DNA of 64,000 nucleotides from Stappia sp. WLB 29. Its GTDB lineage: Bacteria > Pseudomonadota > Alphaproteobacteria > Rhizobiales > Stappiaceae. The notes beneath the pieces are model-generated. The model worked only from the letters and a program-made list of their open reading frames with translations. It was not told the origin of the DNA and searched no databases. The position numbers and the translations under genes were made by a program. This document shows positions 1 through 64,000 of this stretch, one piece after another. The stretch spans positions 1 through 64,000 of the forward strand of contig NZ_JALBGD010000011.1 in the NCBI RefSeq assembly GCF_023507705.1. Direction: 5' to 3'. Each line of letters opens with the position of its first letter. Position 1 is the first letter of the stretch.

Positions 1-48
1 CTGCGCAGCGAAATCGACAGGTTCCTGAAGGACGTCGCAGCGGCCTGA
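1..48 (+). CDS. C-terminal tail of a probable methyl-accepting chemotaxis protein (partial)
   Basis: An open frame enters from the left edge and stops with TGA at 46-48. The 15 visible residues read LRSEIDRFLKDVAAA. This resembles the extreme C terminus of many alphaproteobacterial chemoreceptors, where a segment like LRxEVDRFLxxVRAA follows the signalling domain. Nothing upstream is visible, so the assignment rests only on this short tail. A strong terminator follows. Confidence 0.4.
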   Translation: MRSEIDRFLKDVAAA

Positions 49-99
49 CATCGCAGCGTCCCGCCCAAGGCAGGGAACTGCTCCCTTTCGCAAACAATT

Positions 100-135
100 G
101 CCCCCGGATCGCGTCACGGCCCGGGGGCCTTTTTC
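100..135 (+). terminator. Rho-independent terminator
   Basis: GCCCCCGG (100-107) pairs perfectly with CCGGGGGC (121-128) across a 13-nt loop and is followed by CTTTTTCTTTC. It closes the transcript of the gene entering from the left edge and insulates the thioesterase gene. Confidence 0.8.
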
Positions 136-212
136 TTTCGCGTTGCGGCAAAGCAAGGCTAGGCTTGCGCTGGATATTCCACGATTCCGCAACGAGACAG
201 GAGACATCGCCC

Positions 213-617
213 GTGAGCGACCAGGAGACCATCGAAACCCCGAACGGCGAACTGACGCTACGGACGATGGCCATGCCCGCAGACACCAACGCGGCCGGAG
301 ACATCTTCGGCGGCTGGGTGCTGTCGCAGATGGACCTTGCCGGGGGCATCGCGGCCGGGCAGCGGGCACGCCGGCGCGTCGTGACGATCTCCGTCGAGCG
401 GATGACCTTCATCCGCCCGGTCCATGTGGGCGACGTGCTTTGCGTCTATTGCCGAGTGACAGGCGTCGGCCGCACCTCAATGAAGATAGGTATCGAGGCC
501 TGGGCCCTGCGCCATCGGCACGGTCAGCGCGAAAAGGTGACGGACGCGACCTTCACCTTCGTCGCGGTCGACGATCAGGGGCGGCCGATCCCGGTCCCGG
601 CAGAAGACGAGGACTGA
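213..617 (+). CDS. yciA: YciA-type acyl-CoA thioesterase (hotdog fold)
   Basis: Predicted to hydrolyse short- and medium-chain acyl-CoA to free acid and CoA in the cytoplasm. The N-terminal half carries the YciA signature DTNAAGDIFGGWVLSQMDLA, including the helix that contains the catalytic Asp in the family, and then a beta strand with the VERMTFIRPVHVGD motif. The 134-aa length is normal for a single-hotdog thioesterase. I chose the GTG at 213 because a GGAG lies 9-12 bases upstream; an in-frame ATG at 165 would add 16 residues unlike the family. The 3' end overlaps the convergent hypothetical gene by 43 bases. It appears monocistronic. Confidence 0.85.
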   Translation: MSDQETIETPNGELTLRTMAMPADTNAAGDIFGGWVLSQMDLAGGIAAGQRARRRVVTISVERMTFIRPVHVGDVLCVYCRVTGVGRTSMKIGIEAWALRHRHGQREKVTDATFTFVAVDDQGRPIPVPAEDED

Positions 618-955
618 CGCCGCCGCAGGCGGGCACGCAGCGCCACGGCAAGCTGCGGATAGCGGGCGGCGATGTCGCGGAACAACACTTCGTCGACCGC
701 CCTGCGGCAGCCGCCGGTCCACAAGCGCTCGAGATCGGCGAGACGCTGCGCACGTTCGGCGTCGTCAAGAAGAGCCTGCCCCGGCCGCCCGGCCCGGCCG
801 AGGCCGATGCAGGTCGCGCGCATTCTCAGGCCCGCGGCCAGAACGCGAATTTCGGAAAGACGCAGCGGTGCCTGGGCAGCCAAAGCACAGGGCCCTTTAC
901 GGCTCGCGGCTGCGGCATCAACATTCGCCTGCGCGGCAAAAGCGGCTGTGGACAT
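575..955 (-). CDS. Hypothetical protein, 126 aa
   Basis: I do not recognise this protein. It begins MSTAAFAAQANVDAAA, is Ala/Arg/Leu-rich, and has a central helical part with a DDAERAQRLADLERLW segment and two Cys residues. I see no signal peptide or membrane segment. The start is well supported: GGAGG sits 7 bases before the ATG on the minus strand (see 961-965), an almost perfect Shine-Dalgarno. The end overlaps the convergent thioesterase gene by 43 bases, which is unusual and makes the last ~14 residues worth checking. A possible terminator of the upstream MFS gene lies between the two. Confidence 0.5.
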   Translation of the reverse strand: MSTAAFAAQANVDAAAASRKGPCALAAQAPLRLSEIRVLAAGLRMRATCIGLGRAGRPGQALLDDAERAQRLADLERLWTGGCRRAVDEVLFRDIAARYPQLAVALRARLRRRQSSSSAGTGIGRP

Positions 956-1039
956 AAAAAATCCTCCATCGGTTTCCCGAGGAGGACTGGCGCGGATCGA
1001 ATGACCGTTTCGTTGCCGCTGATCTGCGGCCACATCCCC

Positions 1040-1064
1040 AAAACGCAAACCGGTTGTGCCGGTT
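1040..1064 (-). terminator. Possible terminator downstream of the MFS gene
   Basis: Read on the minus strand, AACCGG-CACAA-CCGGTT is followed by TGCGTTTTGG. The 6-bp stem is short and the T-run interrupted, so this is only a candidate. The rest of the 956-1199 gap shows one more small perfect hairpin (TGCCCG/CGGGCA, 1087-1100) and no gene. Confidence 0.4.
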
Positions 1065-1199
1065 CCTTGTGTCAGGGAGACCACCTTGCCCGGTCGGGCA
1101 GGTTGGCGAGGGCGCCAGCCCTTCTCTTGATGACCCGCGATCTATGCCATGCGGCACGCGCCGGTGCAAGAGGCAAGGCCGCGCGTCCTTCCGCTAAGG

Positions 1200-2462
1200 T
1201 CAGGCCGCGTCGCGCGACGTCTCTTCCTCGTCCTCGGCGCGTGGATCGAGGGCCAGCGTTTCCGGCGTGGAGAACCGGACACCCGACGCCATGGCGACGA
1301 AGTCCTCCTTGTCCTCCTGCGCCAGCGGCGCGCGCTGGGTCATGCGCCAGATGGAAAAGCCGATGATCAGCGCATGGGCGGCCGAGGTGACGGCAAAGAG
1401 CCCTTGCGGACGCGTCATCGTCATCATCACGGCCGCAAGCAGCGGACCGACGACGGAGCCGATACCGAACAGCAGAAGCAGGCCACCGCTGGTCTTGAGG
1501 AACTCGCCCGGTGGGGAGTGGTCGTTCGCATGGGCGACGATGACCGGATACATCGAATAAATCATGCCGCCGAAGGCGCCGACCAGCGCAATGATCGCGA
1601 GTGGAGACAGCGCGCCGCCGAAAGTCAGCGCGGCGCCGAGCAGGCAGCCGACGACCGCGATGCCGATCAGGACCATGCGGCGATCGATCCGGTCCGACAG
1701 GACCCCGATCGGGATCTGGATCAAGGCACCGGCAAGCAGCGCCACCGACATCATGGTGGCGATGGACGAGACGGACAGCCCGACCTGGCGGCCATAGACG
1801 GCGCCGAGCGTGCCGAAGGCGCTGTTGGAAATGCCCACGAGAAAGACGCCGATCACCGCGACCGGCGAGTTTCGCCACAGAGAGCGGATGTCCAGACGCA
1901 CCTGGGACAGCGGCTGGGGGGCAGCGGCGGTCGACAGGGCGGTGGGCAGAAGCGCGCAGGAATAAACCATCGCGCCGACCACGAAGAACAGGAAACCAGC
2001 CGGATCTCCAAGGGTCAGCAGCATCTGCCCGGCGGTCGTCGCGCCGAGATTGATCATCGTGTAAATGCCGAAGATGCGGCCGCGCGTTTCCGGGTTGGCC
2101 CGCTCGTTGAGCCAGCTCTCCACCACCATCGCAGCCCCGGCAAAACAGAAGCCGGAGAGCGCCCGCAGCGGGATCCACGCCCAGGGCGTCATGAAAACGA
2201 GGTTCAGCAGCACGACGATTGAGGCGAGCGAGCAGAACGCACCAAAGGAGCGGATGTGGCCGACGCGGCTGACGATCACCGGCGTCAGCAGGCAGCCGCC
2301 GATATAGCCGATGGCCCAGCCGGTGCCCAGAAGACCGAGAGAACTGTCGGAAAACCCCTCGAACGAGCCCCTCAGCGGCAGCAGCAGCCCCTGTAGACCG
2401 CCCGCGAGCAGCAGCAGCGCGGAACCGATGAGAAGGGCAGCGATGGGAACGATCTGGGTCAT
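1200..2462 (-). CDS. MFS transporter, YcaD-like
   Basis: A 420-aa inner-membrane protein with about 12 hydrophobic segments and a polar, acidic C-terminal tail. The first half holds the family-like stretch around LGLLGTGWAIGYIGGC and the conserved WLNERANPETRGRIFGIYTM cytoplasmic motif, typical of YcaD-type major facilitator proteins. The second half carries the second A-like loop GVLSDRIDRRMVLIG. The substrate cannot be inferred. No good Shine-Dalgarno precedes the ATG at 2462; the short frame ending at 2459 overlaps it by ATGA, so translational coupling is possible. serA lies upstream on the same strand. Confidence 0.85.
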   Translation of the reverse strand: MTQIVPIAALLIGSALLLLAGGLQGLLLPLRGSFEGFSDSSLGLLGTGWAIGYIGGCLLTPVIVSRVGHIRSFGAFCSLASIVVLLNLVFMTPWAWIPLRALSGFCFAGAAMVVESWLNERANPETRGRIFGIYTMINLGATTAGQMLLTLGDPAGFLFFVVGAMVYSCALLPTALSTAAAPQPLSQVRLDIRSLWRNSPVAVIGVFLVGISNSAFGTLGAVYGRQVGLSVSSIATMMSVALLAGALIQIPIGVLSDRIDRRMVLIGIAVVGCLLGAALTFGGALSPLAIIALVGAFGGMIYSMYPVIVAHANDHSPPGEFLKTSGGLLLLFGIGSVVGPLLAAVMMTMTRPQGLFAVTSAAHALIIGFSIWRMTQRAPLAQEDKEDFVAMASGVRFSTPETLALDPRAEDEEETSRDAA

Positions 2463-2641
2463 GCGGGCCCGTGGGCTGGCGAAACGGGAATGCCTGCGGC
2501 GCAGGAGGGCGGGGCCGGAGGGCCGTCGTCCAACCTATCTTGCGGGCCTGCGTCGGAATTGAGGCAGGCGGCGGCGAAAGCCGACAGCGCGAAGCAGCCG
2601 GCAACTGCCGCGAAGCGTAACAAATTCCCGTTGAAGAACAA
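2459..2641 (-). CDS. Doubtful 60-aa ORF overlapping the MFS start
   Basis: A TTG-initiated frame that overlaps the MFS start codon by ATGA. The N-terminal ~26 residues are hydrophobic and end in a Cys (ALSAFAAAC), resembling a short lipoprotein-like signal peptide; the rest is Pro/Ala-rich. The start codon is weak and lacks a clear ribosome binding site, so it may be fortuitous. It is listed because the MFS gene has no obvious Shine-Dalgarno of its own. Nothing else stands out in the 2463-2675 gap. Confidence 0.2.
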   Translation of the reverse strand: MFFNGNLLRFAAVAGCFALSAFAAACLNSDAGPQDRLDDGPPAPPSCAAGIPVSPAHGPA

Positions 2642-2675
2642 CCGCTGCCGGAAAAACGGCGACAGTCCTGCCCAC

Positions 2676-3920
2676 TCAGACCCGGTTCAGCAGACGGGCA
2701 CGGATGGTGCCCGACAGGAGGCGGATCTCCTCCAGGATCTCAACCGCATTCGCCACCGGTCCATCGGCATCGAGCACGACGTAACCGATCTCGCCGTCGG
2801 TCTGGTAGTGCTGCGCCGCGATGTTGATCTTGTAACGGGCGAAGAGGTCGTTGAGCTTGCCGAGCTCGCCCGGCAAGTTGCGCTGGACCTGGATGAAGCG
2901 GGTGTTGCTCGTGCCCTTGGGCAGCTGCACCTGGGGGAAGTTCACCGCTCCGATTGTCGAGCCGACATCGGAATACTCGATCAGACGGCGGGCGACTTCC
3001 TCGCCGATCCGCTCCTGGGCCTCTTCCGTGGAGCCGCCGACATGCGGGGTGAGGATAACGTTGTCGAGGCCGCGCAGGGCCGAGACGAATTCCTCGTCGT
3101 TGGACTTGGGCTCGCTCGGGAAGACGTCGACAGCAGCGCCTGCCAAGTGACCGGAGCGCAGGGCCTGCGCCAGTGCATCGATGTCGAGCACCGTGCCGCG
3201 AGCATTGTTGATCAGGTAGGCACCCTTCTTCATCGCGGCGATCTCGTCGGCGCCGATCATGCCGCGGGTTTCCGGCGTCTGCGGCAGATGCAGCGAGACG
3301 ACATCGGAAACAGTCAGCAACTCGCCGAGCGAGGAGACCGGCTCGACATTGCCGTGGCGCAGCTTGTCGGTGTGATCGTAATAAACCACCCGCATGCCCA
3401 TCGCCTCGGCGAGCACGGCAAGCTGGGAGCCGATATTGCCGTAGCCGACGATGCCCAGCGTCTTGCCGCGGACCTCATTGCTGCCCGCCGCCGTCTTCAG
3501 CCAGCGGCCGTTATGGGCGGCCATCGACTTGGTGAACGCACCGCGCATCAGCATGACGATCTCGGCGATGGTCAGCTCGGCAACGCTGCGGGTGTTGGAG
3601 AACGGAGCATTGAAGACAGGGATTCCGCGCCGGTTGGAACCCACGAGGTCCACTTGGTTGGTGCCGACGGAGAAGCAGCCGACCGCGACCAGGGTGCCGG
3701 CGGCCTTGAGAATCTCCTCGTCGATCTGAGTGCGCGAGCGAATGCCGACGATGTGGACGCCCTGCAGCGCCTCGATCAGCGCATCGCGATCCAGCGCCGT
3801 CTTGAGTTGGGTGACGTTGGTGTAGCCCGCCTGCTCCAGCAGGACGGAGGCGGTCGGGCTGATGCCTTCCAACAGGAGCCAGCGGATTTGGTGCTTCGGG
3901 CGCGACAGACCGGTCTTCAT
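2676..3920 (-). CDS. serA: D-3-phosphoglycerate dehydrogenase (short ACT form)
   Basis: Catalyses NAD-dependent oxidation of 3-phosphoglycerate, the first step of serine biosynthesis. The 414-aa length matches the E. coli-type enzyme (410 aa). The Rossmann motif GYGNIGSQLAVLAEAMGMRV lies near residue 160. The catalytic Arg (NNARGTVLD), Glu (VFPSEPK) and His (TPHVGGSTEEAQERIG) are all present, followed by a C-terminal ACT domain (about 345-414) of the serine-sensing kind. The ATG at 3920 starts the MKTGLSRPKHQIRWLLLEGI segment expected of the family; the open frame upstream (to 4637) overlaps the next gene and is not coding. GGAA lies about 11 bases upstream. Confidence 0.93.
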   Translation of the reverse strand: MKTGLSRPKHQIRWLLLEGISPTASVLLEQAGYTNVTQLKTALDRDALIEALQGVHIVGIRSRTQIDEEILKAAGTLVAVGCFSVGTNQVDLVGSNRRGIPVFNAPFSNTRSVAELTIAEIVMLMRGAFTKSMAAHNGRWLKTAAGSNEVRGKTLGIVGYGNIGSQLAVLAEAMGMRVVYYDHTDKLRHGNVEPVSSLGELLTVSDVVSLHLPQTPETRGMIGADEIAAMKKGAYLINNARGTVLDIDALAQALRSGHLAGAAVDVFPSEPKSNDEEFVSALRGLDNVILTPHVGGSTEEAQERIGEEVARRLIEYSDVGSTIGAVNFPQVQLPKGTSNTRFIQVQRNLPGELGKLNDLFARYKINIAAQHYQTDGEIGYVVLDADGPVANAVEILEEIRLLSGTIRARLLNRV

Positions 3921-4002
3921 GAAAGGGCGTTCCGTATGCGGTGCAAGGGAGGGGGCGGCGCATGCCGCCGCTGCGCTCTGGTGCCCTGTCTGCCGCAAAA
4001 AT

Positions 4003-4884
4003 TCAACCGCCGCTTTTTGCAGCCCAGTCACGCAGGGAGACCAGAAAGGCGGAAAGCCGTGCTCGCGTCTCGGAAAAACGCGCGGTTTTGCCGTAGGTCT
4101 CGACATCCATGTAGAGCGCGCGGTTGACCTCGATCTGCAGCGAATGGACGCCGCGTGCCGGATCGCTGTGGCGCCGCAGGATCTCCGCGCCCTTGAAGGG
4201 ATCGTTGACCGCAACCGAAAAGCCGAGATCCAGCAGCAGAGCCCGCGCCGCCTCCAGATAGCCCGCCCCTGCACTTGCCCCCTCGCGGTCCGACAGCACA
4301 ATATCGGGCCGTAGCGATCCGATTGCGTCCTCGTGCATGGTGTTGGCCACCGGCTGCATGGAATGCAAGTCGAGGTGAAAGACGCGGCCATGCGCCGCGC
4401 GTGCTTCGGCGACCAGCTCGCCAAGCGCATCGTGATACGGATGCCAGCAGCGCTCCAGCCGGTCGAGGTACTCCGCGCGGAGGACCGGCCCGGCGAGAAG
4501 CGGTGCGCCGTCGGGCGGGGTCGCGGTCCACACGACACCCTTGCCGAGCTGCGCCTTGGCAGACGGAGCAAGCTCCAGTCCCTCAGCATTGTCGAGCGAT
4601 TCCGGATCCAGATCGTCGGACGCGCGATTGACATCACAGTAGATGCGGCCGAAGCGCGCCTTCAGAAGCGGTACACCGAGGAAAGGAGCAGAGGAAAAGA
4701 GTTCATCGACATACATGTCTTCCGCCCGGCGATAGCGCTGGGGCGGCTGTGCGGGCCGGAAGTCCGGCGGATAGACCTTGCCCGAATGCGGACTGTCCAG
4801 CACGAGCGGCGCGACCGGACCGGCAGGCCGCAGGATGTCGAACACCTCCCCTTCCCCGTCCTTCGCCAGCGCCTCCGTGCCCAT
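4003..4884 (-). CDS. N-formylglutamate amidohydrolase family protein
   Basis: Predicted to remove the formyl group from N-formylglutamate or related N-formyl amino acids. The 293-aa protein has the family landmarks DSPHSGKVYP (about 30-39), RFGRIYCDVNR (about 77-87), a DLHSM motif (about 172-176) and the C-terminal VHSLQIEVNRALYMD block. It is the last gene of the minus-strand ABC importer operon, only 3 bases after the ATPase gene stop. This position suggests it acts on what the importer brings in rather than on histidine degradation; no hut genes are visible. It ends 83 bases before serA begins. Confidence 0.85.
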   Translation of the reverse strand: MGTEALAKDGEGEVFDILRPAGPVAPLVLDSPHSGKVYPPDFRPAQPPQRYRRAEDMYVDELFSSAPFLGVPLLKARFGRIYCDVNRASDDLDPESLDNAEGLELAPSAKAQLGKGVVWTATPPDGAPLLAGPVLRAEYLDRLERCWHPYHDALGELVAEARAAHGRVFHLDLHSMQPVANTMHEDAIGSLRPDIVLSDREGASAGAGYLEAARALLLDLGFSVAVNDPFKGAEILRRHSDPARGVHSLQIEVNRALYMDVETYGKTARFSETRARLSAFLVSLRDWAAKSGG

Positions 4885-4887
4885 GTC

Positions 4888-5886
4888 CTATGCCTCGTTG
4901 AGATGGCAGGCGGAGACGCGGCCCGGAGCGATCTCGCGCAAGGCCGGCGCCTCCTCCCGGCAGCGCGGCATCGCATGCGGGCAGCGCGGATGGAAATGAC
5001 AACCGGTCGGCGGGGCGAGCGGCGACGGGATCTCGCCCTTGACCGGCTGGAACACCCGCTTGCGCGTGTCGATGCGCGGCACCTCCTCCAGAAGCGCCCT
5101 AGCATAGGGGTGGTTCGGATCGGCGAAGAGCTCAGCGGCCGGCGCGCTTTCCACAACGCGGCCGAGATACATGATCACCACCCGGTCGGCGAGATGCTCG
5201 ACGACACCAAGGTCGTGGGAGATGAAGAGATAGGTGAGGCCGAGATCCTCGCGCAGGTCCATGAAGAGATTGAGCACCTGCGCCTGGATCGAGACGTCGA
5301 GCGCCGCAATGCTCTCGTCGCAGACCAGAAAATCGGGCTGCACGGCGAGCGCCCGGGCGATGCCGATGCGCTGGCGCTGACCGCCGGAAAACTGGTGCGG
5401 GTAGCGGCTCTTGTAGCTGGGATCGAGGCCGACGCGCAGCAGCATGCGGTCGACATAGTCGGCGACCTCGCCGCTCGACACCAGACCGTGCACCCGTGGC
5501 GCCTCGCCAACGATGTCGCGCACCCGCATGCGCGGATTGAGCGAGGACATGGGATCCTGGAAGATCATCTGGATCTTCAACGTGGCTTCGCGCCGCTCTG
5601 CCCCGGACAGGCTGTCGATATCCCGTCCACGCCACAGGACGCGGCCGGAACTGGCCGCGTGGACGCCGGCGACCACGCGACCGAGGGTGGACTTGCCGCA
5701 GCCGCTCTCGCCGACAAGGCCGACCACCTCGCCTTCGGCGATCTGCAGCGAGACGTTGTCGACGGCGTGAACGACCTCCTCACGCCGGTTGCCCCCGAAT
5801 AGGTTGACGATCTTCTCCGCCGCATCGAGACGGCGCACGAAGCGCTTCGACACGGCATCGAGGGCAAGAAGCGGTGCGGCGCTCAT
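4888..5886 (-). CDS. Dipeptide/oligopeptide ABC transporter ATP-binding protein (DppF/OppF type)
   Basis: One of two ATPase subunits powering the importer. The 332-aa protein has Walker A GESGCGKST (about 63-71), the Q-loop region QMIFQDPMSSLNPRM, signature [15 protein letters not shown], a Walker B reading FLVCDESIAALD (normally DEP(T/V)), and the oligopeptide-family C-terminal extension with the CHFHPRCPHAMPRC cysteine motif that binds Fe-S in related proteins. The start ATG at 5886 follows GGGAGG closely and overlaps the preceding ATPase stop by ATGA; open frame further upstream is not supported. Confidence 0.92.
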   Translation of the reverse strand: MSAAPLLALDAVSKRFVRRLDAAEKIVNLFGGNRREEVVHAVDNVSLQIAEGEVVGLVGESGCGKSTLGRVVAGVHAASSGRVLWRGRDIDSLSGAERREATLKIQMIFQDPMSSLNPRMRVRDIVGEAPRVHGLVSSGEVADYVDRMLLRVGLDPSYKSRYPHQFSGGQRQRIGIARALAVQPDFLVCDESIAALDVSIQAQVLNLFMDLREDLGLTYLFISHDLGVVEHLADRVVIMYLGRVVESAPAAELFADPNHPYARALLEEVPRIDTRKRVFQPVKGEIPSPLAPPTGCHFHPRCPHAMPRCREEAPALREIAPGRVSACHLNEA

Positions 5887-6881
5887 GCGGCACCTCCCCT
5901 GGCGGTTTCGAGAGTTCGATGCGGATGGTGGCAGCGCGCGAGGCGGCCGGCCTCCAGTTCGCTCAGTTCCGGCATGACCGTGCAGGCGGCATCGGCGCGC
6001 GGACAGCGGGCGGCAAAGCTGCACCCTTCCGGCAGGGACAGCAGCGACGGCGCCATGCCGGGAATCTGCGTCAGGCGCTCGCCGCGCCGGTTCTGGCTCG
6101 GCACGGAGCCGATCAGCCCATGCGTATAAGGATGGAAAGGCGCGTCGAGAACGGCATCGACCGGCCCCTGCTCGACGATGCGGCCGGCATACATCACCGC
6201 CACCCGGTCGGCGAGCCCGCCGACAACGGCAAGGTCATGGGTGATCCAGATCATCGCAAGACCGGTATCGGCGCACAGCTTCTGCACCTCGTAGAGGATC
6301 TGCGCCTGGATGGTGACGTCGAGCGCGGTGGTCGGCTCGTCGGCGACGATCACCTCCGGCTCGTTGAGAAGCGCAATGGCAATGGCGACGCGCTGGCGCA
6401 TGCCGCCGGAGAACTGGTGCGGATAGGCCGCGAGCCGCTCGTCCGGCGAAGGAATGCCGACACGGGCGAGCGCCTCGCGTGCCCGCTCGCGAGCCGCCTC
6501 GCGCGACACGCCGGCATGGGCGCGGATCGCCTCGATCATCTGCGTATCGATGCGCAGGACCGGGTTCAGCGTCATCATCGGGTCCTGGAAGATCATGGCG
6601 ATGCGGCGGCCGCGGAGCCGTCGCCATCCCTCCTCGGGCAGACCCGCCAATTCCTCGCCGCCCAGGCGGATCGAACCCGAGACGAGACGCCCAGGAGGAT
6701 CGACAAGGCCCATCAGCGAAAAGCCGGTGACAGTCTTGCCCGATCCGCTTTCGCCGACAAGGCCGAGCACCTCACCGCGGGCAAGCGAGAAGGAGACGCC
6801 GTCAACGGCGCGGGCGACACCGGCCTTGGTGAAGAAATGGGTCCGCAGGTCGCGGACCTCGAGAACGGTTTCGCGGGTCAT
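5883..6881 (-). CDS. Dipeptide/oligopeptide ABC transporter ATP-binding protein (DppD/OppD type)
   Basis: Partner ATPase of the next gene, 332 aa. Walker A is [18 protein letters not shown], the Q-loop [15 protein letters not shown], the signature [16 protein letters not shown] and Walker [21 protein letters not shown], all intact. The C-terminal [14 protein letters not shown] motif is the oligopeptide-type cysteine cluster. A GAGG ribosome binding site precedes the ATG; the gene starts 7 bases after the permease stop and is coupled to the next ATPase by a 4-base overlap. The two ATPases have the same length but differ in sequence, as is usual for a heterodimeric pair. Confidence 0.92.
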
Positions 6882-6888
6882 GCGGCCC

Positions 6889-7812
6889 TCATTTCTGCAG
6901 CCGCGGGTTCAGCACATCGCGGAGCTGGTCGCCGACAATGTTGATGGTGACGATGGTGATCAGCAGCGCCACACCCGGGAAGACGGCAATCCAGTACTTG
7001 CCGGACAGCATGTATTCGAAGCCGTTGGAGATCAGCAGCCCAAGGGAGGGCTCGGTCTGCGGCAGACCGACGCCGAGAAAGGACAGTGTCGCCTCCAGTG
7101 CGATGGCATGCGCCGTCTGCACCGTGCCGACGACGATCAGCGGCGCGATGCAGTTCGGCAGGATGTGGCGAAAGACGATACGCGCATGCGACAGGCCGAG
7201 ACAGGCGGCGGCCTCGACATATTCGCGCCGTCGCTCGACCAGCGCCGAGGCCCGCACTGTGCGGGCGTAGTAGGCCCACTGCGCAATGACGAGCGCGATG
7301 ATGATCTTGTCGATGCCCTTGCCGAGGATCGCAAGGAGTATCAGCGCGATCAGCACGGCGGGCAGCGACAGCTGGATGTCGACGATGCGCATTATCAGCC
7401 CTTCGATCCGACCGCCCGCATAGGCGGCAAGAAGACCGACGATCATACCGACCGTGAGCGCGATGATGGCCGAGGCGACGCCGACCGAGAGCGAGATGCG
7501 CAGCCCATAGATGATGGCCGAAAGCAGGTCGCGGCCGGCGCCGTCCGTGCCGAGCCAGAAGGTGACGCCGTCCATGCTCTGCGAGCCCGGCGGCAGACGG
7601 GCGTCGAAGATCGAGACGACAGCAAGATCGTAAGGGTTCTGCGGCGCGAGCCAGGGGGCGAAGACCGCCAGAATGATGATCGTCACGAGCAGAATGGCCG
7701 CAAGAACCGCCAGCCGGCTGTCGGTGAAATCCGACAGGAACCGGCGGAACGGCGTATCGAGCGCGGGCCGGACGGGCGCTGCACCGCCCGCCGGGGTTTC
7801 CGTGGATGCCAT
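6889..7812 (-). CDS. Dipeptide/oligopeptide ABC transporter permease (DppC/OppC type)
   Basis: Inner-membrane permease of 307 aa. It has an N-terminal OppC_N-type segment with one transmembrane helix (about 35-55), a periplasmic loop with the conserved WLGTDGAGRDLLSAIIYGLR block, then five hydrophobic helices. The EAA loop for ATPase contact reads EYVEAAACLGLSHARIVFRH. It ends GDQLRDVLNPRLQK, typical of the family. GAGG precedes the ATG. It lies between the DppB-type permease and the two ATPase genes, all on one strand with gaps of 7-10 bases. Confidence 0.92.
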   Translation of the reverse strand: MASTETPAGGAAPVRPALDTPFRRFLSDFTDSRLAVLAAILLVTIIILAVFAPWLAPQNPYDLAVVSIFDARLPPGSQSMDGVTFWLGTDGAGRDLLSAIIYGLRISLSVGVASAIIALTVGMIVGLLAAYAGGRIEGLIMRIVDIQLSLPAVLIALILLAILGKGIDKIIIALVIAQWAYYARTVRASALVERRREYVEAAACLGLSHARIVFRHILPNCIAPLIVVGTVQTAHAIALEATLSFLGVGLPQTEPSLGLLISNGFEYMLSGKYWIAVFPGVALLITIVTINIVGDQLRDVLNPRLQK

Positions 7813-7822
7813 GGGATCCGCC

Positions 7823-8800
7823 TCACTGACCGCGGTCGCCGAGCCGCACGCGCGGATCGAGGACCGAATAGAGGATGTCGACCACCAGGTTGATGACGAC
7901 GAACAGGAAGACGATCATCATCAGGTAGGCGACGATGATCGGACGGTCGAGCTGCTGGATCGACTCGATGAGCAGTTTGCCCATGCCCGGCCAAGCGAAG
8001 ATCGTCTCCGTCACGACCGAGAAGGCGATGAGCGAGCCAAACTCGAGGCCGAGAACCGTGACGACCGGGATCAGGATGTTCTTCAGCAGGTGCACGCCGA
8101 CAATGCGCGAGCGCGAGAGGCCCTTGGCGCGGGCGAACTTGATGTAGTCCTGCAGCATCGCCTCGCGTGTACCGGCCCGCGTCAGGCGGATCACCAACGA
8201 AATCTTGAGAAGCGCCAGATTGAGCGCCGGAAGCGCCAGATGCCGCAGCCCGTCGAGAGTCAGGAACGACAGCTGGATGCCGAAGACATCCACGGTATCG
8301 CCGCGCCCTGTCGAGGGAAGCCAGCCGAGCATCACGGCAAAGACCATGATCATCATGATCCCGACCCAGAAGGTGGGCAGCGAGAAGCCGACGATGGACC
8401 CGGCCATGATGGTCCTGGAGGCGAGGCTGTCGGGATAAAGCCCGGCATAGAGGCCGAGGGGAATGCCGATCACCACCGCCATGAGCAAGGCGGCGAAGGC
8501 AAGCTCCAGTGTCGCCGGCATGCGCTGGATGATCAGCCCGAGTGCCGGCTCGCCGAAAATGAAGGACTGGCCGAGATTGCCGCTGAGCGCGTTGGCAATG
8601 AACAGCCAGAACTGCTCCCAGATCGGCCTATCGAGGCCGAGGGCCCTTGTGACGTTCTCGATGTCCTGCTGGTCCATATCGGGGGTAACAAACATGTAGA
8701 CCGGATCGCCGACCAGATGGACGCCGAAAAAGACGATCATGGCCATGGCGACCATGACCAGCGCGCTCTGCAGGAGGCGGCGGAGGATGAAGACGCTCAT
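7823..8800 (-). CDS. Dipeptide/oligopeptide ABC transporter permease (DppB/OppB type)
   Basis: Inner-membrane permease of 325 aa starting MSVFILRRLLQSALVMVAMA, the standard DppB N terminus with a first transmembrane helix at about 9-30. The EAA loop is YIKFARAKGLSRSRIVGVHL, and the C terminus ends NLVVDILYSVLDPRVRLGD as expected. GGGAGA lies upstream of the ATG. It follows the substrate-binding protein gene after a 155-base gap that holds a strong hairpin, so permease expression is probably lower than that of the binding protein. Confidence 0.92.
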   Translation of the reverse strand: MSVFILRRLLQSALVMVAMAMIVFFGVHLVGDPVYMFVTPDMDQQDIENVTRALGLDRPIWEQFWLFIANALSGNLGQSFIFGEPALGLIIQRMPATLELAFAALLMAVVIGIPLGLYAGLYPDSLASRTIMAGSIVGFSLPTFWVGIMMIMVFAVMLGWLPSTGRGDTVDVFGIQLSFLTLDGLRHLALPALNLALLKISLVIRLTRAGTREAMLQDYIKFARAKGLSRSRIVGVHLLKNILIPVVTVLGLEFGSLIAFSVVTETIFAWPGMGKLLIESIQQLDRPIIVAYLMMIVFLFVVINLVVDILYSVLDPRVRLGDRGQ

Positions 8801-8914
8801 GGGGCGGTCTCCCGGCCTTGCGGCATGGGCTGGACAGGAAAGGCGGTAGCCACGACCGGCAAGGGCGGGGGCCCACCCCTACCGGCCAGTTCATCGCGAC
8901 AGGAAATTGCGGGT

Positions 8915-8948
8915 GCCTCTGCCCCGGCTCGATGCCGGCGGCAGAGGC
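8915..8948 (-). terminator. Intercistronic hairpin after the binding-protein gene
   Basis: GCCTCTGCC (8915-8923) pairs with GGCAGAGGC (8940-8948), and inner CCGGC pairs with GCCGG. There is no T-run on the minus strand. Such hairpins after a binding-protein gene usually stabilise its mRNA or reduce read-through into the permease genes. The rest of the 8801-8955 gap is featureless. Confidence 0.5.
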
Positions 8949-8955
8949 TTTCCGC

Positions 8956-10548
8956 TCAGTCCTTCAGCACGCCATAGGCGACCGTGTACTCGTCCGTGCG
9001 CGGGATGTACTTGAGGCCCTTGCGGCTCGCCCAGGTGTTGACCTGATAGTGGATCGGGATGATCGCGAGATCGCCGATGGCCACTTCGGTCGCCTTGGCC
9101 AGCAAGCCTGCACGCTTCTCGTCGTCCACCTCGGACAGCGCATCCTCGATCAGCTTGTCGACCTCGGGGTTGGAGTAGCGCCCGCGATTGGCCGTGCCCA
9201 TGCCCTTGTCATTGTCGAAGGAGGCGATGAGCGCGCGCAGCGGCGAAGAGGCCTCGCCCGAGCCGGCACCCCAGCCGACCAGGATCAGCGAGAACTCCGG
9301 CAGGCCGTCCGCACCGGTGGACGCACGGGTGAAGTAGACCGAGCGCGGCATCGTCTCGACGGCTGTCTTGATGCCCGCCCGCGTCAGCATCTGGGCGATG
9401 GCCTCGGCGATCTTGGCATCGTTCAGATAGCGGTCGTTCGGCCCGTGGATGGTCAGCTCGAAGCCGTCCGGCAGCCCGGCCTCGGCGAGCAGCGCCTTCG
9501 CGCCTTCCACATCGTAGGCTTCGGCCTTCAGGTTCTCCGAAACGCCGAAGAAGCCTTCCGGCAGCAACTGGCCGGCGGGAATGGCGAGCCCTTCCATGAC
9601 GCGGTCGCGGATCAGCTCGCGCGAGATCGCCTTGGAAATAGCCTGACGCACGCGCAGGTCCTGCAGCGGGTTCTTGATGTCGCCGCCGCCATTCGCCTTC
9701 ACGAAGGGCGAGTTCTCGCGGAAGTGGTCGAGGTGAAGATAGATGACGCGGTTGGAAACGCCCTGCGAGAGAGCCACGTTGTCGCGCCCCTTCAGCGTTT
9801 CGATGTCGGTGGTCGGCACACCGTTGATGATGTCGACATCGCCGGCTAGAAGCGCGGCGACGCGCGAAGGGCCGGACTTGATCGGCTTCAGGGTGACCTT
9901 GTCCCAGATCGGCTTCTCGCCCCAATAGTCCGGGTTGGCCTCCAGCACGATCCGGTCGCCCGGCACGTATTCGGCGAACTTGTAAGGTCCGGTGCCGGCT
10001 GCCGCCTCACCCGAGTTGAAGGCTTCGGTCGTGCCGTTGCAGCCCGTCTCGTTGGAGATGATGGCGACGTTGCCGAGATCGTTGACCATGACCGGATAAG
10101 GAGCCTCCGTCTTCACGTGCACCGTGAAGTCGTCGATCTTCTCGAAGGTCTTGCCCTTGATGTAGGTACCGAAGCCGGCCGGCGAGTTCGGCACGTTGGG
10201 CGCGCGCTCGAAGGTGCAGATGACGTCGTCGGCATTGAAGTCCGACCCGTCGTGGAACTTCACGCCCTCGCGCAGCTTGAACTCCCAGGTCGTGCTGTCG
10301 ATCGGCTTCCACGAGACGGCGAGGCCCGGCTTGAAGTTCTGCCGCTCGTCCGGATTGGCCAGGCGGTCGAACATCATGAAGCCGAGCTGGTTGTTCGGTC
10401 CCAGATTGTGGAAATGCGGATCGATGGAGGTCGCCTCGGAATCGAGCCCGATCACGAGATCCTCGGCGGCCGCGGGCGCGGAGAAGGCGACAATGGCACA
10501 AGCCGCCCCCATGAGCGCGCGCGCGAGCGGCGTCCTTGCAGACTTCAT
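8956..10548 (-). CDS. Peptide-type ABC transporter substrate-binding protein (SBP_bac_5)
   Basis: Periplasmic binding protein of 530 aa. A clear signal peptide (MKSARTPLARALMGAACAIV..., cleavage probably after SAPAAA at ~28) precedes EDLVIGLDSEATSIDPHFHN. The family-5 body includes LREGVKFHDGSDFNADDVIC and a C-terminal GDLAIIPIHYQVNTWASRKG block. It is the first gene of the importer operon and is divergent from a LysR regulator; the shared region has an 11-bp inverted repeat. The ligand is unknown; the operon's deformylase and neighbouring deacylases suggest an N-blocked amino acid or small peptide. Confidence 0.9.
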   Translation of the reverse strand: MKSARTPLARALMGAACAIVAFSAPAAAEDLVIGLDSEATSIDPHFHNLGPNNQLGFMMFDRLANPDERQNFKPGLAVSWKPIDSTTWEFKLREGVKFHDGSDFNADDVICTFERAPNVPNSPAGFGTYIKGKTFEKIDDFTVHVKTEAPYPVMVNDLGNVAIISNETGCNGTTEAFNSGEAAAGTGPYKFAEYVPGDRIVLEANPDYWGEKPIWDKVTLKPIKSGPSRVAALLAGDVDIINGVPTTDIETLKGRDNVALSQGVSNRVIYLHLDHFRENSPFVKANGGGDIKNPLQDLRVRQAISKAISRELIRDRVMEGLAIPAGQLLPEGFFGVSENLKAEAYDVEGAKALLAEAGLPDGFELTIHGPNDRYLNDAKIAEAIAQMLTRAGIKTAVETMPRSVYFTRASTGADGLPEFSLILVGWGAGSGEASSPLRALIASFDNDKGMGTANRGRYSNPEVDKLIEDALSEVDDEKRAGLLAKATEVAIGDLAIIPIHYQVNTWASRKGLKYIPRTDEYTVAYGVLKD

Positions 10549-10557
10549 CAGGTAACT

Positions 10558-10579
10558 CCCCTCTGGATCCCCTCTGGAT
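10558..10579 (-). repeat. Tandem 11-bp duplication covering the Shine-Dalgarno
   Basis: CCCCTCTGGAT occurs twice back to back (10558-10568 and 10569-10579). On the minus strand this duplicates AGAGGGG, the ribosome binding site of the substrate-binding protein gene, placing the copies about 10 and 21 bases before its ATG. Confidence 0.75.
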
Positions 10580-10666
10580 TTTTCCAGACGGGGCGGGATC
10601 GAGTGGTCCCCGTCTGCTGGTGCCTTGTCTCGAGGTCGATCGCCCCGGCGGCTTGTGGGAAAGGCT

Positions 10667-10718
10667 ATTATGCGTTTATATAATCGACAAACGAAAAACG
10701 ATAACTCAAACGCATAAT
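10667..10718. promoter_or_regulatory. Probable LysR operator between divergent genes
   Basis: ATTATGCGTTT (10667-10677) and AAACGCATAAT (10708-10718) form a perfect 11-bp inverted repeat separated by 30 bases. A TATAAT box lies between the arms at 10679-10684. The element is in the 179-bp region between the importer operon and the LysR gene, where LysR-type regulators usually bind to repress themselves and activate the divergent operon. Confidence 0.7.
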
Positions 10719-10727
10719 GCTATTCCC

Positions 10728-11690
10728 ATGGCAAATACAGAGGTTACGGACGAAGCCCCGGCCCGGCAAGCTGCCAACAGTCTCAACCGCAGCGGCTTGA
10801 CGCTTCGCGAGCTGGAGGTGCTGCGAGCGGTCATCTCCGAAGGCAAGACGACGGCGGCGGCACATCGGCTGGGGATATCCCAGCCGGCCGTCAGCCGTGC
10901 GATCGCGCAGCTGGAGGCGCGGCTCAATCGCCAGCTCTTCCACCGCAACGGAAACAAGATCCTGCCGACCTCGGAGGGGCTGGCATTCAACGAGCAGATC
11001 GAACCGATCTTTGCGACGCTCGCCCGCCTCAATGCGGCGGAAACCGAAGACCTCAACGCCCAGCGGCTGCGGATCGCAGCACCGCCCACCCTCGCCCACA
11101 GGCTGATGACGCGGCTCATCCCCGGTTTCCTGAAGGAAAATCCGGAAGCCTCGGTGCATCTGGAAATCGGCATGTCGACCAACGTCACGGCGGCAGTCGC
11201 CGACGAAAACGCAGATCTCGGCATCAGCGACGGCCGAATGCGGCATGACGGCCTGAAGATGTATCCGTTCCGTCAGGCCATCGCCCACGCCGCGATCCCG
11301 GTCGACCACAGGCTTGCGCAACGGGACGAGATCGTGCCGGAGGACCTTGCCGGCGAATCCTTCATCGCGCTGACCCGCCGCTTCCATCAGCGCAACGTCT
11401 ACGACCGGATCTTCGCCGAACGCGGTATCGAGCGGAAAATCCGTGCCGAAACGGCAACCAGCATCGCCATCTGCGAACTGGTGCGCGAGGGAATGGGAAT
11501 CGGGCTGGTGAACCCGTTCCCGGTGAGCCTGCGCCCACTCGAGGGCGTGGTGTTCCGCCGATTCTCGCCAAGGGTCGACTACCTCACCCAGTTCTTCGTT
11601 CCCGCCGGACGCGTCTCACCGATCGCCCAGCGCTTCATCGAACATGCGCGCCGGGCCGTGCCGGTCGACGCCTACTCGCATCCGGCCTGA
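10728..11690 (+). CDS. LysR-family transcriptional regulator
   Basis: A 320-aa protein with an N-terminal winged helix-turn-helix (about 24-83: LRELEVLRAVISEGKTTAAA, then QPAVSRAIAQLEARLNRQLF) and a periplasmic-binding-like effector domain (about 110-300). The ATG at 10728 is 10 bases after the inverted repeat; longer upstream frame would run through the promoter. It is followed after 25 bases by the M20 deacetylase gene and then the AstE/AspA-family gene, so the three probably form one operon. Likely role: regulation of the divergent ABC importer plus its own operon in response to the imported compound. Confidence 0.88.
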   Translation: MANTEVTDEAPARQAANSLNRSGLTLRELEVLRAVISEGKTTAAAHRLGISQPAVSRAIAQLEARLNRQLFHRNGNKILPTSEGLAFNEQIEPIFATLARLNAAETEDLNAQRLRIAAPPTLAHRLMTRLIPGFLKENPEASVHLEIGMSTNVTAAVADENADLGISDGRMRHDGLKMYPFRQAIAHAAIPVDHRLAQRDEIVPEDLAGESFIALTRRFHQRNVYDRIFAERGIERKIRAETATSIAICELVREGMGIGLVNPFPVSLRPLEGVVFRRFSPRVDYLTQFFVPAGRVSPIAQRFIEHARRAVPVDAYSHPA

Positions 11691-11715
11691 TCCGGCCGCA
11701 AGGAAAGGAAATCGC

Positions 11716-12882
11716 ATGCTCCAGCTTGCTGCCCCACGCTCGGCCGGCACCCTGAAGGACCTTGTCGGCTTCGACACGACAAGCCGCAATTCCAATCTCG
11801 CATTGATTGCCCATGTCGAAACGTTCTTCGCCGCGCGCGGGATCGCCACGACGCGCGTGCCGGACGAGACCGGAGAGAAGGCGAACCTGATCGCCACCAT
11901 CGGCCCGAAGGACGTTCCGGGCTTCGTGCTGTCGGGGCATACGGATGTGGTGCCGGTGGACGGGCAAAACTGGACCAGCGACGCCTTCACGCTGACCGAG
12001 CGCGACGGCCTGCTCTACGGGCGCGGCGCCTGCGACATGAAAGGTTTCCTCGCCTGCTGTCTCGCGAAGGTCGACGACATGCTGGCGCGCGATCTCGCCA
12101 AGCCGATTCATTTCGCCTTCTCCTATGACGAGGAAGTGGGCTGCAAGGGCGTGCCGAGTCTCATTGAGCGGCTGGTCGAAACTGTCGCGTTGCCTGAGGC
12201 CTGCTTCGTCGGCGAGCCGACGGAGATGCAGGTGATCATCGGTCACAAGGCCAAGCGCTCCTACCGGGCCATCGTTACGGGCCGGACCTGCCATTCCTCG
12301 CTGGCCCCGCAGGGCGTCAACGCCATCGATCATGCCGCGCGCCTGATCCTCAAGGTGCGCGAGATGGGCATGGAGCTCGCGGCGGGTCCGAGCGACCCGC
12401 TGTACGATGTGCCGGTGACGACGGCCCATACGGGCACGGTTTCCGGCGGCACGGCGCTCAACATCGTGCCGGACCACTGCGAGTTCGCCTTCGAGTTCCG
12501 GATCCTGCCGGGCGAAGATGCCGATGCCTTGGTCGACGAGGTGATGCGCTTTGCCCGGGAAGAGATCGAGCCGGAAATGAAGGCACGTGCGCCCGAAACC
12601 AGCATCGCCTTCGAACAGATCTCCAGCTTCCCCGGCCTCGACACCTCGGCGGACGCCGATGTGACCCGCCTTGCCAAGCGGCTGGCCGAACGCAACGACC
12701 ACGCCAAGGTCGCCTACGGCACCGAAGGCGGCCGGTTCGTCGAGATCGCCGCGATCCCGACCGTGGTGATCGGCCCCGGCTCCATCGAGCAGGCCCACAA
12801 GGCGGACGAGTTCATTGCCGTCACGGAACTCGCCAAGTGCGAGGCCTTCCTCGACCGGCTGATCGACGAAGCCGCCCGCTGA
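11716..12882 (+). CDS. argE: M20-family deacetylase, acetylornithine deacetylase (ArgE)-like
   Basis: Metallohydrolase predicted to remove the acetyl group from N2-acetylornithine or a related N-acyl amino acid. The 388-aa length fits ArgE. Metal ligands and catalytic residues are visible: LSGHTDVVPVDG (about 77), YGRGACDMKGF (Asp, about 108), YDEEVGCKG (catalytic Glu pair, about 139), GEPTEM, and the C-terminal QAHKADEF His. AAGGAAAGGAA precedes the ATG at 11716; the in-frame ATG further upstream lies inside the LysR gene. Context beside a peptide-type importer and other deacylases leaves a catabolic role as likely as arginine biosynthesis. Confidence 0.85.
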   Translation: MLQLAAPRSAGTLKDLVGFDTTSRNSNLALIAHVETFFAARGIATTRVPDETGEKANLIATIGPKDVPGFVLSGHTDVVPVDGQNWTSDAFTLTERDGLLYGRGACDMKGFLACCLAKVDDMLARDLAKPIHFAFSYDEEVGCKGVPSLIERLVETVALPEACFVGEPTEMQVIIGHKAKRSYRAIVTGRTCHSSLAPQGVNAIDHAARLILKVREMGMELAAGPSDPLYDVPVTTAHTGTVSGGTALNIVPDHCEFAFEFRILPGEDADALVDEVMRFAREEIEPEMKARAPETSIAFEQISSFPGLDTSADADVTRLAKRLAERNDHAKVAYGTEGGRFVEIAAIPTVVIGPGSIEQAHKADEFIAVTELAKCEAFLDRLIDEAAR

Positions 12883-12919
12883 ATCATAGTTTCCCGTACC
12901 GCCATCGCCGAGAGACACC

Positions 12920-13879
12920 ATGACCGCCCAGACCCCGCCTGTCGAACTGTCGAAAACCGACATCACCCCCTATCGCGCCGGCAATACCGGCATCGAGGGC
13001 GTCACCACTTTCGATAGCGGCGTTGCCGGTCCGCACGTAGCCGTGACGGCGGTGGTTCATGGCAACGAGTTGTGCGGCCCGATCGCACTGGACTGGCTGT
13101 TCCGCCAGGATGTCCGCCCGGTGCGCGGCAAGCTCTCGCTCGCGTTCATCAACCTGGATGCCTACGACCGTTTCGACCCGGCCGATCCCTTTGCCTCGCG
13201 CTGGGCGGACGAGGACATGAACCGCCTGTGGCAGCCGGAGACGCTGAACGGCGGCGAGACCTTGGAGCGCAAACGTGCCAAGGAGCTGCGCCCCTTCATC
13301 GACGACGTCGACCTGCTGCTCGACATCCACTCCATGCAGAGCGCGACGGCACCGCTCTACATCGCTGGCCCGCTGGCCAAGGGGCGTACGCTGGCCCGTG
13401 CGGTGGGAACGCCGGCGCTGGTGGTCAGCGACGAGGGCCACGCGGCCGGCAAACGGATGCGCGACTATGGCGGTTTCGGTGATCCTGCGAGTCAAAAGAA
13501 CGCGCTGCTGGTGGAATGCGGCCAGCACTGGGAGGCGGCCAGCGCCGATGTGGCGCTGGAGACGGCCCTCCGTTTCCTGCAGGTGACGGGTGCCGTGGCC
13601 GAGAACGCCTTTGCCGACGAACTGGCCCGCTTCCCCCCGCCGAAGCCACAGGACTTCATCGAGATCATCGAGCCGGTGACCATCATGACCGATGCCTTCC
13701 GCTTCGTGGAGGACTATGTCGGGCAGGAGGTGATCGAAAAGGCCGGTACCGTGATTGCCCATGACGGCGATACGCCCGTGACCGTGCCGGAAGACCGCAC
13801 GGTGCTGATCATGCCGAACCGGCGACCGGTGAAGGGCCAGACAGCCGTTCGGCTGGGTCGCTTCGTCGCCGGGGCATGA
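12920..13879 (+). CDS. Succinylglutamate desuccinylase/aspartoacylase family protein
   Basis: Zinc carboxypeptidase-fold deacylase, 319 aa. The zinc-binding HGNE motif is at about 50-53, the second zinc His in LLLDIHSMQS (about 134), and the catalytic Glu in VECGQHWE (about 199). These are the landmarks of the AstE/AspA family, which cleaves N-succinylglutamate, N-acetylaspartate or N-acetyl-diaminobutyrate. It is the third gene after the LysR regulator, 37 bases behind the M20 deacetylase. Exact substrate is not decided by the sequence; no ast or ectoine genes are visible nearby. Confidence 0.8.
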   Translation: MTAQTPPVELSKTDITPYRAGNTGIEGVTTFDSGVAGPHVAVTAVVHGNELCGPIALDWLFRQDVRPVRGKLSLAFINLDAYDRFDPADPFASRWADEDMNRLWQPETLNGGETLERKRAKELRPFIDDVDLLLDIHSMQSATAPLYIAGPLAKGRTLARAVGTPALVVSDEGHAAGKRMRDYGGFGDPASQKNALLVECGQHWEAASADVALETALRFLQVTGAVAENAFADELARFPPPKPQDFIEIIEPVTIMTDAFRFVEDYVGQEVIEKAGTVIAHDGDTPVTVPEDRTVLIMPNRRPVKGQTAVRLGRFVAGA

Positions 13880-13902
13880 ACTCGGTCCGGCGACTTTCGC
13901 CG

Positions 13903-13931
13903 TTGCGGACGGTGCCGGCATGCGCTACTGA
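13903..13931 (+). promoter_or_regulatory. Candidate trp promoter placing +1 at the leader ATG
   Basis: TTGCGG (13903-13908) and TACTGA (13926-13931) are 17 bases apart. Transcription would start near 13938-13939, the A of the leader ATG. In Sinorhizobium meliloti the trp leader mRNA is reported to begin at its start codon, so this arrangement is plausible here. The -10 match is weak. Confidence 0.4.
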
Positions 13932-13938
13932 CAAAAGC

Positions 13939-13986
13939 ATGACGATGACGACGACGATCAACGGCTGGTGGTGGCGCTCCTGGTAA
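13939..13986 (+). CDS. trpL: trp operon leader peptide (15 aa)
   Basis: The peptide reads [15 protein letters not shown], with three consecutive Trp codons and a fourth just before the TAA stop. It sits 130 bases upstream of trpE(G) and is followed by competing hairpins, the classic layout of ribosome-mediated attenuation: when charged tRNA-Trp is scarce the ribosome stalls on the TGG run and the terminator does not form. No convincing Shine-Dalgarno precedes the ATG, consistent with leaderless translation. Confidence 0.9.
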
Positions 13987-14006
13987 CAGGCGGCGAACGA
14001 CAGCGC

Positions 14007-14068
14007 GTGACGTAACGTCACTCGAGGAGTTTCACAAAGCCGCCGCGGGGTCCCGCCGGCGGCTTTGT
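14007..14068 (+). terminator. trp attenuator region
   Basis: Two stems follow the leader peptide. GTGACGT/ACGTCAC (14007-14021) is a small palindrome. ACAAAGCCGCC (14034-14044) pairs with GGCGGCTTTGT (14058-14068), extended inside by GCGGG/CCCGC, giving a very stable hairpin. The following TTTGTCATG is a poor T-run. Together with the Trp-rich peptide this is read as the attenuator of trpE(G). Confidence 0.75.
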
Positions 14069-14116
14069 CATGTCCGGCCGGGAGGATCGCGGCCAGCGGA
14101 GGCAGGGAAGACGGAC

Positions 14117-16300
14117 ATGCAGACAGGACGCGAAGAGACCTTCGTGACGAAGGGAGGCATCGGCATCAGCGTCATGACGCGGGCCGCCGATTACGAACAG
14201 GGCACATCGCCCTGGATCGACCGGCTGGACGCGGAGCGAGGTGCGGTCTTCTCCTCCTCCTATGAATATCCGGGGCGCTATACCCGCTGGGACATGGCGC
14301 TGGTCAACCCGCCGCTGGTGCTGGAATCGCGCGGACCCAACGTGCGCGTCGAAGCGCTGAACGAGCGCGGGCTTCTGCTGCTACCGGCGGTCGAGCGCTG
14401 CCTGGCCGCGCATGAGGATGTGGAGGGACTTGCGCGCAATGAGGGAACGCTCACCTTGAGGGTCCGTCCCGCGACCCGCGCCTTCTCCGAGGAAGAACGC
14501 TCGCGCCAGCCTTCAGTCTTCTCGGTGATCCGGGCGGTCAGCGCGCTGTTCGCCTGCGACGACGGGCATCTCGGCCTCTATGGTGCCTTCGGCTACGATC
14601 TCGCGTTCCAGTTCGAGCCTATCGAACTGGTCCTCGTCCGCCCCGACGACCAACGCGACGTGGTGCTCTATCTGCCGGACGAGATCCTGCTGGTCGACCA
14701 CTACGGCCGCAAGGCACATGTGCGAAGCTACGACTTCGAGGTCGACGGGACCAGCACCGCCGACCTGCCGCGCGGCGGGTCGAAGGAGGCCTATCGGCCG
14801 GCCAACGAAAATCCGGGGCGGGGCGACCATGAGCCCGGCGAATATGCGAAGCTGGTGGACGCAGCCAAGGACTATTTCCGGCGCGGCGACCTGTTCGAGA
14901 CCGTCCCCGGCCAGGTGTTCTACGAAGCCTGCCCGGCAGCGCCTTCCGCCGTGAGCCGGCGACTGACGGAGATCAACCCTTCCCCTTACGGCTTCTTCAT
15001 CAACCTGGGCAATGCCGAATACCTCGTCGGCGCAAGCCCGGAGATGTATGTGCGTGTGTCCGGGCGGCGCGTGGAGACATGCCCGATCTCCGGCACGATC
15101 CGGCGTGGCAGAAACGCCATCGAGGACGAAGCCCAGATCCGCAAGCTGTTGAATTCGGCCAAGGACGAGGCCGAGTTGACCATGTGCTCGGATGTCGATC
15201 GCAACGACAAGAGCCGCATCTGCGTGCCGGGCTCCGTCCGGGTGATCGGCCGGCGCCAGATCGAGATGTATTCCCGCCTGATCCATACGGTCGACCACAT
15301 CGAAGGTATCCTGCGCGACGATCTCGACGCGCTCGACGCCTTCCTGTCGCACACATGGGCGGTAACGGTGACCGGCGCGCCGAAGCGATGGGCGATGGAG
15401 TTCATCGAGCGCCACGAGAAGAGCCCGCGCGCCTGGTATGGTGGCGCCATCGGTGCCATCCTGTTCAACGGCGACATGAACACCGGCCTGACGCTCCGCA
15501 CCGTCCGGATCAAGGACGGCGTCGCCCAGATCCGAGCCGGCGCGACGCTGCTCTACGACAGTGTGCCTGAGGAGGAGGAGGCCGAGACGGAGCTGAAGGC
15601 AGAGGCCATGCGCGCCGCCGTGCGCGAGGCCGGGCTCGCCCGCGAGCGCAAGCTCGATCCGCTCGCCGCCCAACCGGGCAAGGGGCTGAAGATCCTGCTC
15701 GTCGACCACGAGGACAGCTTCGTCCACACGCTCGCCAACTACTTCCGGCAAACCGGTGCGGAGGTGGTCACCTATCGTTCGCCTGTTGCGGAGAGCGTGT
15801 TCCACGACGCGGCACCGGACCTGGTGGTGTTGTCGCCCGGCCCCGGCAGTCCGAAAGACTTCGACTGCGCGGCGACCATCGGCCGGGCGCGGGCGCGCGG
15901 ATTGCCGATCTTTGGCGTCTGTCTCGGACTGCAGGCTTTGGCGGAAGCCTATGGCGGCGAACTCGCCCAACTCGCCATCCCCATGCACGGCAAGCCTTCG
16001 CCCGTCTCCTTCACCGAAGGCTCGATGCTGTTCGAGGGACTCGTCTCGCCGGTGACGGTCGGACGTTATCACTCGCTGCATGCAAAACGGGACAAGCTGC
16101 CGGCCGGCTTCCGGATAACTTCCGAGACCGAGGACGGGACAATCATGGCCCTAGAGCACGAGAGCGAGCCGGTCGCGGCAGTGCAATTCCATCCCGAGTC
16201 GATCATGTCGCTCGATCAGGATGCCGGCCACCGGATCATCCAGAACGTGGTGACTCGCCTTGCCCGGCAGAAGCTGCAGGCGATGGCCGCTGCCAGCTGA
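14117..16300 (+). CDS. trpE(G): Fused anthranilate synthase, components I and II
   Basis: Converts chorismate and glutamine to anthranilate, the first step of tryptophan synthesis. The 727-aa protein joins a TrpE domain (about 1-510; blocks [30 protein letters not shown] and [20 protein letters not shown]) to a class I glutamine amidotransferase TrpG domain (about 530-720) with the catalytic Cys in [12 protein letters not shown] and the His-Glu pair in [10 protein letters not shown]. This fusion is characteristic of Rhizobiales and some other bacteria. GGAGG lies upstream of the ATG. It is regulated by attenuation through the Trp-rich leader and ends just before a strong bidirectional terminator. 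Confidence 0.96.
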
Positions 16301-16317
16301 TCGGCAGCACAACACCT

Positions 16318-16350
16318 GAATTCGGGCGCGGCACCGCCGCGCCCGAATTC
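16318..16350. terminator. Bidirectional terminator between trpE(G) and the HxlR gene
   Basis: GAATTCGGGCGCGG (16318-16331) pairs perfectly with CCGCGCCCGAATTC (16337-16350) across a 5-nt loop: a 14-bp stem placed between two convergent genes, ending one base before the HxlR stop codon. The T-run is weak on the plus strand (TCTATTCC). Confidence 0.75.
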
Positions 16351-16351
16351 T

Positions 16352-16741
16352 CTATTCCGCAGCGCCGAGCTCCGCGTCCCTGCCGAGGCAGCTCTGCCTG
16401 CTGCGCATCTTCAGCTTGTGCGACACCTCGACGATGGCACGGATCGCCGGCAGCAGTTCCGAGCCAAGATCGGTCAGCGAATATTCCACCGACGGCGGCG
16501 ATGTCGGGCGCACGGCGCGCGCGACCACACCCTTCTTTTCCAGATCTCTGAGCCGTGCAGTCAGCACCTTTGCCGAGACGGCCGGAATGTCCAGCCGCAA
16601 CTCGGAGAACCGACGCGGTCCGGCCGCCAGGCACCAGATCACGTTCGGTGTCCATGCGCCTTTCAGGATTTCCATGCAGTGGCTGAGCGGGCAGCCCTCC
16701 GGCGGCGGAGGGCTTTGGTTCTTTCGGATCTTGAGGGCCAT
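16352..16741 (-). CDS. HxlR-family transcriptional regulator
   Basis: A 129-aa winged-helix regulator. It begins MALKIRKNQSPPPPEGCPLS, with the conserved Cys near the N terminus and the CPLSHCMEILKGAWTPNVIW block of the HxlR domain, followed by GPRRFSELRLDIPAVSAKVL and the wing EYSLTDLGSEL. I chose the ATG at 16741 because GGGGAAGG lies just upstream; the longer frame to 16867 runs through the promoter region. The gene is divergent from a glutathione S-transferase gene, a common arrangement in which HxlR senses reactive or thiol-modifying compounds and represses its neighbour. Confidence 0.88.
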   Translation of the reverse strand: MALKIRKNQSPPPPEGCPLSHCMEILKGAWTPNVIWCLAAGPRRFSELRLDIPAVSAKVLTARLRDLEKKGVVARAVRPTSPPSVEYSLTDLGSELLPAIRAIVEVSHKLKMRSRQSCLGRDAELGAAE

Positions 16742-16850
16742 GCCTGCCTTCCCCGACGAACGATGCCGGGTTCTTTTCCTGCACGCCAAAGCGAACGGGA
16801 ACGGGTTACCAGTCGGAAATCTCATTCTCCCGTAACACAAGGTTTGCAGG

Positions 16851-16880
16851 TTTACAAAGGTAACCAAAGCTTCCTAGATG
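16851..16880 (+). promoter_or_regulatory. Candidate GST promoter in the HxlR/GST divergent region
   Basis: TTTACA (16851-16856) is 18 bases before TAGATG (16875-16880). The surrounding DNA carries repeated ACAAGG/ACAAAGG elements and a GGTTACC/GGTAACC pair (16804-16810, 16859-16865), which may belong to an HxlR operator. The rest of the 16742-16962 region has no gene. Confidence 0.35.
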
Positions 16881-16962
16881 CCGAAGACGCTGCGATCAAC
16901 CGTAGCAACATGTTCCGCTCCGGATACAACCGGGCGGCCAGACATATGAGAGCATTGAAAAC

Positions 16963-17577
16963 ATGAAGCTCTACTACAAGCCGGGCGCCTGCTCGCTCGC
17001 CACTCATATCGTCCTCAACGAGTTGGGCCTGTCCTTCGACGTGGAAAGCGTCGATACGGCCGCCAAGAAGACGGCGGGTGGGCGCGACTTCCTCGAGATC
17101 AACCCGGACGGCTACGTTCCCGCGCTGGAGCTGGACAACGGCACCGTGCTGACCGAGGGCGCCGCTATCCTGCAATATCTTGCAGACCAGCACCCGGCTT
17201 CCGGCCTGGCACCCGCGCCCGGCTCCTGGGAGCGCACCCAGCTGCACCAGCACCTGAACTTCATCTCTGCCGAACTGCACAAGTCCTTCGGGCCGCTGTT
17301 CCTGGGTGCGGAAGGTGCCGCCCGCGATGCGGCAGTCGAGAAGGTGCTCAAGCGGATCGCACATTTCGAGCCGATCTTCGCCGACGGCCGTACCTACCTG
17401 ATGGGCGACGTGTTCTCGGTCGCCGATGCCTATCTCTTCACCGTGCTGAACTGGACCGGTTTCGTCGGGATCTCGCTCGACGAGTTTCCGAATGTGAAGG
17501 CCTTCCAAGCACGCGCCGGGGGCCGCGCGGCCGCCCGCCATGCGCTGGAGCGCGAGGGCCTGCTGAAGGCCGCCTGA
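16963..17577 (+). CDS. gst: Glutathione S-transferase, beta class
   Basis: Conjugates glutathione to electrophiles in the cytoplasm. The 204-aa protein begins MKLYYKPGACSLATHIVLNE; the Cys at position 10 in GACSLA marks the bacterial beta class. The thioredoxin-like domain ends with the glutathione-contacting LTEGAAILQYLAD block (about 63-75), followed by the all-helical C-terminal domain with VADAYLFTVLNW. Length is normal for GstA. It is followed on the same strand by an NTF2-like gene and a tautomerase gene, probably one transcript, and likely controlled by the divergent HxlR regulator. Confidence 0.92.
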   Translation: MKLYYKPGACSLATHIVLNELGLSFDVESVDTAAKKTAGGRDFLEINPDGYVPALELDNGTVLTEGAAILQYLADQHPASGLAPAPGSWERTQLHQHLNFISAELHKSFGPLFLGAEGAARDAAVEKVLKRIAHFEPIFADGRTYLMGDVFSVADAYLFTVLNWTGFVGISLDEFPNVKAFQARAGGRAAARHALEREGLLKAA

Positions 17578-17662
17578 ACGGACGGTTTCCTGCAAGCGTA
17601 TCGGAGCGGCGGGCGGATTGCCTGCCCGTCGCGTCCGGCAAGGTCAGGATCGGGGCACTCTG

Positions 17663-18064
17663 ATGACACCCAGCAAAACCGCGGATTTCACCGCCATTCT
17701 CGAGCTATGCAGGCGCTATCACGATGCCCTGCATCGCAGCGATGCGGAGCTGCTCGGCAGCCTGTTCCATGAAAATGCCCTCTACGCGGCAACGACCGAC
17801 GGCGACGTCCGCTTCTGGAGCATGGAGCATTATCTGCCGGTCGTCGCAGGACGCCCCGCGCCTGCCTCACGCGGCGAAGCGGCGGACGGCGAAGTCGTCG
17901 CCATCACCTTCGCGGGCCCCAATGCGGCATTGGCTCAGGTCCGCAGTTCCATCGGCGAGCGCTTCTTCACCGACTTCCTGTCGCTGGTAAAGATCGACAG
18001 GAACTGGCTGATCGCCGCCAAGGTGTTCGATTACATCACCAAGCCACGCGACGCGGCCGCCTGA
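17663..18064 (+). CDS. NTF2-like (SnoaL/lumazine-binding-like) protein
   Basis: A 133-aa cytoplasmic protein with the NTF2-like pattern: an N-terminal helix pair (ILELCRRYHDALHRSDAELL), the LFHENALYAATTDGDV segment that opens the cone, and a C-terminal beta sheet around FFTDFLSLVKIDRNWLIAAK. Such proteins are often small-molecule binders or enzymes; no specific activity can be named. The ATG at 17663 matches the family N terminus; a TTG 45 bases earlier is less likely. It lies between the GST and tautomerase genes, suggesting a shared detoxification role. Confidence 0.75.
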   Translation: MTPSKTADFTAILELCRRYHDALHRSDAELLGSLFHENALYAATTDGDVRFWSMEHYLPVVAGRPAPASRGEAADGEVVAITFAGPNAALAQVRSSIGERFFTDFLSLVKIDRNWLIAAKVFDYITKPRDAAA

Positions 18065-18080
18065 CACCAACGAGGTACCC

Positions 18081-18299
18081 ATGCCCTACGTGAACATCAA
18101 GGTGACCCGCGAAGGCGTCACCCGCGAGCAGAAAGCCCGGCTGATCGCGGGCGTCACCGATCTTCTCATCGAGGTGCTCGACAAGGATCCCGCAACCACC
18201 TTCGTCGTGATCGACGAGGTCGATCTGGAGAACTGGGGGATAGCCGGCGTGCAGACGGACGTCTTCCGAGCCCGAAAGAGGGCCACCTCACCGCAGTGA
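18081..18299 (+). CDS. 4-oxalocrotonate tautomerase family protein
   Basis: A 72-aa small tautomerase. After removal of the initiator Met the N-terminal residue is Pro (MPYVNIKVTREG), the catalytic base of the family. The helix EQKARLIAGVTDLLIEVLDK and the strand TTFVVIDEVDLENWG follow the usual pattern; the EVDLENWGIAGV segment is typical of the DmpI/YdcE-like subgroup. It is the third gene behind GST, 16 bases after the NTF2-like gene, with a good ACGAGG ribosome binding site. The convergent acyltransferase gene ends 15 bases downstream. Confidence 0.88.
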   Translation: MPYVNIKVTREGVTREQKARLIAGVTDLLIEVLDKDPATTFVVIDEVDLENWGIAGVQTDVFRARKRATSPQ

Positions 18300-18314
18300 C
18301 TGCCGACCGCACCG

Positions 18315-20321
18315 CTAGTCGCGGCCGAGCAGCGGCGCCAGCGCCTCGACCAAGTGGGGCGACAGCATTTCGGCGCCGCGAACCGTCAGGTGATTGGAGT
18401 CGAAATAGAGTGGCTCATCGCCGGCCGCGATCTTGCAGGCACCGGCGGCACCGCACAGCCCGTCGAGCGGATCGACCACGCGCCAGTCGTGGCGCTCGGT
18501 CGCCCGGTTCAGCGCGGCGCGGGTGGCCTGTTGACGAAGGAGCGCGCCACTGCGATCCGGCCCGGCAGGCTCGGCAAAGCCGAAACGCTCCGACACGGCG
18601 ATCGCCGACGGCACATTGATGCCAGGCTCCGGCACGGTGTGGACGAGGATCACCGGAATGCCGGCCTCATCAAACCGCGCGGCGAGAGCTTCGGCCGCTT
18701 CATCCAATGCCTTGAGACGCGCAAGGCGCTGTGCGTCCGATGGGGGCGGCGCAAAGCGAAGATCGACGCCCGTACCGCCTTCGGCGATGAGCGTCCAGCG
18801 CGCGACAAGGATCACCGCATCGGGGCGGACTGCGAGGATTTCGTCCAGCACCCGGGTCGTGAATTGCTGGCATGTGCCGTCCGGCTCGGAGCCCCCGATA
18901 CGCGGATCGGCCAACGGTGGACAGCCGGCCTTGGCAACCAGAAGTCCGCCAATCTCAAGCTCGGCGAGCGCGGCATCGACACCCGGCGCCAGGGCGGCAG
19001 CGTGGGAGTCGCCCCAAAGGACCACCCTTGCGCGTCCCTCCCCCGCCCCCAATCGGCAAGGGCTGTCCGATTGCCCGCGTTCGGCAAGAACGAAACTATC
19101 GTCGCGCCAACGGCTCATACAGGCGAGGCGATCGCTTGTCCGCCACTCCTCGTTCGCCGCCATCAGCCCGGTAACGCGCGGCGGGATACGTTGCGGCAGG
19201 CCGTCGGTCGCCTCCACCACGGCGGTTATCGCCAGTGTCGCCAGCGAGAGACCAGTAAAAAGACCGAAGGCGCGAGCAGCCCCCTTGTGCCGCCAGCCCC
19301 GGACAGGCTGTTCGACGAAGCGCCAGGTCGCTGCAGACAGCACCGCCATCAGCAGGAGGAGCGAGGCCGTGGTTGTCGGCGCGGCGGGGTCGAACCCGAG
19401 GGTGCGGGCAAAGGCGATCACTGGCCAGTGCCAAAGATAGAGCGAATAAGAGACAAGGCCGACCGCGATGCAGACCGGCCAGCGCAAGGCGGCAGTCACA
19501 CGGGGTTGGCCGCCGGCACCGGACATGATGATGAGCCCGCCCCCCAGGCAAGGAAGCAGTGCCCAGCCCCCGGGGTAAGCCAATTCCTCGGACAGCAGGA
19601 CGAACGATACTGCGATCATGGCAAGGCCGAGGGCGCCGGCGACTTCACGCTGTGGCTGCGAAAGCCTTGTGCCCGCTCCCGATATGGCGAGCAGCGCACC
19701 GATCATCAGTTCGAAGGCCCGCGTATGCGGCATGAAGAAGCCCGCTCGCGGCGCCAGTACGGCCATCGCGATGCTGGCAACAAGTGAGGCTGCGCCGAGC
19801 ACAAGAACCAGCAACAGAGCCTTGCGTGCGGATGGTCCGGCAAAGCGTACCAGCAGCATCAGGAGCAGCGGGAAGACGACGTAGAACTGCTCCTCGACCG
19901 CCAGCGACCAGAGATGCAGCAGGTGATCCTGTTCGGAGGCCTGGTCGAAATAGTCGATCCGCTGGGCAAACCAGAAATTGGCGGCGAAGAGCACGGAAGC
20001 CCGTGCAGACATGGAGAACGCATCGAACTCCACCGGCATCAGCACGAGAGCCGCGACGAGGAAGCTTGCGGCAAGCACCAGATAATAGGCCGGCAGGATG
20101 CGCAGGATACGCCGCTGGTAGAAGGTCTTGAGGGTGAAACGTCCGGCCGCGAGCTCCGTCCAGACGATGCCGGTGATCAGGTAACCCGAGATGACGAAGA
20201 AGATGTCGACGCCGGCAAAGCCGCCAGGCAGCCAGTCCGAATTGAGGTGGAACACCACCACCGACAGGACGGCCACGGCACGAAGGCCATCAATATCCGG
20301 TCGGTAGGCAGCAGGTGTCAC
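18315..20321 (-). CDS. Acyltransferase (OafA/YrhL type) with C-terminal SGNH domain
   Basis: Inner-membrane protein that probably O-acylates a surface polysaccharide or lipid-linked glycan. The N-terminal acyltransferase-3 domain begins YRPDIDGLRAVAVLSVVVFH with the catalytic His and has about ten transmembrane helices (to about residue 370). It is followed by a periplasmic SGNH hydrolase-like domain with VVLWGDSHAAALAP (about 440) and a C-terminal DSNHLTVRGAE His/Asp block. The GTG at 20321 (668 aa) gives the usual short lead before YRPDIDGLRA; a TTG at 20384 would add 21 residues, so the start is uncertain. Confidence 0.85.
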   Translation of the reverse strand: MTPAAYRPDIDGLRAVAVLSVVVFHLNSDWLPGGFAGVDIFFVISGYLITGIVWTELAAGRFTLKTFYQRRILRILPAYYLVLAASFLVAALVLMPVEFDAFSMSARASVLFAANFWFAQRIDYFDQASEQDHLLHLWSLAVEEQFYVVFPLLLMLLVRFAGPSARKALLLVLVLGAASLVASIAMAVLAPRAGFFMPHTRAFELMIGALLAISGAGTRLSQPQREVAGALGLAMIAVSFVLLSEELAYPGGWALLPCLGGGLIIMSGAGGQPRVTAALRWPVCIAVGLVSYSLYLWHWPVIAFARTLGFDPAAPTTTASLLLLMAVLSAATWRFVEQPVRGWRHKGAARAFGLFTGLSLATLAITAVVEATDGLPQRIPPRVTGLMAANEEWRTSDRLACMSRWRDDSFVLAERGQSDSPCRLGAGEGRARVVLWGDSHAAALAPGVDAALAELEIGGLLVAKAGCPPLADPRIGGSEPDGTCQQFTTRVLDEILAVRPDAVILVARWTLIAEGGTGVDLRFAPPPSDAQRLARLKALDEAAEALAARFDEAGIPVILVHTVPEPGINVPSAIAVSERFGFAEPAGPDRSGALLRQQATRAALNRATERHDWRVVDPLDGLCGAAGACKIAAGDEPLYFDSNHLTVRGAEMLSPHLVEALAPLLGRD

Positions 20322-20392
20322 GGCGGCGGACGCGTCCCGTTCGTTGGTCCGGCTGTCTATTTCACATGGAGCAAGGCAGCACAAGCGTACGT

Positions 20393-21064
20393 CTAGAACC
20401 CTTTGAAGATTGCGATCTCGCTGACCGGAGCGCGGTCACTCCTCCAGCGGTTGACCGGCGCCGCAGCATCCGCGTGCCCAAGCGCTATGGCGCAGAACAG
20501 CATGTGTTCGGTGTCCGGCCGAAGATGGCGCGCGACCGTTCCGTGCCACTGCGCCCAGGCTTCCTGGGCGCAGGTGTGGAGCCCATGCGCACGGGCCGCC
20601 AACATCACCGACTGCAGGAACATCCCGCAATCGGCCCATTGCGGCGGTCCCATCGAGCGGTCCAGATAGATGAAAAGGCCGACCGGCGCCCCGAAAAGGC
20701 GGAAGTTCCTGCGGAACTGGCGGCCGCGCCCCGCCTTGTCCTCGCGGGAGACCCCAAGCGCAGAATAGAGCGCTTCCCCCACCTGGAACCGGCGAGAGGC
20801 ATAAGGCTCCTTCAGGTCTGCGGGATAGATGCGGTACTCCGGCGTCTCGCCGCGCGGCATCTCCTGCATCATTGCCTCGACATCGTCGAGAAGAGCAGCC
20901 AGGGGTTCGCCCGTCAGCGCATGGACGTACCAGGGCTGAAGGTTGCCGCCCGAAGGGGCACGGCCGGCAGCGACGAGAATCTCGCGCACGATACGCTCCG
21001 GCACCGGATCGGGACGGAATGCACGACAGGAATAGCGGCTGTCGAGCGCATCGAGAACGTTCAT
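20393..21064 (-). CDS. Nitroreductase family protein
   Basis: FMN-dependent NAD(P)H oxidoreductase of the nitroreductase superfamily, 223 aa. The N-terminal SRYSCRAFRPDPVPERIVRE segment and APSGGNLQPWYVHALTG contain the usual FMN phosphate-binding Arg/Ser residues and the SGGN loop. The C-terminal AIALGHADAAAPVNRWRSDR block closes the FMN site. It lies 94 bases downstream of the RidA gene on the same strand and could be read from the aromatic operon, but its substrate is unknown and the link is only positional. Confidence 0.85.
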   Translation of the reverse strand: MNVLDALDSRYSCRAFRPDPVPERIVREILVAAGRAPSGGNLQPWYVHALTGEPLAALLDDVEAMMQEMPRGETPEYRIYPADLKEPYASRRFQVGEALYSALGVSREDKAGRGRQFRRNFRLFGAPVGLFIYLDRSMGPPQWADCGMFLQSVMLAARAHGLHTCAQEAWAQWHGTVARHLRPDTEHMLFCAIALGHADAAAPVNRWRSDRAPVSEIAIFKGF

Positions 21065-21158
21065 CGCAAAGGCGCTCCGAGGGAAGGGTGACTTGGCGCG
21101 CCACCCTGCCCTTACCGCCCGATGCGTTCAAGGGCCCCTGAGAAAACTGCGGAGCCGG

Positions 21159-21608
21159 TCACACCGGCAAGATGGCCGTTCCCTCGATCTCCACCTTGGC
21201 CTCCGGTTCGACCAGAGCAACCACCTGAACCACCGCCATGGCCGGGTAGTTGCGGCCCATGACCGCGCGATAGACGGGGCCCAGTTCCTTCAGGCAGTCA
21301 CGGTAAGCGTCGATGTCGGTAACGTACCAGGTCAGCCGGGCGATATGCTCCGGACCGCCTCCGGCCGCGCCGACGACCGCCACGACATTTTCAAGCGTCT
21401 GGCGAATCTGGCCAAGGAAGTCAGGCGGGAAGATGCCGTCCGGCGTCCAGCCGATCTGGCCGCCGGTCAACACCATCCGCCCTTCGCCGGCCATGCCGTT
21501 GGCATAGCCCTTCGGGATGGGCCAACCTTCCGGCTGCAGGGCCGCGAGCGGCGAAGGTACGGAGGCACGCGCGGGCATTGCGGTGGCGGTGTCGGCTGTC
21601 TTGCTCAT
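21159..21608 (-). CDS. RidA-family protein (enamine/imine deaminase type)
   Basis: A 149-aa member of the RidA/YjgF family, with the core from GWPIPKGYANGMAGEGRMVL to VEIEGTAILPV. RidA proteins hydrolyse reactive enamines and imines to ketones and ammonia. Here it is the last gene of the operon carrying the aryl-CoA ligase, 36 bases after it. The ring-reduced product of 2-aminobenzoyl-CoA monooxygenase/reductase is an enamine, so a pathway-specific deaminase role is an attractive inference. The canonical RidA Arg position (RVT in YjgF) aligns with ARLTWYVTDIDAY here, so the Arg appears retained. Confidence 0.85.
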   Translation of the reverse strand: MSKTADTATAMPARASVPSPLAALQPEGWPIPKGYANGMAGEGRMVLTGGQIGWTPDGIFPPDFLGQIRQTLENVVAVVGAAGGGPEHIARLTWYVTDIDAYRDCLKELGPVYRAVMGRNYPAMAVVQVVALVEPEAKVEIEGTAILPV

Positions 21609-21644
21609 TGGGTCTTCCAGGTCCCGATCTTCAATTGTTCGCGT

Positions 21645-23297
21645 TCAAGACGCGGCGGATCTTGCGGCCGGCGGTTCGCCTTCTCCCGCAGCCAGTTCGC
21701 GCAGAGCGAAACGCTGCAGCTTGCCGGTTTCGGTGCGCGGCAGCGCGGTGACGAACTCGATGGCTCGCGGATACTTGTAAGGGGCGAGTTCCGCCTTGAT
21801 GTAGTCCTGCAGCGTCTTGATCAGGGCCGCATCGCCTGTAACGCCCGGCTTCAGCACCACATAGGCCTTGACGATGCGGCCGCGGTCCGGGTCCGGCGCG
21901 CCCACCACACCGCATTCGGCAACCGCCGGATGGGCGAGCAGCGTACCCTCCACCTCAGGACCGGCGATGTTGTAGCCCGACGAGACGATCATGTCGTCGG
22001 AGCGCGCCTGGTACCAGAAGTAGCCATCGGCGTCGCGAATATAGGTGTCGCCCGTGACGTTCCATCCATCGATCACATAGGCGGCCTGGCGATCGTCGGC
22101 GAGATAGCGGCAGCCGGTGGGGCCGCGTACCGCGAGCCGCCCGGGCATGCCGTCCGACACCTCCTTGCCGTCGGCCCCGATGACCTTCGCCTCATAGCCG
22201 GGCACGGGCTTGCCGGTTGCACCGGGACGCACCTCGTCCTCGCGAGCGGCAATGAAGATGTGCAGCATCTCCGTCGCGCCGATGCCATCGAGAATACGGA
22301 TGCCGGTCGCAGCGAGCCAGTCGTCCCAGGTCGCCTTGGGCAGCGCCTCTCCGGCCGACACGCATTTGCGCAAGGAGGAAAGATCCGCATCGCCCTTCTT
22401 GGCAAGGATCGCGCGGTAGGCGGTCGGTGCGGTGAACATCACCGTCGGCCGCATCTCCGGGATCGCCTTCAGCAGATCGTCGGGGCCTGCCCGCTCCAGC
22501 AGGATGGCCGTCGCGCCGACGCGGAAGGGAAACAGGACAAGGCCGCCGAGACCGAAGGTGAAGGCGAGCGGCGGCGAGCCGATGAACACGTCGCTTTCCT
22601 GAGGCCGCAGCACTTCGCGCGAATAGCAGTCGCAGATCGCCAGCATGTCGCGGTGGAAGTGCATCGTCGCCTTCGGGACGCCCGTCGTGCCGGAGGTGAA
22701 GCCGAGCAGGCAGACATCATCCGAGGCAGTGTCGCAGGCCGTGAAATCCGGGGAAGCGGCCTCCATGCGGCGCTCCAGCGAGCCTTCGTCGCCGCTGCCG
22801 GCATAGAGGATCGTCTTCAGCCTGTCGGTGCGGCCGCGGGTCAGCTCCATCTCCTCGGCGAGGCGATGGTCGCAGACTGCGAGCGACAACTCGGCCTTGT
22901 CGACGATGACGGCGAGCTCCTTGGCGCGCAGCAGCGGCATGGTGGCGACGACAATGCCGCCAGCCTTCAGGATCGCGAAGTAGACCGCCGTCATCATCGG
23001 TGTATTGGGAAAGCGCAGGAGCACGCGGTTGCCCGGCTGCAGGCCGAAATCGGCCACCAGCACATTGGCGATCCGGTTCACCTTTTCGGCGAGTTCGCCG
23101 TAGGTCCAGCGCTCGGTCGGGGAAACAAGCGCCAGCTTGTTGCCGCGGCCTTCCGCGACGTTCTTGTCGATCAACTCGACTGCACAGTTCATCCGCTCGG
23201 GATAGCCGAGCTTCTCCAGATTGATGAAATCGGGCCAGAGCTCACGCGGTGGCAGATTGTCCGCCGCGAAGGTGTCGGTGTGGGCTGAGCGGGCCAT
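21645..23297 (-). CDS. Aryl-CoA ligase, probably 2-aminobenzoate-CoA ligase
   Basis: ATP-dependent ligase of the adenylate-forming superfamily, 550 aa, close in layout to benzoate- and 2-aminobenzoate-CoA ligases. The P-loop-like motif reads LLGFTSGTTGVPKATMHFHR (about 203-222), the A5 region DGIGATEMLHIF, the A8 hinge region with YFWYQARSDDMIVSSGYNI, and the A10 Lys in LPRTETGKLQRFALRE. The neighbouring fused 2-aminobenzoyl-CoA monooxygenase/reductase favours 2-aminobenzoate as substrate over benzoate. AGGAG precedes the ATG. The gene is 54 bases behind the acyl-CoA dehydrogenase gene. Confidence 0.85.
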   Translation of the reverse strand: MARSAHTDTFAADNLPPRELWPDFINLEKLGYPERMNCAVELIDKNVAEGRGNKLALVSPTERWTYGELAEKVNRIANVLVADFGLQPGNRVLLRFPNTPMMTAVYFAILKAGGIVVATMPLLRAKELAVIVDKAELSLAVCDHRLAEEMELTRGRTDRLKTILYAGSGDEGSLERRMEAASPDFTACDTASDDVCLLGFTSGTTGVPKATMHFHRDMLAICDCYSREVLRPQESDVFIGSPPLAFTFGLGGLVLFPFRVGATAILLERAGPDDLLKAIPEMRPTVMFTAPTAYRAILAKKGDADLSSLRKCVSAGEALPKATWDDWLAATGIRILDGIGATEMLHIFIAAREDEVRPGATGKPVPGYEAKVIGADGKEVSDGMPGRLAVRGPTGCRYLADDRQAAYVIDGWNVTGDTYIRDADGYFWYQARSDDMIVSSGYNIAGPEVEGTLLAHPAVAECGVVGAPDPDRGRIVKAYVVLKPGVTGDAALIKTLQDYIKAELAPYKYPRAIEFVTALPRTETGKLQRFALRELAAGEGEPPAARSAAS

Positions 23298-23351
23298 TCG
23301 GCACTCCTGTGGAAGGTTGGGGCGGCCGGTTTCCGGCGCGTTTTATGGTCG

Positions 23352-24551
23352 TCATTCGGCCGCTGCAGCGGAAGAGCGGCGAGCGGCATGGTCGGCGATC
23401 GCCTGACGCGCGATCACGATCTTCTGGATTTCGGTAGCGCCCTCGTAGATGCGCAGGGCACGCACGTCGCGGTAGAGTTCTTCCATCTTGCAGCCGACGC
23501 GCACGCCATGGCCGCCGTGGAGCTGAACCGCACGGTCCACCACCTTCTGGGCGTTCTCGGTCGCCACCATCTTGGCGAGCGCCGCCTCGCGCGTTACCCG
23601 CGGCGCGCCCATGTCCTTGGTCCAGGCGGCGCGATAGACAAGAAGCGCCGCTGCATCGACGTCGGCGACCATGTCGGCGAGCGCCCCTTGCGTCAGTTGG
23701 AGGTCGGCGAGCGGTGCCCCGAAGAGCTTGCGGCGGGTGGTGTGCTCCAGCGTGTCGGCCAGTGCCCGCCGCGCAAAGCCGAGCGCGGCTGCGCCAACGG
23801 TCGAGCGGAAGATGTCGAGCGTGGCCATCGCGACCTTGAAGCCCTCGCCCGGCCGGCCGAGACGCACCGAAACCGGCACGCGAACGTCATCGAAGGACAG
23901 GGTCGCCAACGGATGCGGCGCCACGGTGTCGATGCGCTCCTTGACCGAGAACCCGACTGCATCGGCATCCACCACGAAGGCCGACAGTCCACGGGCGCCC
24001 GGTGCTTCGCCGGTGCGGGCGAAAACGACGTAGTGGTCGGCGATGCCGCCGTTCGAGATCCACGTTTTCTCGCCGGCGATGCGGACATGATCCGGCCCGT
24101 CAGCCTCGGCGACCGTCGCAAGGGCTGCCACATCCGATCCGGCCTCCGGCTCGGACAGGGCGAAGGCTGCAATCTTCTCCCCGCGCATGACCGGCGGCAG
24201 GTAGCGGTCCTTCAACTCGTCGGAGCCGGCAAGCGTGATCGAGCCCGTTCCCAGCCCCTGCATGGCGAAGGCAAAATCGGCGAGACCGTTGTAGCGGGCC
24301 AGCGTTTCCCGGGCGATGCACAGGCTGCGAACGTCCAGCCGCTCATGCAGGCCGCCATGGGAGGCCGGCACGGCCGCACGCAGCAGGCCTGCCTTGCCGA
24401 GTGCTGCGACCAGCCGGCGGCAGGAACCGTCGACGTCGTGATGGTCGGCAAGGCCGGCGACCTCGGCTGCGGCAAAGGCCTCCACCCGCGCGGCAAAGGC
24501 CCGATGTCCGTCGTCGAAAAACGGCCAGTCGAGAAAGCTCAGGTCGGTCAT
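23352..24551 (-). CDS. Acyl-CoA dehydrogenase
   Basis: FAD flavoprotein of 399 aa predicted to introduce a double bond into an acyl-CoA. It has the FAD-contact block [17 protein letters not shown] (about 130), the [17 protein letters not shown] segment, and the C-terminal catalytic Glu within [29 protein letters not shown] ribosome binding site lies upstream of the ATG. It is the fourth gene of the minus-strand aromatic operon, so it probably acts on a cyclic intermediate after the ring has been reduced and deaminated, rather than on linear fatty acids; this is inference from position. Confidence 0.88.
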
Positions 24552-24578
24552 CGCATCCTCCTCCTCAACGACGGCGCG

Positions 24579-25448
24579 TCAATTGCCCTCGAAGACGGGC
24601 TTCTGCTTCGCTGCGAATGCCTCGAACGCCCGGCGATAGTCCTCTGTCTTCATGCACACCGCCTGCGCCAGCGCCTCGGCCTCGATGGCCTGGTCGACCG
24701 ACATGTCCCACTCCATGTGGAGCATGCGCTTGGTCATGGCGTTGGCGAAGGTCGGGCCGGCGGACAGGCTGTCGGCGAGCGCCTTTGCCTCATCGAGAAC
24801 TGTTTCGGACGACGCCAGACGGTTGAAGAAGCCCCAACGCTCGGCCTCCTCGCCGCTCATGACGCGGCCGGTATAAAGAAGTTCCGAGGCACGCCCCTGC
24901 CCTATGATCCTCGGCAGGATGGCGCATGCCCCCATGTCGCAGCCGGCAAGGCCGACCCGGTTGAACAGGAATGCGACCTTGGCACCTGCCGTTCCCACGC
25001 GCAGGTCCGACGCCATGGCGACGATGGCGCCGGCGCCGACACAGATGCCGTCGATGGCCGCGACGATCGGCTGCGGGCACGCGCGCATCGCCTTGACCAG
25101 TTCGCCTGTCATGCGGGTGAACTGCAGCAGCCCAGGCATGTCGCGCGACAGGAGCGGCTCGATGATCTCGAAGACGTCGCCGCCCGAGCAGAAATTGCCG
25201 CCGGCACCGGTGACGACCACCGTCTTCACTTCCTCGTCGAACTGCAGGGCGCGGAACAGGTCGCGCAGCTCCGCATAGGAATGGAAGGTGAGCGGGTTCT
25301 TGCGCTCCGGGCGGTTCAGCGTGATCACCGCCGTCTTGCCGTCCACGTCGAGGCGGAAGTGGGTCGGCTGATACTCCCGCACGGGCAGCGTAATCGAATA
25401 GGTCTCCTGCGCGCCAGCGGGCGGGGCGGAAACGGCGGCATCAGCCAT
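24579..25448 (-). CDS. Enoyl-CoA hydratase/isomerase family protein
   Basis: Crotonase-fold protein of 289 aa. The oxyanion-hole segments are [17 protein letters not shown] (about 80-96) and the [19 protein letters not shown] block (about 127-145); the residue expected as a catalytic Glu is followed in [20 protein letters not shown], where the canonical Glu positions are replaced, so this may act as an unusual hydratase, isomerase or ring hydrolase. The first ~30 residues before the fold are an extension. The start overlaps the MarR gene by 8 bases, indicating translational coupling within the aromatic operon. Confidence 0.85.
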
Positions 25449-26016
25449 TGGACGGCTCCTTGTCGGTGGAAGTCGTTGTGCGTGTCGGGTCGGCGGCAGT
25501 GCGCGCCGATGTCTTCGCCCGTCCCAACAGGCGCATCAGGTCGTCGATGTCGGCATCGGACAGATCAGCGAACAGATCGCCGATCCAGTCGCCATGGGCA
25601 TGCGCCATCGCCTCGAAGCCGGAGCGCCCTTCCGGCGTCAGGCTGACGAGAGCCGAGCGCCGGTCCCCTGGCGCCGGGCGGCGCTCGACAAGCCCATCTT
25701 GGACGAGACGTTCGACAAGGCCCGTGACGTTGCCGGCTGAGACCATCATGCGCCGGGACAAATCGCCAAGAGTCAGCCCTTCGGGCGCCTTTTCCAGCTG
25801 TGCCATCAAGTCGAACCGCGGCAGCGTCACATCGAACTCACCGCGCAGCCGCGAGCGGATCTCGCTTTCGATCAGGTTCGTCAGGGTCAGCAGGCGCAGC
25901 CAGAGACGCAGCTCCGCACGATGGTCGTCGCCGTGCACGCGGGTTTCCGCGTCGAGCAGGATCGCGGCGGCGTCCGCCCCACTCTCCGTCATGCCGCCAT
26001 TTCCGCTCTCGTCCAT
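25441..26016 (-). CDS. MarR-family regulator of the aromatic operon
   Basis: A 191-aa winged-helix protein with the MarR core at about 40-150: [20 protein letters not shown], then [20 protein letters not shown] (recognition helix) and the wing [20 protein letters not shown]. Both ends carry flexible extensions. It is the second gene of the operon, 10 bases after the SDR gene and overlapping the hydratase gene. MarR proteins commonly repress aromatic-CoA pathways and are released by the CoA thioester. The 18-bp palindrome in the divergent promoter, repeated at the importer promoter, is its most likely operator. Confidence 0.88.
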
Positions 26017-26026
26017 CTGCGCGCCC

Positions 26027-26800
26027 TCACATCACCTCGCCGCCGGCGACCGCGATCGCCTGCCCCGTCACCGAACGGGCTGACTCTCCCGCAAGCCAGG
26101 CAACCGTGTCGGCCACTTCATCCGGGTCGATCAGCCGCTTCTGCGGATTGTCGCGAACCATGTCGGCGATGATGTCCGCCTCTTCGCGGCCCGTCTTTTC
26201 GCGGATCTTAGCAACGCTCTCGCGCACCAGATCGGTATCGGCAAACCCCGGGCAGACCGCATTGATGGTCACGCCGGTTTCGGCCGTTTCCAGCGCAAGA
26301 GAGCGAGTCAGGCCGATTACCGCATGCTTGGCGGAAACATAGGCCGAGACATAGCGGTAGCCCTTGAGCCCGGCGGTGGAGGCGACGTTGACGATGCGCC
26401 CCTCCCGGGCCTCGACCATGCCGGGCAGGACCGCATGGCAGGCGTTCACAATGCTCATCAGGTTAACGGAGAACATCCGTTCGAAGCGCTCGGGCGACGT
26501 CTTGAGGAAGGGAGCGCTCTCCGCCTGCCCCGCGTTGTTGACGAGGATGGAGATCCGACCGTGCTCCGCCTCGGCCTTGCGAAGCACTTCCGTCAAGGCG
26601 TCCCGGTCGGTGACATCGGCGGCGGCAAAACCCGTAGCACCGATCTCCTGCGCCGTTGCAGCAGCCCGCTCGGCATTGCGGCCAAGGATGGTGACGGACG
26701 CGCCGCCGGCGATCAGCCGGCGGGCGATGGCAAGCCCGATACCGCGCGTTCCCCCGGTTACCAGGGCGTGACGGCCGTGAAACGGAGCCTCTTTCGCCAT
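26027..26800 (-). CDS. SDR-family oxidoreductase, 3-hydroxyacyl-CoA dehydrogenase-like
   Basis: Classical short-chain dehydrogenase of 257 aa. The cofactor motif is [16 protein letters not shown] (about 15-30), NNAG is followed by the catalytic Ser in [20 protein letters not shown] and the YxxxK in [10 protein letters not shown]. The protein ends [10 protein letters not shown]. The ATG at 26800 follows GGGGAG; the longer open frame upstream crosses the operator and is not coding. It is the first gene of the minus-strand aromatic operon and probably oxidises a hydroxyacyl-CoA intermediate of the cyclohexane-ring part of the pathway. Confidence 0.88.
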
Positions 26801-26847
26801 GCCTCTCCCCGAAATTTTCCGGTCTTTGCCGCACCACCAGAACGGCG

Positions 26848-26896
26848 TTGCGTCCCGAATTATTTTAAGCTTAAAATATCTGCGAGGGGGACGCAA
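26848..26896. promoter_or_regulatory. Promoter and palindromic operator of the aromatic locus
   Basis: TATTTTAAGCTTAAAATA (26861-26878) is a perfect 18-bp palindrome in the divergent region. On the plus strand TTGCGT (26848-26853) and TAAAAT (26872-26877), 18 bases apart, form a good promoter for the monooxygenase gene; the palindrome covers the spacer and the -10 box, a repressor position. A second inverted pair, TTGCGTCCC (26848-26856) and GGGACGCAA (26888-26896), flanks it. The same palindrome, with one base changed, lies at 31532-31549. Confidence 0.8.
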
Positions 26897-27011
26897 GCGC
26901 ATCCATGCGGCGACCCGATACCGGCGGCACGCCGGCCCGACGGGAGGCCAGCGGAGATCCAGCCGGCGGCGATGTCCCGCAAACCGAGAACGGACAGGGA
27001 AGGATCTGGTC

Positions 27012-29351
27012 ATGCGTATCGAGGTCATCGGCGGCGGCCCGGCGGGGCTCTATTTCGCGATCCTCATGAAGAAGGCGCGCCCGTCGGCCCGCATCACCGT
27101 GCACGAGCGCAACCGGGCGGACGACACGTTCGGCTTCGGCGTGGTGTTTTCCGACCAGACGCTGGAAACCTTCGAGAAATACGACCGCGAGAGCTATCGC
27201 GCGATCACCGAGAACTTCGCCTACTGGGACGACATCGCAATCCACTACAAGGACGCGAGCTTCCGGATCGGCGGCAACGGCTTCTGCGGCTGCTCCCGCC
27301 GCACGCTTCTGTTGCTCCTGCAGGAGCGCGCCCGCGAGCTGGGCGTCGAGATGCACTTCCAGGCGGACGTGCCGGGTATCGAACAGTTCCCCGACGCCGA
27401 CCTGATCGTCGCCGCCGACGGTATCAATTCGGCCGTGCGCGAGGCGCATCGGGACCATTTCCGCCCCTCTGTCGACCTGCGCCCCAACAAGTTCACGTGG
27501 ATGGGCTCCACCAAGCCGCTCGACGCCTTCACCTTCTACTTCAAGGAAACCGAGCACGGCATCTTCATCGCCCACACCTACCAGTACGAGCCGGGCCGCT
27601 CGACCTGGGTCCTGGAGACCGATCCGGAAACCTTCGAGAAGGCCGGGATCGGCGCGATGTCGGAGCAGGAATCCGCAGATTGCCTGGAAGGCGTGTTCGC
27701 CGAGGAACTCGATGGCCACAAGCTGCTGATCAACCGCTCGATGTGGCGCAACTTCCCGATGATCCGCAACGCCCGCACGACGATGGGCAATGTGGTGCTG
27801 CTGGGCGATGCCAAGTCGACGGCGCACTTCTCCATCGGCTCCGGCACCAAGCTGGCCATGGAGGACGCCATCGCGCTCTACGAGAGCGTCATGCGCAAGC
27901 CGAGCATTGCTGACGCCCTTGCCGACTTCGAGGAAACGCGCCGCGAAGAGGTAGAGAAGACCCAGCACGCGGCCGACGTGTCGCTGGTGTGGTTCGAGCA
28001 CGTGAAGCGCTACTGGCACATGGATCCGGTCACCTTCGCCTTCGGTGTGATGACTCGATCCAAGGCGATCACCTACGACAACCTGGAGCTGCGCGCGCCC
28101 GACTTCGTGGCGGCCGCAACCCGCGCCTTTGCTGAGAAGGTCAAGGCGTCCGGGCTCGACGTCGACACGCAGAACCCGACGGTTCCCGCATTCCAGCCGC
28201 TGCGCCTGCGCGAGATGCAGGTCTCGAACCGCTTCGTCGTCTCGCCGATGTGCATGTATTCCGCGGTCGACGGCATGCCGCAGGACTTCCACCTCGTCCA
28301 CTACGGCTCGCGCGCTATGGGCGGCGCCGGCCTCGTCTTCACCGAGATGACCTGCGTTTCGCCGACCGCGCGCATTACGCCTGGCTGCGCCGGCCTGTGG
28401 ACCGACGAGCAGCAGAGCGCATGGACGCGGATCGTCGACTTCGTCCACGGTCAGTCGGATGCGAAAATCTGCCTGCAGCTCGGCCATGCCGGGCGCAAGG
28501 GGGCCTCGAAGCTGATGTGGGAGGGCATGGACCGCCCGCTGCCCGAAGGCGAAGCCTGGCCGATTCTGTCGGCGTCTGCCCTGCCCTACTATCCGGACAG
28601 CCAGACGCCCAAGGCGATGAACCGCGCGGACATGGATGCGGTGAAGGCGGATTTCGTCGCCGCCGTCGAGCGGGCAATCGCCTGCGGCTTCGACATGATC
28701 GAGCTGCACTGCGCGCACGGCTACCTGCTGGCAAGCTTCCTCTCGCCGGTCACCAACCAGCGTGACGACGAGTATGGCGGCTCCATCGAGAACCGCCTAC
28801 GCTATCCGCTGGAGGTGTTCGAAGCGATGCGGGCGGCCTGGCCGCAGCACAAGCCGATGTCGGTGCGCGTCTCGGCGACGGATTGGATCGAGGGCGGCAT
28901 CACCGGCGACGACAGCGTCGTGATCGCCCGCGCCTTCGCTCAGGCCGGAGCCGATCTCATCGACGTCTCCACCGGACAGACCAGCCCGGCGAGCTCACCG
29001 GTCTACGGCCGCATGTTCCAGACGTCCTTCGCCGACCAGATCCGCAACGAGGCCGAGATCGCCACCATGGCGGTCGGCGCCATCACCTCGGCGGACCAGG
29101 CCAACACGATCCTGGCGGCTGGGCGTGCGGACCTGATCGCGCTCGGACGGCCGCATCTGGCGGACCCGTCCTTCACCCTGCGCGCGGCGGGCGACTATGG
29201 CGTCGGCGACATCTTCGCGCCGAAGCAGTACCAGCCGGGCAAGTTCCAGCTGCTGCGCAATGCCGAGCGTGCTCGCGAGGAATTGAAGGAACTGAAGCTC
29301 AAGGCGAAGCCGAAGACGCACAACCCGGCCTACCGCGAAGCCGCGGAATAG
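27012..29351 (+). CDS. abmA: Fused 2-aminobenzoyl-CoA monooxygenase/reductase (salicylyl-CoA 5-hydroxylase/oxidoreductase type)
   Basis: Bifunctional flavoenzyme of 779 aa. Residues about 1-385 are a FAD monooxygenase of the p-hydroxybenzoate hydroxylase type ([15 protein letters not shown] at 6-20; the [19 protein letters not shown]/ribityl block at about 259). Residues about 395-765 are an old-yellow-enzyme-type FMN reductase ([20 protein letters not shown]; the [20 protein letters not shown] block). In Azoarcus evansii this fusion hydroxylates and then reduces the ring of 2-aminobenzoyl-CoA. The ATG at 27012 follows AGGGAAGGA. The gene is divergent from the ligase operon and shares its operator. 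Salicylyl-CoA is an alternative substrate. Confidence 0.88.
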
Positions 29352-29377
29352 GAAGGGAAAACCGCCAAGCCGATATC

Positions 29378-29412
29378 AGGGCGCGACCTGCGGCAGCAGG
29401 CCGCGCCCTTTG
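29378..29412 (+). terminator. Hairpin terminator after the monooxygenase/reductase gene
   Basis: AGGGCGCG (29378-29385) pairs with CGCGCCCT (29402-29409), with inner CCTGC/GCAGG, followed by TTTG. A stable stem with a short T-run. Nothing else is visible between 29352 and 29485. Confidence 0.55.
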
Positions 29413-29485
29413 CAATCGCACTTGTGCGACTCGGCGCCCGGGAGTAAGCAGTCGCGCAAGTCTTCTCCTTTCCGGACATCACACC

Positions 29486-30877
29486 GTGGATCAAAGTATC
29501 CGTCGGACCAGCGCCGATGCGGCCGCAAACGCGGCCGGGTCGAGCCGGCTGGTCGTGCTGGACGCCCTGCGCGGCCTTGCGGCCCTCGGCATCCTGTGGC
29601 GCAACATCTTCGTCTTCGGCATGCCGGCGGTCGCCTTCTCCCTGCCCGAGGAATGGGGCGAGGCCGTCGTCTCGAACGTCGCTTCCTGGCTGTTCGTCGT
29701 CATCTTCGTCGACGGAACCATGCGCGGGCTGTTCTCGCTGATCTTCGGTGCGACGGCGATCCTGTTGATGGAGCGGCACGCCCGCGATCCGGGAGGACTG
29801 CTGGCTGCCGATCTTTATTTCCGCCGACTGATGTGGCTGATCGCCTTCGGCATCATCCATGGATACCTGCTGCTGTGGCCGCATGACGTGCTCTACGTCT
29901 ACGGACTTCTGGGCATGTTTCTCTTCGTCTTCCGCAATCTGTCGGGCCGCAAGCTGCTGGCCATCGCCCTAGTGGTCTTCGCCATTTCCTCCCTGAAGGA
30001 TGGGACGGGCCTGTCGCTCGACCAGATCTCGAGCGATGCGTTCGAGGCGGCCCAGAGCGAGCAGGTGCTGCCGGACGAGGGTACCGACGCGCAGCCGGAT
30101 GGCGCCGGCCAGCCCCCGTTGGCCCCGCCCCAGGACAACGCGCAGCAGGAAGCGGAACAGCAGGAGAGCGAGGACGAGGCGGCTATGTTCGAGGAGCTGG
30201 AGCGCATGGCTCTGGCGGAGATGGACGAACGCCTTGCCGGCTATACCGAAGTGGTTCGCAACCTTGCTCCCGAGACATTCCAGGAGCAGACGACGCTGTT
30301 CTTCACCGACCACATCCTCGATGTCGGCGCGATGATGTTCTTCGGCATGGCGCTCTATCGACTGGGAGCCTTCTCGGGCGGGTGGAGCACCGGGCAATAC
30401 GCGGCGTTGGCTCTCGCCGGCCTTTCGGGCGGCATCTTCCTCGGTTTCTTGGTCCATGGCACCAACGCGATCCCCGGGTTCGAGAGCTGGTCGCTCGGAT
30501 CGTGGGATGCCTATTTTTACAATCTTCGGCGACTGCTGATCGGCCTGGGCCTGATCGGCCTGGCCAATCTGCTGGCGCGCAGCGGCGCGGGACGGGTCCT
30601 GCTCGCACCCTTCGTGGCGGTCGGCAAGATCCCCCTCACGGTCTATATCGGCCAGACCGTGATCTGCGGCATCGTGTTCTACGGCTTCGGTTTCGGCCTG
30701 TTCGGATCGATGGAGCACCATCAGCTTCTGATGATCGCGCTCGGCATCAACGTCGCGCAGATCCTCTTCGCCCTCGCCTGGCAGCGCACAGGGCATCAGG
30801 GTCCGCTCGAATGGCTGCTGCGCTGGCTGGTCCAGCAAGGGCCGCAGGCATCCACGGGCGCTAACCGGAAGGCCTGA
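29486..30877 (+). CDS. DUF418 (YeiB-like) membrane protein
   Basis: A 463-aa polytopic inner-membrane protein. It starts VDQSIRRTSADAAANAAGSS and then LVVLDALRGLAALGILWRNI, the typical opening of DUF418 proteins, and ends with the DUF418 C-terminal domain (VAVGKIPLTVYIGQTVICGI). About ten hydrophobic segments are visible. An acidic, Gln/Glu-rich stretch of some 60 residues (about 188-245) interrupts the membrane part and is unusual for the family. The GTG at 29486 is the first start after the preceding terminator; its ribosome binding site is weak. Function is unknown; the family is sometimes linked to acyltransferase-like folds. Confidence 0.8.
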   Translation: MDQSIRRTSADAAANAAGSSRLVVLDALRGLAALGILWRNIFVFGMPAVAFSLPEEWGEAVVSNVASWLFVVIFVDGTMRGLFSLIFGATAILLMERHARDPGGLLAADLYFRRLMWLIAFGIIHGYLLLWPHDVLYVYGLLGMFLFVFRNLSGRKLLAIALVVFAISSLKDGTGLSLDQISSDAFEAAQSEQVLPDEGTDAQPDGAGQPPLAPPQDNAQQEAEQQESEDEAAMFEELERMALAEMDERLAGYTEVVRNLAPETFQEQTTLFFTDHILDVGAMMFFGMALYRLGAFSGGWSTGQYAALALAGLSGGIFLGFLVHGTNAIPGFESWSLGSWDAYFYNLRRLLIGLGLIGLANLLARSGAGRVLLAPFVAVGKIPLTVYIGQTVICGIVFYGFGFGLFGSMEHHQLLMIALGINVAQILFALAWQRTGHQGPLEWLLRWLVQQGPQASTGANRKA

Positions 30878-30891
30878 GGCAGGCCGGACAG

Positions 30892-31404
30892 TCAGTCGCA
30901 ATCCCGACGCGACGAAACGCCAACACCGCCCTGCTGTCCGCCTCCCACGACGATGCCTGTGGACCGGCAGCGCTCCCGGCGGGTCAGCGGACGCGGTTCT
31001 CCGGCCATGCAGGCGGCATAGGCCTTGTCGAAGGCTGCCTGCCACGCCTCTACGTCCACCCGGCCAAGCCCCTGTAGCGCGACAATGCCGCCGGCGGTCC
31101 GCGCGCCGCGCGCGGCGCCTCCAGGGCTCCAGCCCGTGCCGAAACGGTCGCGTCCTGCGAGACCGCCGACGATGGCGCCGTCGATGCCGGCCGCGGCAAC
31201 ATCGTCCGCATCCGGCCCTCTCGGCGTGTCCTGATCGGCAAAGTCGGATGCCATGTCGATACAGGCTTGCGAGCGAGTCGGATCGACCGGTTCCGGACCG
31301 GAATCAGCGCGGCCCGCCGGCGGCATCGACAACAGGCAGGCAAAAGCGCCGGCAAGCACCACGGCACGCGTGCCTGTCTTCCCTCTCCCGTACCATGCCG
31401 CCAT
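30892..31404 (-). CDS. Hypothetical exported Cys/Gly-rich protein
   Basis: A 170-aa protein I do not recognise. The N terminus (MAAWYGRGKTGTRAVVLAGA, then a hydrophobic run to MPPAGRADS) is a likely signal peptide. The mature part has a Gly-rich, glycine-zipper-like middle (GAIVGGLAGRDRFGTGWSPG) and four Cys residues (ACIDMAS, AACMAG, RCRSTG and RRDCD), which could form disulfides in the periplasm. I chose the ATG at 31404 because GGAG lies 8-11 bases upstream; a longer frame upstream runs into the importer operator. It is convergent with the DUF418 gene, 14 bases apart. Confidence 0.5.
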   Translation of the reverse strand: MAAWYGRGKTGTRAVVLAGAFACLLSMPPAGRADSGPEPVDPTRSQACIDMASDFADQDTPRGPDADDVAAAGIDGAIVGGLAGRDRFGTGWSPGGAARGARTAGGIVALQGLGRVDVEAWQAAFDKAYAACMAGEPRPLTRRERCRSTGIVVGGGQQGGVGVSSRRDCD

Positions 31405-31518
31405 CTTCACCGCTCCTTGGGCTGCCTGCCCCCACAAATTGCCTGCCGGAAACATCTTGGAGCCTATTCGGTTTCCGCTTTCCGCATGCTTAACTTGCGC
31501 GTCCGTGCATGATGGGGC

Positions 31519-31554
31519 TTCACAGAGGAAATATTTTAGGCTTAAAATATTTCC
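31519..31554 (+). promoter_or_regulatory. Promoter and palindromic operator of the aromatic-acid importer
   Basis: TTCACA (31519-31524) and TAAAAT (31543-31548), 18 bases apart, form a promoter for the importer. A long palindrome covers it: GGAAATATTTTA (31527-31538) and TAAAATATTTCC (31543-31554) around GGCT. Its 18-bp core (31532-31549) differs at one base from the palindrome at 26861-26878 and has the same register relative to the -10 box. The rest of the 31405-31667 gap holds only the leader, with GGGGAG before the ATG. Confidence 0.8.
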
Positions 31555-31667
31555 TGGCCGCCGGGAGAGCGGAAGCGGCGGAACAGCCGCGATAACGACC
31601 ATATGCCATCCAGATGCACGCAGGGGCCGCAGGGCCTCGATGCGGGCGGTCCTGAGGGGAGACTACA

Positions 31668-32834
31668 ATGAAGCGTATGTTCACGGCGGCAGTTGCCGCA
31701 GCGGCACTTGGCCTGACCGGCATGGCCGCTCAGGCCGAAAGCCTGAAGATCGGATTCCTCGCCACGCTGTCCGGCCCGCCGGCCGCGCTTGGCGAGCACA
31801 TGCGCGATGGCTTCCTGCTCGGCGTCAAGCAGGCCGGCGGCAAGCTCGGCGGCCTCGACACCGAGGTTCTGGTGGTTGACGACGAGCTGAAGCCGGATGC
31901 GGCTCTGACCAAGGTACGCGGCCTCATCGAGCGCGACCAGGTCGACATGCTGGCCGGTATCGTCTTCTCCAACGTGATGATGGCCGTCTACAAGCCGATC
32001 ATCGATGCCGAGAAGATCTTTGTCGGCGGCAATGCGGGCCCCTCGCCGATCGCCGGCAAGGCCTGCTCGCCCTACTTCTTCACCACGTCCTACCAGAACG
32101 ACCAGAACCACGAGGCGATGGGCAAGTATGCCGAGGATGCCGGCTACAAGCGCATGGTCATCATGGCGCCGAACTACCAGGCTGGTAAGGACTCGCTCGC
32201 CGGCTTCAAGCGCTACTTCAAGGGCGAAATCGTCGACGAGATGTACACGCAGCTCGGCCAGCTCGACTTCTCCTCGGAGCTGACCAAGATCGCCGCGGCC
32301 AAGCCGGACGCAGTGTTCGTCTTCATGCCGGGCGGCATGGGCGTGAACCTCGTCAAGCAGTATGCCCAGGCCGGCCTGTCCAGTCAGGTGCCGTTCCTGT
32401 CGGCCTTCACCGTCGACGAGACGACGCTGCCGGCGACCCAGGAAACCGCCCTCGGCCTGCTGTCCGGCGCGCAGTGGGCTCCGAACCTCGACAACGAGGC
32501 CAACAAGGCCTTCGTCGCGGCCTTCGAAGAGGAATATGGCTACGTTCCGTCCATCTACGCCTCGCAGGGCTATGACGCTGCGCGCCTGATCGACGGCGCC
32601 GTGAAGAAGGCCGGTGGCAAGGCCGACAAGGCCAAGCTCATGGCAGCCATGAAGGAAGCTCCGTTCGAGAGCGTTCGCGGCGACTTCAGCTTCAACACCA
32701 ACCACTTCCCGATCCAGGACGTGTACGTGGTGAAGGCCGTGAAGCGCGAAGACGGCAAGTACGCCACCGAGACCGTCGAGAAGGTGTTCGACGACAAGAT
32801 CGACGCCTATGTCGGCGAGTGCGGAATGAACTGA
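31668..32834 (+). CDS. Branched-chain-type ABC transporter substrate-binding protein
   Basis: Periplasmic binding protein of 388 aa. A signal peptide (MKRMFTAAVAAAALGLTGMA, cleavage probably after AQA at ~23) precedes SLKIGFLATLSGPPAALGEH, the usual opening of LivK-type proteins (Peripla_BP_6). Members of this family beside aromatic catabolic genes commonly bind benzoate-like acids; the shared operator with the anthranilate locus makes an aromatic acid the likely ligand here, although branched-chain amino acids cannot be excluded. First gene of the five-gene importer; an intercistronic hairpin follows. Confidence 0.88.
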   Translation: MKRMFTAAVAAAALGLTGMAAQAESLKIGFLATLSGPPAALGEHMRDGFLLGVKQAGGKLGGLDTEVLVVDDELKPDAALTKVRGLIERDQVDMLAGIVFSNVMMAVYKPIIDAEKIFVGGNAGPSPIAGKACSPYFFTTSYQNDQNHEAMGKYAEDAGYKRMVIMAPNYQAGKDSLAGFKRYFKGEIVDEMYTQLGQLDFSSELTKIAAAKPDAVFVFMPGGMGVNLVKQYAQAGLSSQVPFLSAFTVDETTLPATQETALGLLSGAQWAPNLDNEANKAFVAAFEEEYGYVPSIYASQGYDAARLIDGAVKKAGGKADKAKLMAAMKEAPFESVRGDFSFNTNHFPIQDVYVVKAVKREDGKYATETVEKVFDDKIDAYVGECGMN

Positions 32835-32842
32835 TGCAGTTC

Positions 32843-32877
32843 CCCGCCGGGGCATGTGCACGCCCCGGCGGGTTTTT
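32843..32877 (+). terminator. Intercistronic terminator/attenuator after the binding-protein gene
   Basis: CCCGCCGGGGC (32843-32853) pairs perfectly with GCCCCGGCGGG (32862-32872), followed by TTTTTC. This is a full intrinsic terminator inside the operon, expected to let only part of the transcription reach the permease genes. Confidence 0.8.
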
Positions 32878-32928
32878 CGCCCGCCCCCATCCCACCGCAA
32901 TGCTTGCGCAACCGACGAGGCCGGTCCG

Positions 32929-33852
32929 TTGAGCGCCACCCTTCTTGCCGTCCAGACGCTGAACGGCCTGCAACTCGGTATCCTGCTGTTCCTGATCGCT
33001 GCGGGCCTGACGTTGGTCTTCGGCGTCATGGATTTCATCAATCTGGCGCACGGCGTGCAGTACATGCTCGGAGCCTATCTCGCCGTCACCGGATACAGCC
33101 TCACCGGCACCTTCTGGGGTGCCCTGCTGTTCGGCATGCTTGGCGCACTCGTCGTCGGGCTGGTTCTCGAACTGCTGGTGTTCCGGCATCTTTACGACCG
33201 GGATCACCTTGACCAGGTGCTCGCGACCTTCGGCATCATCCTCTTCCTCAATGAGGCTGTCCGCACCATCTGGGGGTCCACCCCGCTGACCCTGCCGATG
33301 CCCGACTTGCTGAGCGGTTCCTTCGAGCTGATGGACGGCCTGCTCTATCCGGTCTACCGCATCGCCTTGATCGTTGCCGGTCTGGTCGTCGCCGCCGTGC
33401 TTTACCTCCTCGTCACCCGCACCCGCGCCGGCATGCTGGTGCGTGCCGGCGCCACCAACGCTCCGATGGTGGCCGCGCTCGGCGTCGATATCCGCCGCCT
33501 CTTCATGCTGGTCTTCGGCTTCGGCACGATGCTCGCGGGCTTTGCCGGCATCCTCGCCGCGCCGATCCTGGTCGTCGAGCCGGGCATGGGCGACAACCTC
33601 TTGATCCTCGCCTTCGTCGTGATCGTCATCGGCGGCATCGGCTCGATCCGCGGCGCCTTCATCGCAGCGCTGATCGTCGGGCTCGTCGACACGCTCGGTC
33701 GGGGCTTTGCCACCGATATCGCCAAGCTGGTGATGTCGCCGTCCGCCGCAAACGGCGTCGGCCCGGCCATCGCCTCGATGCTGATCTATCTCCTGATGGC
33801 TGCGGTGCTGTTCTTCCGGCCGACCGGCCTGTTCCCGGCGCGCGGAGGCTGA
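32929..33852 (+). CDS. Branched-chain-type ABC transporter permease (LivH type)
   Basis: Inner-membrane permease of 307 aa. It opens TTG-SATLLAVQTLNGLQLGILL and continues LTLVFGVMDFINLAHGVQYM, the highly conserved LivH motif. About eight hydrophobic helices follow, with GALGVDIRRLF-like and GGIGSIRGAFIAALIVGLVD blocks in the second half. I chose the TTG at 32929 since the ATG in the same frame (32854) lies inside the terminator loop and would translate through it; a CGAGG lies about 9 bases before the TTG. Four bases separate it from the LivM-type gene. Confidence 0.88.
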   Translation: MSATLLAVQTLNGLQLGILLFLIAAGLTLVFGVMDFINLAHGVQYMLGAYLAVTGYSLTGTFWGALLFGMLGALVVGLVLELLVFRHLYDRDHLDQVLATFGIILFLNEAVRTIWGSTPLTLPMPDLLSGSFELMDGLLYPVYRIALIVAGLVVAAVLYLLVTRTRAGMLVRAGATNAPMVAALGVDIRRLFMLVFGFGTMLAGFAGILAAPILVVEPGMGDNLLILAFVVIVIGGIGSIRGAFIAALIVGLVDTLGRGFATDIAKLVMSPSAANGVGPAIASMLIYLLMAAVLFFRPTGLFPARGG

Positions 33853-33856
33853 GCCG

Positions 33857-34858
33857 ATGACCGCAAGTCCCGTCTCCACGACCGGCCCCGCGACCAGTTC
33901 CATGGTCCCTGTCCGGCGTCGTTCCCGCGAGACGCTGATCGCCGCCGTCGCGTTCATCCTGTTCGCCCTGCTGCCGCCGATGGCCAGCGCGTTGAACGAC
34001 ACGTTCTTCGTCTTCTTCGCCATTCGTGTGATGGTGTTTGCCATCGCCGCCGTCAGCCTGTCGCTGATACTCGGCTTCGGTGCGCTGGTCAGCTTCGGCC
34101 ATGCCGCCTATCTCGGCCTTGGAGCTTACAGCGTGGGCATCCTCGCCGAGCACGGCTACTGGGACGTGACCGTCTCGCTTCCCGTTACGCTTCTCGTCTG
34201 CGGTCTGTTCGCTGCGATTACCGGCGCCATCAGCCTGAAGACGCGCGGCGTCTACTTCATCATGATCACCCTCGCCTTCGGACAGATGGCCTATTACACG
34301 GCAACCTCGCTGTCGGCCTATGGCGGCGACGACGGGCTGACCATCTGGGGCCGCACCGAGATCTTCGCCTCCTCCGTCCTCAGCGACCGGACGACGTTCT
34401 ACTACGTGGTCCTCGGCATGCTGATTCTGAGCTATGTCATTGCGCGGGTCATCGTCGCCTCCCGCTTCGGCAGGGTGCTGCAGGGCGCCAAGCAGAGCGA
34501 GATGCGGCTTCGGGCCGTCGGTATCGATCCCTATTGGTATCGGCTGGTCGCATATGTGATCGCCGGGATGATGGCCGGCGTTGCCGGCGCGCTGCTTGCC
34601 AATGCGGCCGAATTCGTGTCCCCGGCCTACATGTCTTGGCACCGATCGGGCGAACTCATCGTCATGGTGGTCCTGGGTGGCCTCGGCTCGCTCGCAGGTT
34701 CCATCGTCGGAGCCGCAAGCTTCCTCGTGCTGGAGGAAGTGCTGGCGCATTTCACCGAGCACTGGCGGCTGATCTTCGGCCCCCTTCTCGTGCTGGTCGT
34801 GCTGTTCGGCAAGGGCGGCCTGACCGCAATGCTCGGCGGAGGACGCAAGAATGGCTGA
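33857..34858 (+). CDS. Branched-chain-type ABC transporter permease (LivM type)
   Basis: Inner-membrane permease of 333 aa. After a polar N terminus the first helices are at about 30-60, followed by the LivM landmark LSLILGFGALVSFGHAAYLG and the LKTRGVYFIMITLAFGQMAY block. The C-terminal half has VLGGLGSLAGSIVGAASFLV and ends in a helix plus KGGLTAMLGG. Pairs with the LivH-type protein to form the channel. It overlaps the following ATPase gene by 8 bases, indicating coupled translation. Confidence 0.9.
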   Translation: MTASPVSTTGPATSSMVPVRRRSRETLIAAVAFILFALLPPMASALNDTFFVFFAIRVMVFAIAAVSLSLILGFGALVSFGHAAYLGLGAYSVGILAEHGYWDVTVSLPVTLLVCGLFAAITGAISLKTRGVYFIMITLAFGQMAYYTATSLSAYGGDDGLTIWGRTEIFASSVLSDRTTFYYVVLGMLILSYVIARVIVASRFGRVLQGAKQSEMRLRAVGIDPYWYRLVAYVIAGMMAGVAGALLANAAEFVSPAYMSWHRSGELIVMVVLGGLGSLAGSIVGAASFLVLEEVLAHFTEHWRLIFGPLLVLVVLFGKGGLTAMLGGGRKNG

Positions 34859-35603
34859 TCCGATCCTGCAGCTCCAGGACCTCACCAAGGCCTATGGCGC
34901 GCTCAAGGTCACCGACCACGTATCGCTCGACGTGCTGCCCGGCGAGATCCACGCGATCATCGGCCCGAACGGGGCCGGCAAGACCACGCTGATCGGCCAG
35001 ATCTCTGGTTCGCTGCGCCCGGACGGCGGCAGCATCCGCTTCGCCGGCGAGAACGTGACCCACCTCCCGATGCATGCAAGAGCGCGCATCGGCCTGGCAC
35101 GCTCCTTCCAGATCACCGAAATCCTGCCGGCCTTCACGGCCCGCGAGAACGTCGCGCTAGCGCTGCAGGCGAAACAGGGCCACTCGTTCCGCTTTCTGCG
35201 CAATGTCTCGCGCGACCGCGATCTCAACGACCGCGCCCTCGCCTGCCTCGCAGAACTCGGCCTTTCGCATCGCGCCGACTTGCCGGCCGGCATCCTGTCG
35301 CATGGCGAAAAACGCGCGCTGGAGCTCGCCATCGCCATGGCTTGCGAGCCGAAGCTGCTGCTTCTGGACGAACCGATGGCCGGCACGGGGCGTGAGGAGA
35401 CCGACCGTCTGGTCGAGGTCCTCAGCCAATTGAAAGGCCGCTATGCGATGCTCCTTGTTGAGCACGACATGAGCGCAGTCTTCGCGCTTGCCGACCGCAT
35501 CTCGGTCCTCGTTTACGGACAGATCATCGAGACCGGCACGCCGGACCAGATCCGCGCCAGCACCAAGGTGCGGGAAGCCTATCTCGGCGAGGAGGCCGCC
35601 TGA
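34851..35603 (+). CDS. Branched-chain-type ABC transporter ATP-binding protein (LivG type)
   Basis: ATPase subunit of 250 aa with Walker A GPNGAGKTTLIGQISG (about 39-54), the LivG-type loop RSFQITEILPAFTARENVAL, signature LSHGEKRALELAIAMA and Walker B LLLLDEPMAGTGREETDRLV. The C terminus (GQIIETGTPDQIRASTKVREAYLGEE) is the BCA_ABC_TP_C extension that distinguishes LivG from LivF. It overlaps the LivM-type gene by 8 bases and the LivF-type gene by one base (TGATG). Confidence 0.92.
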   Translation: MADPILQLQDLTKAYGALKVTDHVSLDVLPGEIHAIIGPNGAGKTTLIGQISGSLRPDGGSIRFAGENVTHLPMHARARIGLARSFQITEILPAFTARENVALALQAKQGHSFRFLRNVSRDRDLNDRALACLAELGLSHRADLPAGILSHGEKRALELAIAMACEPKLLLLDEPMAGTGREETDRLVEVLSQLKGRYAMLLVEHDMSAVFALADRISVLVYGQIIETGTPDQIRASTKVREAYLGEEAA

Positions 35604-36313
35604 TGAGCCATCTGCTGGAACTGGAGGGCATCGAGGCCGCCTATGGCGCAGCGAAAGTGCTGTTCGGCATGAGCTTTACCGTCGGCACCGGCGAAGTCGT
35701 GACTCTGATGGGTCGCAACGGCATGGGCAAGACGACGACCATCCGCACGCTGATGGGGATGATGTCCGCCAGCAGCGGTCGGATCCGCTTCGAGGGCACG
35801 GACGTAACGGGCGCGCCCTCCTACCGGATCGCGCAGTGCGGTCTCGGCCTAGTGCCCGAAGGTCGCCAGGTATTTCCGACACTGTCGGTGGAGGAAAACC
35901 TTGTTGCGACCTCCGCAAACCGGTTCGGCGCAACGCCGGGTTGGTCCCTGTCGCGGGTCTACGAGTTCTTTCCGCGTCTCAAGGAGCGCCGCTCCAACAT
36001 GGGCAACCAGCTCTCCGGCGGCGAGCAGCAGATGCTCGCCATCGGCCGGGCGCTGATGACCAACCCGAAGCTCCTCATCCTCGACGAAGCGACGGAGGGC
36101 CTGGCCCCGCTGATCCGCGCCGAGATCTGGGCCTGCCTCAAGCGGCTCAAGGGCGACGGCCAGTCGATCCTCGTGGTCGACAAGAATGTCGAGGCGCTGG
36201 AAGTCCTGGCCGACAGGCATGTGGTGGTGGAAAAGGGCCAGGTCGCCTGGAGCGGCACGAGCGCCGAGCTGAAGGCCGACCCAACCATCCGCGAGCGCTA
36301 TCTCAGCGTGTGA
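35603..36313 (+). CDS. Branched-chain-type ABC transporter ATP-binding protein (LivF type)
   Basis: Second ATPase subunit, 236 aa. Walker A is GRNGMGKTTTIRTLMG (about 37-52), the LivF-type loop GLGLVPEGRQVFPTLSVEEN, signature LSGGEQQMLAIGRALM and Walker B LLILDEATEGLAPLIRAEIW. The sequence ends at LSV without the LivG extension, as expected. It is the last gene of the importer; the start overlaps the previous stop as TGATG. A small GC-rich hairpin follows 22 bases downstream. Confidence 0.92.
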   Translation: MSHLLELEGIEAAYGAAKVLFGMSFTVGTGEVVTLMGRNGMGKTTTIRTLMGMMSASSGRIRFEGTDVTGAPSYRIAQCGLGLVPEGRQVFPTLSVEENLVATSANRFGATPGWSLSRVYEFFPRLKERRSNMGNQLSGGEQQMLAIGRALMTNPKLLILDEATEGLAPLIRAEIWACLKRLKGDGQSILVVDKNVEALEVLADRHVVVEKGQVAWSGTSAELKADPTIRERYLSV

Positions 36314-36335
36314 AAACTCCGATTTTCAGCCCATA

Positions 36336-36354
36336 CGGGCGCACAATGCGCCCG
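36336..36354 (+). terminator. Weak hairpin after the importer operon
   Basis: CGGGCGC (36336-36342) pairs with GCGCCCG (36348-36354) around ACAAT. There is no T-run, so termination is uncertain. The rest of the 36314-36482 gap is the ilvD upstream region, without a recognisable promoter beyond the GAGG ribosome binding site. Confidence 0.35.
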
Positions 36355-36482
36355 ATCCGGCACCCTTGCGCGCAACGCATGGCCGGATTGTCGGCCTGTC
36401 CAGCAATTTCCTTGCGTCGACGGTCCCGATCCCGTACCCCATCCTTCCGAACTAATAGTCATACGAACTGATCGAGGCGAGC

Positions 36483-38327
36483 ATGCCGACTTACCGGTCC
36501 AGAACCACCACCCACGGACGCAACATGGCGGGCGCACGCGGCCTGTGGCGCGCCACAGGCATGAAGGACGGAGATTTCGGCAAACCGATCATTGCCGTGG
36601 TCAACTCCTTCACCCAGTTCGTGCCGGGTCATGTGCATCTGAAGGATCTCGGCCAGCTGGTCGCCCGCGAGATCGAGGCTGCCGGCGGCGTTGCCAAGGA
36701 GTTCAACACGATCGCCGTCGACGACGGTATCGCGATGGGCCATGACGGCATGCTCTACTCGCTGCCCTCGCGCGAGATCATCGCCGACAGCGTCGAATAC
36801 ATGGTCAACGCCCACTGCGCCGACGCCATGGTCTGCATCTCCAACTGCGACAAGATCACTCCCGGCATGCTGATGGCCGCAATGCGCCTCAATATCCCGG
36901 CCGTGTTCGTCTCGGGTGGCCCGATGGAAGCCGGCAAGGTGAAGCTGGCCGACGGGAAGGAGCGCCACCTCGACCTGGTCGATGCGATGGTCGCGGCGGC
37001 CGACGACAGCATGTCCGACGAAGACGTTCAGACCATCGAACGGTCCGCCTGCCCCACCTGCGGCTCCTGCTCCGGCATGTTCACCGCCAACTCGATGAAC
37101 TGCCTCACCGAGGCGCTCGGCCTGTCGCTTCCCGGCAACGGCTCGACGCTCGCCACCCACGCGGACCGCAGGCGGCTGTTCGTCGAGGCCGGCCACCTGA
37201 TCGTCGATGTCACCCGTCGCTATTACGAGCAGGACGACGACAGCGTGCTGCCCCGCTCGATCGCCAACCGTCAGGCGTTCCACAACGCCATGTCGCTGGA
37301 CATCGCCATGGGCGGCTCGACCAACACCGTGCTGCACCTGCTGGCCGCGGCCCGCGAGGGCGAGATCGACTTCACGATGGCCGACATCGACAAGCTGTCG
37401 CGCAAGGTGCCGGTGCTGTGCAAGGTCGCCCCGTCGGTCTCGCATGTTCACATGGAAGACGTGCACCGGGCCGGCGGCATCATGGGCATTCTCGGTGAGC
37501 TTGACCGTGCCGGCCTGCTCGACACGTCCCTGCCCATGGTCCATTCGCCGAGCGTCGCCGACGCGCTGGATCGCTGGGACGTGAAGCGCACCACCAGCCA
37601 GAGCGTCCACGACTTCTTCCGCGCCGGACCGGCGGGCATCCCCAGCCAGACCGCCTTCTCGCAGGATTGCCGCTACGACAGCGTCGACACCGACCGCGAA
37701 AAGGGCGTGATCCGTGCGAAGGAGTATGCCTACTCCCAGGACGGCGGCCTTGCGGTTCTCTACGGCAACATCGCCCGTGACGGCTGCATCGTGAAGACGG
37801 CCGGCGTCGATGAATCCATTCTCAAGTTCACCGGCCGTGTCCGCATTTTCGAAAGCCAGGACAGCGCGGTCAGCGCCATCCTCACCGGCAAGATCGAAGC
37901 CGGCGACGTCGTGCTGATCCGCTATGAGGGCCCGCGCGGCGGTCCCGGCATGCAGGAAATGCTCTATCCGACGAGTTATCTGAAGTCGAAAGGTCTCGGC
38001 AAGAAGTGCGCCCTCGTTACCGATGGGCGCTTCTCCGGCGGCACCTCCGGCCTGTCCATCGGCCACGTTTCGCCCGAGGCGGCGGAAGGTGGAGAGATCG
38101 GCCTTGCGCAGGAGGGTGACACGCTCGAGATCGACATCCCGAACCGCACGATCCACCTTGTCGTCTCGGACGAGGAGATGGCGCGCCGGCGTGCGGAGAT
38201 GGAAGCCAGGGGCGCAGATGCCTGGAAGCCGGGCGAGAAGCGCACGCGCAAGATCTCCACGGCCCTGAAGGCCTATGCGCTGCTTGCGACCTCGGCCGCA
38301 GAAGGCGCCGTGCGCCGCGTCGACTGA
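36483..38327 (+). CDS. ilvD: Dihydroxy-acid dehydratase
   Basis: Dehydrates 2,3-dihydroxy-3-methyl acids to the 2-oxo acids that give valine, leucine and isoleucine. At 614 aa it matches E. coli IlvD (616). The Fe-S ligand cysteines lie in [11 protein letters not shown] (about 119-129) and in [16 protein letters not shown] (about 193-208). The [20 protein letters not shown] block and the C-terminal [20 protein letters not shown] block are strictly typical. GAGG precedes the ATG. It is a single gene, flanked by the importer upstream and a strong terminator downstream. Confidence 0.96.
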
Positions 38328-38349
38328 GCCACCAGCCGCAGAATACGAA

Positions 38350-38385
38350 AAACCGGCCGCCCATCGGGCGGCCGGTTTCATTTTG
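38350..38385. terminator. Bidirectional terminator between ilvD and the SDR gene
   Basis: AAACCGGCCGCCC (38350-38362) pairs with GGGCGGCCGGTTT (38366-38378) across a 3-nt loop, followed by CATTTTG; an A-run on the left serves the minus strand. Strong intrinsic terminator for convergent genes. Confidence 0.88.
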
Positions 38386-38426
38386 TGCGCATGAATACGG
38401 TGCCAACCATCTGAGGCACCCGCGCG

Positions 38427-38470
38427 TCAGCGCGGTGCACATTGCCTGCACCTGCGCATCAGCGCGGTGC
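38427..38470. repeat. Short direct repeat at the SDR 3' end
   Basis: TCAGCGCGGTGC occurs at 38427-38438 and again at 38459-38470, the second copy being the stop codon and last codons of the minus-strand SDR gene. The first copy looks like a partial duplication of the gene end. Confidence 0.6.
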
Positions 38471-39226
38471 CATGCGGATCGCGCCATCGAGACGGATGGT
38501 CTCGCCGTTGAGCATCGGATTTTCGCAGATCGCCGCGACGAGGTCCGCATATTCCGACGGACGGCCGAGGCGCGAGGGGAACGGCACCTGCTGGCCGAGC
38601 GAATCCTGCACTTCCTGCGAAAGGCCGAGCAGCATCGGCGTCTCGAAGATGCCCGGAGCGATGGTCATGACGCGAATGCCGGACTTCGACAGATCGCGGG
38701 CGATCGGCAGCGTCGAGGCGGCAACACCGCCTTTGGATGCGGCATAGGCGACCTGGCCGATCTGGCCGTCGAACGCTGCCACCGAAGCCGTGGAAACTAT
38801 GACACCGCGCTCTCCGTCGGCCGTGACCGGATCAAGCTCCACCATCGCGGTGGACGAATGCGCAATGCAGCGGAAGGTACCGACCAGATTGACCGCGATC
38901 ACCTTTTCGAACATGTCCAGCGGGTGCGGTTCGCCGCGCGACGTGGTCTTGGCCACCGGTGCGATACCCGCACAGTTGACGAGAATGCGCTCGACACCAA
39001 AATGCTCGCGAGCGGCCGCAAAGCCGGCCTTGACGCTGTCATTGTTGGTCACGTCGACCGCGACGAAAGCGCCACCGATCTCCTTGGCGATCGCCTCGCC
39101 CTGCTCCACATTCATGTCGAACAGCGTGACCTTCACGCCAGCGGCGGCAAGACGGCGGGCCGTCGCAGCGCCAAGACCCGACGCACCGCCCGTTACGACG
39201 GCGGCAATTCCTTCCCCAAGCTTCAT
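38459..39226 (-). CDS. SDR oxidoreductase, 3-hydroxyacyl-CoA dehydrogenase type 2 (HSD10)-like
   Basis: Short-chain dehydrogenase of 255 aa, the usual length of bacterial HSD17B10-like 3-hydroxyacyl-CoA dehydrogenases. The cofactor motif is VTGGASGLGAATARRLAAAG, followed by the acidic specificity residue in VTLFDMN (NAD). NCAG, the catalytic Ser in VIVSTASVAAFDGQIGQVAY and YAASKGG complete the active site; the family insert PHPLDMFEKVIAVNLVGTF is present. AGGGAG lies close before the ATG at 39226; a GTG two codons earlier would overlap it. Likely role in branched-chain or fatty acid oxidation. Monocistronic. Confidence 0.88.
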   Translation of the reverse strand: MKLGEGIAAVVTGGASGLGAATARRLAAAGVKVTLFDMNVEQGEAIAKEIGGAFVAVDVTNNDSVKAGFAAAREHFGVERILVNCAGIAPVAKTTSRGEPHPLDMFEKVIAVNLVGTFRCIAHSSTAMVELDPVTADGERGVIVSTASVAAFDGQIGQVAYAASKGGVAASTLPIARDLSKSGIRVMTIAPGIFETPMLLGLSQEVQDSLGQQVPFPSRLGRPSEYADLVAAICENPMLNGETIRLDGAIRMAPR

Positions 39227-39337
39227 GTTCACTCCCTGATTTTATCGAGGTGCAACGCACCTTCTGGACCGGATGGGTGAGCAACAGGTGGCAGGAAGCG
39301 GACGAGCGGTCAAGCATCTGCCGCCTATGACCTAACG

Positions 39338-40669
39338 TCATGCGAGAACGATGAGATCGGCTCTTTCGGACAGCCCGGGCACGACCTGGCAAGGGCGCAT
39401 TTCCGGCCCGAAATCCGCCAAACCGCGAGCCACCGCAGCCGCATAGGTGGCAGCATCCGTCAGCACGGTGGTGCCCTGTTGCTTGTTGGCGTCCTCCAGT
39501 TTTGCCGCTCGGTTGACTGCATCTCCAATGACGGTGAACTCGAGCCTGCCGGCGGCGCCCACCACGCCGACCGTGACCGGGCCGGACGCAATGGCCGCCC
39601 CCGCCCGCAAGGCTTCAGGCCACCCCACAAGCGTCAGGTCCGGTGCCAGATCGGCGAAAACCCGCGGAAGTTCCAGGCCCGCCCGCACCGCATCCGCCGC
39701 CGCTGTCGGACTGGGCGCGACCGCACCAAACGTCGCCAAAACCCCGTCACCGAGAAACTTGTCGACCTCGCCTCCATGGCGAGAGATGACGCGAAGCACC
39801 GCTTCCTGGTATCGAGACAGGATCATCATCACCGTCTCGGGCGGCAAGGTGGCAGCGATACGCGTGAAGCCGCGGATGTCGACCATCATGACGGCAGCGT
39901 CCCGCAGCCTTCCCTGCCCCGCAGTCAGCGCTTCCTCGGCGCCAGTGATCGAACGGGCCACCTCCGGTGCAAAGAACCGTCTCAGGTCCTGAGCGGCCGC
40001 GTGGTCGCGCACTGCTTCGAAGAACATCCTGCGCCCGCGGTAGAGCGCGACGGAAAGACACAGGGTAACCCCGAGGATGACGATGACCTTGTCGAGTTCT
40101 GCGCCGATCAGGATCGCGTTCGAGGTCAGATACTCGACGTAGTTGCGAGTGATGGACATGGAACCCATGCCCTGGAGGACGGCATAGAGCACCAGCGTAC
40201 CCCAGCCGAGCGCCCCGACGAGGCCGGTTATCAACACGAAGCGCGGCTCGAAGCGCAGCGCCCGCAGCGCGATGAACAGGAACAGATACATCAGCGTCGG
40301 CGCCTTCAGATAGAAGGTCGCCGGCTGCGCGTACTGGATATGGAACGAGAAGATCAGTCCGCACAAAAGAGCAACGTCGACGATGACCGAAATCACCAGA
40401 TACCAGAACGGCAGGTCTATTCGGTAGGACAGCGCCACACGCAGGATCGTGAACAAGGAATAGGCGCCAAGAGCCAGTGGCACGAAGTTGAACCCGCCGC
40501 CCCCTTCCGCACGAGGCGCGAGCGAGTAAAGCACCGCAAAGAACAGCACCATGGCCAGCTGGATCCAGCCGATCAGACGCTCCGCCTCTGTTTCGCGCCG
40601 AGCGATTTCCAAGCGCACACGCGCGGGAACGCCGCTCGCGTGGTCACCTCTTTTGCCGGCTCGTGCCAT
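39338..40669 (-). CDS. Membrane-bound adenylate/guanylate cyclase
   Basis: Class III nucleotide cyclase of 443 aa. Six or so hydrophobic segments (about 35-220) form a membrane anchor, followed by the cytoplasmic catalytic domain (about 240-430). Metal-binding Asp residues lie in MMVDIRGFTRIAA and DKFLGDGVLATFG; the Lys of VDKFLG and the Asp of FTVIGDAVN indicate ATP specificity. The transition-state Arg position reads Lys in VNRAAKLED, a variant seen in rhizobial cyclases. GGGAGGGG precedes the ATG at 40669. It follows the MBL hydrolase gene by 119 bases on the same strand and may be the last gene of that operon. Confidence 0.88.
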   Translation of the reverse strand: MARAGKRGDHASGVPARVRLEIARRETEAERLIGWIQLAMVLFFAVLYSLAPRAEGGGGFNFVPLALGAYSLFTILRVALSYRIDLPFWYLVISVIVDVALLCGLIFSFHIQYAQPATFYLKAPTLMYLFLFIALRALRFEPRFVLITGLVGALGWGTLVLYAVLQGMGSMSITRNYVEYLTSNAILIGAELDKVIVILGVTLCLSVALYRGRRMFFEAVRDHAAAQDLRRFFAPEVARSITGAEEALTAGQGRLRDAAVMMVDIRGFTRIAATLPPETVMMILSRYQEAVLRVISRHGGEVDKFLGDGVLATFGAVAPSPTAAADAVRAGLELPRVFADLAPDLTLVGWPEALRAGAAIASGPVTVGVVGAAGRLEFTVIGDAVNRAAKLEDANKQQGTTVLTDAATYAAAVARGLADFGPEMRPCQVVPGLSERADLIVLA

Positions 40670-40788
40670 CGCCCCTCCCCTCGCCAGGACGATCCTAACG
40701 CACAGGCGTTCTCGCAGCCTCGTCACTTTCCCTCGACGGGTCCGACCGTCTTGCGATCGTCACCTCGGCAAGGATGTCACCTTCGGCC

Positions 40789-41607
40789 TCACGGAACGAC
40801 AACCATCCCCTCACGTCCGACAACAGCCCCGGGATGCCGGCGGGAGGCTTCTTCGCCGATAGCGTCGAGCGCATCGTCGGACCGCCTCGGATCATGGTGA
40901 TGCAGAACCACTTGCGAGATCCCGGCCTCCAACCCCAGTTCGACACCCTTCTGCCAGGTGGAATGTCCCCAACCGGCATAACGAGCATATTCCTCGTCCG
41001 TATACATGGCGTCGTAAATCATCACGTCGGCGCCTTCCACGAAGCGCTGGACGGCCCGATCCACTTCGGCATTGCCATGCTCGTGATCGGTTATCACGCA
41101 GATCGATTTTCCCTCATGCGCAATCCGATAGCCCGTGGCGCCGCCCGGATGGTTGAGGGCAACCGTGGTCAAGCGTGCCGCCCCCTTGCGCTCGACCTCT
41201 CCACCGGCGCGGAAGTTGCGGAAAGTCACCGCCCGCAGCGTGTTGGCTGCCACGGGAAAGATCGGCGGCGACATGATGCGGCAGATGATGTCCATCAGCC
41301 CGGAACTGTCGGCGAAATGCCCGGCCCAGGCGTTGATGGAAAACCGGTCGTCATAGGCGGGCGTGAAGAACGGCAATCCGCAAATATGGTCGAGATGAGT
41401 ATGGGTGAAGAAGAGGTCGTATTCTGCCGGCGGACGGGCGTGCAGTTCCATTCCCAGATTACGCGCGCCTGATCCGCAGTCGATCATAAAGATGTCATCA
41501 CCGGCATGAACCTCGAAACACGTGGTCTCTCCGCCGTAGCGCAGTGTCGAGGGACCGGGCGTCGGCGTCGAGCCACGCACGCCCCACAGCTTCAGCGAAA
41601 GGGTCAC
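40789..41607 (-). CDS. MBL-fold metallohydrolase of the GVRGS type
   Basis: Metallo-beta-lactamase-fold protein of 272 aa. It opens LWGVRGSTPTPGPSTLRYGG, typical of a subgroup related to ribonuclease Z and some cyclic-nucleotide phosphodiesterases. The metal-binding motif is FFTHTHLDHICGLPF (about 79-93), with further His/Asp ligands in CVITDHEH and the C-terminal VVLHHHDPRRSDD. I chose the GTG at 41607, 19 bases after the cyclic-nucleotide-binding protein gene, because the protein then begins as the family does. Position between a cyclic-nucleotide-binding protein and a cyclase suggests it may hydrolyse cAMP; this is inference. Confidence 0.82.
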   Translation of the reverse strand: MTLSLKLWGVRGSTPTPGPSTLRYGGETTCFEVHAGDDIFMIDCGSGARNLGMELHARPPAEYDLFFTHTHLDHICGLPFFTPAYDDRFSINAWAGHFADSSGLMDIICRIMSPPIFPVAANTLRAVTFRNFRAGGEVERKGAARLTTVALNHPGGATGYRIAHEGKSICVITDHEHGNAEVDRAVQRFVEGADVMIYDAMYTDEEYARYAGWGHSTWQKGVELGLEAGISQVVLHHHDPRRSDDALDAIGEEASRRHPGAVVGREGMVVVP

Positions 41608-41626
41608 AGAAAGGCCATCCCCGTCT

Positions 41627-42085
41627 TCACGCCCTGCCGCCCGCGGACTGGAGTGCAACGAGATCCTGCGTGGTACGATCCAGGCGTTTGGCGAGCGTGC
41701 GCATCACCTCTAGCGACATATCCGGGAACTCCTTGAGGAGACGGAGGAAATCATCCTTCGAGACAGTCAGGACGTCCATCTCCTTGGTAGCTACGACAGT
41801 GGCCGTCCGGGGAACGTCGCACAGGATCGCGATCTCGCCAACTATCGAATTCTCGCCCAGCCGCGCCACCGCGCGTTCGCCGTCCGGGGTGCTCACACGC
41901 ACCTCGGCCTCACCGGCAAGGATGATGAAAGCAGAATCGCCCTCGTCTCCCTGATCGCAAAGGTGCTCGCCCGGCGTGAAGCGCGTCCGGTCGGAGATGA
42001 AGGCCAGGAGCCTTAGCTTGGTGGCGTCGATGCCCCGGAAAAGCGGCACACGCCGCAACGCATCGACTTCCGCATCAAGGGTCAC
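41627..42085 (-). CDS. Stand-alone cyclic-nucleotide-binding domain protein
   Basis: A 152-aa protein that is essentially one CNB domain (about 12-130) with a short C-terminal helix and no DNA-binding or catalytic part. The phosphate-binding cassette is intact: GENSIVGEIAILCDVPRTAT (about 83-102), with the Gly-Glu and Arg-Thr-Ala residues that contact cAMP or c[11 protein letters not shown] lies 5 bases before the GTG at 42085, which fixes the start. It sits between an ABC exporter gene and an MBL hydrolase gene in a minus-strand set that ends with a cyclase, so it probably relays cAMP to a protein partner. Confidence 0.88.
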   Translation of the reverse strand: MTLDAEVDALRRVPLFRGIDATKLRLLAFISDRTRFTPGEHLCDQGDEGDSAFIILAGEAEVRVSTPDGERAVARLGENSIVGEIAILCDVPRTATVVATKEMDVLTVSKDDFLRLLKEFPDMSLEVMRTLAKRLDRTTQDLVALQSAGGRA

Positions 42086-42170
42086 ATGTCCTCCTTCGGG
42101 AGCGCGGCCGGAACGGTACCGTACGCCTCCGCAGTCAGGTTGGGGACGGCCGTTATGGCGGGCAGTTGCA

Positions 42171-44765
42171 TCATGAGGCAGCTTCCTCATCCACAACGCG
42201 TCCCTGGTTCATCACGATACTATGGTCGAACTCGCCCGCCACGATCAAATTGGGCGCGCCGAACAGCAGCATCCGCCCCTTGAGCGCCCGGCGGATGGAG
42301 GAGCGAAGCGCCTTGTCGTCGTCGCTGCCGCTGCTTCCCGTGTCATCGAGAATGGTGATCGGGGCGTTCTTCATCAATGCCCGCACCAACGCAACACGCC
42401 GGCGCTGACCGGTGGAAAGGCGCGAACCCGCGACACCGACATGGAAATCGAGACCGGCGCGCACGATCGGGCGGCGCAGTTCCATCTCGTCGACGATCGA
42501 GCGGATGAGCCCGTCGATTTTCTCGCGCGCATCGCGCCGGTCGACGCGCGGACGGCCGAACAGAAGATTGTCCTCGATCGACATCGGCGCGATGAAGCTG
42601 TCGCGGTCGAACACGACAAAGCGGCTCTGGTCGCCATTGAGGCGCTTATGGAAGGCCGCACGTGCCGCGACGATCTCCTCGCGCATGGCTTCGTCGAGAA
42701 CGCCGAGGCGGTGACGCGCAGGAATGAGCTTGAAGGCCAGACCGATCAGCCGCTCCTTATCGGGGCCGCGCAGTTGCCCCTTCGAGGATTCGAGGCGAGA
42801 GATGCGCACGATCCTGTCGAATTCCGGCAACTCGTCGAGCGTGATGAAGGAGTAGTCGCCGAGCAGGCCGGAATCGTCGCTGACATTTGCGAACAGTTCG
42901 ACCATCGTGCCGGCGATCTTCATGCCGATCTCGACAAGCCGATCCCGCAAGCCCGTCTCTTCAAGTGCCGCCGCGACATCAGGATCCGATGCCAGGGTAT
43001 CGATGCCGAGGGTCGGGTCCACAGGCATCGCGAACAACAGGTTTTCGGCAAGACTGGCGGAATTGTTGAAGCGCTCTACATCCCAAAGCTCGACCATCGC
43101 CGCGAGGCGGCCGTCACCGGCAACCCTGTCTGCGAGTGCCCTGCGCACGGCAAGCACGCGGTCGGCGAACTCCGGATAGCGCGCCGGATCGATGGGCGAC
43201 TGCAACCCCATCCGGAACACGTCGGCGGCAAGTCCGGTCATCTCGATCAATTCGAGCGCGCGCGCATCCAGAGCGTCGACCGTATCGACACCAGCAGCCT
43301 CGAAGTCTTCCCACTCCGCCTCGATATCGTATTCCGGGTTCTGCGTTGCTCGCGCCTCGGCCAGCCGGCGGACATGCCTTGCCTTGTCATCCCCTTCCCG
43401 CTCCGGAGGACGCAACGGCCGATGGCGGAGGCCATAGAGAATGTTGTCGCGTACGGTGCCGGTCCACACATGTACCGAAGGACCGACATAGGCGATCTGG
43501 CGGCCAAGCACCGCCTCGCTCAGATTGTCGAGATTGTGCCCGCCTATCTCCACCCGTCCGCTTGTCGCCCCCAGCAGACCGGCCGCAAGCTGGAGCACCT
43601 CGGAGCGGCCGGACCCATCCGGCCCAGCGACGGCCGCATGCGCACCGGCCTTCACTGCCAACGAGACATCGAACACTTCCTGCCCCGCGGCTCCACCGGA
43701 GAAGCTGACGCTGCGCATCACCAGATCGCCGGCCAACTGCGTATCGGCGGTCTCGTCCGTGAGACGCGCAACCGGATAAATGTCGGCAGGATCGAAATTC
43801 TCGACCACCGTCTGGTACTTCACCTCGACGTCCGCAACCATCTGGTAGTAGGCGAGAAGCTCTTTCCAAGGGCCAGCAAGATCCTTGTACGCGGCGATGA
43901 CGGCCAGTAGCGCGCCGATCGACAGGTCACCTTCGATTACGAGCCAGCCACCGATCAGATAGAACAGGAACGGCGTCAACTGGTTCATGAAGTTGTTCAG
44001 AAACTTTATGAAATACTTCCAGTTGAAGATCTTGAAGCGGATCTGGTAGTTGGTATAGAGGCGCTCGGAAATATCCGCGGAATGCCAAGCAGATGCGTCG
44101 TTGGCATGAATTTCCGACACGCCGCCGATGCTCTCACCAATCTTGTCGGCGATCACCCGTACATTACGTACGCGCTGGCGCGACAGCAGAACGACCCGCT
44201 TCTGCAGCTTCGGGATGACATAGGCCTGCATCGGATAGGAGGAAATGGCTGCCAGCCCGAGCAGCGGATCCTGCATGAAGATGAAGCCGATCTGCACGGC
44301 CAGCATACCGCCCTGATAGGCGGGAAGCGCCACAGCCTCGCCGATGAAGCCGCCAACGTCCTCCACCTCCGATGTGATCATCGGGATGATCTCGCCGGAA
44401 CTGACCTTCTTGAAGTGCGGCAGACGGAAACGCAGGACGCGCTGGAACAGCTCGAATCGCAGGCGGCGCAACATGCGCTCGCCGAGCCGGCCCTTATAGA
44501 CGTTCAAGGCAAGCTTGATGCCGTTGGATAGAATCACCAGACCGAGAAAGGCCAGGCACAACACGACCAGGTAGGAAACCTGGTCGAACTCGAACCCATA
44601 GACCTCACGCGGGAAGTTTTCGCCCTGAATCGCGTCGTTGACGATGAGCTTCGGAAGCTCCAGCAGCACATAGGTGACCGGATAGGCGATCACCGTAATG
44701 AGCAGGATCGTCAGTTGCTGACGGGCGCTGTATCGCCAGATGAACTTGAAGAGGCTTTTTTCCAT
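42171..44765 (-). CDS. ABC exporter with a degenerate, insertion-bearing ATPase domain
   Basis: Membrane-spanning ABC protein of 864 aa. Residues about 15-310 are a type IV exporter membrane domain. The ATPase domain is abnormal: Walker A reads GPDGSGRSE (381-389; Arg instead of Lys), the Q-loop Gln appears lost (AYVGPS, 425-430), Walker B ends ITILDDTG (803-810; Asp instead of catalytic Glu) and the H-loop His is absent (FGAPN, 835-839), yet LSTGQ (783-787) is kept. Between Q-loop and signature lie about 320 extra residues holding two more copies of the NLLF/G segment. The ATG at 44765 is chosen because an earlier one overlaps the putative -10 box. Confidence 0.82.
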   Translation of the reverse strand: MEKSLFKFIWRYSARQQLTILLITVIAYPVTYVLLELPKLIVNDAIQGENFPREVYGFEFDQVSYLVVLCLAFLGLVILSNGIKLALNVYKGRLGERMLRRLRFELFQRVLRFRLPHFKKVSSGEIIPMITSEVEDVGGFIGEAVALPAYQGGMLAVQIGFIFMQDPLLGLAAISSYPMQAYVIPKLQKRVVLLSRQRVRNVRVIADKIGESIGGVSEIHANDASAWHSADISERLYTNYQIRFKIFNWKYFIKFLNNFMNQLTPFLFYLIGGWLVIEGDLSIGALLAVIAAYKDLAGPWKELLAYYQMVADVEVKYQTVVENFDPADIYPVARLTDETADTQLAGDLVMRSVSFSGGAAGQEVFDVSLAVKAGAHAAVAGPDGSGRSEVLQLAAGLLGATSGRVEIGGHNLDNLSEAVLGRQIAYVGPSVHVWTGTVRDNILYGLRHRPLRPPEREGDDKARHVRRLAEARATQNPEYDIEAEWEDFEAAGVDTVDALDARALELIEMTGLAADVFRMGLQSPIDPARYPEFADRVLAVRRALADRVAGDGRLAAMVELWDVERFNNSASLAENLLFAMPVDPTLGIDTLASDPDVAAALEETGLRDRLVEIGMKIAGTMVELFANVSDDSGLLGDYSFITLDELPEFDRIVRISRLESSKGQLRGPDKERLIGLAFKLIPARHRLGVLDEAMREEIVAARAAFHKRLNGDQSRFVVFDRDSFIAPMSIEDNLLFGRPRVDRRDAREKIDGLIRSIVDEMELRRPIVRAGLDFHVGVAGSRLSTGQRRRVALVRALMKNAPITILDDTGSSGSDDDKALRSSIRRALKGRMLLFGAPNLIVAGEFDHSIVMNQGRVVDEEAAS

Positions 44766-44823
44766 CGTCGGTCGCGTTATCGGGTCGCGGGCCTGTTCAC
44801 CATCCGGCAGGTCTCTCGCGCGT

Positions 44824-44854
44824 ATCATAACGCAGCTCGCCAAAACCGCTACAA
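44824..44854 (-). promoter_or_regulatory. Candidate promoter of the ABC/CNB/MBL/cyclase set
   Basis: On the minus strand TTGTAG (44854-44849) and TATGAT (44829-44824) are 19 bases apart. The spacing is long, so this is tentative. The rest of the 44766-44965 divergent region contains no clear palindrome and no gene. Confidence 0.3.
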
Positions 44855-44965
44855 GTAACGATAGCGCTCACACTTGCATCGACCGCAATCGGAAGATAGA
44901 GAAAGACTGACAATGGGGACGCGCGGCCATGCGCCAGTACCGACGCGCTGACCGAATGGGTAGGC

Positions 44966-46186
44966 ATGACCAATAGCGCCCCGAAAGTGCTGATCTACAG
45001 CCATGATTCCTTCGGGCTCGGTCATCTGCGACGGTGCCGCACCATCGCGCATGCGCTGACTCGCCGCTTCTCCGACATGTCCGTGCTGATCCTGTCGGGA
45101 TCTCCGATCATCGGCAGCTTCGAGTTTCGCTCGCGCGTCGACTTCGTGCGCATTCCCGGCGTGATCAAACTGCGCAATGGCGAATACACGCCGCTGTCGC
45201 TTTCGCTCAACATCGAGCATATCCTCGCGATCCGAACCTCGATCATCGAGCATACAGCCAAGGTTTTCGACCCTGACATTCTGATCGTCGACAAGGAGCC
45301 GCTCGGTCTGCGCGGCGAGATCCTCGGCACGCTGGAGATGCTCAAGGAGCGCGGCAACACGCGCCTGATCCTGGGTCTGCGCGACGTGATGGACGATCCG
45401 ACCGTGCTGCGCGAGGAGTGGACACGCAAGAACGTCGATCCGGCATTGGAAAGCCTCTACGACGAAATCTGGGTCTACGGCCCGCCAGACCTGCACGACC
45501 CGCTGGCGGGAATGGGCCTTTCGGCCAATGTCCACGCGAAGGCGGTGAACACCGGCTATCTGCGCCGCGATGTGCCGGCCGATGCACGGATCACTGAGCC
45601 CCTGCCCTTCGACGACGAGCCCTATATCCTTGTCACGCCGGGCGGCGGCGGCGACGGTGTCGAAATGGTCGACTGGGTGATGCGCGCCTACGAATCCCGC
45701 GCACAACCGCTCTTCCCCGCCTTGATCGTCCTCGGCCCGTTCATGCCGGCACAGGCCGCAGCGGAGTTCCAGGCGCGGGCAGAATCGCTGCGCGACGTGC
45801 ACATCCTGCGCTTCCTGCCGACCATCGAGCCCTACATGGCCGGTGCCAAGGCCATCGTCGGCATGGGCGGCTACAACACGTTCTGCGAGATCCTGTCCTT
45901 CGACAAGCCGACGCTCCTGGTGCCGCGCGTCGTTCCGCGCCGCGAGCAGTCGATCCGGGCCACAAGAGCCGAGACCATCGGTCTTTTGAAGGTGCTCCCT
46001 ATCGACGCCTACCCGGACGTCGACAAGATGATCGACGCATTGGCGGAACTGCCTTGGCTCGCTCCGCCCTCCGCCGCCGGCATCGACAACCTGCTCGGCG
46101 GTCTCGACGTGATCGGCGACCGGGTGGAGCGCATCCTCGCGCAGCGTAGCGCCGCCGTCCGGGAACTTGCTTCCGCGCGCGCCTGA
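44966..46186 (+). CDS. Glycosyltransferase family protein (GT28/MurG-like)
   Basis: A 406-aa GT-B-fold protein. It begins with VLIYSHDSFGLGHLRRCRTI, the opening of a family of MurG-like glycosyltransferases, and has the C-terminal nucleotide-sugar site in AIVGMGGYNTFCEILSFDKP followed by LLVPRVVPRREQSIRA. The donor and acceptor are unknown. It is the first gene of a five-gene plus-strand operon of sugar-active enzymes and is divergent, 200 bases apart, from the unusual ABC exporter gene. A GGGTAGG sits just before the ATG. Confidence 0.85.
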   Translation: MTNSAPKVLIYSHDSFGLGHLRRCRTIAHALTRRFSDMSVLILSGSPIIGSFEFRSRVDFVRIPGVIKLRNGEYTPLSLSLNIEHILAIRTSIIEHTAKVFDPDILIVDKEPLGLRGEILGTLEMLKERGNTRLILGLRDVMDDPTVLREEWTRKNVDPALESLYDEIWVYGPPDLHDPLAGMGLSANVHAKAVNTGYLRRDVPADARITEPLPFDDEPYILVTPGGGGDGVEMVDWVMRAYESRAQPLFPALIVLGPFMPAQAAAEFQARAESLRDVHILRFLPTIEPYMAGAKAIVGMGGYNTFCEILSFDKPTLLVPRVVPRREQSIRATRAETIGLLKVLPIDAYPDVDKMIDALAELPWLAPPSAAGIDNLLGGLDVIGDRVERILAQRSAAVRELASARA

Positions 46187-46248
46187 CCGTCCGCGTTCAT
46201 CCGCGTCGTTCAGGGCCGACCTTCACGCTTTCAGGACCTTCGCATCGC

Positions 46249-47490
46249 ATGTCCCGTATCGCCGTTGTCGTAAAAGGGTATCCGCGTCTTTCGGAGACTT
46301 TCATCGCGCAGGAGATCCTCGGCCTGGAGCGCCGCGGGATCGGCCAGTTGATCGTCGCCCTGCGCCAGCCCTACGACCCTTTCATCCACGAAGTACACCG
46401 GCAGATCTCGGCCGAAGTGCTCTATCTGCCGGAATATGTGAAGGATGATCCTGCGCGCGTTGCCCGGGCAAAACGCTGGGCTGAACGGCAGCCGACCTAC
46501 CGCGATGCCCACGCCCTGTTCATGGCCGACTTCGCCAGGGAACCGAATGCCAACCGCCAGCGCCGCTGGGCACAGGCCTGCGTCTTCGCGCATGAACTCC
46601 CCGGCGACGTCGCCTGGATCCACACCCACTACCTGCATACGCCCTGTTCGGTGGCGCGGTACGCGGCGCATCTGTCTGGGCGCGGCTGGTCGTTTTCCGC
46701 CCATGCCAAGGACATCTGGACCAGCGAGGAATGGGACCTGCGGGTGAAGCTCGACGATGCCGCCTGGGGCGTCACCTGCACCCGCGTCAATCTCGACCAT
46801 CTCCGCTCGCTCTGCGCGCAGCCGGACAAGCTGGAACTTGTCTATCACGGGCTGGACTTCTCGCCTTTCCCCGGCCGCAAAGTCTGCGGCGAGGGCGATG
46901 GCAGGCAAGCCGGTCCGGTCCGCATTCTCTCCGTGGGTAGAGCCGTGGAGAAGAAGGGTTACGACGACCTTCTGGCGGCTCTGGCAGCCCTGCCCGAAGG
47001 GCTGGACTGGCATTTCGAGCATATCGGCGGCGGTGAGCAGGCGACCCGTCTGGCGGATCTCGCCAGCTCGCTCGGCATTTCCAGCCGCGTCACTTGGCAT
47101 GGAGCACGACCGCGTGAGGACGTAATCGAAGCCACGCAGCGGGCAGATCTCTTCGTCCTCGCCTCGAAGGTGGCGAAGTCCGGCGACCGCGACGGCCTGC
47201 CCAACGTGCTGATGGAGGCCCAGGCGATGGGCCTGTGCTGCCTCGCCACCGATGTCTCGGCAATCCCCGAGCTCATTCGCAATGGAAAGACCGGTCTCCT
47301 GGTGCCGCCGGGGGATCGCGAGCGCTTGCGCGATGCGCTTGCCTCGCTCATAGCCGACCCGGCTCTGCGCGAGCAGCTTGGCAGAGCCGCCTCCGATGAT
47401 GTCCGCACACGCTTTTCGACGGATCCGGGCCTCGACCGGTTGGCAGCGCGCTTCGCCCCCCACCTGAAGGAGCGGGCACGAGCCTCTTAA
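46249..47490 (+). CDS. Glycosyltransferase family 4 (WcaL-like)
   Basis: Retaining GT-B glycosyltransferase of 413 aa. The N terminus IAVVVKGYPRLSETFIAQEI is the standard opening of WcaL/AmsK-type enzymes of exopolysaccharide synthesis. The second Rossmann domain has RILSVGRAVEKKGYDDLLAA (about 224) and the donor-site block KSGDRDGLPNVLMEAQAMGL with the conserved Glu of the EX7E motif, then GLLVPPGDRERL. It follows the first glycosyltransferase gene by 62 bases and precedes the next by 20. Confidence 0.9.
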   Translation: MSRIAVVVKGYPRLSETFIAQEILGLERRGIGQLIVALRQPYDPFIHEVHRQISAEVLYLPEYVKDDPARVARAKRWAERQPTYRDAHALFMADFAREPNANRQRRWAQACVFAHELPGDVAWIHTHYLHTPCSVARYAAHLSGRGWSFSAHAKDIWTSEEWDLRVKLDDAAWGVTCTRVNLDHLRSLCAQPDKLELVYHGLDFSPFPGRKVCGEGDGRQAGPVRILSVGRAVEKKGYDDLLAALAALPEGLDWHFEHIGGGEQATRLADLASSLGISSRVTWHGARPREDVIEATQRADLFVLASKVAKSGDRDGLPNVLMEAQAMGLCCLATDVSAIPELIRNGKTGLLVPPGDRERLRDALASLIADPALREQLGRAASDDVRTRFSTDPGLDRLAARFAPHLKERARAS

Positions 47491-47510
47491 AGGTTCTCCA
47501 GGAGACCGGC

Positions 47511-48638
47511 ATGCGCGTCGCCTTCACAGCTCCGATGAAGCCCCTCGACGATCCGGTGCCGTCCGGCGACCGAACCATGGGCAGGCTGATCGTCCAGGCG
47601 CTGGAAGCAGCGGACCACGAGGTGACGGTCGCAACACGGTTTCGGTCATGGAGGGCGACCGGCGGCATCGAGGTTCAACAGGAGGTGGAGCGGGCAGCGC
47701 TCGCGGAAGCAGAGGGTGTCCTGTCATCGTGGGAGGCGTCAGGCTACCGCCCCGACCTCTTCCTGACCTATCACCTCTATCACAAGGCCCCCGACTGGAT
47801 CGGCCCGGCGATAGCTTCGCGGCTGGGCATCCCCTATGTCGTCGTCGAGGCCAGCCGCGCCCCCAAGCGCAAGACGGGCGAATGGGCCTATGGCTTTGCC
47901 GCGGCAGACGCCGCACTGGCGCGCGCCGATCTGGTTGCGGCCATGCACAGGGCAGACAGGGAATGCCTTGCCGCGGTCGTTTCCGCGGAGCGCCTTGCGG
48001 TCCTTGCCCCGTTTCTCGACGCAAGCCGATTCCTGCAGGCGTCCCGTATCCCGCGCCGGGAGGGTGAACCCATCCGACTGCTTGCCATCGGCATGATGCG
48101 CGAGGGAGCGAAGCTTGCCTCCTATCGCGTGCTCGCCGATGCGCTGGACCGATTGCCGAGCTCTTCCCGTTTCACCCTCACCGTTGCCGGAGACGGGCCT
48201 TGCAGGGCGGAGGTCGAGGCGCTGCTCGCCCATTATCCGGTCACCTTCACGGGCGCTGTTGCGGGAGACGATATTCCGACCCTTTGCGCCTCCCACGACC
48301 TCTTCGTCTGGCCGGCGATCCGCGAGGCATTCGGCCTCGTCTTCCTCGAGGCTCAGGCGGCCGGCCTTGCCATTGTAGGCGGCGACACGTTCGGCGTGCC
48401 CGATATCGTCGCCCATGGTGCAACCGGACTTCTGTCGAGTGAGGGCGACGCCGCAGCTTTCGCGCAAAACCTCGCGGCGCTTGTGTCGGATCCTGCTCGC
48501 GCGGCGGGCATGGGGCTTGCTGCCCGCGAACACATCCGCGAGCGGCACACGCTGTCGAGCGGTGCCGACAGTCTCCACGGGCTGCTGGGGCAAGCCTTGC
48601 GCAACTTCGCCCTGCGCGCTACCGCTTCGCCGCAATGA
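47511..48638 (+). CDS. Glycosyltransferase family 4 protein
   Basis: GT-B glycosyltransferase of 375 aa. The N-terminal domain starts MRVAFTAPMKPLDDPVPSGD, with a GRLIVQALEAADHEVTVATR helix. The donor-binding C-terminal domain has FTLTVAGDGPCRAEVEALLA, LFVWPAIREAFGLVFLEAQA (EX7E) and the GVPDIVAHGATGLL loop. AGGAG lies before the ATG. The end overlaps the next gene by ATGA, showing translational coupling in the glycan operon. Substrate unknown. Confidence 0.88.
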   Translation: MRVAFTAPMKPLDDPVPSGDRTMGRLIVQALEAADHEVTVATRFRSWRATGGIEVQQEVERAALAEAEGVLSSWEASGYRPDLFLTYHLYHKAPDWIGPAIASRLGIPYVVVEASRAPKRKTGEWAYGFAAADAALARADLVAAMHRADRECLAAVVSAERLAVLAPFLDASRFLQASRIPRREGEPIRLLAIGMMREGAKLASYRVLADALDRLPSSSRFTLTVAGDGPCRAEVEALLAHYPVTFTGAVAGDDIPTLCASHDLFVWPAIREAFGLVFLEAQAAGLAIVGGDTFGVPDIVAHGATGLLSSEGDAAAFAQNLAALVSDPARAAGMGLAAREHIRERHTLSSGADSLHGLLGQALRNFALRATASPQ

Positions 48639-49789
48639 CACGATCCGCCTTCATCCATGTCCAGCACCTGCTCGGGACCGGCCACGCCCTGCGTGCTGCC
48701 GCCATCGGCCGCGCGCTCGCAGCGCGCGGTATCTCGGTGACGCTCGCAACCGGGAACCGGCTTCCGCCGCTGCTCGACACCACGGGTATCGCGATCGTCG
48801 AACTACCGCCGGTGAGGGCACAGGACGCGCGCTTCAAAACCTTCCTGACACCGGAGGGGCACGAGATCGGCGAGGCGTGGAAGACGGCTCGTACCCAGGC
48901 CACTCTGGACGCCTTTCGGGATCGGCCGTTCGACCTGCTGCTCACTGAAACATGGCCGTTCGGACGGCGCCCCTTCGCGTTCGAGATGCAAAGTCTGGTC
49001 GACGCCGCCAGGGCGCAGTCCCGCCCGCCGCTCATCGCCTCCTCCATCCGCGATATCCTCGTGCGAAAGCAGGAGCTCTGGAAGGAGGAGGAGATGGCGG
49101 AGCGGGCGCTGGCCGCCTACGACCTGGTCCTCGTCCACTCCGACCCGTCCTTCATCCGGCTGGAGGACAGCTTTCCCTTCGCCGACCGCGTGTCGCATCT
49201 GCTGCGCTACACCGGCTTTGCGGAGACGGGCACGGGTGGCACAGAGGCCCCAGGCGACGACGGCAGCGACGAGGTCATTGTCTCCTGCGGCGGCGGCGCC
49301 GTCGGCATCGGACTGCTCAGGGCTGCCCTGAAAGCTCCCGCCCTTTCCCGTCTTGCCGGCGAGTGTCGCTGGCGGCTCCTCGCCGGCCATGACATCGACG
49401 AGGAGAGCTTTCTGGAGCTGTCCAGGCAGGCCGCAGAGAACATCATTGTCGAGCGGGCTCGGCGAGACTTTCCATCGCTGCTCGAGCGGGCCCGCCTTTC
49501 GATCAGCCAGGCGGGCTACAACACCGTTCTGGATATTTTACGGGCCGGCGTGCCCAGCGTGCTTGTGCCCTTCGCCCAGATCAAGGAAACGGAGCAGCAG
49601 CAGCGAGCGGATGCGCTGGTGCGCCATGGCCGCGCCGTTACTGTTCCGGAAAAGACGCTCACACCAGAGGCCCTTGCAAGAGCCGCCGACGATGCATTGA
49701 GCCTGCCGCGGCGCGATATCCCGGTTCGATTCGGCGGGGCGGAGACGGCTGCCGATATCATGGTGGATGCGCTGGAGGCCCGCCGATGA
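48635..49789 (+). CDS. Glycosyltransferase, MurG/GT28-like
   Basis: A 384-aa GT-B protein. It opens FIHVQHLLGTGHALRAAAIG, with the Gly-His pair of MurG-like proteins, and its C-terminal domain holds VIVSCGGGAVGIGLLRAALK and the donor-site segment LSISQAGYNTVLDILRAGVP followed by VLVPFAQIKETEQQQRADAL. It is similar in layout to the first glycosyltransferase of the operon. Overlaps both neighbours by 4 bases (ATGA), so the last three genes of the operon are tightly coupled. Confidence 0.88.
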   Translation: MTRSAFIHVQHLLGTGHALRAAAIGRALAARGISVTLATGNRLPPLLDTTGIAIVELPPVRAQDARFKTFLTPEGHEIGEAWKTARTQATLDAFRDRPFDLLLTETWPFGRRPFAFEMQSLVDAARAQSRPPLIASSIRDILVRKQELWKEEEMAERALAAYDLVLVHSDPSFIRLEDSFPFADRVSHLLRYTGFAETGTGGTEAPGDDGSDEVIVSCGGGAVGIGLLRAALKAPALSRLAGECRWRLLAGHDIDEESFLELSRQAAENIIVERARRDFPSLLERARLSISQAGYNTVLDILRAGVPSVLVPFAQIKETEQQQRADALVRHGRAVTVPEKTLTPEALARAADDALSLPRRDIPVRFGGAETAADIMVDALEARR

Positions 49790-50595
49790 GAGAGGCCGGG
49801 CTTCGCGACTTTCGGGACGTTCTCGATCGGCATCTCGACTGGTTCGCCGAACGCGGCCACGCCGTGCCGGTCTGGTGGCGCGACGACGATGCGATCGAGC
49901 CCACCCCGGCGCTTGATCGGCTGCTGCATATCGCAAACACGCACGAGATCGAGGTCGCGCTCGCAGTGATCCCCGCGAATGCGACAGAGGCTCTTGCCAA
50001 CCGGCTTTCCGGCGAGCGCTTCGCCTCGGTCGTTCAGCACGGATACGAGCACCGCAACTTCCAGGACAAGACGCGAGGAGAAAAGGCCGCGGAGTTCGGC
50101 CGCCGGCGCGATCCCGACGAGGCGCTTGCCGTTCTTGCCCGTGGCAACAAGCGCCTGGCCGAGTTGTTCGGCTCGCGCTTCGTGCCGGTCATGGTGCCGC
50201 CGTGGAACCGTATCGCGCCGCGCATCTCAGCCCGACTGACGGAAGCCGGGCTTGCAGGCCTGTCGACCTTCACACAGTTTCATCCGCGTGCGCTTGTACA
50301 GGTGCAGACGCATGTGGACATGATCAAGTGGAAGAAGGAGCGGCGCTTCATCGGCTGGCATTCGGCCAGCCTGCGCTTCGATTACCATCTGACGCGAAGA
50401 CGCACGAACCCGGCCGAGCCGCTGGGCATCCTCTCCCATCACCTGGCGCAGAACGACGCCTGCTTCGAGTTTCTGGAGAGGACGTTCGAGATCTTGCGGG
50501 CGCATCCCGGCGCCCGCTTCGCCCGCATATCCGAGCTTCTGGACGCCGAGCGGATGGAGCGAGGCCTGTCGCCGGTCAGCCGGCCGCGGGCCTGA
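49786..50595 (+). CDS. Polysaccharide deacetylase family protein (NodB-like fold)
   Basis: A 269-aa cytoplasmic protein with a carbohydrate-deacetylase fold. The Asp pair expected at the metal site is in VPVWWRDDDAIEPTPALDRL (about 27-46) and the His pair in VVQHGYEHRNF (about 83-93); the catalytic motif order matches the family although the first motif differs from the classical TFDDG. VPPWNRIAPRISARLTEAGL supplies motif 3. No signal peptide, so it should act on a cytoplasmic, lipid- or nucleotide-linked glycan. Last gene of the operon; its end overlaps the convergent methyltransferase gene by 20 bases. Confidence 0.85.
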   Translation: MREAGLRDFRDVLDRHLDWFAERGHAVPVWWRDDDAIEPTPALDRLLHIANTHEIEVALAVIPANATEALANRLSGERFASVVQHGYEHRNFQDKTRGEKAAEFGRRRDPDEALAVLARGNKRLAELFGSRFVPVMVPPWNRIAPRISARLTEAGLAGLSTFTQFHPRALVQVQTHVDMIKWKKERRFIGWHSASLRFDYHLTRRRTNPAEPLGILSHHLAQNDACFEFLERTFEILRAHPGARFARISELLDAERMERGLSPVSRPRA

Positions 50596-51169
50596 GCAGC
50601 CGCAGCCGCCAGGTGACGTTCTTCTTGTCGGAGGTCAGGCGGTAATCGTCGAGGACTTCCCAGTCCGGGCCGTCGGTCGCTTCCCACAGGCGAGCGATCA
50701 GGCGGTTGGCACCCGACTCAAGCCGCTTCGGCGAATACATCGAAATAGCGATCACGCCACCCGGCGCCAGGAACGGCACGTAGCGCGCTACCGCCGCTGC
50801 CGGATCGTCGGAGAAGTGCAGCACCTCGTTGAAGACGATGGCGGAGAAGGCCTCGCCCTGCTCCGGTGCGAACGTATGCAGGTCGCCGGCGCGCAACGAT
50901 GCGATCTCCGGGTCCACATTGGCGATGCCGAGCGCGGCCGGCGCGAGATCGACGCCGACATAACGCTGGATGCCCATCGGCTGAAGGCGCTCATACAACA
51001 AGCCTTCGCCGCACCCGATGTCCAGCACCCGGTCGAGCGAGCCGTTGAGGGCGAGCCACATACCGATGATGCCGTAACGACCGCTTTCGGGCAGATCGCG
51101 AAGGAACGCCCAGCGCCCGCGCCGATATTCCTCGTCCCAGCCGTCGGCGGTCGATGCGTTCTTGGACAT
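50576..51169 (-). CDS. Class I SAM-dependent methyltransferase
   Basis: A 197-aa cytoplasmic methyltransferase. The SAM motif I is DRVLDIGCGEGLLYERLQPM (about 45-64), the acidic motif II is YVGVDLAP, and the FSAIVFNEVLHFSDDPAAAV block carries motif post-II. I chose the ATG at 51169, preceded by AGGAAGACAAGG; the longer frame upstream overlaps the next gene. It is convergent to the glycan operon with a 20-base overlap of coding ends. Methylation of the same glycan is a reasonable guess from position only. Confidence 0.82.
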   Translation of the reverse strand: MSKNASTADGWDEEYRRGRWAFLRDLPESGRYGIIGMWLALNGSLDRVLDIGCGEGLLYERLQPMGIQRYVGVDLAPAALGIANVDPEIASLRAGDLHTFAPEQGEAFSAIVFNEVLHFSDDPAAAVARYVPFLAPGGVIAISMYSPKRLESGANRLIARLWEATDGPDWEVLDDYRLTSDKKNVTWRLRLLRPAAG

Positions 51170-51261
51170 GCCTTGTCTTCCTATTCGCCGGCGTGGCGAC
51201 CGGTCTTTCAACGCCCCCTGCCAGACAGATGCCATGGCATCTGCCTGCCCGCAGCCGGACA

Positions 51262-52422
51262 TCACTTATACGGGTCGGCGGCGTCGCGCAAACCGTCGCC
51301 AAGGAAATTGAACGCGAGCACGACGATGATGATGGGAACGACCGGCGCCATCAGCCAGGGATAGATGACCACAACCGAGATATCCTGCGCCTCGTTGAGC
51401 AGGACGCCCCAGGACACCGCAGGCCGGCGCAGACCGAGGTTGAGGTAGGACAGCGCCGTCTCGCCGAGGATCATCGCCGGGATCGACAGGGAGGCCGATG
51501 CGATGATGTGGCTCGTGAAGCCCGGCAGCAGGTGCTTGCGGATGACGCGCGAAGGCTTCGCCCCCATCAGCAGTGCGGCCTTGGCATATTCCTCCTCGCG
51601 CAAAGCCAGCAGCTTGGAGCGCACGGCACGCGCAAGACCGGGCCAGTCGAGCAGGCCGAGGATCACCGTGATGCCGAGATAGATCCAGACGGGCGACCAG
51701 GTGACCGGAAGGGCGGCCGACAGTGCCATCCACAAGGGCAGTTCCGGCAGCGAGCGCAGGATCTCGATCACCCGCTGGATTGCGCTGTCGATGAGGCCAC
51801 CGAAAAAGCCGGCCAGCCCGCCGAAGAACAGTCCCAGCACGATGGAGATGGTCACGCCGATCAGGCCGACGGTAAGCGACAGGCGCGCGCCATATACGAG
51901 GCCGGAGAACACATCCCGCCCCAATCGGTCGGTACCGAGGAGGTAGAGCGTCCCGTCCTTCGCCGGACAGACAAGGTGGAAGCTCGCATCGAAAAGACCC
52001 CAGAACCTGTATTGCGGTCCGAAGCAGAAGAAGCGCAGCGGCTGCACGTCCTGGCGGTCTTCGGTGTAGACCCAGCGCACCGTCTCCAGGTCGATATCCG
52101 CCTTCAGGCCGTAGACGAACGGGCCGACGAAGGAGCCTTCATGGAACAGGCGCAGCGTCTGCGGCGGCGCGTAGAGATGGTCGTTGGAGCGCTGGTTCGG
52201 TGAGTAGGGTGCGATCACCTCGGCAAACGGGACGCACAGGTAGAACAGGATGAGGATCACGCCCGACCACACGGCGACCCGATGGCGGCGGAACTTCCAC
52301 CACATGATCGTCCACTGCGAGGCCTGATAGTAACGCTCCTGCTCCGGGGTAAGCGTTTCTGCGTGAGACGGGTTGAATGCGTCCGGATTGACGTAGTGCT
52401 CGGGCTCGTTGCGCATGTTCAT
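51262..52422 (-). CDS. Peptide ABC transporter permease (OppC type)
   Basis: Inner-membrane permease of 386 aa, longer than the usual OppC (~300) because of a ~110-residue periplasmic insert after the first helix (around LYAPPQTLRLFHEGSFVGPF and QYRFWGLFDASFHLVC). The conserved block YLLGTDRLGRDVFSGLVYGA and the EAA loop EEYAKAALLMGAKPSRVIRK are normal, and it ends NFLGDGLRDAADPYK. A long extra segment of this kind occurs in YejE-like permeases. The ATG at 52422 overlaps the OppB stop as TGATG, after GGGGGAAGG. Last gene of the importer operon. Confidence 0.9.
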   Translation of the reverse strand: MNMRNEPEHYVNPDAFNPSHAETLTPEQERYYQASQWTIMWWKFRRHRVAVWSGVILILFYLCVPFAEVIAPYSPNQRSNDHLYAPPQTLRLFHEGSFVGPFVYGLKADIDLETVRWVYTEDRQDVQPLRFFCFGPQYRFWGLFDASFHLVCPAKDGTLYLLGTDRLGRDVFSGLVYGARLSLTVGLIGVTISIVLGLFFGGLAGFFGGLIDSAIQRVIEILRSLPELPLWMALSAALPVTWSPVWIYLGITVILGLLDWPGLARAVRSKLLALREEEYAKAALLMGAKPSRVIRKHLLPGFTSHIIASASLSIPAMILGETALSYLNLGLRRPAVSWGVLLNEAQDISVVVIYPWLMAPVVPIIIVVLAFNFLGDGLRDAADPYK

Positions 52423-53441
52423 CACGCCTTCCCCCCAAGCCGGATACGCGGGTCGAGGACCGCCAGAAGCAGATCCGACACCAGCATGCCGATCAGCGTC
52501 AGGACCGCGACGAAGAGCAGGATGAAGCCGGCGAGAAACTGGTCCTGCGACTGCAGGGCATTCAGCAACACAGGTCCGACCGTCGGCAGGTTGAGCACCA
52601 CCGACACGATGACCGAGCCGGAAACAAGCGAGGGGATCAGGTTGCCGATATCGGCAATGAACGGATTGAGCGCCATGCGCAGCGGATACTTCACCAGAAG
52701 GCGGGACTCGCGCAGGCCCTTGGCGCGCGCCGTTGTCACGTATTGCTTGTGGAGTTCATCCAGAAGATTCGCCCGCAGGCGCCGGATCATCGCCGCCGTG
52801 CCGGCGGTTCCGATGACCACCGTCGGCACGATCAGGTGCGCCAGCACCGACAGCGCCTTCCCCACGCTCCAGGGCTGGCCGATGTATTCCGGCGCCATGA
52901 GCCCGCCGACCGACAGGCCGAACCAGAGGTTGGCGAAGTACAGCATGATCAGGCCGAGAAGGAAGTTCGGCGTCGCAAGCCCGATATAGCCGATGAACGT
53001 GAAGCCGTAGTCGCCCCAGGAATATTGCCTGGTCGCCGAATAGATGCCGATCGGGAAGGAGACGACATAGACGAACAGGATCGTCGCCGTGTTCAGCACG
53101 ATGGTCAGCGGCAGGGTCGGCCCCACCACTTCGGACACCGGCTTCTCGTATTCGAAAGACCAGCCCCAATTGCCCTGCAGCAACCCGTCGAAGCCATGTA
53201 CGCCCGGCCAAAGGCCGATCCAGATCAGGTAGCGCTCCAGGAATGGCCGGTCGAGTGCGAACTCCGCCCGCAGGAACTCGAGCTTGGCGATGGATGCGCT
53301 TTCTCCGGTCGCTCGCAGAGCTGCAATCTGGTTGGAGATGTAGTCACCGGCCGGAAGCTCGATGATGACGAATGTCAGCAGGCTGATCACGAACAGCGTC
53401 GGGATCATCGTCAACACCCGGCGCAGGATATAGTAGAGCAT
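52422..53441 (-). CDS. Peptide ABC transporter permease (OppB type)
   Basis: Inner-membrane permease of 339 aa starting MLYYILRRVLTMIPTLFVIS. The family block SFEYEKPVSEVVGPTLPLTI precedes the central helices, the EAA loop is YVTTARAKGLRESRLLVKYP, and it ends LLAVLDPRIRLGGKA. A GGGGGA lies about 9 bases before the ATG at 53441; the TTG one codon earlier is too close to it. The gene is 39 bases downstream of the binding-protein gene and coupled to the OppC-type gene. Confidence 0.92.
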   Translation of the reverse strand: MLYYILRRVLTMIPTLFVISLLTFVIIELPAGDYISNQIAALRATGESASIAKLEFLRAEFALDRPFLERYLIWIGLWPGVHGFDGLLQGNWGWSFEYEKPVSEVVGPTLPLTIVLNTATILFVYVVSFPIGIYSATRQYSWGDYGFTFIGYIGLATPNFLLGLIMLYFANLWFGLSVGGLMAPEYIGQPWSVGKALSVLAHLIVPTVVIGTAGTAAMIRRLRANLLDELHKQYVTTARAKGLRESRLLVKYPLRMALNPFIADIGNLIPSLVSGSVIVSVVLNLPTVGPVLLNALQSQDQFLAGFILLFVAVLTLIGMLVSDLLLAVLDPRIRLGGKA

Positions 53442-53480
53442 CAAGCGGTTCCCCCAGCGCCCCGCAGCGCCATTCTCACG

Positions 53481-55379
53481 TCACTTCCGGTAGAATTCGT
53501 CCATTCGGTGAATGCCGAACTGAGCACCGGGATCCCAGCCGTAAATGCCTTCCTTCGGCACATTGCCGAGACCCTTCACCACAATCGGCTGACGGACTTC
53601 CGACACCAGCCCGATATGAATCGTCTCCTCGGCATGGATCTTCAGGATCTCATGCCAGATTTCCGTCCGCTCCTCCTCGGAGCTGGACTTCAGCCAGTCG
53701 TCGTAGAGCTGCGTCAACCGGATCGCCGGCTCCCAGTCCGGCTTTTCTCCGGTCTGACCGTCGGTCTCGTACCAATTGCCCCAACGCGACCAGGACAGGA
53801 AATCGCTGCGCACCGGCGCAAAGTCCTCCGGCGGCATTTCCGAGGTCGGAATCCCGTTTTCGAAACCCGCCCACACCGACATGACCAGCAGGCCCGATAG
53901 CGCCCGTTCGCGGATGATGTCGCGCTGGCTCGGCTTGGCGAACAGCTTCACGCCGATCTCGCGCCAGGTCTCCCCCACGAGTTCCAGCGCGTCGAGCTCT
54001 TCCTGGCTCTCGCCGGTCGCCTCGACGATGATCTCGAGCGGCCGGCCATCCGGCATCAGCCGCACTCCGTCGCCCCGGCGCTCCGTCAGGCCTATCTCGT
54101 CCAGCAGGCGATTCGCCTCCTCGGGGTCAAACTGGGCATGGAGATCGCGGTACTCTTGACGATACAGCGGGCTCTGCTCGAGCACCGTATCGTTGCCCGG
54201 CGTCGCGAGCCCGAGATAAAGCACCTTGTTGATCATCTCGCGGTCGATGCCGAGCGAGAGCGCACGGCGGAACCTCGTATCCAGCATCAGCTTGCGCCAG
54301 ACCGGATCGGCGACCGTCAGGTTGGGTTGCAGGGAAATCTGCGAGCCCTTGCTGATCGGCCAGAGATAGGTCTCGAACCGGCCGAGCTTTTCGCCGCGCT
54401 TGAGGATCGTGATGTCGGAAAAGCCGATATTGCGCGCCTGCAGGTCGGCTTCGCCGGCCTGGGTCTTCGCGGCGATGATCTTGCCATCAGCCACCGTCAT
54501 GATGACGCTGTCGAGATAGGGCAGCTGCTGCCCTGCGGAATCGATCCGATGGTAGAACGGATTCCGGTGCAGCACGAACCGCCGCTCGCTGTCATCCACC
54601 AGCCTCACCCATGGCTGCAGGCTGGGCAGCCCCGGGTTCCGGGCATCATACATGTCGTCCATCTTGTTGAAGAGCGCGGCCCAGCTGCGCAGCTTGCGCT
54701 CTTCTGCCAGCTTCTGGATCTTCTCCGCATCCCCGTAGCGCGCGTGGAACTGCTTCAGGTAATGCGCCGGACGATAGATGAAGGGCGGACGCGACTTGGC
54801 CAGTTCCGGCTTGAACAGCGGGTTGGGAGCGTCCCACATGAAGCGGACAGTCGTCTCGTCGATCACCTCGAAGACCGGTGGCTTGCCCCCGGCCAGCATG
54901 AACTGCGGCAGGCCCGAGGGCTGGAGCTCGGCATTCGAGGCGACATCCTTGTACCAGAACCGGATATCCTCGGAGGTGAACGGGTGGCCGTCCGACCACT
55001 TGTGCCCTTTGCGCAGGACGAGGGTGAAGATGCGCCCTTCTTCCTCGATAAAGTCCTTCAGGATGTCGGGCACCAGCTCCAGCTGCTCGTTATAGGCAAC
55101 GAGACGGGCGTAACCCCAGACGTTGATCAGGCGCACGTCGCGCGAGCGGCCGATCAGCGTGTCGATCTTGCCGCCCGGCGTACCGATCTGGCGGCCGCGC
55201 GCCTCCAGGTCGACGATCAGCGGCTCCTCCGGCACCCGCTCCGAAACCGGCGGCAGGTCGGTGCCGACCCGCGGCGCAAGCGACGGCGTCTCCTTCAGCG
55301 TCAGAGCCGACGCCGGCAAGGCCGCAAGCACGGACGCGCAGAGCAGGGCAAGGGCAGGCAGCACGGTGCGGGATTTCAT
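53481..55379 (-). CDS. Peptide-type ABC transporter substrate-binding protein (large)
   Basis: Periplasmic family-5 binding protein of 632 aa. A signal peptide ([20 protein letters not shown], cleavage probably after ASA at ~25) is visible. The body contains the SBP_bac_5 hallmark TLVLRKGHKWSDGHPFTSED and RFRRALSLGIDREMINKVLY. It is about 100 residues longer than typical DppA/OppA, in keeping with the YejA-like size class. Unusually, it is encoded after the ATPase gene, overlapping it by ATGA. The ligand cannot be deduced. Confidence 0.9.
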   Translation of the reverse strand: MKSRTVLPALALLCASVLAALPASALTLKETPSLAPRVGTDLPPVSERVPEEPLIVDLEARGRQIGTPGGKIDTLIGRSRDVRLINVWGYARLVAYNEQLELVPDILKDFIEEEGRIFTLVLRKGHKWSDGHPFTSEDIRFWYKDVASNAELQPSGLPQFMLAGGKPPVFEVIDETTVRFMWDAPNPLFKPELAKSRPPFIYRPAHYLKQFHARYGDAEKIQKLAEERKLRSWAALFNKMDDMYDARNPGLPSLQPWVRLVDDSERRFVLHRNPFYHRIDSAGQQLPYLDSVIMTVADGKIIAAKTQAGEADLQARNIGFSDITILKRGEKLGRFETYLWPISKGSQISLQPNLTVADPVWRKLMLDTRFRRALSLGIDREMINKVLYLGLATPGNDTVLEQSPLYRQEYRDLHAQFDPEEANRLLDEIGLTERRGDGVRLMPDGRPLEIIVEATGESQEELDALELVGETWREIGVKLFAKPSQRDIIRERALSGLLVMSVWAGFENGIPTSEMPPEDFAPVRSDFLSWSRWGNWYETDGQTGEKPDWEPAIRLTQLYDDWLKSSSEEERTEIWHEILKIHAEETIHIGLVSEVRQPIVVKGLGNVPKEGIYGWDPGAQFGIHRMDEFYRK

Positions 55380-57268
55380 TGGGCTGCCTCCATCGAAAGC
55401 GGCGTACCGTTACCGACAAGACCCGGCGCGCATACGAAATGCCCTTTCTCCATCTCCACCAGCACCGGGCGAACACCATCGACGATGCGGTAAGGCTCGG
55501 GCCAGAGATCGGGTTCCGATGCCCGGCCCGCCTCCAGCGCCGCAAAATCCAGAGGAGCATTCAGATCGGGCTCCGGCACGGAGGCGAGCAGCGCGCGAGT
55601 GTAGGGATGGAGCGGATTTCCGATCACATCACGTGTACTGCCGACCTCGACCACCCGTCCTCGGCACATCACGGCCAGCCGTTCGGCGATATAGTCGACG
55701 ACCGCAAGATTATGACTGACGAAGAGATAGGTGAGCCCGAGCTCTTTCTTCAGGTCCCGCAGCAGATTGAGGATCTGCGCCTGCACCGATACGTCGAGCG
55801 CCGATGTAGGCTCGTCGCAGAGAATGAATTCCGGATTGAGCGCAAGTGCCCGCGCAATGCCGATACGCTGGCGCTGACCGCCTGAGAACGAATGCGGGTA
55901 GCGACGCAGGAAGCGCGGATCGAGCCCGACGAGGCGCATCAACTCGCGTACCCGCTCGGCCCGCTCCTCCGGAGTGCCGACCTTGTGGATCACGAGCGGC
56001 TCCATCAGCAACTCGTTCACTGTCATCCGCGGGTTCAGCGACGAGAACGGATCCTGGAAGATCAGTTGCACCCGGCGGCGGTATTCCAGCAGATCAGGTC
56101 CCTGCATGCTCGCGACATCGACAGGCCCCTCGCCGCAGTCGTAGCGGATCGCGCCCTCGTTGATCTCGATCGCCCGCAGGATCGCCTTGGCGGCGGTCGT
56201 CTTGCCGGAGCCGCTTTCGCCGACAAGGCCGAGGCATTCGCCGCGCTTCACGGTCAGGTTGACATTGTCGAGCGCCAGAACCGTTCGCGTTCCGCCTCCC
56301 AGAAACCCGCCCTTGCGGGTGGTGAAACGCTTGGTGACGTCGGTCATGCTCATCAGCGGCTGGCCGACGGCGCAGGCGCGTTCTGAGCGTCCCTTCTTGA
56401 GGAAGCCTTCCGCGTGCGGCTCGATCGGTCGGATCGGCACCAGCCGCTCGCCTTCATCCATGCCGAAGCGCGGCACCGCGTTGAGCAGTGCCTTGAGGTA
56501 GTCGTGGCGAGGATCGGCGAAGAGGGATGCGGCGCTGCCGCGCTCCATGATCCGTCCGTGGTAGATCACCACCACCTCGTCGGCCATGTTGGCGACAACG
56601 CCGAAATCGTGGGTGATGAGCAGCGTCGACATCTGCAACTCGGCCTGCACATCCTTGATCAGCTTGAGGATCTCGGCCTGGATGGTGACGTCGAGCGCAG
56701 TCGTGGGCTCGTCGGCGATCAGCAGTGCCGGATGGCAGATCATCGCCATGGCGATCATCGCACGCTGGCGCAGGCCGCCGGATAGCTCGAAGGCATAGGA
56801 ATCGAGAGCGCGCGCCGGATCGGGAAACCGCACCAGCCGCAACATTTCCCGCGTCAGTTCGCGCGCCTCCTGTGCGCTGACGCCCCGATGCAGCTCGGCC
56901 GCCTCGCCGATCTGGTCGCCGATCGTGTGAAGTGGCGACAGGGACGTCATCGGCTCCTGGAAGATGATGGCGATCCGGTTGCCGCGGATGGCACGCATGG
57001 CCGCCCCCTTGCGATCGAGGGCGGCGATGTCGACCGCGGCAGCTGTGTCGTTCTCCCGAAACAACACGCGGCCGCCAGTGATATGCGCCTTTTCCGGCAG
57101 AAGGCCCATGATCGTCTGGGAAATGACGGTCTTGCCGGAGCCGGACTCTCCCACAAGAGCCACGGTCCGATTGCGGGGAACGGAAAAGGAGACATCGTCG
57201 ACGGCTCGGATGCGGCCTTCGCCGGTCAGGAAATCGACACTCAGCCCGTCGATCGTCAACACATCCAC
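55376..57268 (-). CDS. Fused peptide ABC transporter ATP-binding protein (two ATPase domains, YejF-like)
   Basis: A 630-aa protein with two ATPase domains in tandem. Domain 1 has Walker [17 protein letters not shown] (about 39-54), signature [15 protein letters not shown] and Walker [14 protein letters not shown]. Domain 2 has [16 protein letters not shown] (about 350), signature [15 protein letters not shown] and [15 protein letters not shown]. Both look functional. The GTG at 57268 follows GGAGGAGG 8 bases upstream. It leads the importer operon; a TATAAT -10 box and a CRP-type site lie upstream. Confidence 0.9.
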
Positions 57269-57316
57269 GTGGCTTTTCCTCCTCCAGACGCCCTCGGTGT
57301 TTTCCGTTGTCGCGCC

Positions 57317-57322
57317 ATTATA
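57317..57322 (-). promoter_or_regulatory. -10 box of the peptide importer operon
   Basis: A perfect TATAAT on the minus strand, about 50 bases before the GTG start. No good -35 hexamer is visible 17-18 bases further upstream (CTTTCG), which fits an activator-dependent promoter. Confidence 0.55.
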
Positions 57323-57398
57323 GGAGACCAGTGCCAGCACGAAAGTGCGTGTTGCCCCTTGCCCCCCTGTCGCTCTTAACAGTGCTAGCGCAGGCGCG

Positions 57399-57414
57399 TG
57401 TGACCGGCATCACA
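57399..57414. promoter_or_regulatory. CRP-type binding site
   Basis: TGTGA-CCGGCA-TCACA is a perfect match to the CRP consensus TGTGA-N6-TCACA. Its centre is roughly 95 bp upstream of the start point predicted from the TATAAT box, in the range of distal class I sites. It lies between the cyclase gene and the importer operon. The remainder of 57269-57464 holds no gene. Confidence 0.7.
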
Positions 57415-57464
57415 AATTAATGACATCACCTTGAAAAACTGTTGTGAAAAACCATCGCAGACCG

Positions 57465-59372
57465 TCAGCCTGCCAGATCAATATCGGCCCCGGGGATGCA
57501 CAACCCTTCCGGTGTGACCGTATCGTCGAGCCGCCAGACCGCAATCGCCTCGCTGCGGCCGCGCAGGCGGTGTGTTCCCACCTTCTGCGCTGCACCGGCG
57601 GCGATCATGCCGCCCGACTGGGCTTGGATACGGCTGACGGCGGTGTCGCTGGCCAAGATCACCACCTCGTCCTGCGGAGCCACATCCCGACCAAAGGACT
57701 GGAGCCTTTCGCACAAGTTCACCGCATCACCGACAACCGTGTAATTCCAGCGGTCGAGCGCGCCGACATTGCCGACGACGACGCGGCCGGTATGCAGCCC
57801 TATGCGCATGCGCACGACCTTGCCGCCGTTGCCACGCGCCCGGGCATTCCCCTCCCGCAACGCTGCTGCAATGCCGAGGCAGGCCCGGGCCGCTGCAAGC
57901 GCGTGATCCGCACGCTCGTCCGGCGCACCCCAGAAGGCAAGCATGCCATCGCCAATGAACTTGTCGACGGTTCCGCCTTCCCGCTCGACGGCCGCGACCA
58001 ACAAAGCGAAATGCTCGTTGAGAATATCGGCGGTCTGCGCCGCCGTCAGATTTTCCGACATCGAGGTAAACCCTACAATGTCGGTGAAAATGAACGTCAG
58101 GTCGCGTTCGCTCGCCACCGCCGCCTGATCGACGCCAAGGCGCATCAGTTTGCGGAATAGGGAGCGCGGGACATAGGTGTTCATCGCCCGCAGGCCGCTG
58201 ACCATCGCATTGAACGCCTGAAAGACCTGGTCGATCTCCCGGACCATATTGCGCGGCAAATGCTCGACCTTGTCGAAATCCAGCTCACCGACGAAACGCG
58301 CCTGCCGCGAAATCTCCGCCAGCGGCCGCGTGGCACGCCGCACCAGAAGGACCGACAGGCCGACCGCCAGCAGGATGGACAGCAATCCGACCACCGCAGA
58401 GCCGAACAGTCGCTGCACCTCGCGCGAGATGGTGGAGGCGACATAGTACTGCCCAACCGTCCACACCCCCGGCCCGTAGCCTGCGATGACCTTCGTCATC
58501 GACAAATAGTCGGGGCCGCCGTCGTCGTTGTCCAGGTCCCGCACCTCCACGCCTGCCGCGCTCGCCTGCTGGAAGTTCTCCATCGGCTTCGACGTCGCCA
58601 GGCGCGCCAGAGCCCTGTCACCCAGTTGCTCGATGGTTATGGGAAGGCGCGGCACCTCGCCTCCCGGCGCCGCAAAGTCCTCGATATCCGAATGGGCGAT
58701 CACCTCATTACCGTTGGCGATGATGAAGACGGTCGAGTGCTGTCCTTCGTCGAGTTGGCGCACGGTACGGCCCAACTCGTCGATGGAGACGGCCGCCGTC
58801 AGATAGCCGATGAGGGTCTCGCCCCGAACCAGTGGAACGGTGACGTTGGCATAAAGCAAACCGCCCGAGGTCACCAATGGCCCCCAGGTCGCGGGCGAAT
58901 TGGCAGTCATCTGCGGCAGTGCGTAGAGCTTGGCTTCCTCGGGTATCTGCTGGCGCCGAAACGGCCAGAGCTTTCCGGTAGGCGAACGATAGATCCCGAA
59001 TCCATCGCCGGCAGCGTCATTCACCACCAGGGCATCGAGCGACGGGTTGGCGTGGACGGCGGCGATCAGTTCACCGCTCAGGTCCTCCAGCTTGTCGCCG
59101 AGTTCGCGTCCGTCGAACACCGTCTTGAGCTGCACGACGGCCTGCGAGGCGAGATCGAGATGGTCGCGCAGCCGACGCTCCAGTGAATTGGTCGTCAGCA
59201 CCGCCTTGTCGTTCAGCAGCGAGAAGGTGTTCTGCATGTTGGCTGAGACGGCCAAGCCGAGCACCAACAGCATCGAGACGCCGATCAACAGGCCAAATGC
59301 CGTTCCCACCACCCAGGTAATCGAATAGACACGGCGTTCGCGTGCCACCTGCTCAACTCGCTGTTCGTCCAT
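57465..59372 (-). CDS. Adenylate/guanylate cyclase with periplasmic sensor and HAMP domains
   Basis: Class III cyclase of 635 aa with a receptor layout: transmembrane helix 1 (about 19-45), a periplasmic Cache-like sensor (about 46-330; GLLYANVTVPLVRGETLIGY), transmembrane helix 2 (about 335-357), HAMP (about 358-410) and the catalytic domain (about 425-610). Metal Asp residues are in FIFTDIVGFTSM and FIGDGMLAFWG; Lys of VDKFIGDG and Asp of TVVGDAVN point to ATP; the Asn and Arg of VNLCERLQ are present. It likely makes cAMP in response to an external ligand. It lies directly upstream of the peptide importer operon on the same strand. Confidence 0.9.
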   Translation of the reverse strand: MDEQRVEQVARERRVYSITWVVGTAFGLLIGVSMLLVLGLAVSANMQNTFSLLNDKAVLTTNSLERRLRDHLDLASQAVVQLKTVFDGRELGDKLEDLSGELIAAVHANPSLDALVVNDAAGDGFGIYRSPTGKLWPFRRQQIPEEAKLYALPQMTANSPATWGPLVTSGGLLYANVTVPLVRGETLIGYLTAAVSIDELGRTVRQLDEGQHSTVFIIANGNEVIAHSDIEDFAAPGGEVPRLPITIEQLGDRALARLATSKPMENFQQASAAGVEVRDLDNDDGGPDYLSMTKVIAGYGPGVWTVGQYYVASTISREVQRLFGSAVVGLLSILLAVGLSVLLVRRATRPLAEISRQARFVGELDFDKVEHLPRNMVREIDQVFQAFNAMVSGLRAMNTYVPRSLFRKLMRLGVDQAAVASERDLTFIFTDIVGFTSMSENLTAAQTADILNEHFALLVAAVEREGGTVDKFIGDGMLAFWGAPDERADHALAAARACLGIAAALREGNARARGNGGKVVRMRIGLHTGRVVVGNVGALDRWNYTVVGDAVNLCERLQSFGRDVAPQDEVVILASDTAVSRIQAQSGGMIAAGAAQKVGTHRLRGRSEAIAVWRLDDTVTPEGLCIPGADIDLAG

Positions 59373-59623
59373 GCGTAGCTGCGCCGTCCCTGCACTCTGC
59401 CCGCCAGATATCCCGCCCGCATTCGCGTCATACGCCGGTCGTTACCTTTCCCGGCACAATAGCGCGGATTGCGTCCGAAACGCGACCCCGCAGCTGCCGA
59501 ACATCGCGTGAAGGTCAACGGCCGGCGCGTTCTCTTTCCTTCCGGTTCCGCGCTGGAAGCGCCGTCTCTGTACTCGGCACCGCTCAGCAGCTAAGAGACA
59601 TCTCGTCAAACGGGAGCGAACGC

Positions 59624-60451
59624 GTGATCGACTACGAGGCCGAATACAACAATCGGGCGCTGGTGCCCGAGCATCCCGCGATCATCGAGGGCTGGGTTCG
59701 CGACGCCGCGCACTATCGCAGCGAAGCCAATCGCACGCTCGCAACCGCCTACGAACTGGGCGAGCGGACAGTCTACGATCTTTTCCTCCCCGAGAGCGGC
59801 ATGCCGGAGCGCGGGCCGCTTGGCCTCTTCATCCATGGCGGCTACTGGCAGGGGCTCGACCGCACCTTCTTTTCCCATATGGCCAAGGGGCTCAATGCCC
59901 ATGGAGTTCCCGTCGCCATCGCCAATTACTCGCTCTGCCCGCAGGTTCGCGTCGGCGATATCATCGAGGAGATCCGGCGGCTGGTCGGTCATCTGTGGGA
60001 ACGGTATCGCCGTCCCGTGCTGGCCTATGGCCATTCCGCCGGAGGACAGTTGACCGCCGCCCTGCTCGCGACCGACTGGGGCAGCCGCGGGCTGCCGCGC
60101 GGGCTGGTGCCGGCGGGACTCGCCATTTCCGGCGTCTTCGACCTGCAGCCGCTGATCGGCACGTCGCTGAACGAAAAGCTGCGTCTCGACCGCAAGGAAG
60201 CCATCGACGTTTCCCCGATCGCCTTTGCCGCTCAGCCGGGCACACGGCTCATAGCCGCGGTCGGGGGCGGCGAATCGTCGGAGTTCATCCGCCAGTCGCG
60301 GGTGATCGCCGATGTCTGGCAACGTGGCGGGGTCAGGACCGAACTCGACATTCGCGGCCAGGACAACCATTTCACCGTCATCGCACCGCTGGCCGATCCG
60401 GACAGCGATCTGACATTGCGCCTCGTCGACATGGCCCGGTCGATCTGTTGA
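59624..60451 (+). CDS. Alpha/beta hydrolase, arylformamidase (kynurenine formamidase)-like
   Basis: A 275-aa cytoplasmic hydrolase. LGLFIHGGYWQGLDRTFFSH contains the HGGxW oxyanion motif characteristic of kynurenine formamidase and related esterases. The nucleophile elbow is YGHSAGGQLTA (Ser, about 139), and the Asp/His pair follows with the C-terminal GQDNHFTVI His. The family includes enzymes that convert N-formylkynurenine to kynurenine, an anthranilate precursor, but no other kynurenine genes are seen, so the substrate is open. The GTG at 59624 follows GGGAG. The 251-bp divergent region to the cyclase gene shows nothing distinctive. Confidence 0.8.
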   Translation: MIDYEAEYNNRALVPEHPAIIEGWVRDAAHYRSEANRTLATAYELGERTVYDLFLPESGMPERGPLGLFIHGGYWQGLDRTFFSHMAKGLNAHGVPVAIANYSLCPQVRVGDIIEEIRRLVGHLWERYRRPVLAYGHSAGGQLTAALLATDWGSRGLPRGLVPAGLAISGVFDLQPLIGTSLNEKLRLDRKEAIDVSPIAFAAQPGTRLIAAVGGGESSEFIRQSRVIADVWQRGGVRTELDIRGQDNHFTVIAPLADPDSDLTLRLVDMARSIC

Positions 60452-60573
60452 GCTTCGGGCACGAACGCCCGCAACCATGACGCGGGCGGCCCGATGACCC
60501 TTGTCAATGCAGCCGGTCCGGCACTCCCGCTAGCTTGAGGAACCGTCGACCGCAGCCGCAGGAAGGAGCCTTC

Positions 60574-63219
60574 ATGCGTCCAGAATCTCCCGCTCCCATC
60601 CGCCTGGAAGATTACTGGGCACCCGCCTACCGGATCTCGACCGTTTATCTCGACATTCGCCTGGCGCCCCGCTCGGCAAAGGTTCGGGCACGGCTGGCTC
60701 TCGAGCGGGCGGCAGATACGGCACCTGGAACGCCGCTGATCCTGGACGGCGACGAACTTCGCCTTACCGCTCTCTCGCTCAACGGGCGCGTATTGGCGGA
60801 TGCGGACTACACTGTCGCCCCGGACAGGCTGGAAATCACCTCGCCCCCCTCGGATCCCTTCACGCTGGAGATCGAGACGGCGCTCGATCCCGATGCCAAC
60901 ACCAGGCTGATGGGTCTCTATCGCTCGAACGGTACCTATTGCACCCAGTGCGAGGCCGAAGGCTTCCGGCGCATCACCTATTTCCTCGACCGGCCCGACT
61001 GCCTGGCTATCTACACAACCCGGATCGAGGCCCGCCTCGGCGAGGCGCCGGTACTGCTGGGCAACGGCAATCCCGTCGAGAGCGGCCCCGTGCCGGGAAC
61101 AGACCGCCACTACGCCATCTGGCACGATCCGCATCCCAAGCCCGCCTACCTCTTCGCCATGGTGGCGGGCGACCTTGCCTGCGTCAGCGACAGTTTCCGG
61201 ACCTGCGAGGGCCGCGATGTCGCGCTCAACATCTATGTCGAGCATGGCAACGAAAGCGCCTGCGACTGGGCGATGGACAGCCTGAAGCGCTCCATGCGCT
61301 GGGACGAAGAGGTCTTCGGCCGCGCCTACGATCTCGACGTGTTCAACATCGTCGCCGTGTCCGACTTCAATATGGGCGCGATGGAGAACAAGGGCCTCAA
61401 TATCTTCAACGACAAATACGTCCTGGCCCGCCCGGAGACGGCAACCGACCAGGACTATGCCGGCATAGAAACCGTCATTGCCCACGAGTACTTCCACAAC
61501 TGGACGGGCAATCGCATCACCTGCCGCGACTGGTTCCAGCTCTGCCTGAAGGAAGGCCTGACCGTCTTTCGCGACCAGGAATTCTCGGCCGACATGCGCT
61601 CGCGCGCGGTCAAACGCATCGCCGACGTGCGGCTGCTGAAGTCGCACCAGTTTCCCGAGGATGCCGGCCCCCTCGCCCATCCGGTGCGCCCGCGCCTCTA
61701 TCACGAGATCAACAACTTCTACACGGCCACCGTCTACGAGAAGGGCGCGGAAGTCGTGCGCATGCTGAAATGCCTCATCGGCGACGAGGCGTTTCGTGCA
61801 GGCATGGATCTCTATTTCCGTCGCCATGATGGAGAGGCAACGACGATCGAGGCGTTCCTGGCCTGCTTCCAGGAAGCGAGCGGGCTCGATCTCGACCAGT
61901 TCTCGCTTTGGTACGAGCAGGCGGGAACGCCGGTGCTCAAGGTCGACAGCGCCTATGAGAACGAGGCCGGGCGGCTCACCCTCACCTTCCGCCAGCAACT
62001 GGCTCCGTCCCCGAAACAGCCGGACAAGCAGCCGATGCATATTCCCGTGCGCGTCGGCCTCATGGGGGCGGGCGGCGAGGAACTGGCGCCCACGACGATT
62101 ACCGGCGCCGATACGACCGGCGACGTGCTGCACATCCGCAATCCGGTGCAGACCGTGGTGTTTACCGGACTGAAGCAACGGCCAATCCCCTCGCTGCTCC
62201 GCGGCTTCTCGGCGCCGGTGTCGCTCAAGAGCGATCTGAGCGAGAGCGACCTGCTGTTCCTTGCCGCCAACGACAAGGACCCCTTCAGCCGCTGGGAAGC
62301 GCTGCAAAGCGTCGTCATGACGGCGCTGATTGCGGCAACTGCCGGCACCGCCCGGCAGGAAGCGGTGGCGGTCAGCCCGGCGCTGATCGCCGCCTTCGCC
62401 GCCAATGTCGCCGACGACCGCCTCGAACCGGCCTTCCGGGCCCTGTGCCTGCAACTTCCGGGCGAGGCGGACATCGCCCGCGAGATCGGCCACGACGTCG
62501 ATCCGGATGCCGTTCATACCGCGCGTGCCGCCTTCCGCCGAGCGATTGCCGACGGCATCGCCCCGACAATCCGGGCGACCTACGAAACGATGCAGGACGA
62601 GGCGGTCTTCTCCCCGGATGCCCGTTCGGCCGGCCGCAGGGCCTTGCGCAACACGCTGCTCGACTATCTCGGCCATGGCTCGGACCCGGCAGGCAACGAC
62701 GTCGTGCAGGCCCATTTCGAGACGAGCGACAACATGACGGACCGCTTTGCGGCGCTGTCGGTGCTCACCCACGCCGCACTGCCGGGCCGGGACGCAGCCC
62801 TTGCGGCCTACGAGGAGCGTTACCGGGCGGTGCCGCTTGCCATGGACAAGTGGTTCATGGTGCAGGCGACCGCGCCCAATGCCTCGACCCTCGACCGGGT
62901 TCGCGAACTCACCGGGCATCCCGCCTTCTCGCCCGGCAATCCGAACCGCGTGCGCGCACTGGTCGGCGCTTTCGCCAGCGGCAACCAGAGCCAGTTCAAC
63001 CGTGCAGACGGTGCAGGCTTTGGTTTCGTGGCGGATTTCGCCCGCGATCTCGACCGACGCAACCCCCAGGCGGCGGCACGGATGATGTCGGCCTTCCGGT
63101 CCTGGCGCGCGCTGGAGCCGGGTCGCCGTGCCCACGCAGAGGCGGCCCTTCGGCGCCTTGCGGCGGAAACAGGCCTTTCCGTCGACATGCGCGACATCGT
63201 CGAGCGCTGCCTGCAATAG
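60574..63219 (+). CDS. pepN: Aminopeptidase N
   Basis: M1-family zinc aminopeptidase of 881 aa, cytoplasmic, releasing N-terminal residues from peptides. The substrate-binding motif is FNMGAMENKGLN (about 267) and the zinc site HEYFHNWTGN, with the third ligand Glu 19 residues further on in CLKEGLTVFRDQEF. The C-terminal third is the helical ARM-like domain of the PepN/DUF3458 type. Length fits the E. coli enzyme (870). The ATG at 60574 follows GGAAGGAG. It could process peptides brought in by the two nearby peptide importers. Confidence 0.95.
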   Translation: MRPESPAPIRLEDYWAPAYRISTVYLDIRLAPRSAKVRARLALERAADTAPGTPLILDGDELRLTALSLNGRVLADADYTVAPDRLEITSPPSDPFTLEIETALDPDANTRLMGLYRSNGTYCTQCEAEGFRRITYFLDRPDCLAIYTTRIEARLGEAPVLLGNGNPVESGPVPGTDRHYAIWHDPHPKPAYLFAMVAGDLACVSDSFRTCEGRDVALNIYVEHGNESACDWAMDSLKRSMRWDEEVFGRAYDLDVFNIVAVSDFNMGAMENKGLNIFNDKYVLARPETATDQDYAGIETVIAHEYFHNWTGNRITCRDWFQLCLKEGLTVFRDQEFSADMRSRAVKRIADVRLLKSHQFPEDAGPLAHPVRPRLYHEINNFYTATVYEKGAEVVRMLKCLIGDEAFRAGMDLYFRRHDGEATTIEAFLACFQEASGLDLDQFSLWYEQAGTPVLKVDSAYENEAGRLTLTFRQQLAPSPKQPDKQPMHIPVRVGLMGAGGEELAPTTITGADTTGDVLHIRNPVQTVVFTGLKQRPIPSLLRGFSAPVSLKSDLSESDLLFLAANDKDPFSRWEALQSVVMTALIAATAGTARQEAVAVSPALIAAFAANVADDRLEPAFRALCLQLPGEADIAREIGHDVDPDAVHTARAAFRRAIADGIAPTIRATYETMQDEAVFSPDARSAGRRALRNTLLDYLGHGSDPAGNDVVQAHFETSDNMTDRFAALSVLTHAALPGRDAALAAYEERYRAVPLAMDKWFMVQATAPNASTLDRVRELTGHPAFSPGNPNRVRALVGAFASGNQSQFNRADGAGFGFVADFARDLDRRNPQAAARMMSAFRSWRALEPGRRAHAEAALRRLAAETGLSVDMRDIVERCLQ

Positions 63220-63236
63220 GATATCAATCCCCGTTC

Positions 63237-63419
63237 GAATCAGGCTTTCGGGCCGTCGGAGCAGTCATCCCAGACCGCCCCGGCGGCCCGTTTCATGTTG
63301 GCCGAACGGGACTCGCAAGAGTTGTGCGTTTTGCAAATCGCATTAAGCTTCCATTAACTATATTTTTCTTGGGGGACTCTGGACAAAGCAGGCGAATGCG
63401 ATTCAAATGAAAATGATTC
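63237..63419. promoter_or_regulatory. Cluster of GANTC (CcrM) methylation sites
   Basis: Five GANTC sites lie between pepN and the sensor gene: 63237-63241, 63310-63314, 63375-63379, 63400-63404 and 63415-63419. Two more are in the first codons (63511-63515, 63540-63544). About one per 256 bp is expected by chance. In alphaproteobacteria CcrM methylates GANTC, and methylation near promoters influences cell-cycle genes. Confidence 0.6.
63343..63357. promoter_or_regulatory. CtrA box
   Basis: TTAA-GCTTCCA-TTAA is a perfect match to the CtrA consensus TTAA-N7-TTAA. It lies 116 bp upstream of the sensor gene start and 123 bp after the pepN stop. The gap 63220-63473 holds no gene besides these sites. 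Confidence 0.7.
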
Positions 63420-63473
63420 GAGCGCCGGTTGCGTTCTGTTTGCGGCAAAATCGACACATCGGGGGCCATTACG

Positions 63474-64000
63474 ATGGCGCGTGCCTTTGCAGGGGCTGCG
63501 TCCGCGCGTCGATTCGCGGACATGTTGAAACGACAGCGTGATTCGCAGTCGCTGACCGGGCACATCCGCCTTCTGGCGCAGCCCGCCTATCAGCGACTGC
63601 TGACCGCGGAACCTTTCTTCCGTCGCGCCATCCCCATTTTGTGCATCGTCTTCATCGCGACGCTGGCGACCTATCGCGCACTCACGCTCTCCTACGAGCA
63701 TGAGGAGACCGATCTGAGGGCCCGCGACGACCTGACGATGATCGCGACCACGCTGGCCGCCCGCCTGTCGACCGCCGAGGCCGCCCTTCCCGAGCAGGGC
63801 TTCAGCACCGCGCTTCAAGCCGCCCTCGCCGACAGCCTGCCGCCGCGCGCCACCGGCGACGGCCGCCGCATTCTCGTCGCCGATCCGGACGGCGTGATCA
63901 TGGCCACCGCGCCGATCCGCTCCGATCTGGAAGGCCGCCCGCTCGCCGACCTGCTCGGTGCCGGCCAGCCGCTCACCGTCTTCGGCGCCCGCGCCGGCGT
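63474..64000 (+). CDS. N-terminal part of a membrane sensor protein, probably a PAS-type histidine kinase (cut by window end)
   Basis: The frame stays open from the ATG at 63474 to the window end (175 codons). A basic cytoplasmic lead of about 50 residues is followed by a transmembrane helix (RRAIPILCIVFIATLATYRA, about 50-69) and an extracytoplasmic segment with a Cache/PAS-like end (ILVADPDGVIMATAPIRSDL). This resembles the N terminus of Hyphomicrobiales PAS-domain histidine kinases; the kinase part is not visible. The CtrA box and GANTC cluster upstream suggest a cell-cycle kinase such as a PleC/DivJ/PdhS relative, but that is only a suggestion. Confidence 0.55.
   Translation, partial: MARAFAGAASARRFADMLKRQRDSQSLTGHIRLLAQPAYQRLLTAEPFFRRAIPILCIVFIATLATYRALTLSYEHEETDLRARDDLTMIATTLAARLSTAEAALPEQGFSTALQAALADSLPPRATGDGRRILVADPDGVIMATAPIRSDLEGRPLADLLGAGQPLTVFGARAG

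Follow-up and report, generated by a model that had tools for sequence, protein, structure and literature searches.

The locus analysed here raises the question of what an ABC exporter would do with an ATPase domain that is split by a long insertion and has lost its catalytic residues. The window is a stretch of 64,000 nucleotides from Stappia sp. WLB 29, and on its minus strand an open reading frame at 42171..44765, with an ATG at 44765, encodes an 864-aa protein derived from an ABC exporter (hereafter the split ABC protein). Pfam assigned ABC_membrane (PF00664) to residues 64-290 and ABC_tran (PF00005) to two separate stretches, both above the gathering score, and this order of a PF00664 region and then a PF00005 nucleotide-binding domain (NBD) is the architecture of a type I ABC exporter. 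The highest-scoring NCBIfam model was MsbA_lipidA (TIGR02203) with 171.9 bits, which misses the MsbA cutoff of 602 bits, and the closest PDB sequences were ABCB-type. One full-length copy is present in the source genome, and the closest named relatives are from Stappia.

The features of the protein, all on the minus strand, are a transmembrane domain (TMD; 43776..44765, about residues 1-330, the PF00664 region), which is the best conserved part; a degenerate Walker A, AGPDGSGRS (43602..43628, residues 380-388); a first motif, TVRDNILYG (copy 1; 43431..43457, residues 437-445), at its normal place after the Q-loop; an insertion that splits the ATPase domain (42588..43430, about residues 446-726), recognised from the motif-to-signature distance and the split Pfam match; the motifs SLAENLLFA (copy 2; 43029..43055, residues 571-579) and SIEDNLLFG (copy 3; 42555..42581, residues 729-737); the ABC signature LSTGQ (42405..42419, residues 783-787); and a Walker B with ILDD (42342..42359, residues 803-808). 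The Walker A Lys is replaced by Arg, the Q-loop position is occupied by Pro429, the catalytic Glu is changed to Asp and the H-loop His is absent, and the window protein is thus without all four canonical residues. Both the positions of the three motifs and the change of these four residues are as an earlier sequence-only reading of this DNA had given them.

Relatives of the split ABC protein were found at E <= 1e-60 in 58 of the 150 genomes of the order, and a profile of the insertion matched in 59/190 genomes of the class and in 25/299 genomes of a phylum sample, all 25 belonging to the same class as the source (the source genome is counted in each figure). In the plasmid search, 331 of 72,556 records matched at E <= 1e-50 (144 from Rhizobium and 80 from Sinorhizobium), and in 247 plasmid records one place covered at least 80% of the query. 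The family is common in alphaproteobacteria; no relative was found in the viral-contig scan. For family statistics, L014, L078, L095, L096, L103, L104, L106 and L122 were removed from 119 aligned rows, and the remaining 111 were reduced to 85 non-redundant rows by dropping those with at least 85% identity to a kept row.

The TIxENxxxG motif and the signature are separated by 337 residues in the split ABC protein, against a spacing of 39 in an ordinary exporter encoded by the same genome, so the insertion amounts to about 298 residues, a little smaller than the roughly 320 first proposed. Comparison of family profiles with hhalign gave scores of 39 (copy 1 versus 2), 51 (1 versus 3) and 88 (2 versus 3), whereas the maximum of the column-permuted controls (60 per copy pair) was 18.5, and the three segments scored 9.3 to 15.1 in 18 comparisons with six other parts of the protein. 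In the 85-row alignment, the copy-versus-copy P values were 5.7e-7 (1 versus 2), 2.6e-8 (1 versus 3) and 1.4e-16 (2 versus 3). Against the Q-strand-to-helix segment of ordinary exporters, with 40 permuted controls each, copy 1 matched with E 5e-16 (score 85; permuted maximum 22.3), copy 2 with E 1.3e-5 (score 34; permuted maximum 15.4) and copy 3 with E 1.8e-7 (score 40; permuted maximum 20.6). Since each copy matches this segment, the insertion is built around two further copies of it. Copy 1 lies at the normal Q-loop position, and copy 3 continues into the signature. The motif Asn was kept in 75/85 members in copy 1 and in 85/85 in both copy 2 (Asn575) and copy 3 (Asn733), and Gly737 of copy 3 was likewise kept in 85/85. 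The Q-strand/TIxENLLFG/helix segment is triplicated across the family, with two extra copies in the insertion; the earlier proposal that the insertion repeats part of the ATPase domain in tandem, for which internal repeat detection had been named as the check, is borne out (P 6e-7 to 1e-16). In ordinary exporters, this segment helps to dock the coupling helices.

AlphaFold2, run on the full length with 14 close sequences, gave a poor model (pLDDT 54.7). In the model of the NBD alone (pLDDT 64.2), each copy was surrounded by a strand, one short helix and two further helices, and this model was too weak for placing the copies; Foldseek with this low-confidence model returned weak matches, the best with E 2.5e-4 and TM 0.12, which were given no weight.

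Among the 85 non-redundant members, the Walker A Lys was present in 18, the Q-loop Gln in 7, the catalytic Glu in 22 and the H-loop His in 7, and 55 members were without any of the four. Some Stappia relatives, among them L002, L003 and L005, still have the catalytic Glu, and two distant relatives (L068 and L073) keep Walker A Lys, Gln, Glu and His together while also carrying the insertion, so the catalytic losses do not define the family. Whether the same residues are lost throughout the family had been named earlier as a check; each of the four is gone from most members, and L068 and L073 keep them all. In L097-L102 the Walker A was unrecognisable. Other parts of the nucleotide site were retained more widely: Walker A Gly381 in 71/85 and Gly386 in 70/85 members, with Walker A reading GSGRS in the window protein and its near relatives, and signature Q787 in 69/85. 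A signature of the LSxxQ type was present in 28/85, and the signature described earlier as well kept is intact in the window protein and not so across the family.

The fewest changes on a quick unrooted tree of the family TMDs were 8 for Lys, 5 for Gln, 14 for Glu and 5 for His; for the motif Asn they were 4 in copy 1 and 0 in both copy 2 and copy 3. Gain and loss are indistinguishable on such a tree, and an outgroup-rooted tree was unusable, with the outgroups on branches of length 10; the changes are read as losses because ordinary exporters show the canonical state. Since L068 and L073 have the insertion together with all four residues, the insertion most likely preceded the catalytic loss, which would have followed later and repeatedly, as far as an unrooted tree can indicate.

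The TMD displayed the opposite behaviour to the NBD. Conservation of at least 95% was observed at 46 of 330 TMD positions in the 85 rows, and invariant or nearly invariant positions were present in the TMD, the insertion and the C-terminal part. The mean identity of relatives to the window protein was 55% for the TMD, 37% for the canonical NBD parts and 36% for the insertion, and TMD identity exceeded NBD identity in all 84 relatives compared, in agreement with the earlier description of the membrane domain as well kept. As a control, the best 30 loci of an order search for an ordinary exporter (58 genomes matched) were used; NBD identity was higher than TMD identity in 28/29 and lower in 1/29. 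The Walker A pattern also served to choose the control reading frames, with one obtained at all 30 loci, and the presence of Walker A in them is therefore no independent count. Compared with an ordinary exporter, the conservation is inverted, the membrane domain being more conserved than the ATPase domain.

Beside the split ABC gene, also on the minus strand, lies a gene at 41627..42196 (5' limit uncertain) for a protein with a cyclic-nucleotide-binding (cNMP) domain (PF00027, E 4e-22 on 41627-42112) and the pocket motif GEIAILCDVPRTATV. No helix-turn-helix and no other Pfam domain above cutoff were found in it, and because of the latter a role as a transcription factor is improbable. One record labels a relative of this protein Crp/Fnr. 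A cNMP domain was present at 112 of 122 loci, as a same-strand gene at 95 and fused to the ABC protein at 17; the unfused genes lie -373 to +622 bases from the ABC gene, the 373-base overlap being that of L068, a draft contig. In the non-redundant set it was adjacent or fused in 84/85 (fused in 16) and missing from L111. It was also absent from the TMD-only L122, from the diverged paralogues L103, L104 and L106 with the duplicates L095 and L096, and from the non-members L014-L016. In the fused form, the domain is located at the C-terminus of the ABC protein, and PF00027 was confirmed by Pfam in two fused proteins.

The pocket motif GEIAILCDVPRTAT was kept in these partner or fused domains, with Glu or Asp in 82/84 (Glu in 75) and Arg in 83/84; we take this Glu and Arg to be the phosphate-binding-cassette residues of the cNMP-binding domain. 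Thr or Ser follows the pocket Arg in 69/84 domains, and in eukaryotic kinases and channels a Thr or Ser at this place favours or permits cGMP.

Further along the minus strand are a metallo-beta-lactamase-fold (MBL) hydrolase (40789..41658; Pfam PF12706, with the motif HTHLDH read in the translation) and a class III nucleotidyl cyclase (cyclase 1; 39338..40726; Pfam PF00211). Cyclase 1 adjoins the ABC gene in 11 of 13 close relatives and was not found beside it in the other 2, and the MBL gene of Sinorhizobium meliloti lies about 16 kb from the ABC gene, so the cNMP protein is the only nearly fixed partner. Given this near-constant partner and the loss of the ATP-burning parts, the split ABC protein may have a signalling nucleotide as its switch and not be driven by ATP. 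The nucleotide-sensing role suggested in the sequence-only reading thus gains from the near-obligate cNMP partner, which that reading had left unmentioned, with the pointer going to a cyclic nucleotide and not to ATP.

On the plus strand beside the ABC gene are four glycosyltransferases, GTa (44966..46186, GT28-like, Pfam PF04101), GTb (46249..47490, GT4), GTc (47511..48638, GT4) and GTd (48635..49789, GT28-like), and a polysaccharide-deacetylase-like protein (49786..50595), whose Pfam match was below the gathering score and which has 35% identity to an annotated S. meliloti deacetylase. An oligopeptide-type (Opp) ABC importer of two permeases, a binding protein and an ATPase is encoded on the minus strand at 51262..57340 and is syntenic with the S. 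meliloti cluster. Across the 150 genomes, GTa and the ABC protein were both present in 53, the ABC protein without GTa in 5, GTa without the ABC protein in 3 and neither in 89 (Fisher p 8e-31, which is overstated since the genomes are related). Ruegeria and Azospirillum, which have fused forms, differ in neighbourhood: no glycosyltransferase is listed within 9 kb in Ruegeria, and Azospirillum has a single one, at the edge. The surrounding glycan genes of the window speak for a flippase or an exporter rather than for the channel-like role also suggested before.

Twelve genes of the window have counterparts in a 42-kb stretch of pSymB of S. meliloti ml46, with 35-61% identity in one aligned piece per pair, which covers part of GTa and GTd. 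They include the ABC protein, the cNMP protein, the MBL hydrolase, the four glycosyltransferases, the deacetylase and the Opp importer, the last with 45-61% identity to four S. meliloti genes. The two cyclases of the window have weak matches in this stretch (27%), and the methyltransferase at 50576, DHAD and SDR have no counterparts in it. Judged by the order of its genes and by three anchors named in the available text of PMC5498481, the deacetylase SMb21247, the aminotransferase SMb21248 and the sulfotransferase SMb21249, the ml46 block would correspond to the smb21252-smb21271 region.

According to the available text of PMC10128002, nine genes of smb21252-smb21271, a locus identified by Tn-seq and mutants, are needed for an uncharacterised surface polysaccharide, the phazolicin-protecting polysaccharide (PPP), proposed as a shield against phazolicin. 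The same text reports cAMP as a regulator of genes potentially involved in PPP synthesis, and the adenylate cyclase gene cyaA, located elsewhere in the genome, was depleted in the screen; judging from the available text of PMC5498481, this cAMP effect may instead run through the transcription factor Clr. Seven of the nine PPP genes were up-regulated under Myxococcus attack, as the accessible part of PMC10315480 states. If the ml46 block corresponds to it, the S. meliloti PPP region, published as a polysaccharide locus in the text available, would resemble the window in gene content through the twelve shared genes. In the available text of the published PPP papers the ABC gene is not named among the nine, and that of PMC10128002 describes neither the ABC protein nor its insertion and assigns no role to the cNMP gene. 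No description of the family was found in the open-access literature searched, which covered general cNMP, ABC and degenerate-ATPase topics as well as the SMb genes and PPP.

The split ABC protein is a genuine and conserved variant form of an ABC exporter. The explanation that we prefer, holding its chances to be about even, is an exporter-derived glycan flippase with a motor that works without ATP hydrolysis and that is gated by a cyclic nucleotide through the cNMP partner. The ATPase domain of a derived type I ABC exporter would have been turned into a scaffold for regulation: the Q-strand/TIxENLLFG/helix segment would have gained two extra copies, inserted ahead of the signature, and the hydrolysis residues would then have been lost in most lineages. 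The extra modules may serve to dock either the coupling helices or the cNMP domain. When the cNMP partner binds cAMP or cGMP, this would shift the conformation of the ABC protein, presumably a homodimer, which would serve export or membrane flipping of a PPP-type glycan or lipid-linked precursor from the adjacent glycosyltransferases. ATP hydrolysis would not be needed in the window protein. More tentatively, and with doubt prevailing, the protein might be a cyclic-nucleotide-gated ABC flippase or channel that moves free or lipid-linked surface glycan without ATP hydrolysis, its motor, with three docking modules per subunit, having become the gate and a cNMP subunit opening it; relatives that consist of the TMD alone would then be the extreme of the same trend.

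Several observations run against the preferred explanation of a non-hydrolysing, cyclic-nucleotide-gated flippase. Of the 58 genomes with the ABC protein, 5 have no GTa, and for Ruegeria no glycosyltransferase is listed within 9 kb. L068 and L073, with all four catalytic residues, may hydrolyse ATP, and the window protein may still bind ATP because GSGRS and LSTGQ are kept. These two relatives, together with the retained Gly381, Gly386 and Q787 and the GSGRS of the window protein and near relatives, are what an ATP-driven glycan flippase would explain, in which GSGRS binds ATP, non-canonical residues hydrolyse it slowly and the cNMP partner merely modulates. We regard this as unlikely, since more than half of the members (55/85) have none of the four residues, conservation is lower in the NBD than in the TMD, the opposite of an ordinary exporter, and L097-L102 have no recognisable Walker A. 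The lost catalytic residues, the retained repeat motifs and the near-obligate cNMP domain would also fit a SUR-like receptor that senses a cyclic nucleotide or glycan intermediate, controls the glycosyltransferases or another transporter and moves no substrate itself; such a receptor is improbable in view of the strongest constraint lying on the TMD and of the twelve genes in common with the S. meliloti block, in which no other flippase was recognised.

In degenerate halves of heterodimers the Walker B Glu is also found changed to Asp, and in some genomes a second NBD of the insertion type occurs on a diverged TMD; one of these genomes (G475) also has the split ABC protein. A degenerate half with its canonical half encoded elsewhere, as in TAP or TM287/288, is nevertheless quite improbable: canonical halves are usually encoded next door, the window holds neither a second exporter-like match to the split ABC protein nor an adjacent canonical half-transporter, and the gene tables of the stretches from S. 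meliloti and Mesorhizobium, which are incomplete, list no exporter half. A decaying pseudogene would account for the lost catalytic residues and has almost no likelihood, with no internal stop in any of the matches listed, the cNMP partner kept adjacent or fused in all non-redundant members except one, and invariant or nearly invariant positions from the TMD through the insertion to the C-terminal part.

With the MsbA/ABCB-type exporters (TIGR02203, P-glycoprotein and NdvA), the split ABC protein shares the TMD family and the order of a Walker A to Q-loop half followed by a signature to Walker B half. It differs from them in the insertion of about 298 residues with two extra Q-strand/TIxEN modules, in the loss of most catalytic residues, in a TMD more conserved than the NBD and in scoring far below the MsbA cutoff. 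CFTR and SUR are ABC proteins that work as a gated channel or a regulator, and they resemble the split ABC protein in the ABC exporter fold, the degenerate ATPase site and the regulatory control. Their composite site still binds or hydrolyses ATP, and we know of no triplicated segment in either. The split ABC protein is set apart from both by the cNMP-binding domain as a nearly fixed partner.

The decay of the ATPase in many lineages, with the TMD and the tripled segment fixed, offers a natural experiment on non-hydrolytic roles of the ATPase domain, and because the members grade from near-canonical to wholly degenerate, the question can be tested directly. If gating by a cyclic nucleotide is confirmed, second-messenger gating would be added to the ways of running the ABC fold, and a candidate exporter and its switch would be available for a surface polysaccharide that protects rhizobia from an antimicrobial peptide.

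Parts of the protein also occur separately. TMD-only proteins of about 437 aa, which over residues 1-324 or so are about 41-43% identical to the window TMD, are encoded within copper operons on the three roseobacter plasmids examined; unlike the split ABC protein they have no NBD, their neighbourhood in these three stretches is one of copper resistance, and L122, the sole such locus tested, gave no cNMP match. In other genomes, insertion-type NBDs are carried on a diverged membrane region without a nearby cNMP gene (L103, L104 and L106). L106 adjoins class III cyclase matches.

TMD-only ABC proteins, consisting of a membrane domain without an ATPase domain, were encoded on roseobacter plasmids at three loci, L122 (7773-9077), L132 (6773-8077) and L133 (6773-8077), and showed about 41% identity to the membrane domain of ABC*, the ABC exporter-derived protein of the window. 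The operon around these genes was conserved and encoded TolC, copper oxidase, copper-binding protein, azurin and cytochrome c.

At L103, L104 and L106, an ATPase domain of the ABC*-like insertion type was joined to a strongly diverged membrane region. The gene for the cNMP-binding-domain partner was absent from the neighbourhoods of these three loci, and matches to class III cyclase adjoined L106.

Paralogues in which ABC* and the cNMP-binding domain are fused occurred two or three per genome (L097, L098 and L099 in one; L101 and L102 in another), and Walker A was unrecognisable in all five. On the L068 draft contig, the cNMP gene and the long ABC* frame overlapped by 373 bases, possibly owing to a frameshift. 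A DUF3095 protein was common to both rhizobial versions of the cluster examined (L118, 15028-16191; L131, 18924-20126).

In the window, the glycan cluster is flanked by two class III cyclase genes, at 39338-40726 on one side and 57465-59372 on the other; at the related loci L006 and L011, no counterpart of the 39338-40726 gene was found next to ABC*. The oligopeptide-type importer (51262-57340), which adjoins the glycosyltransferases, has a counterpart with 45-61% identity in the S. meliloti pSymB block.
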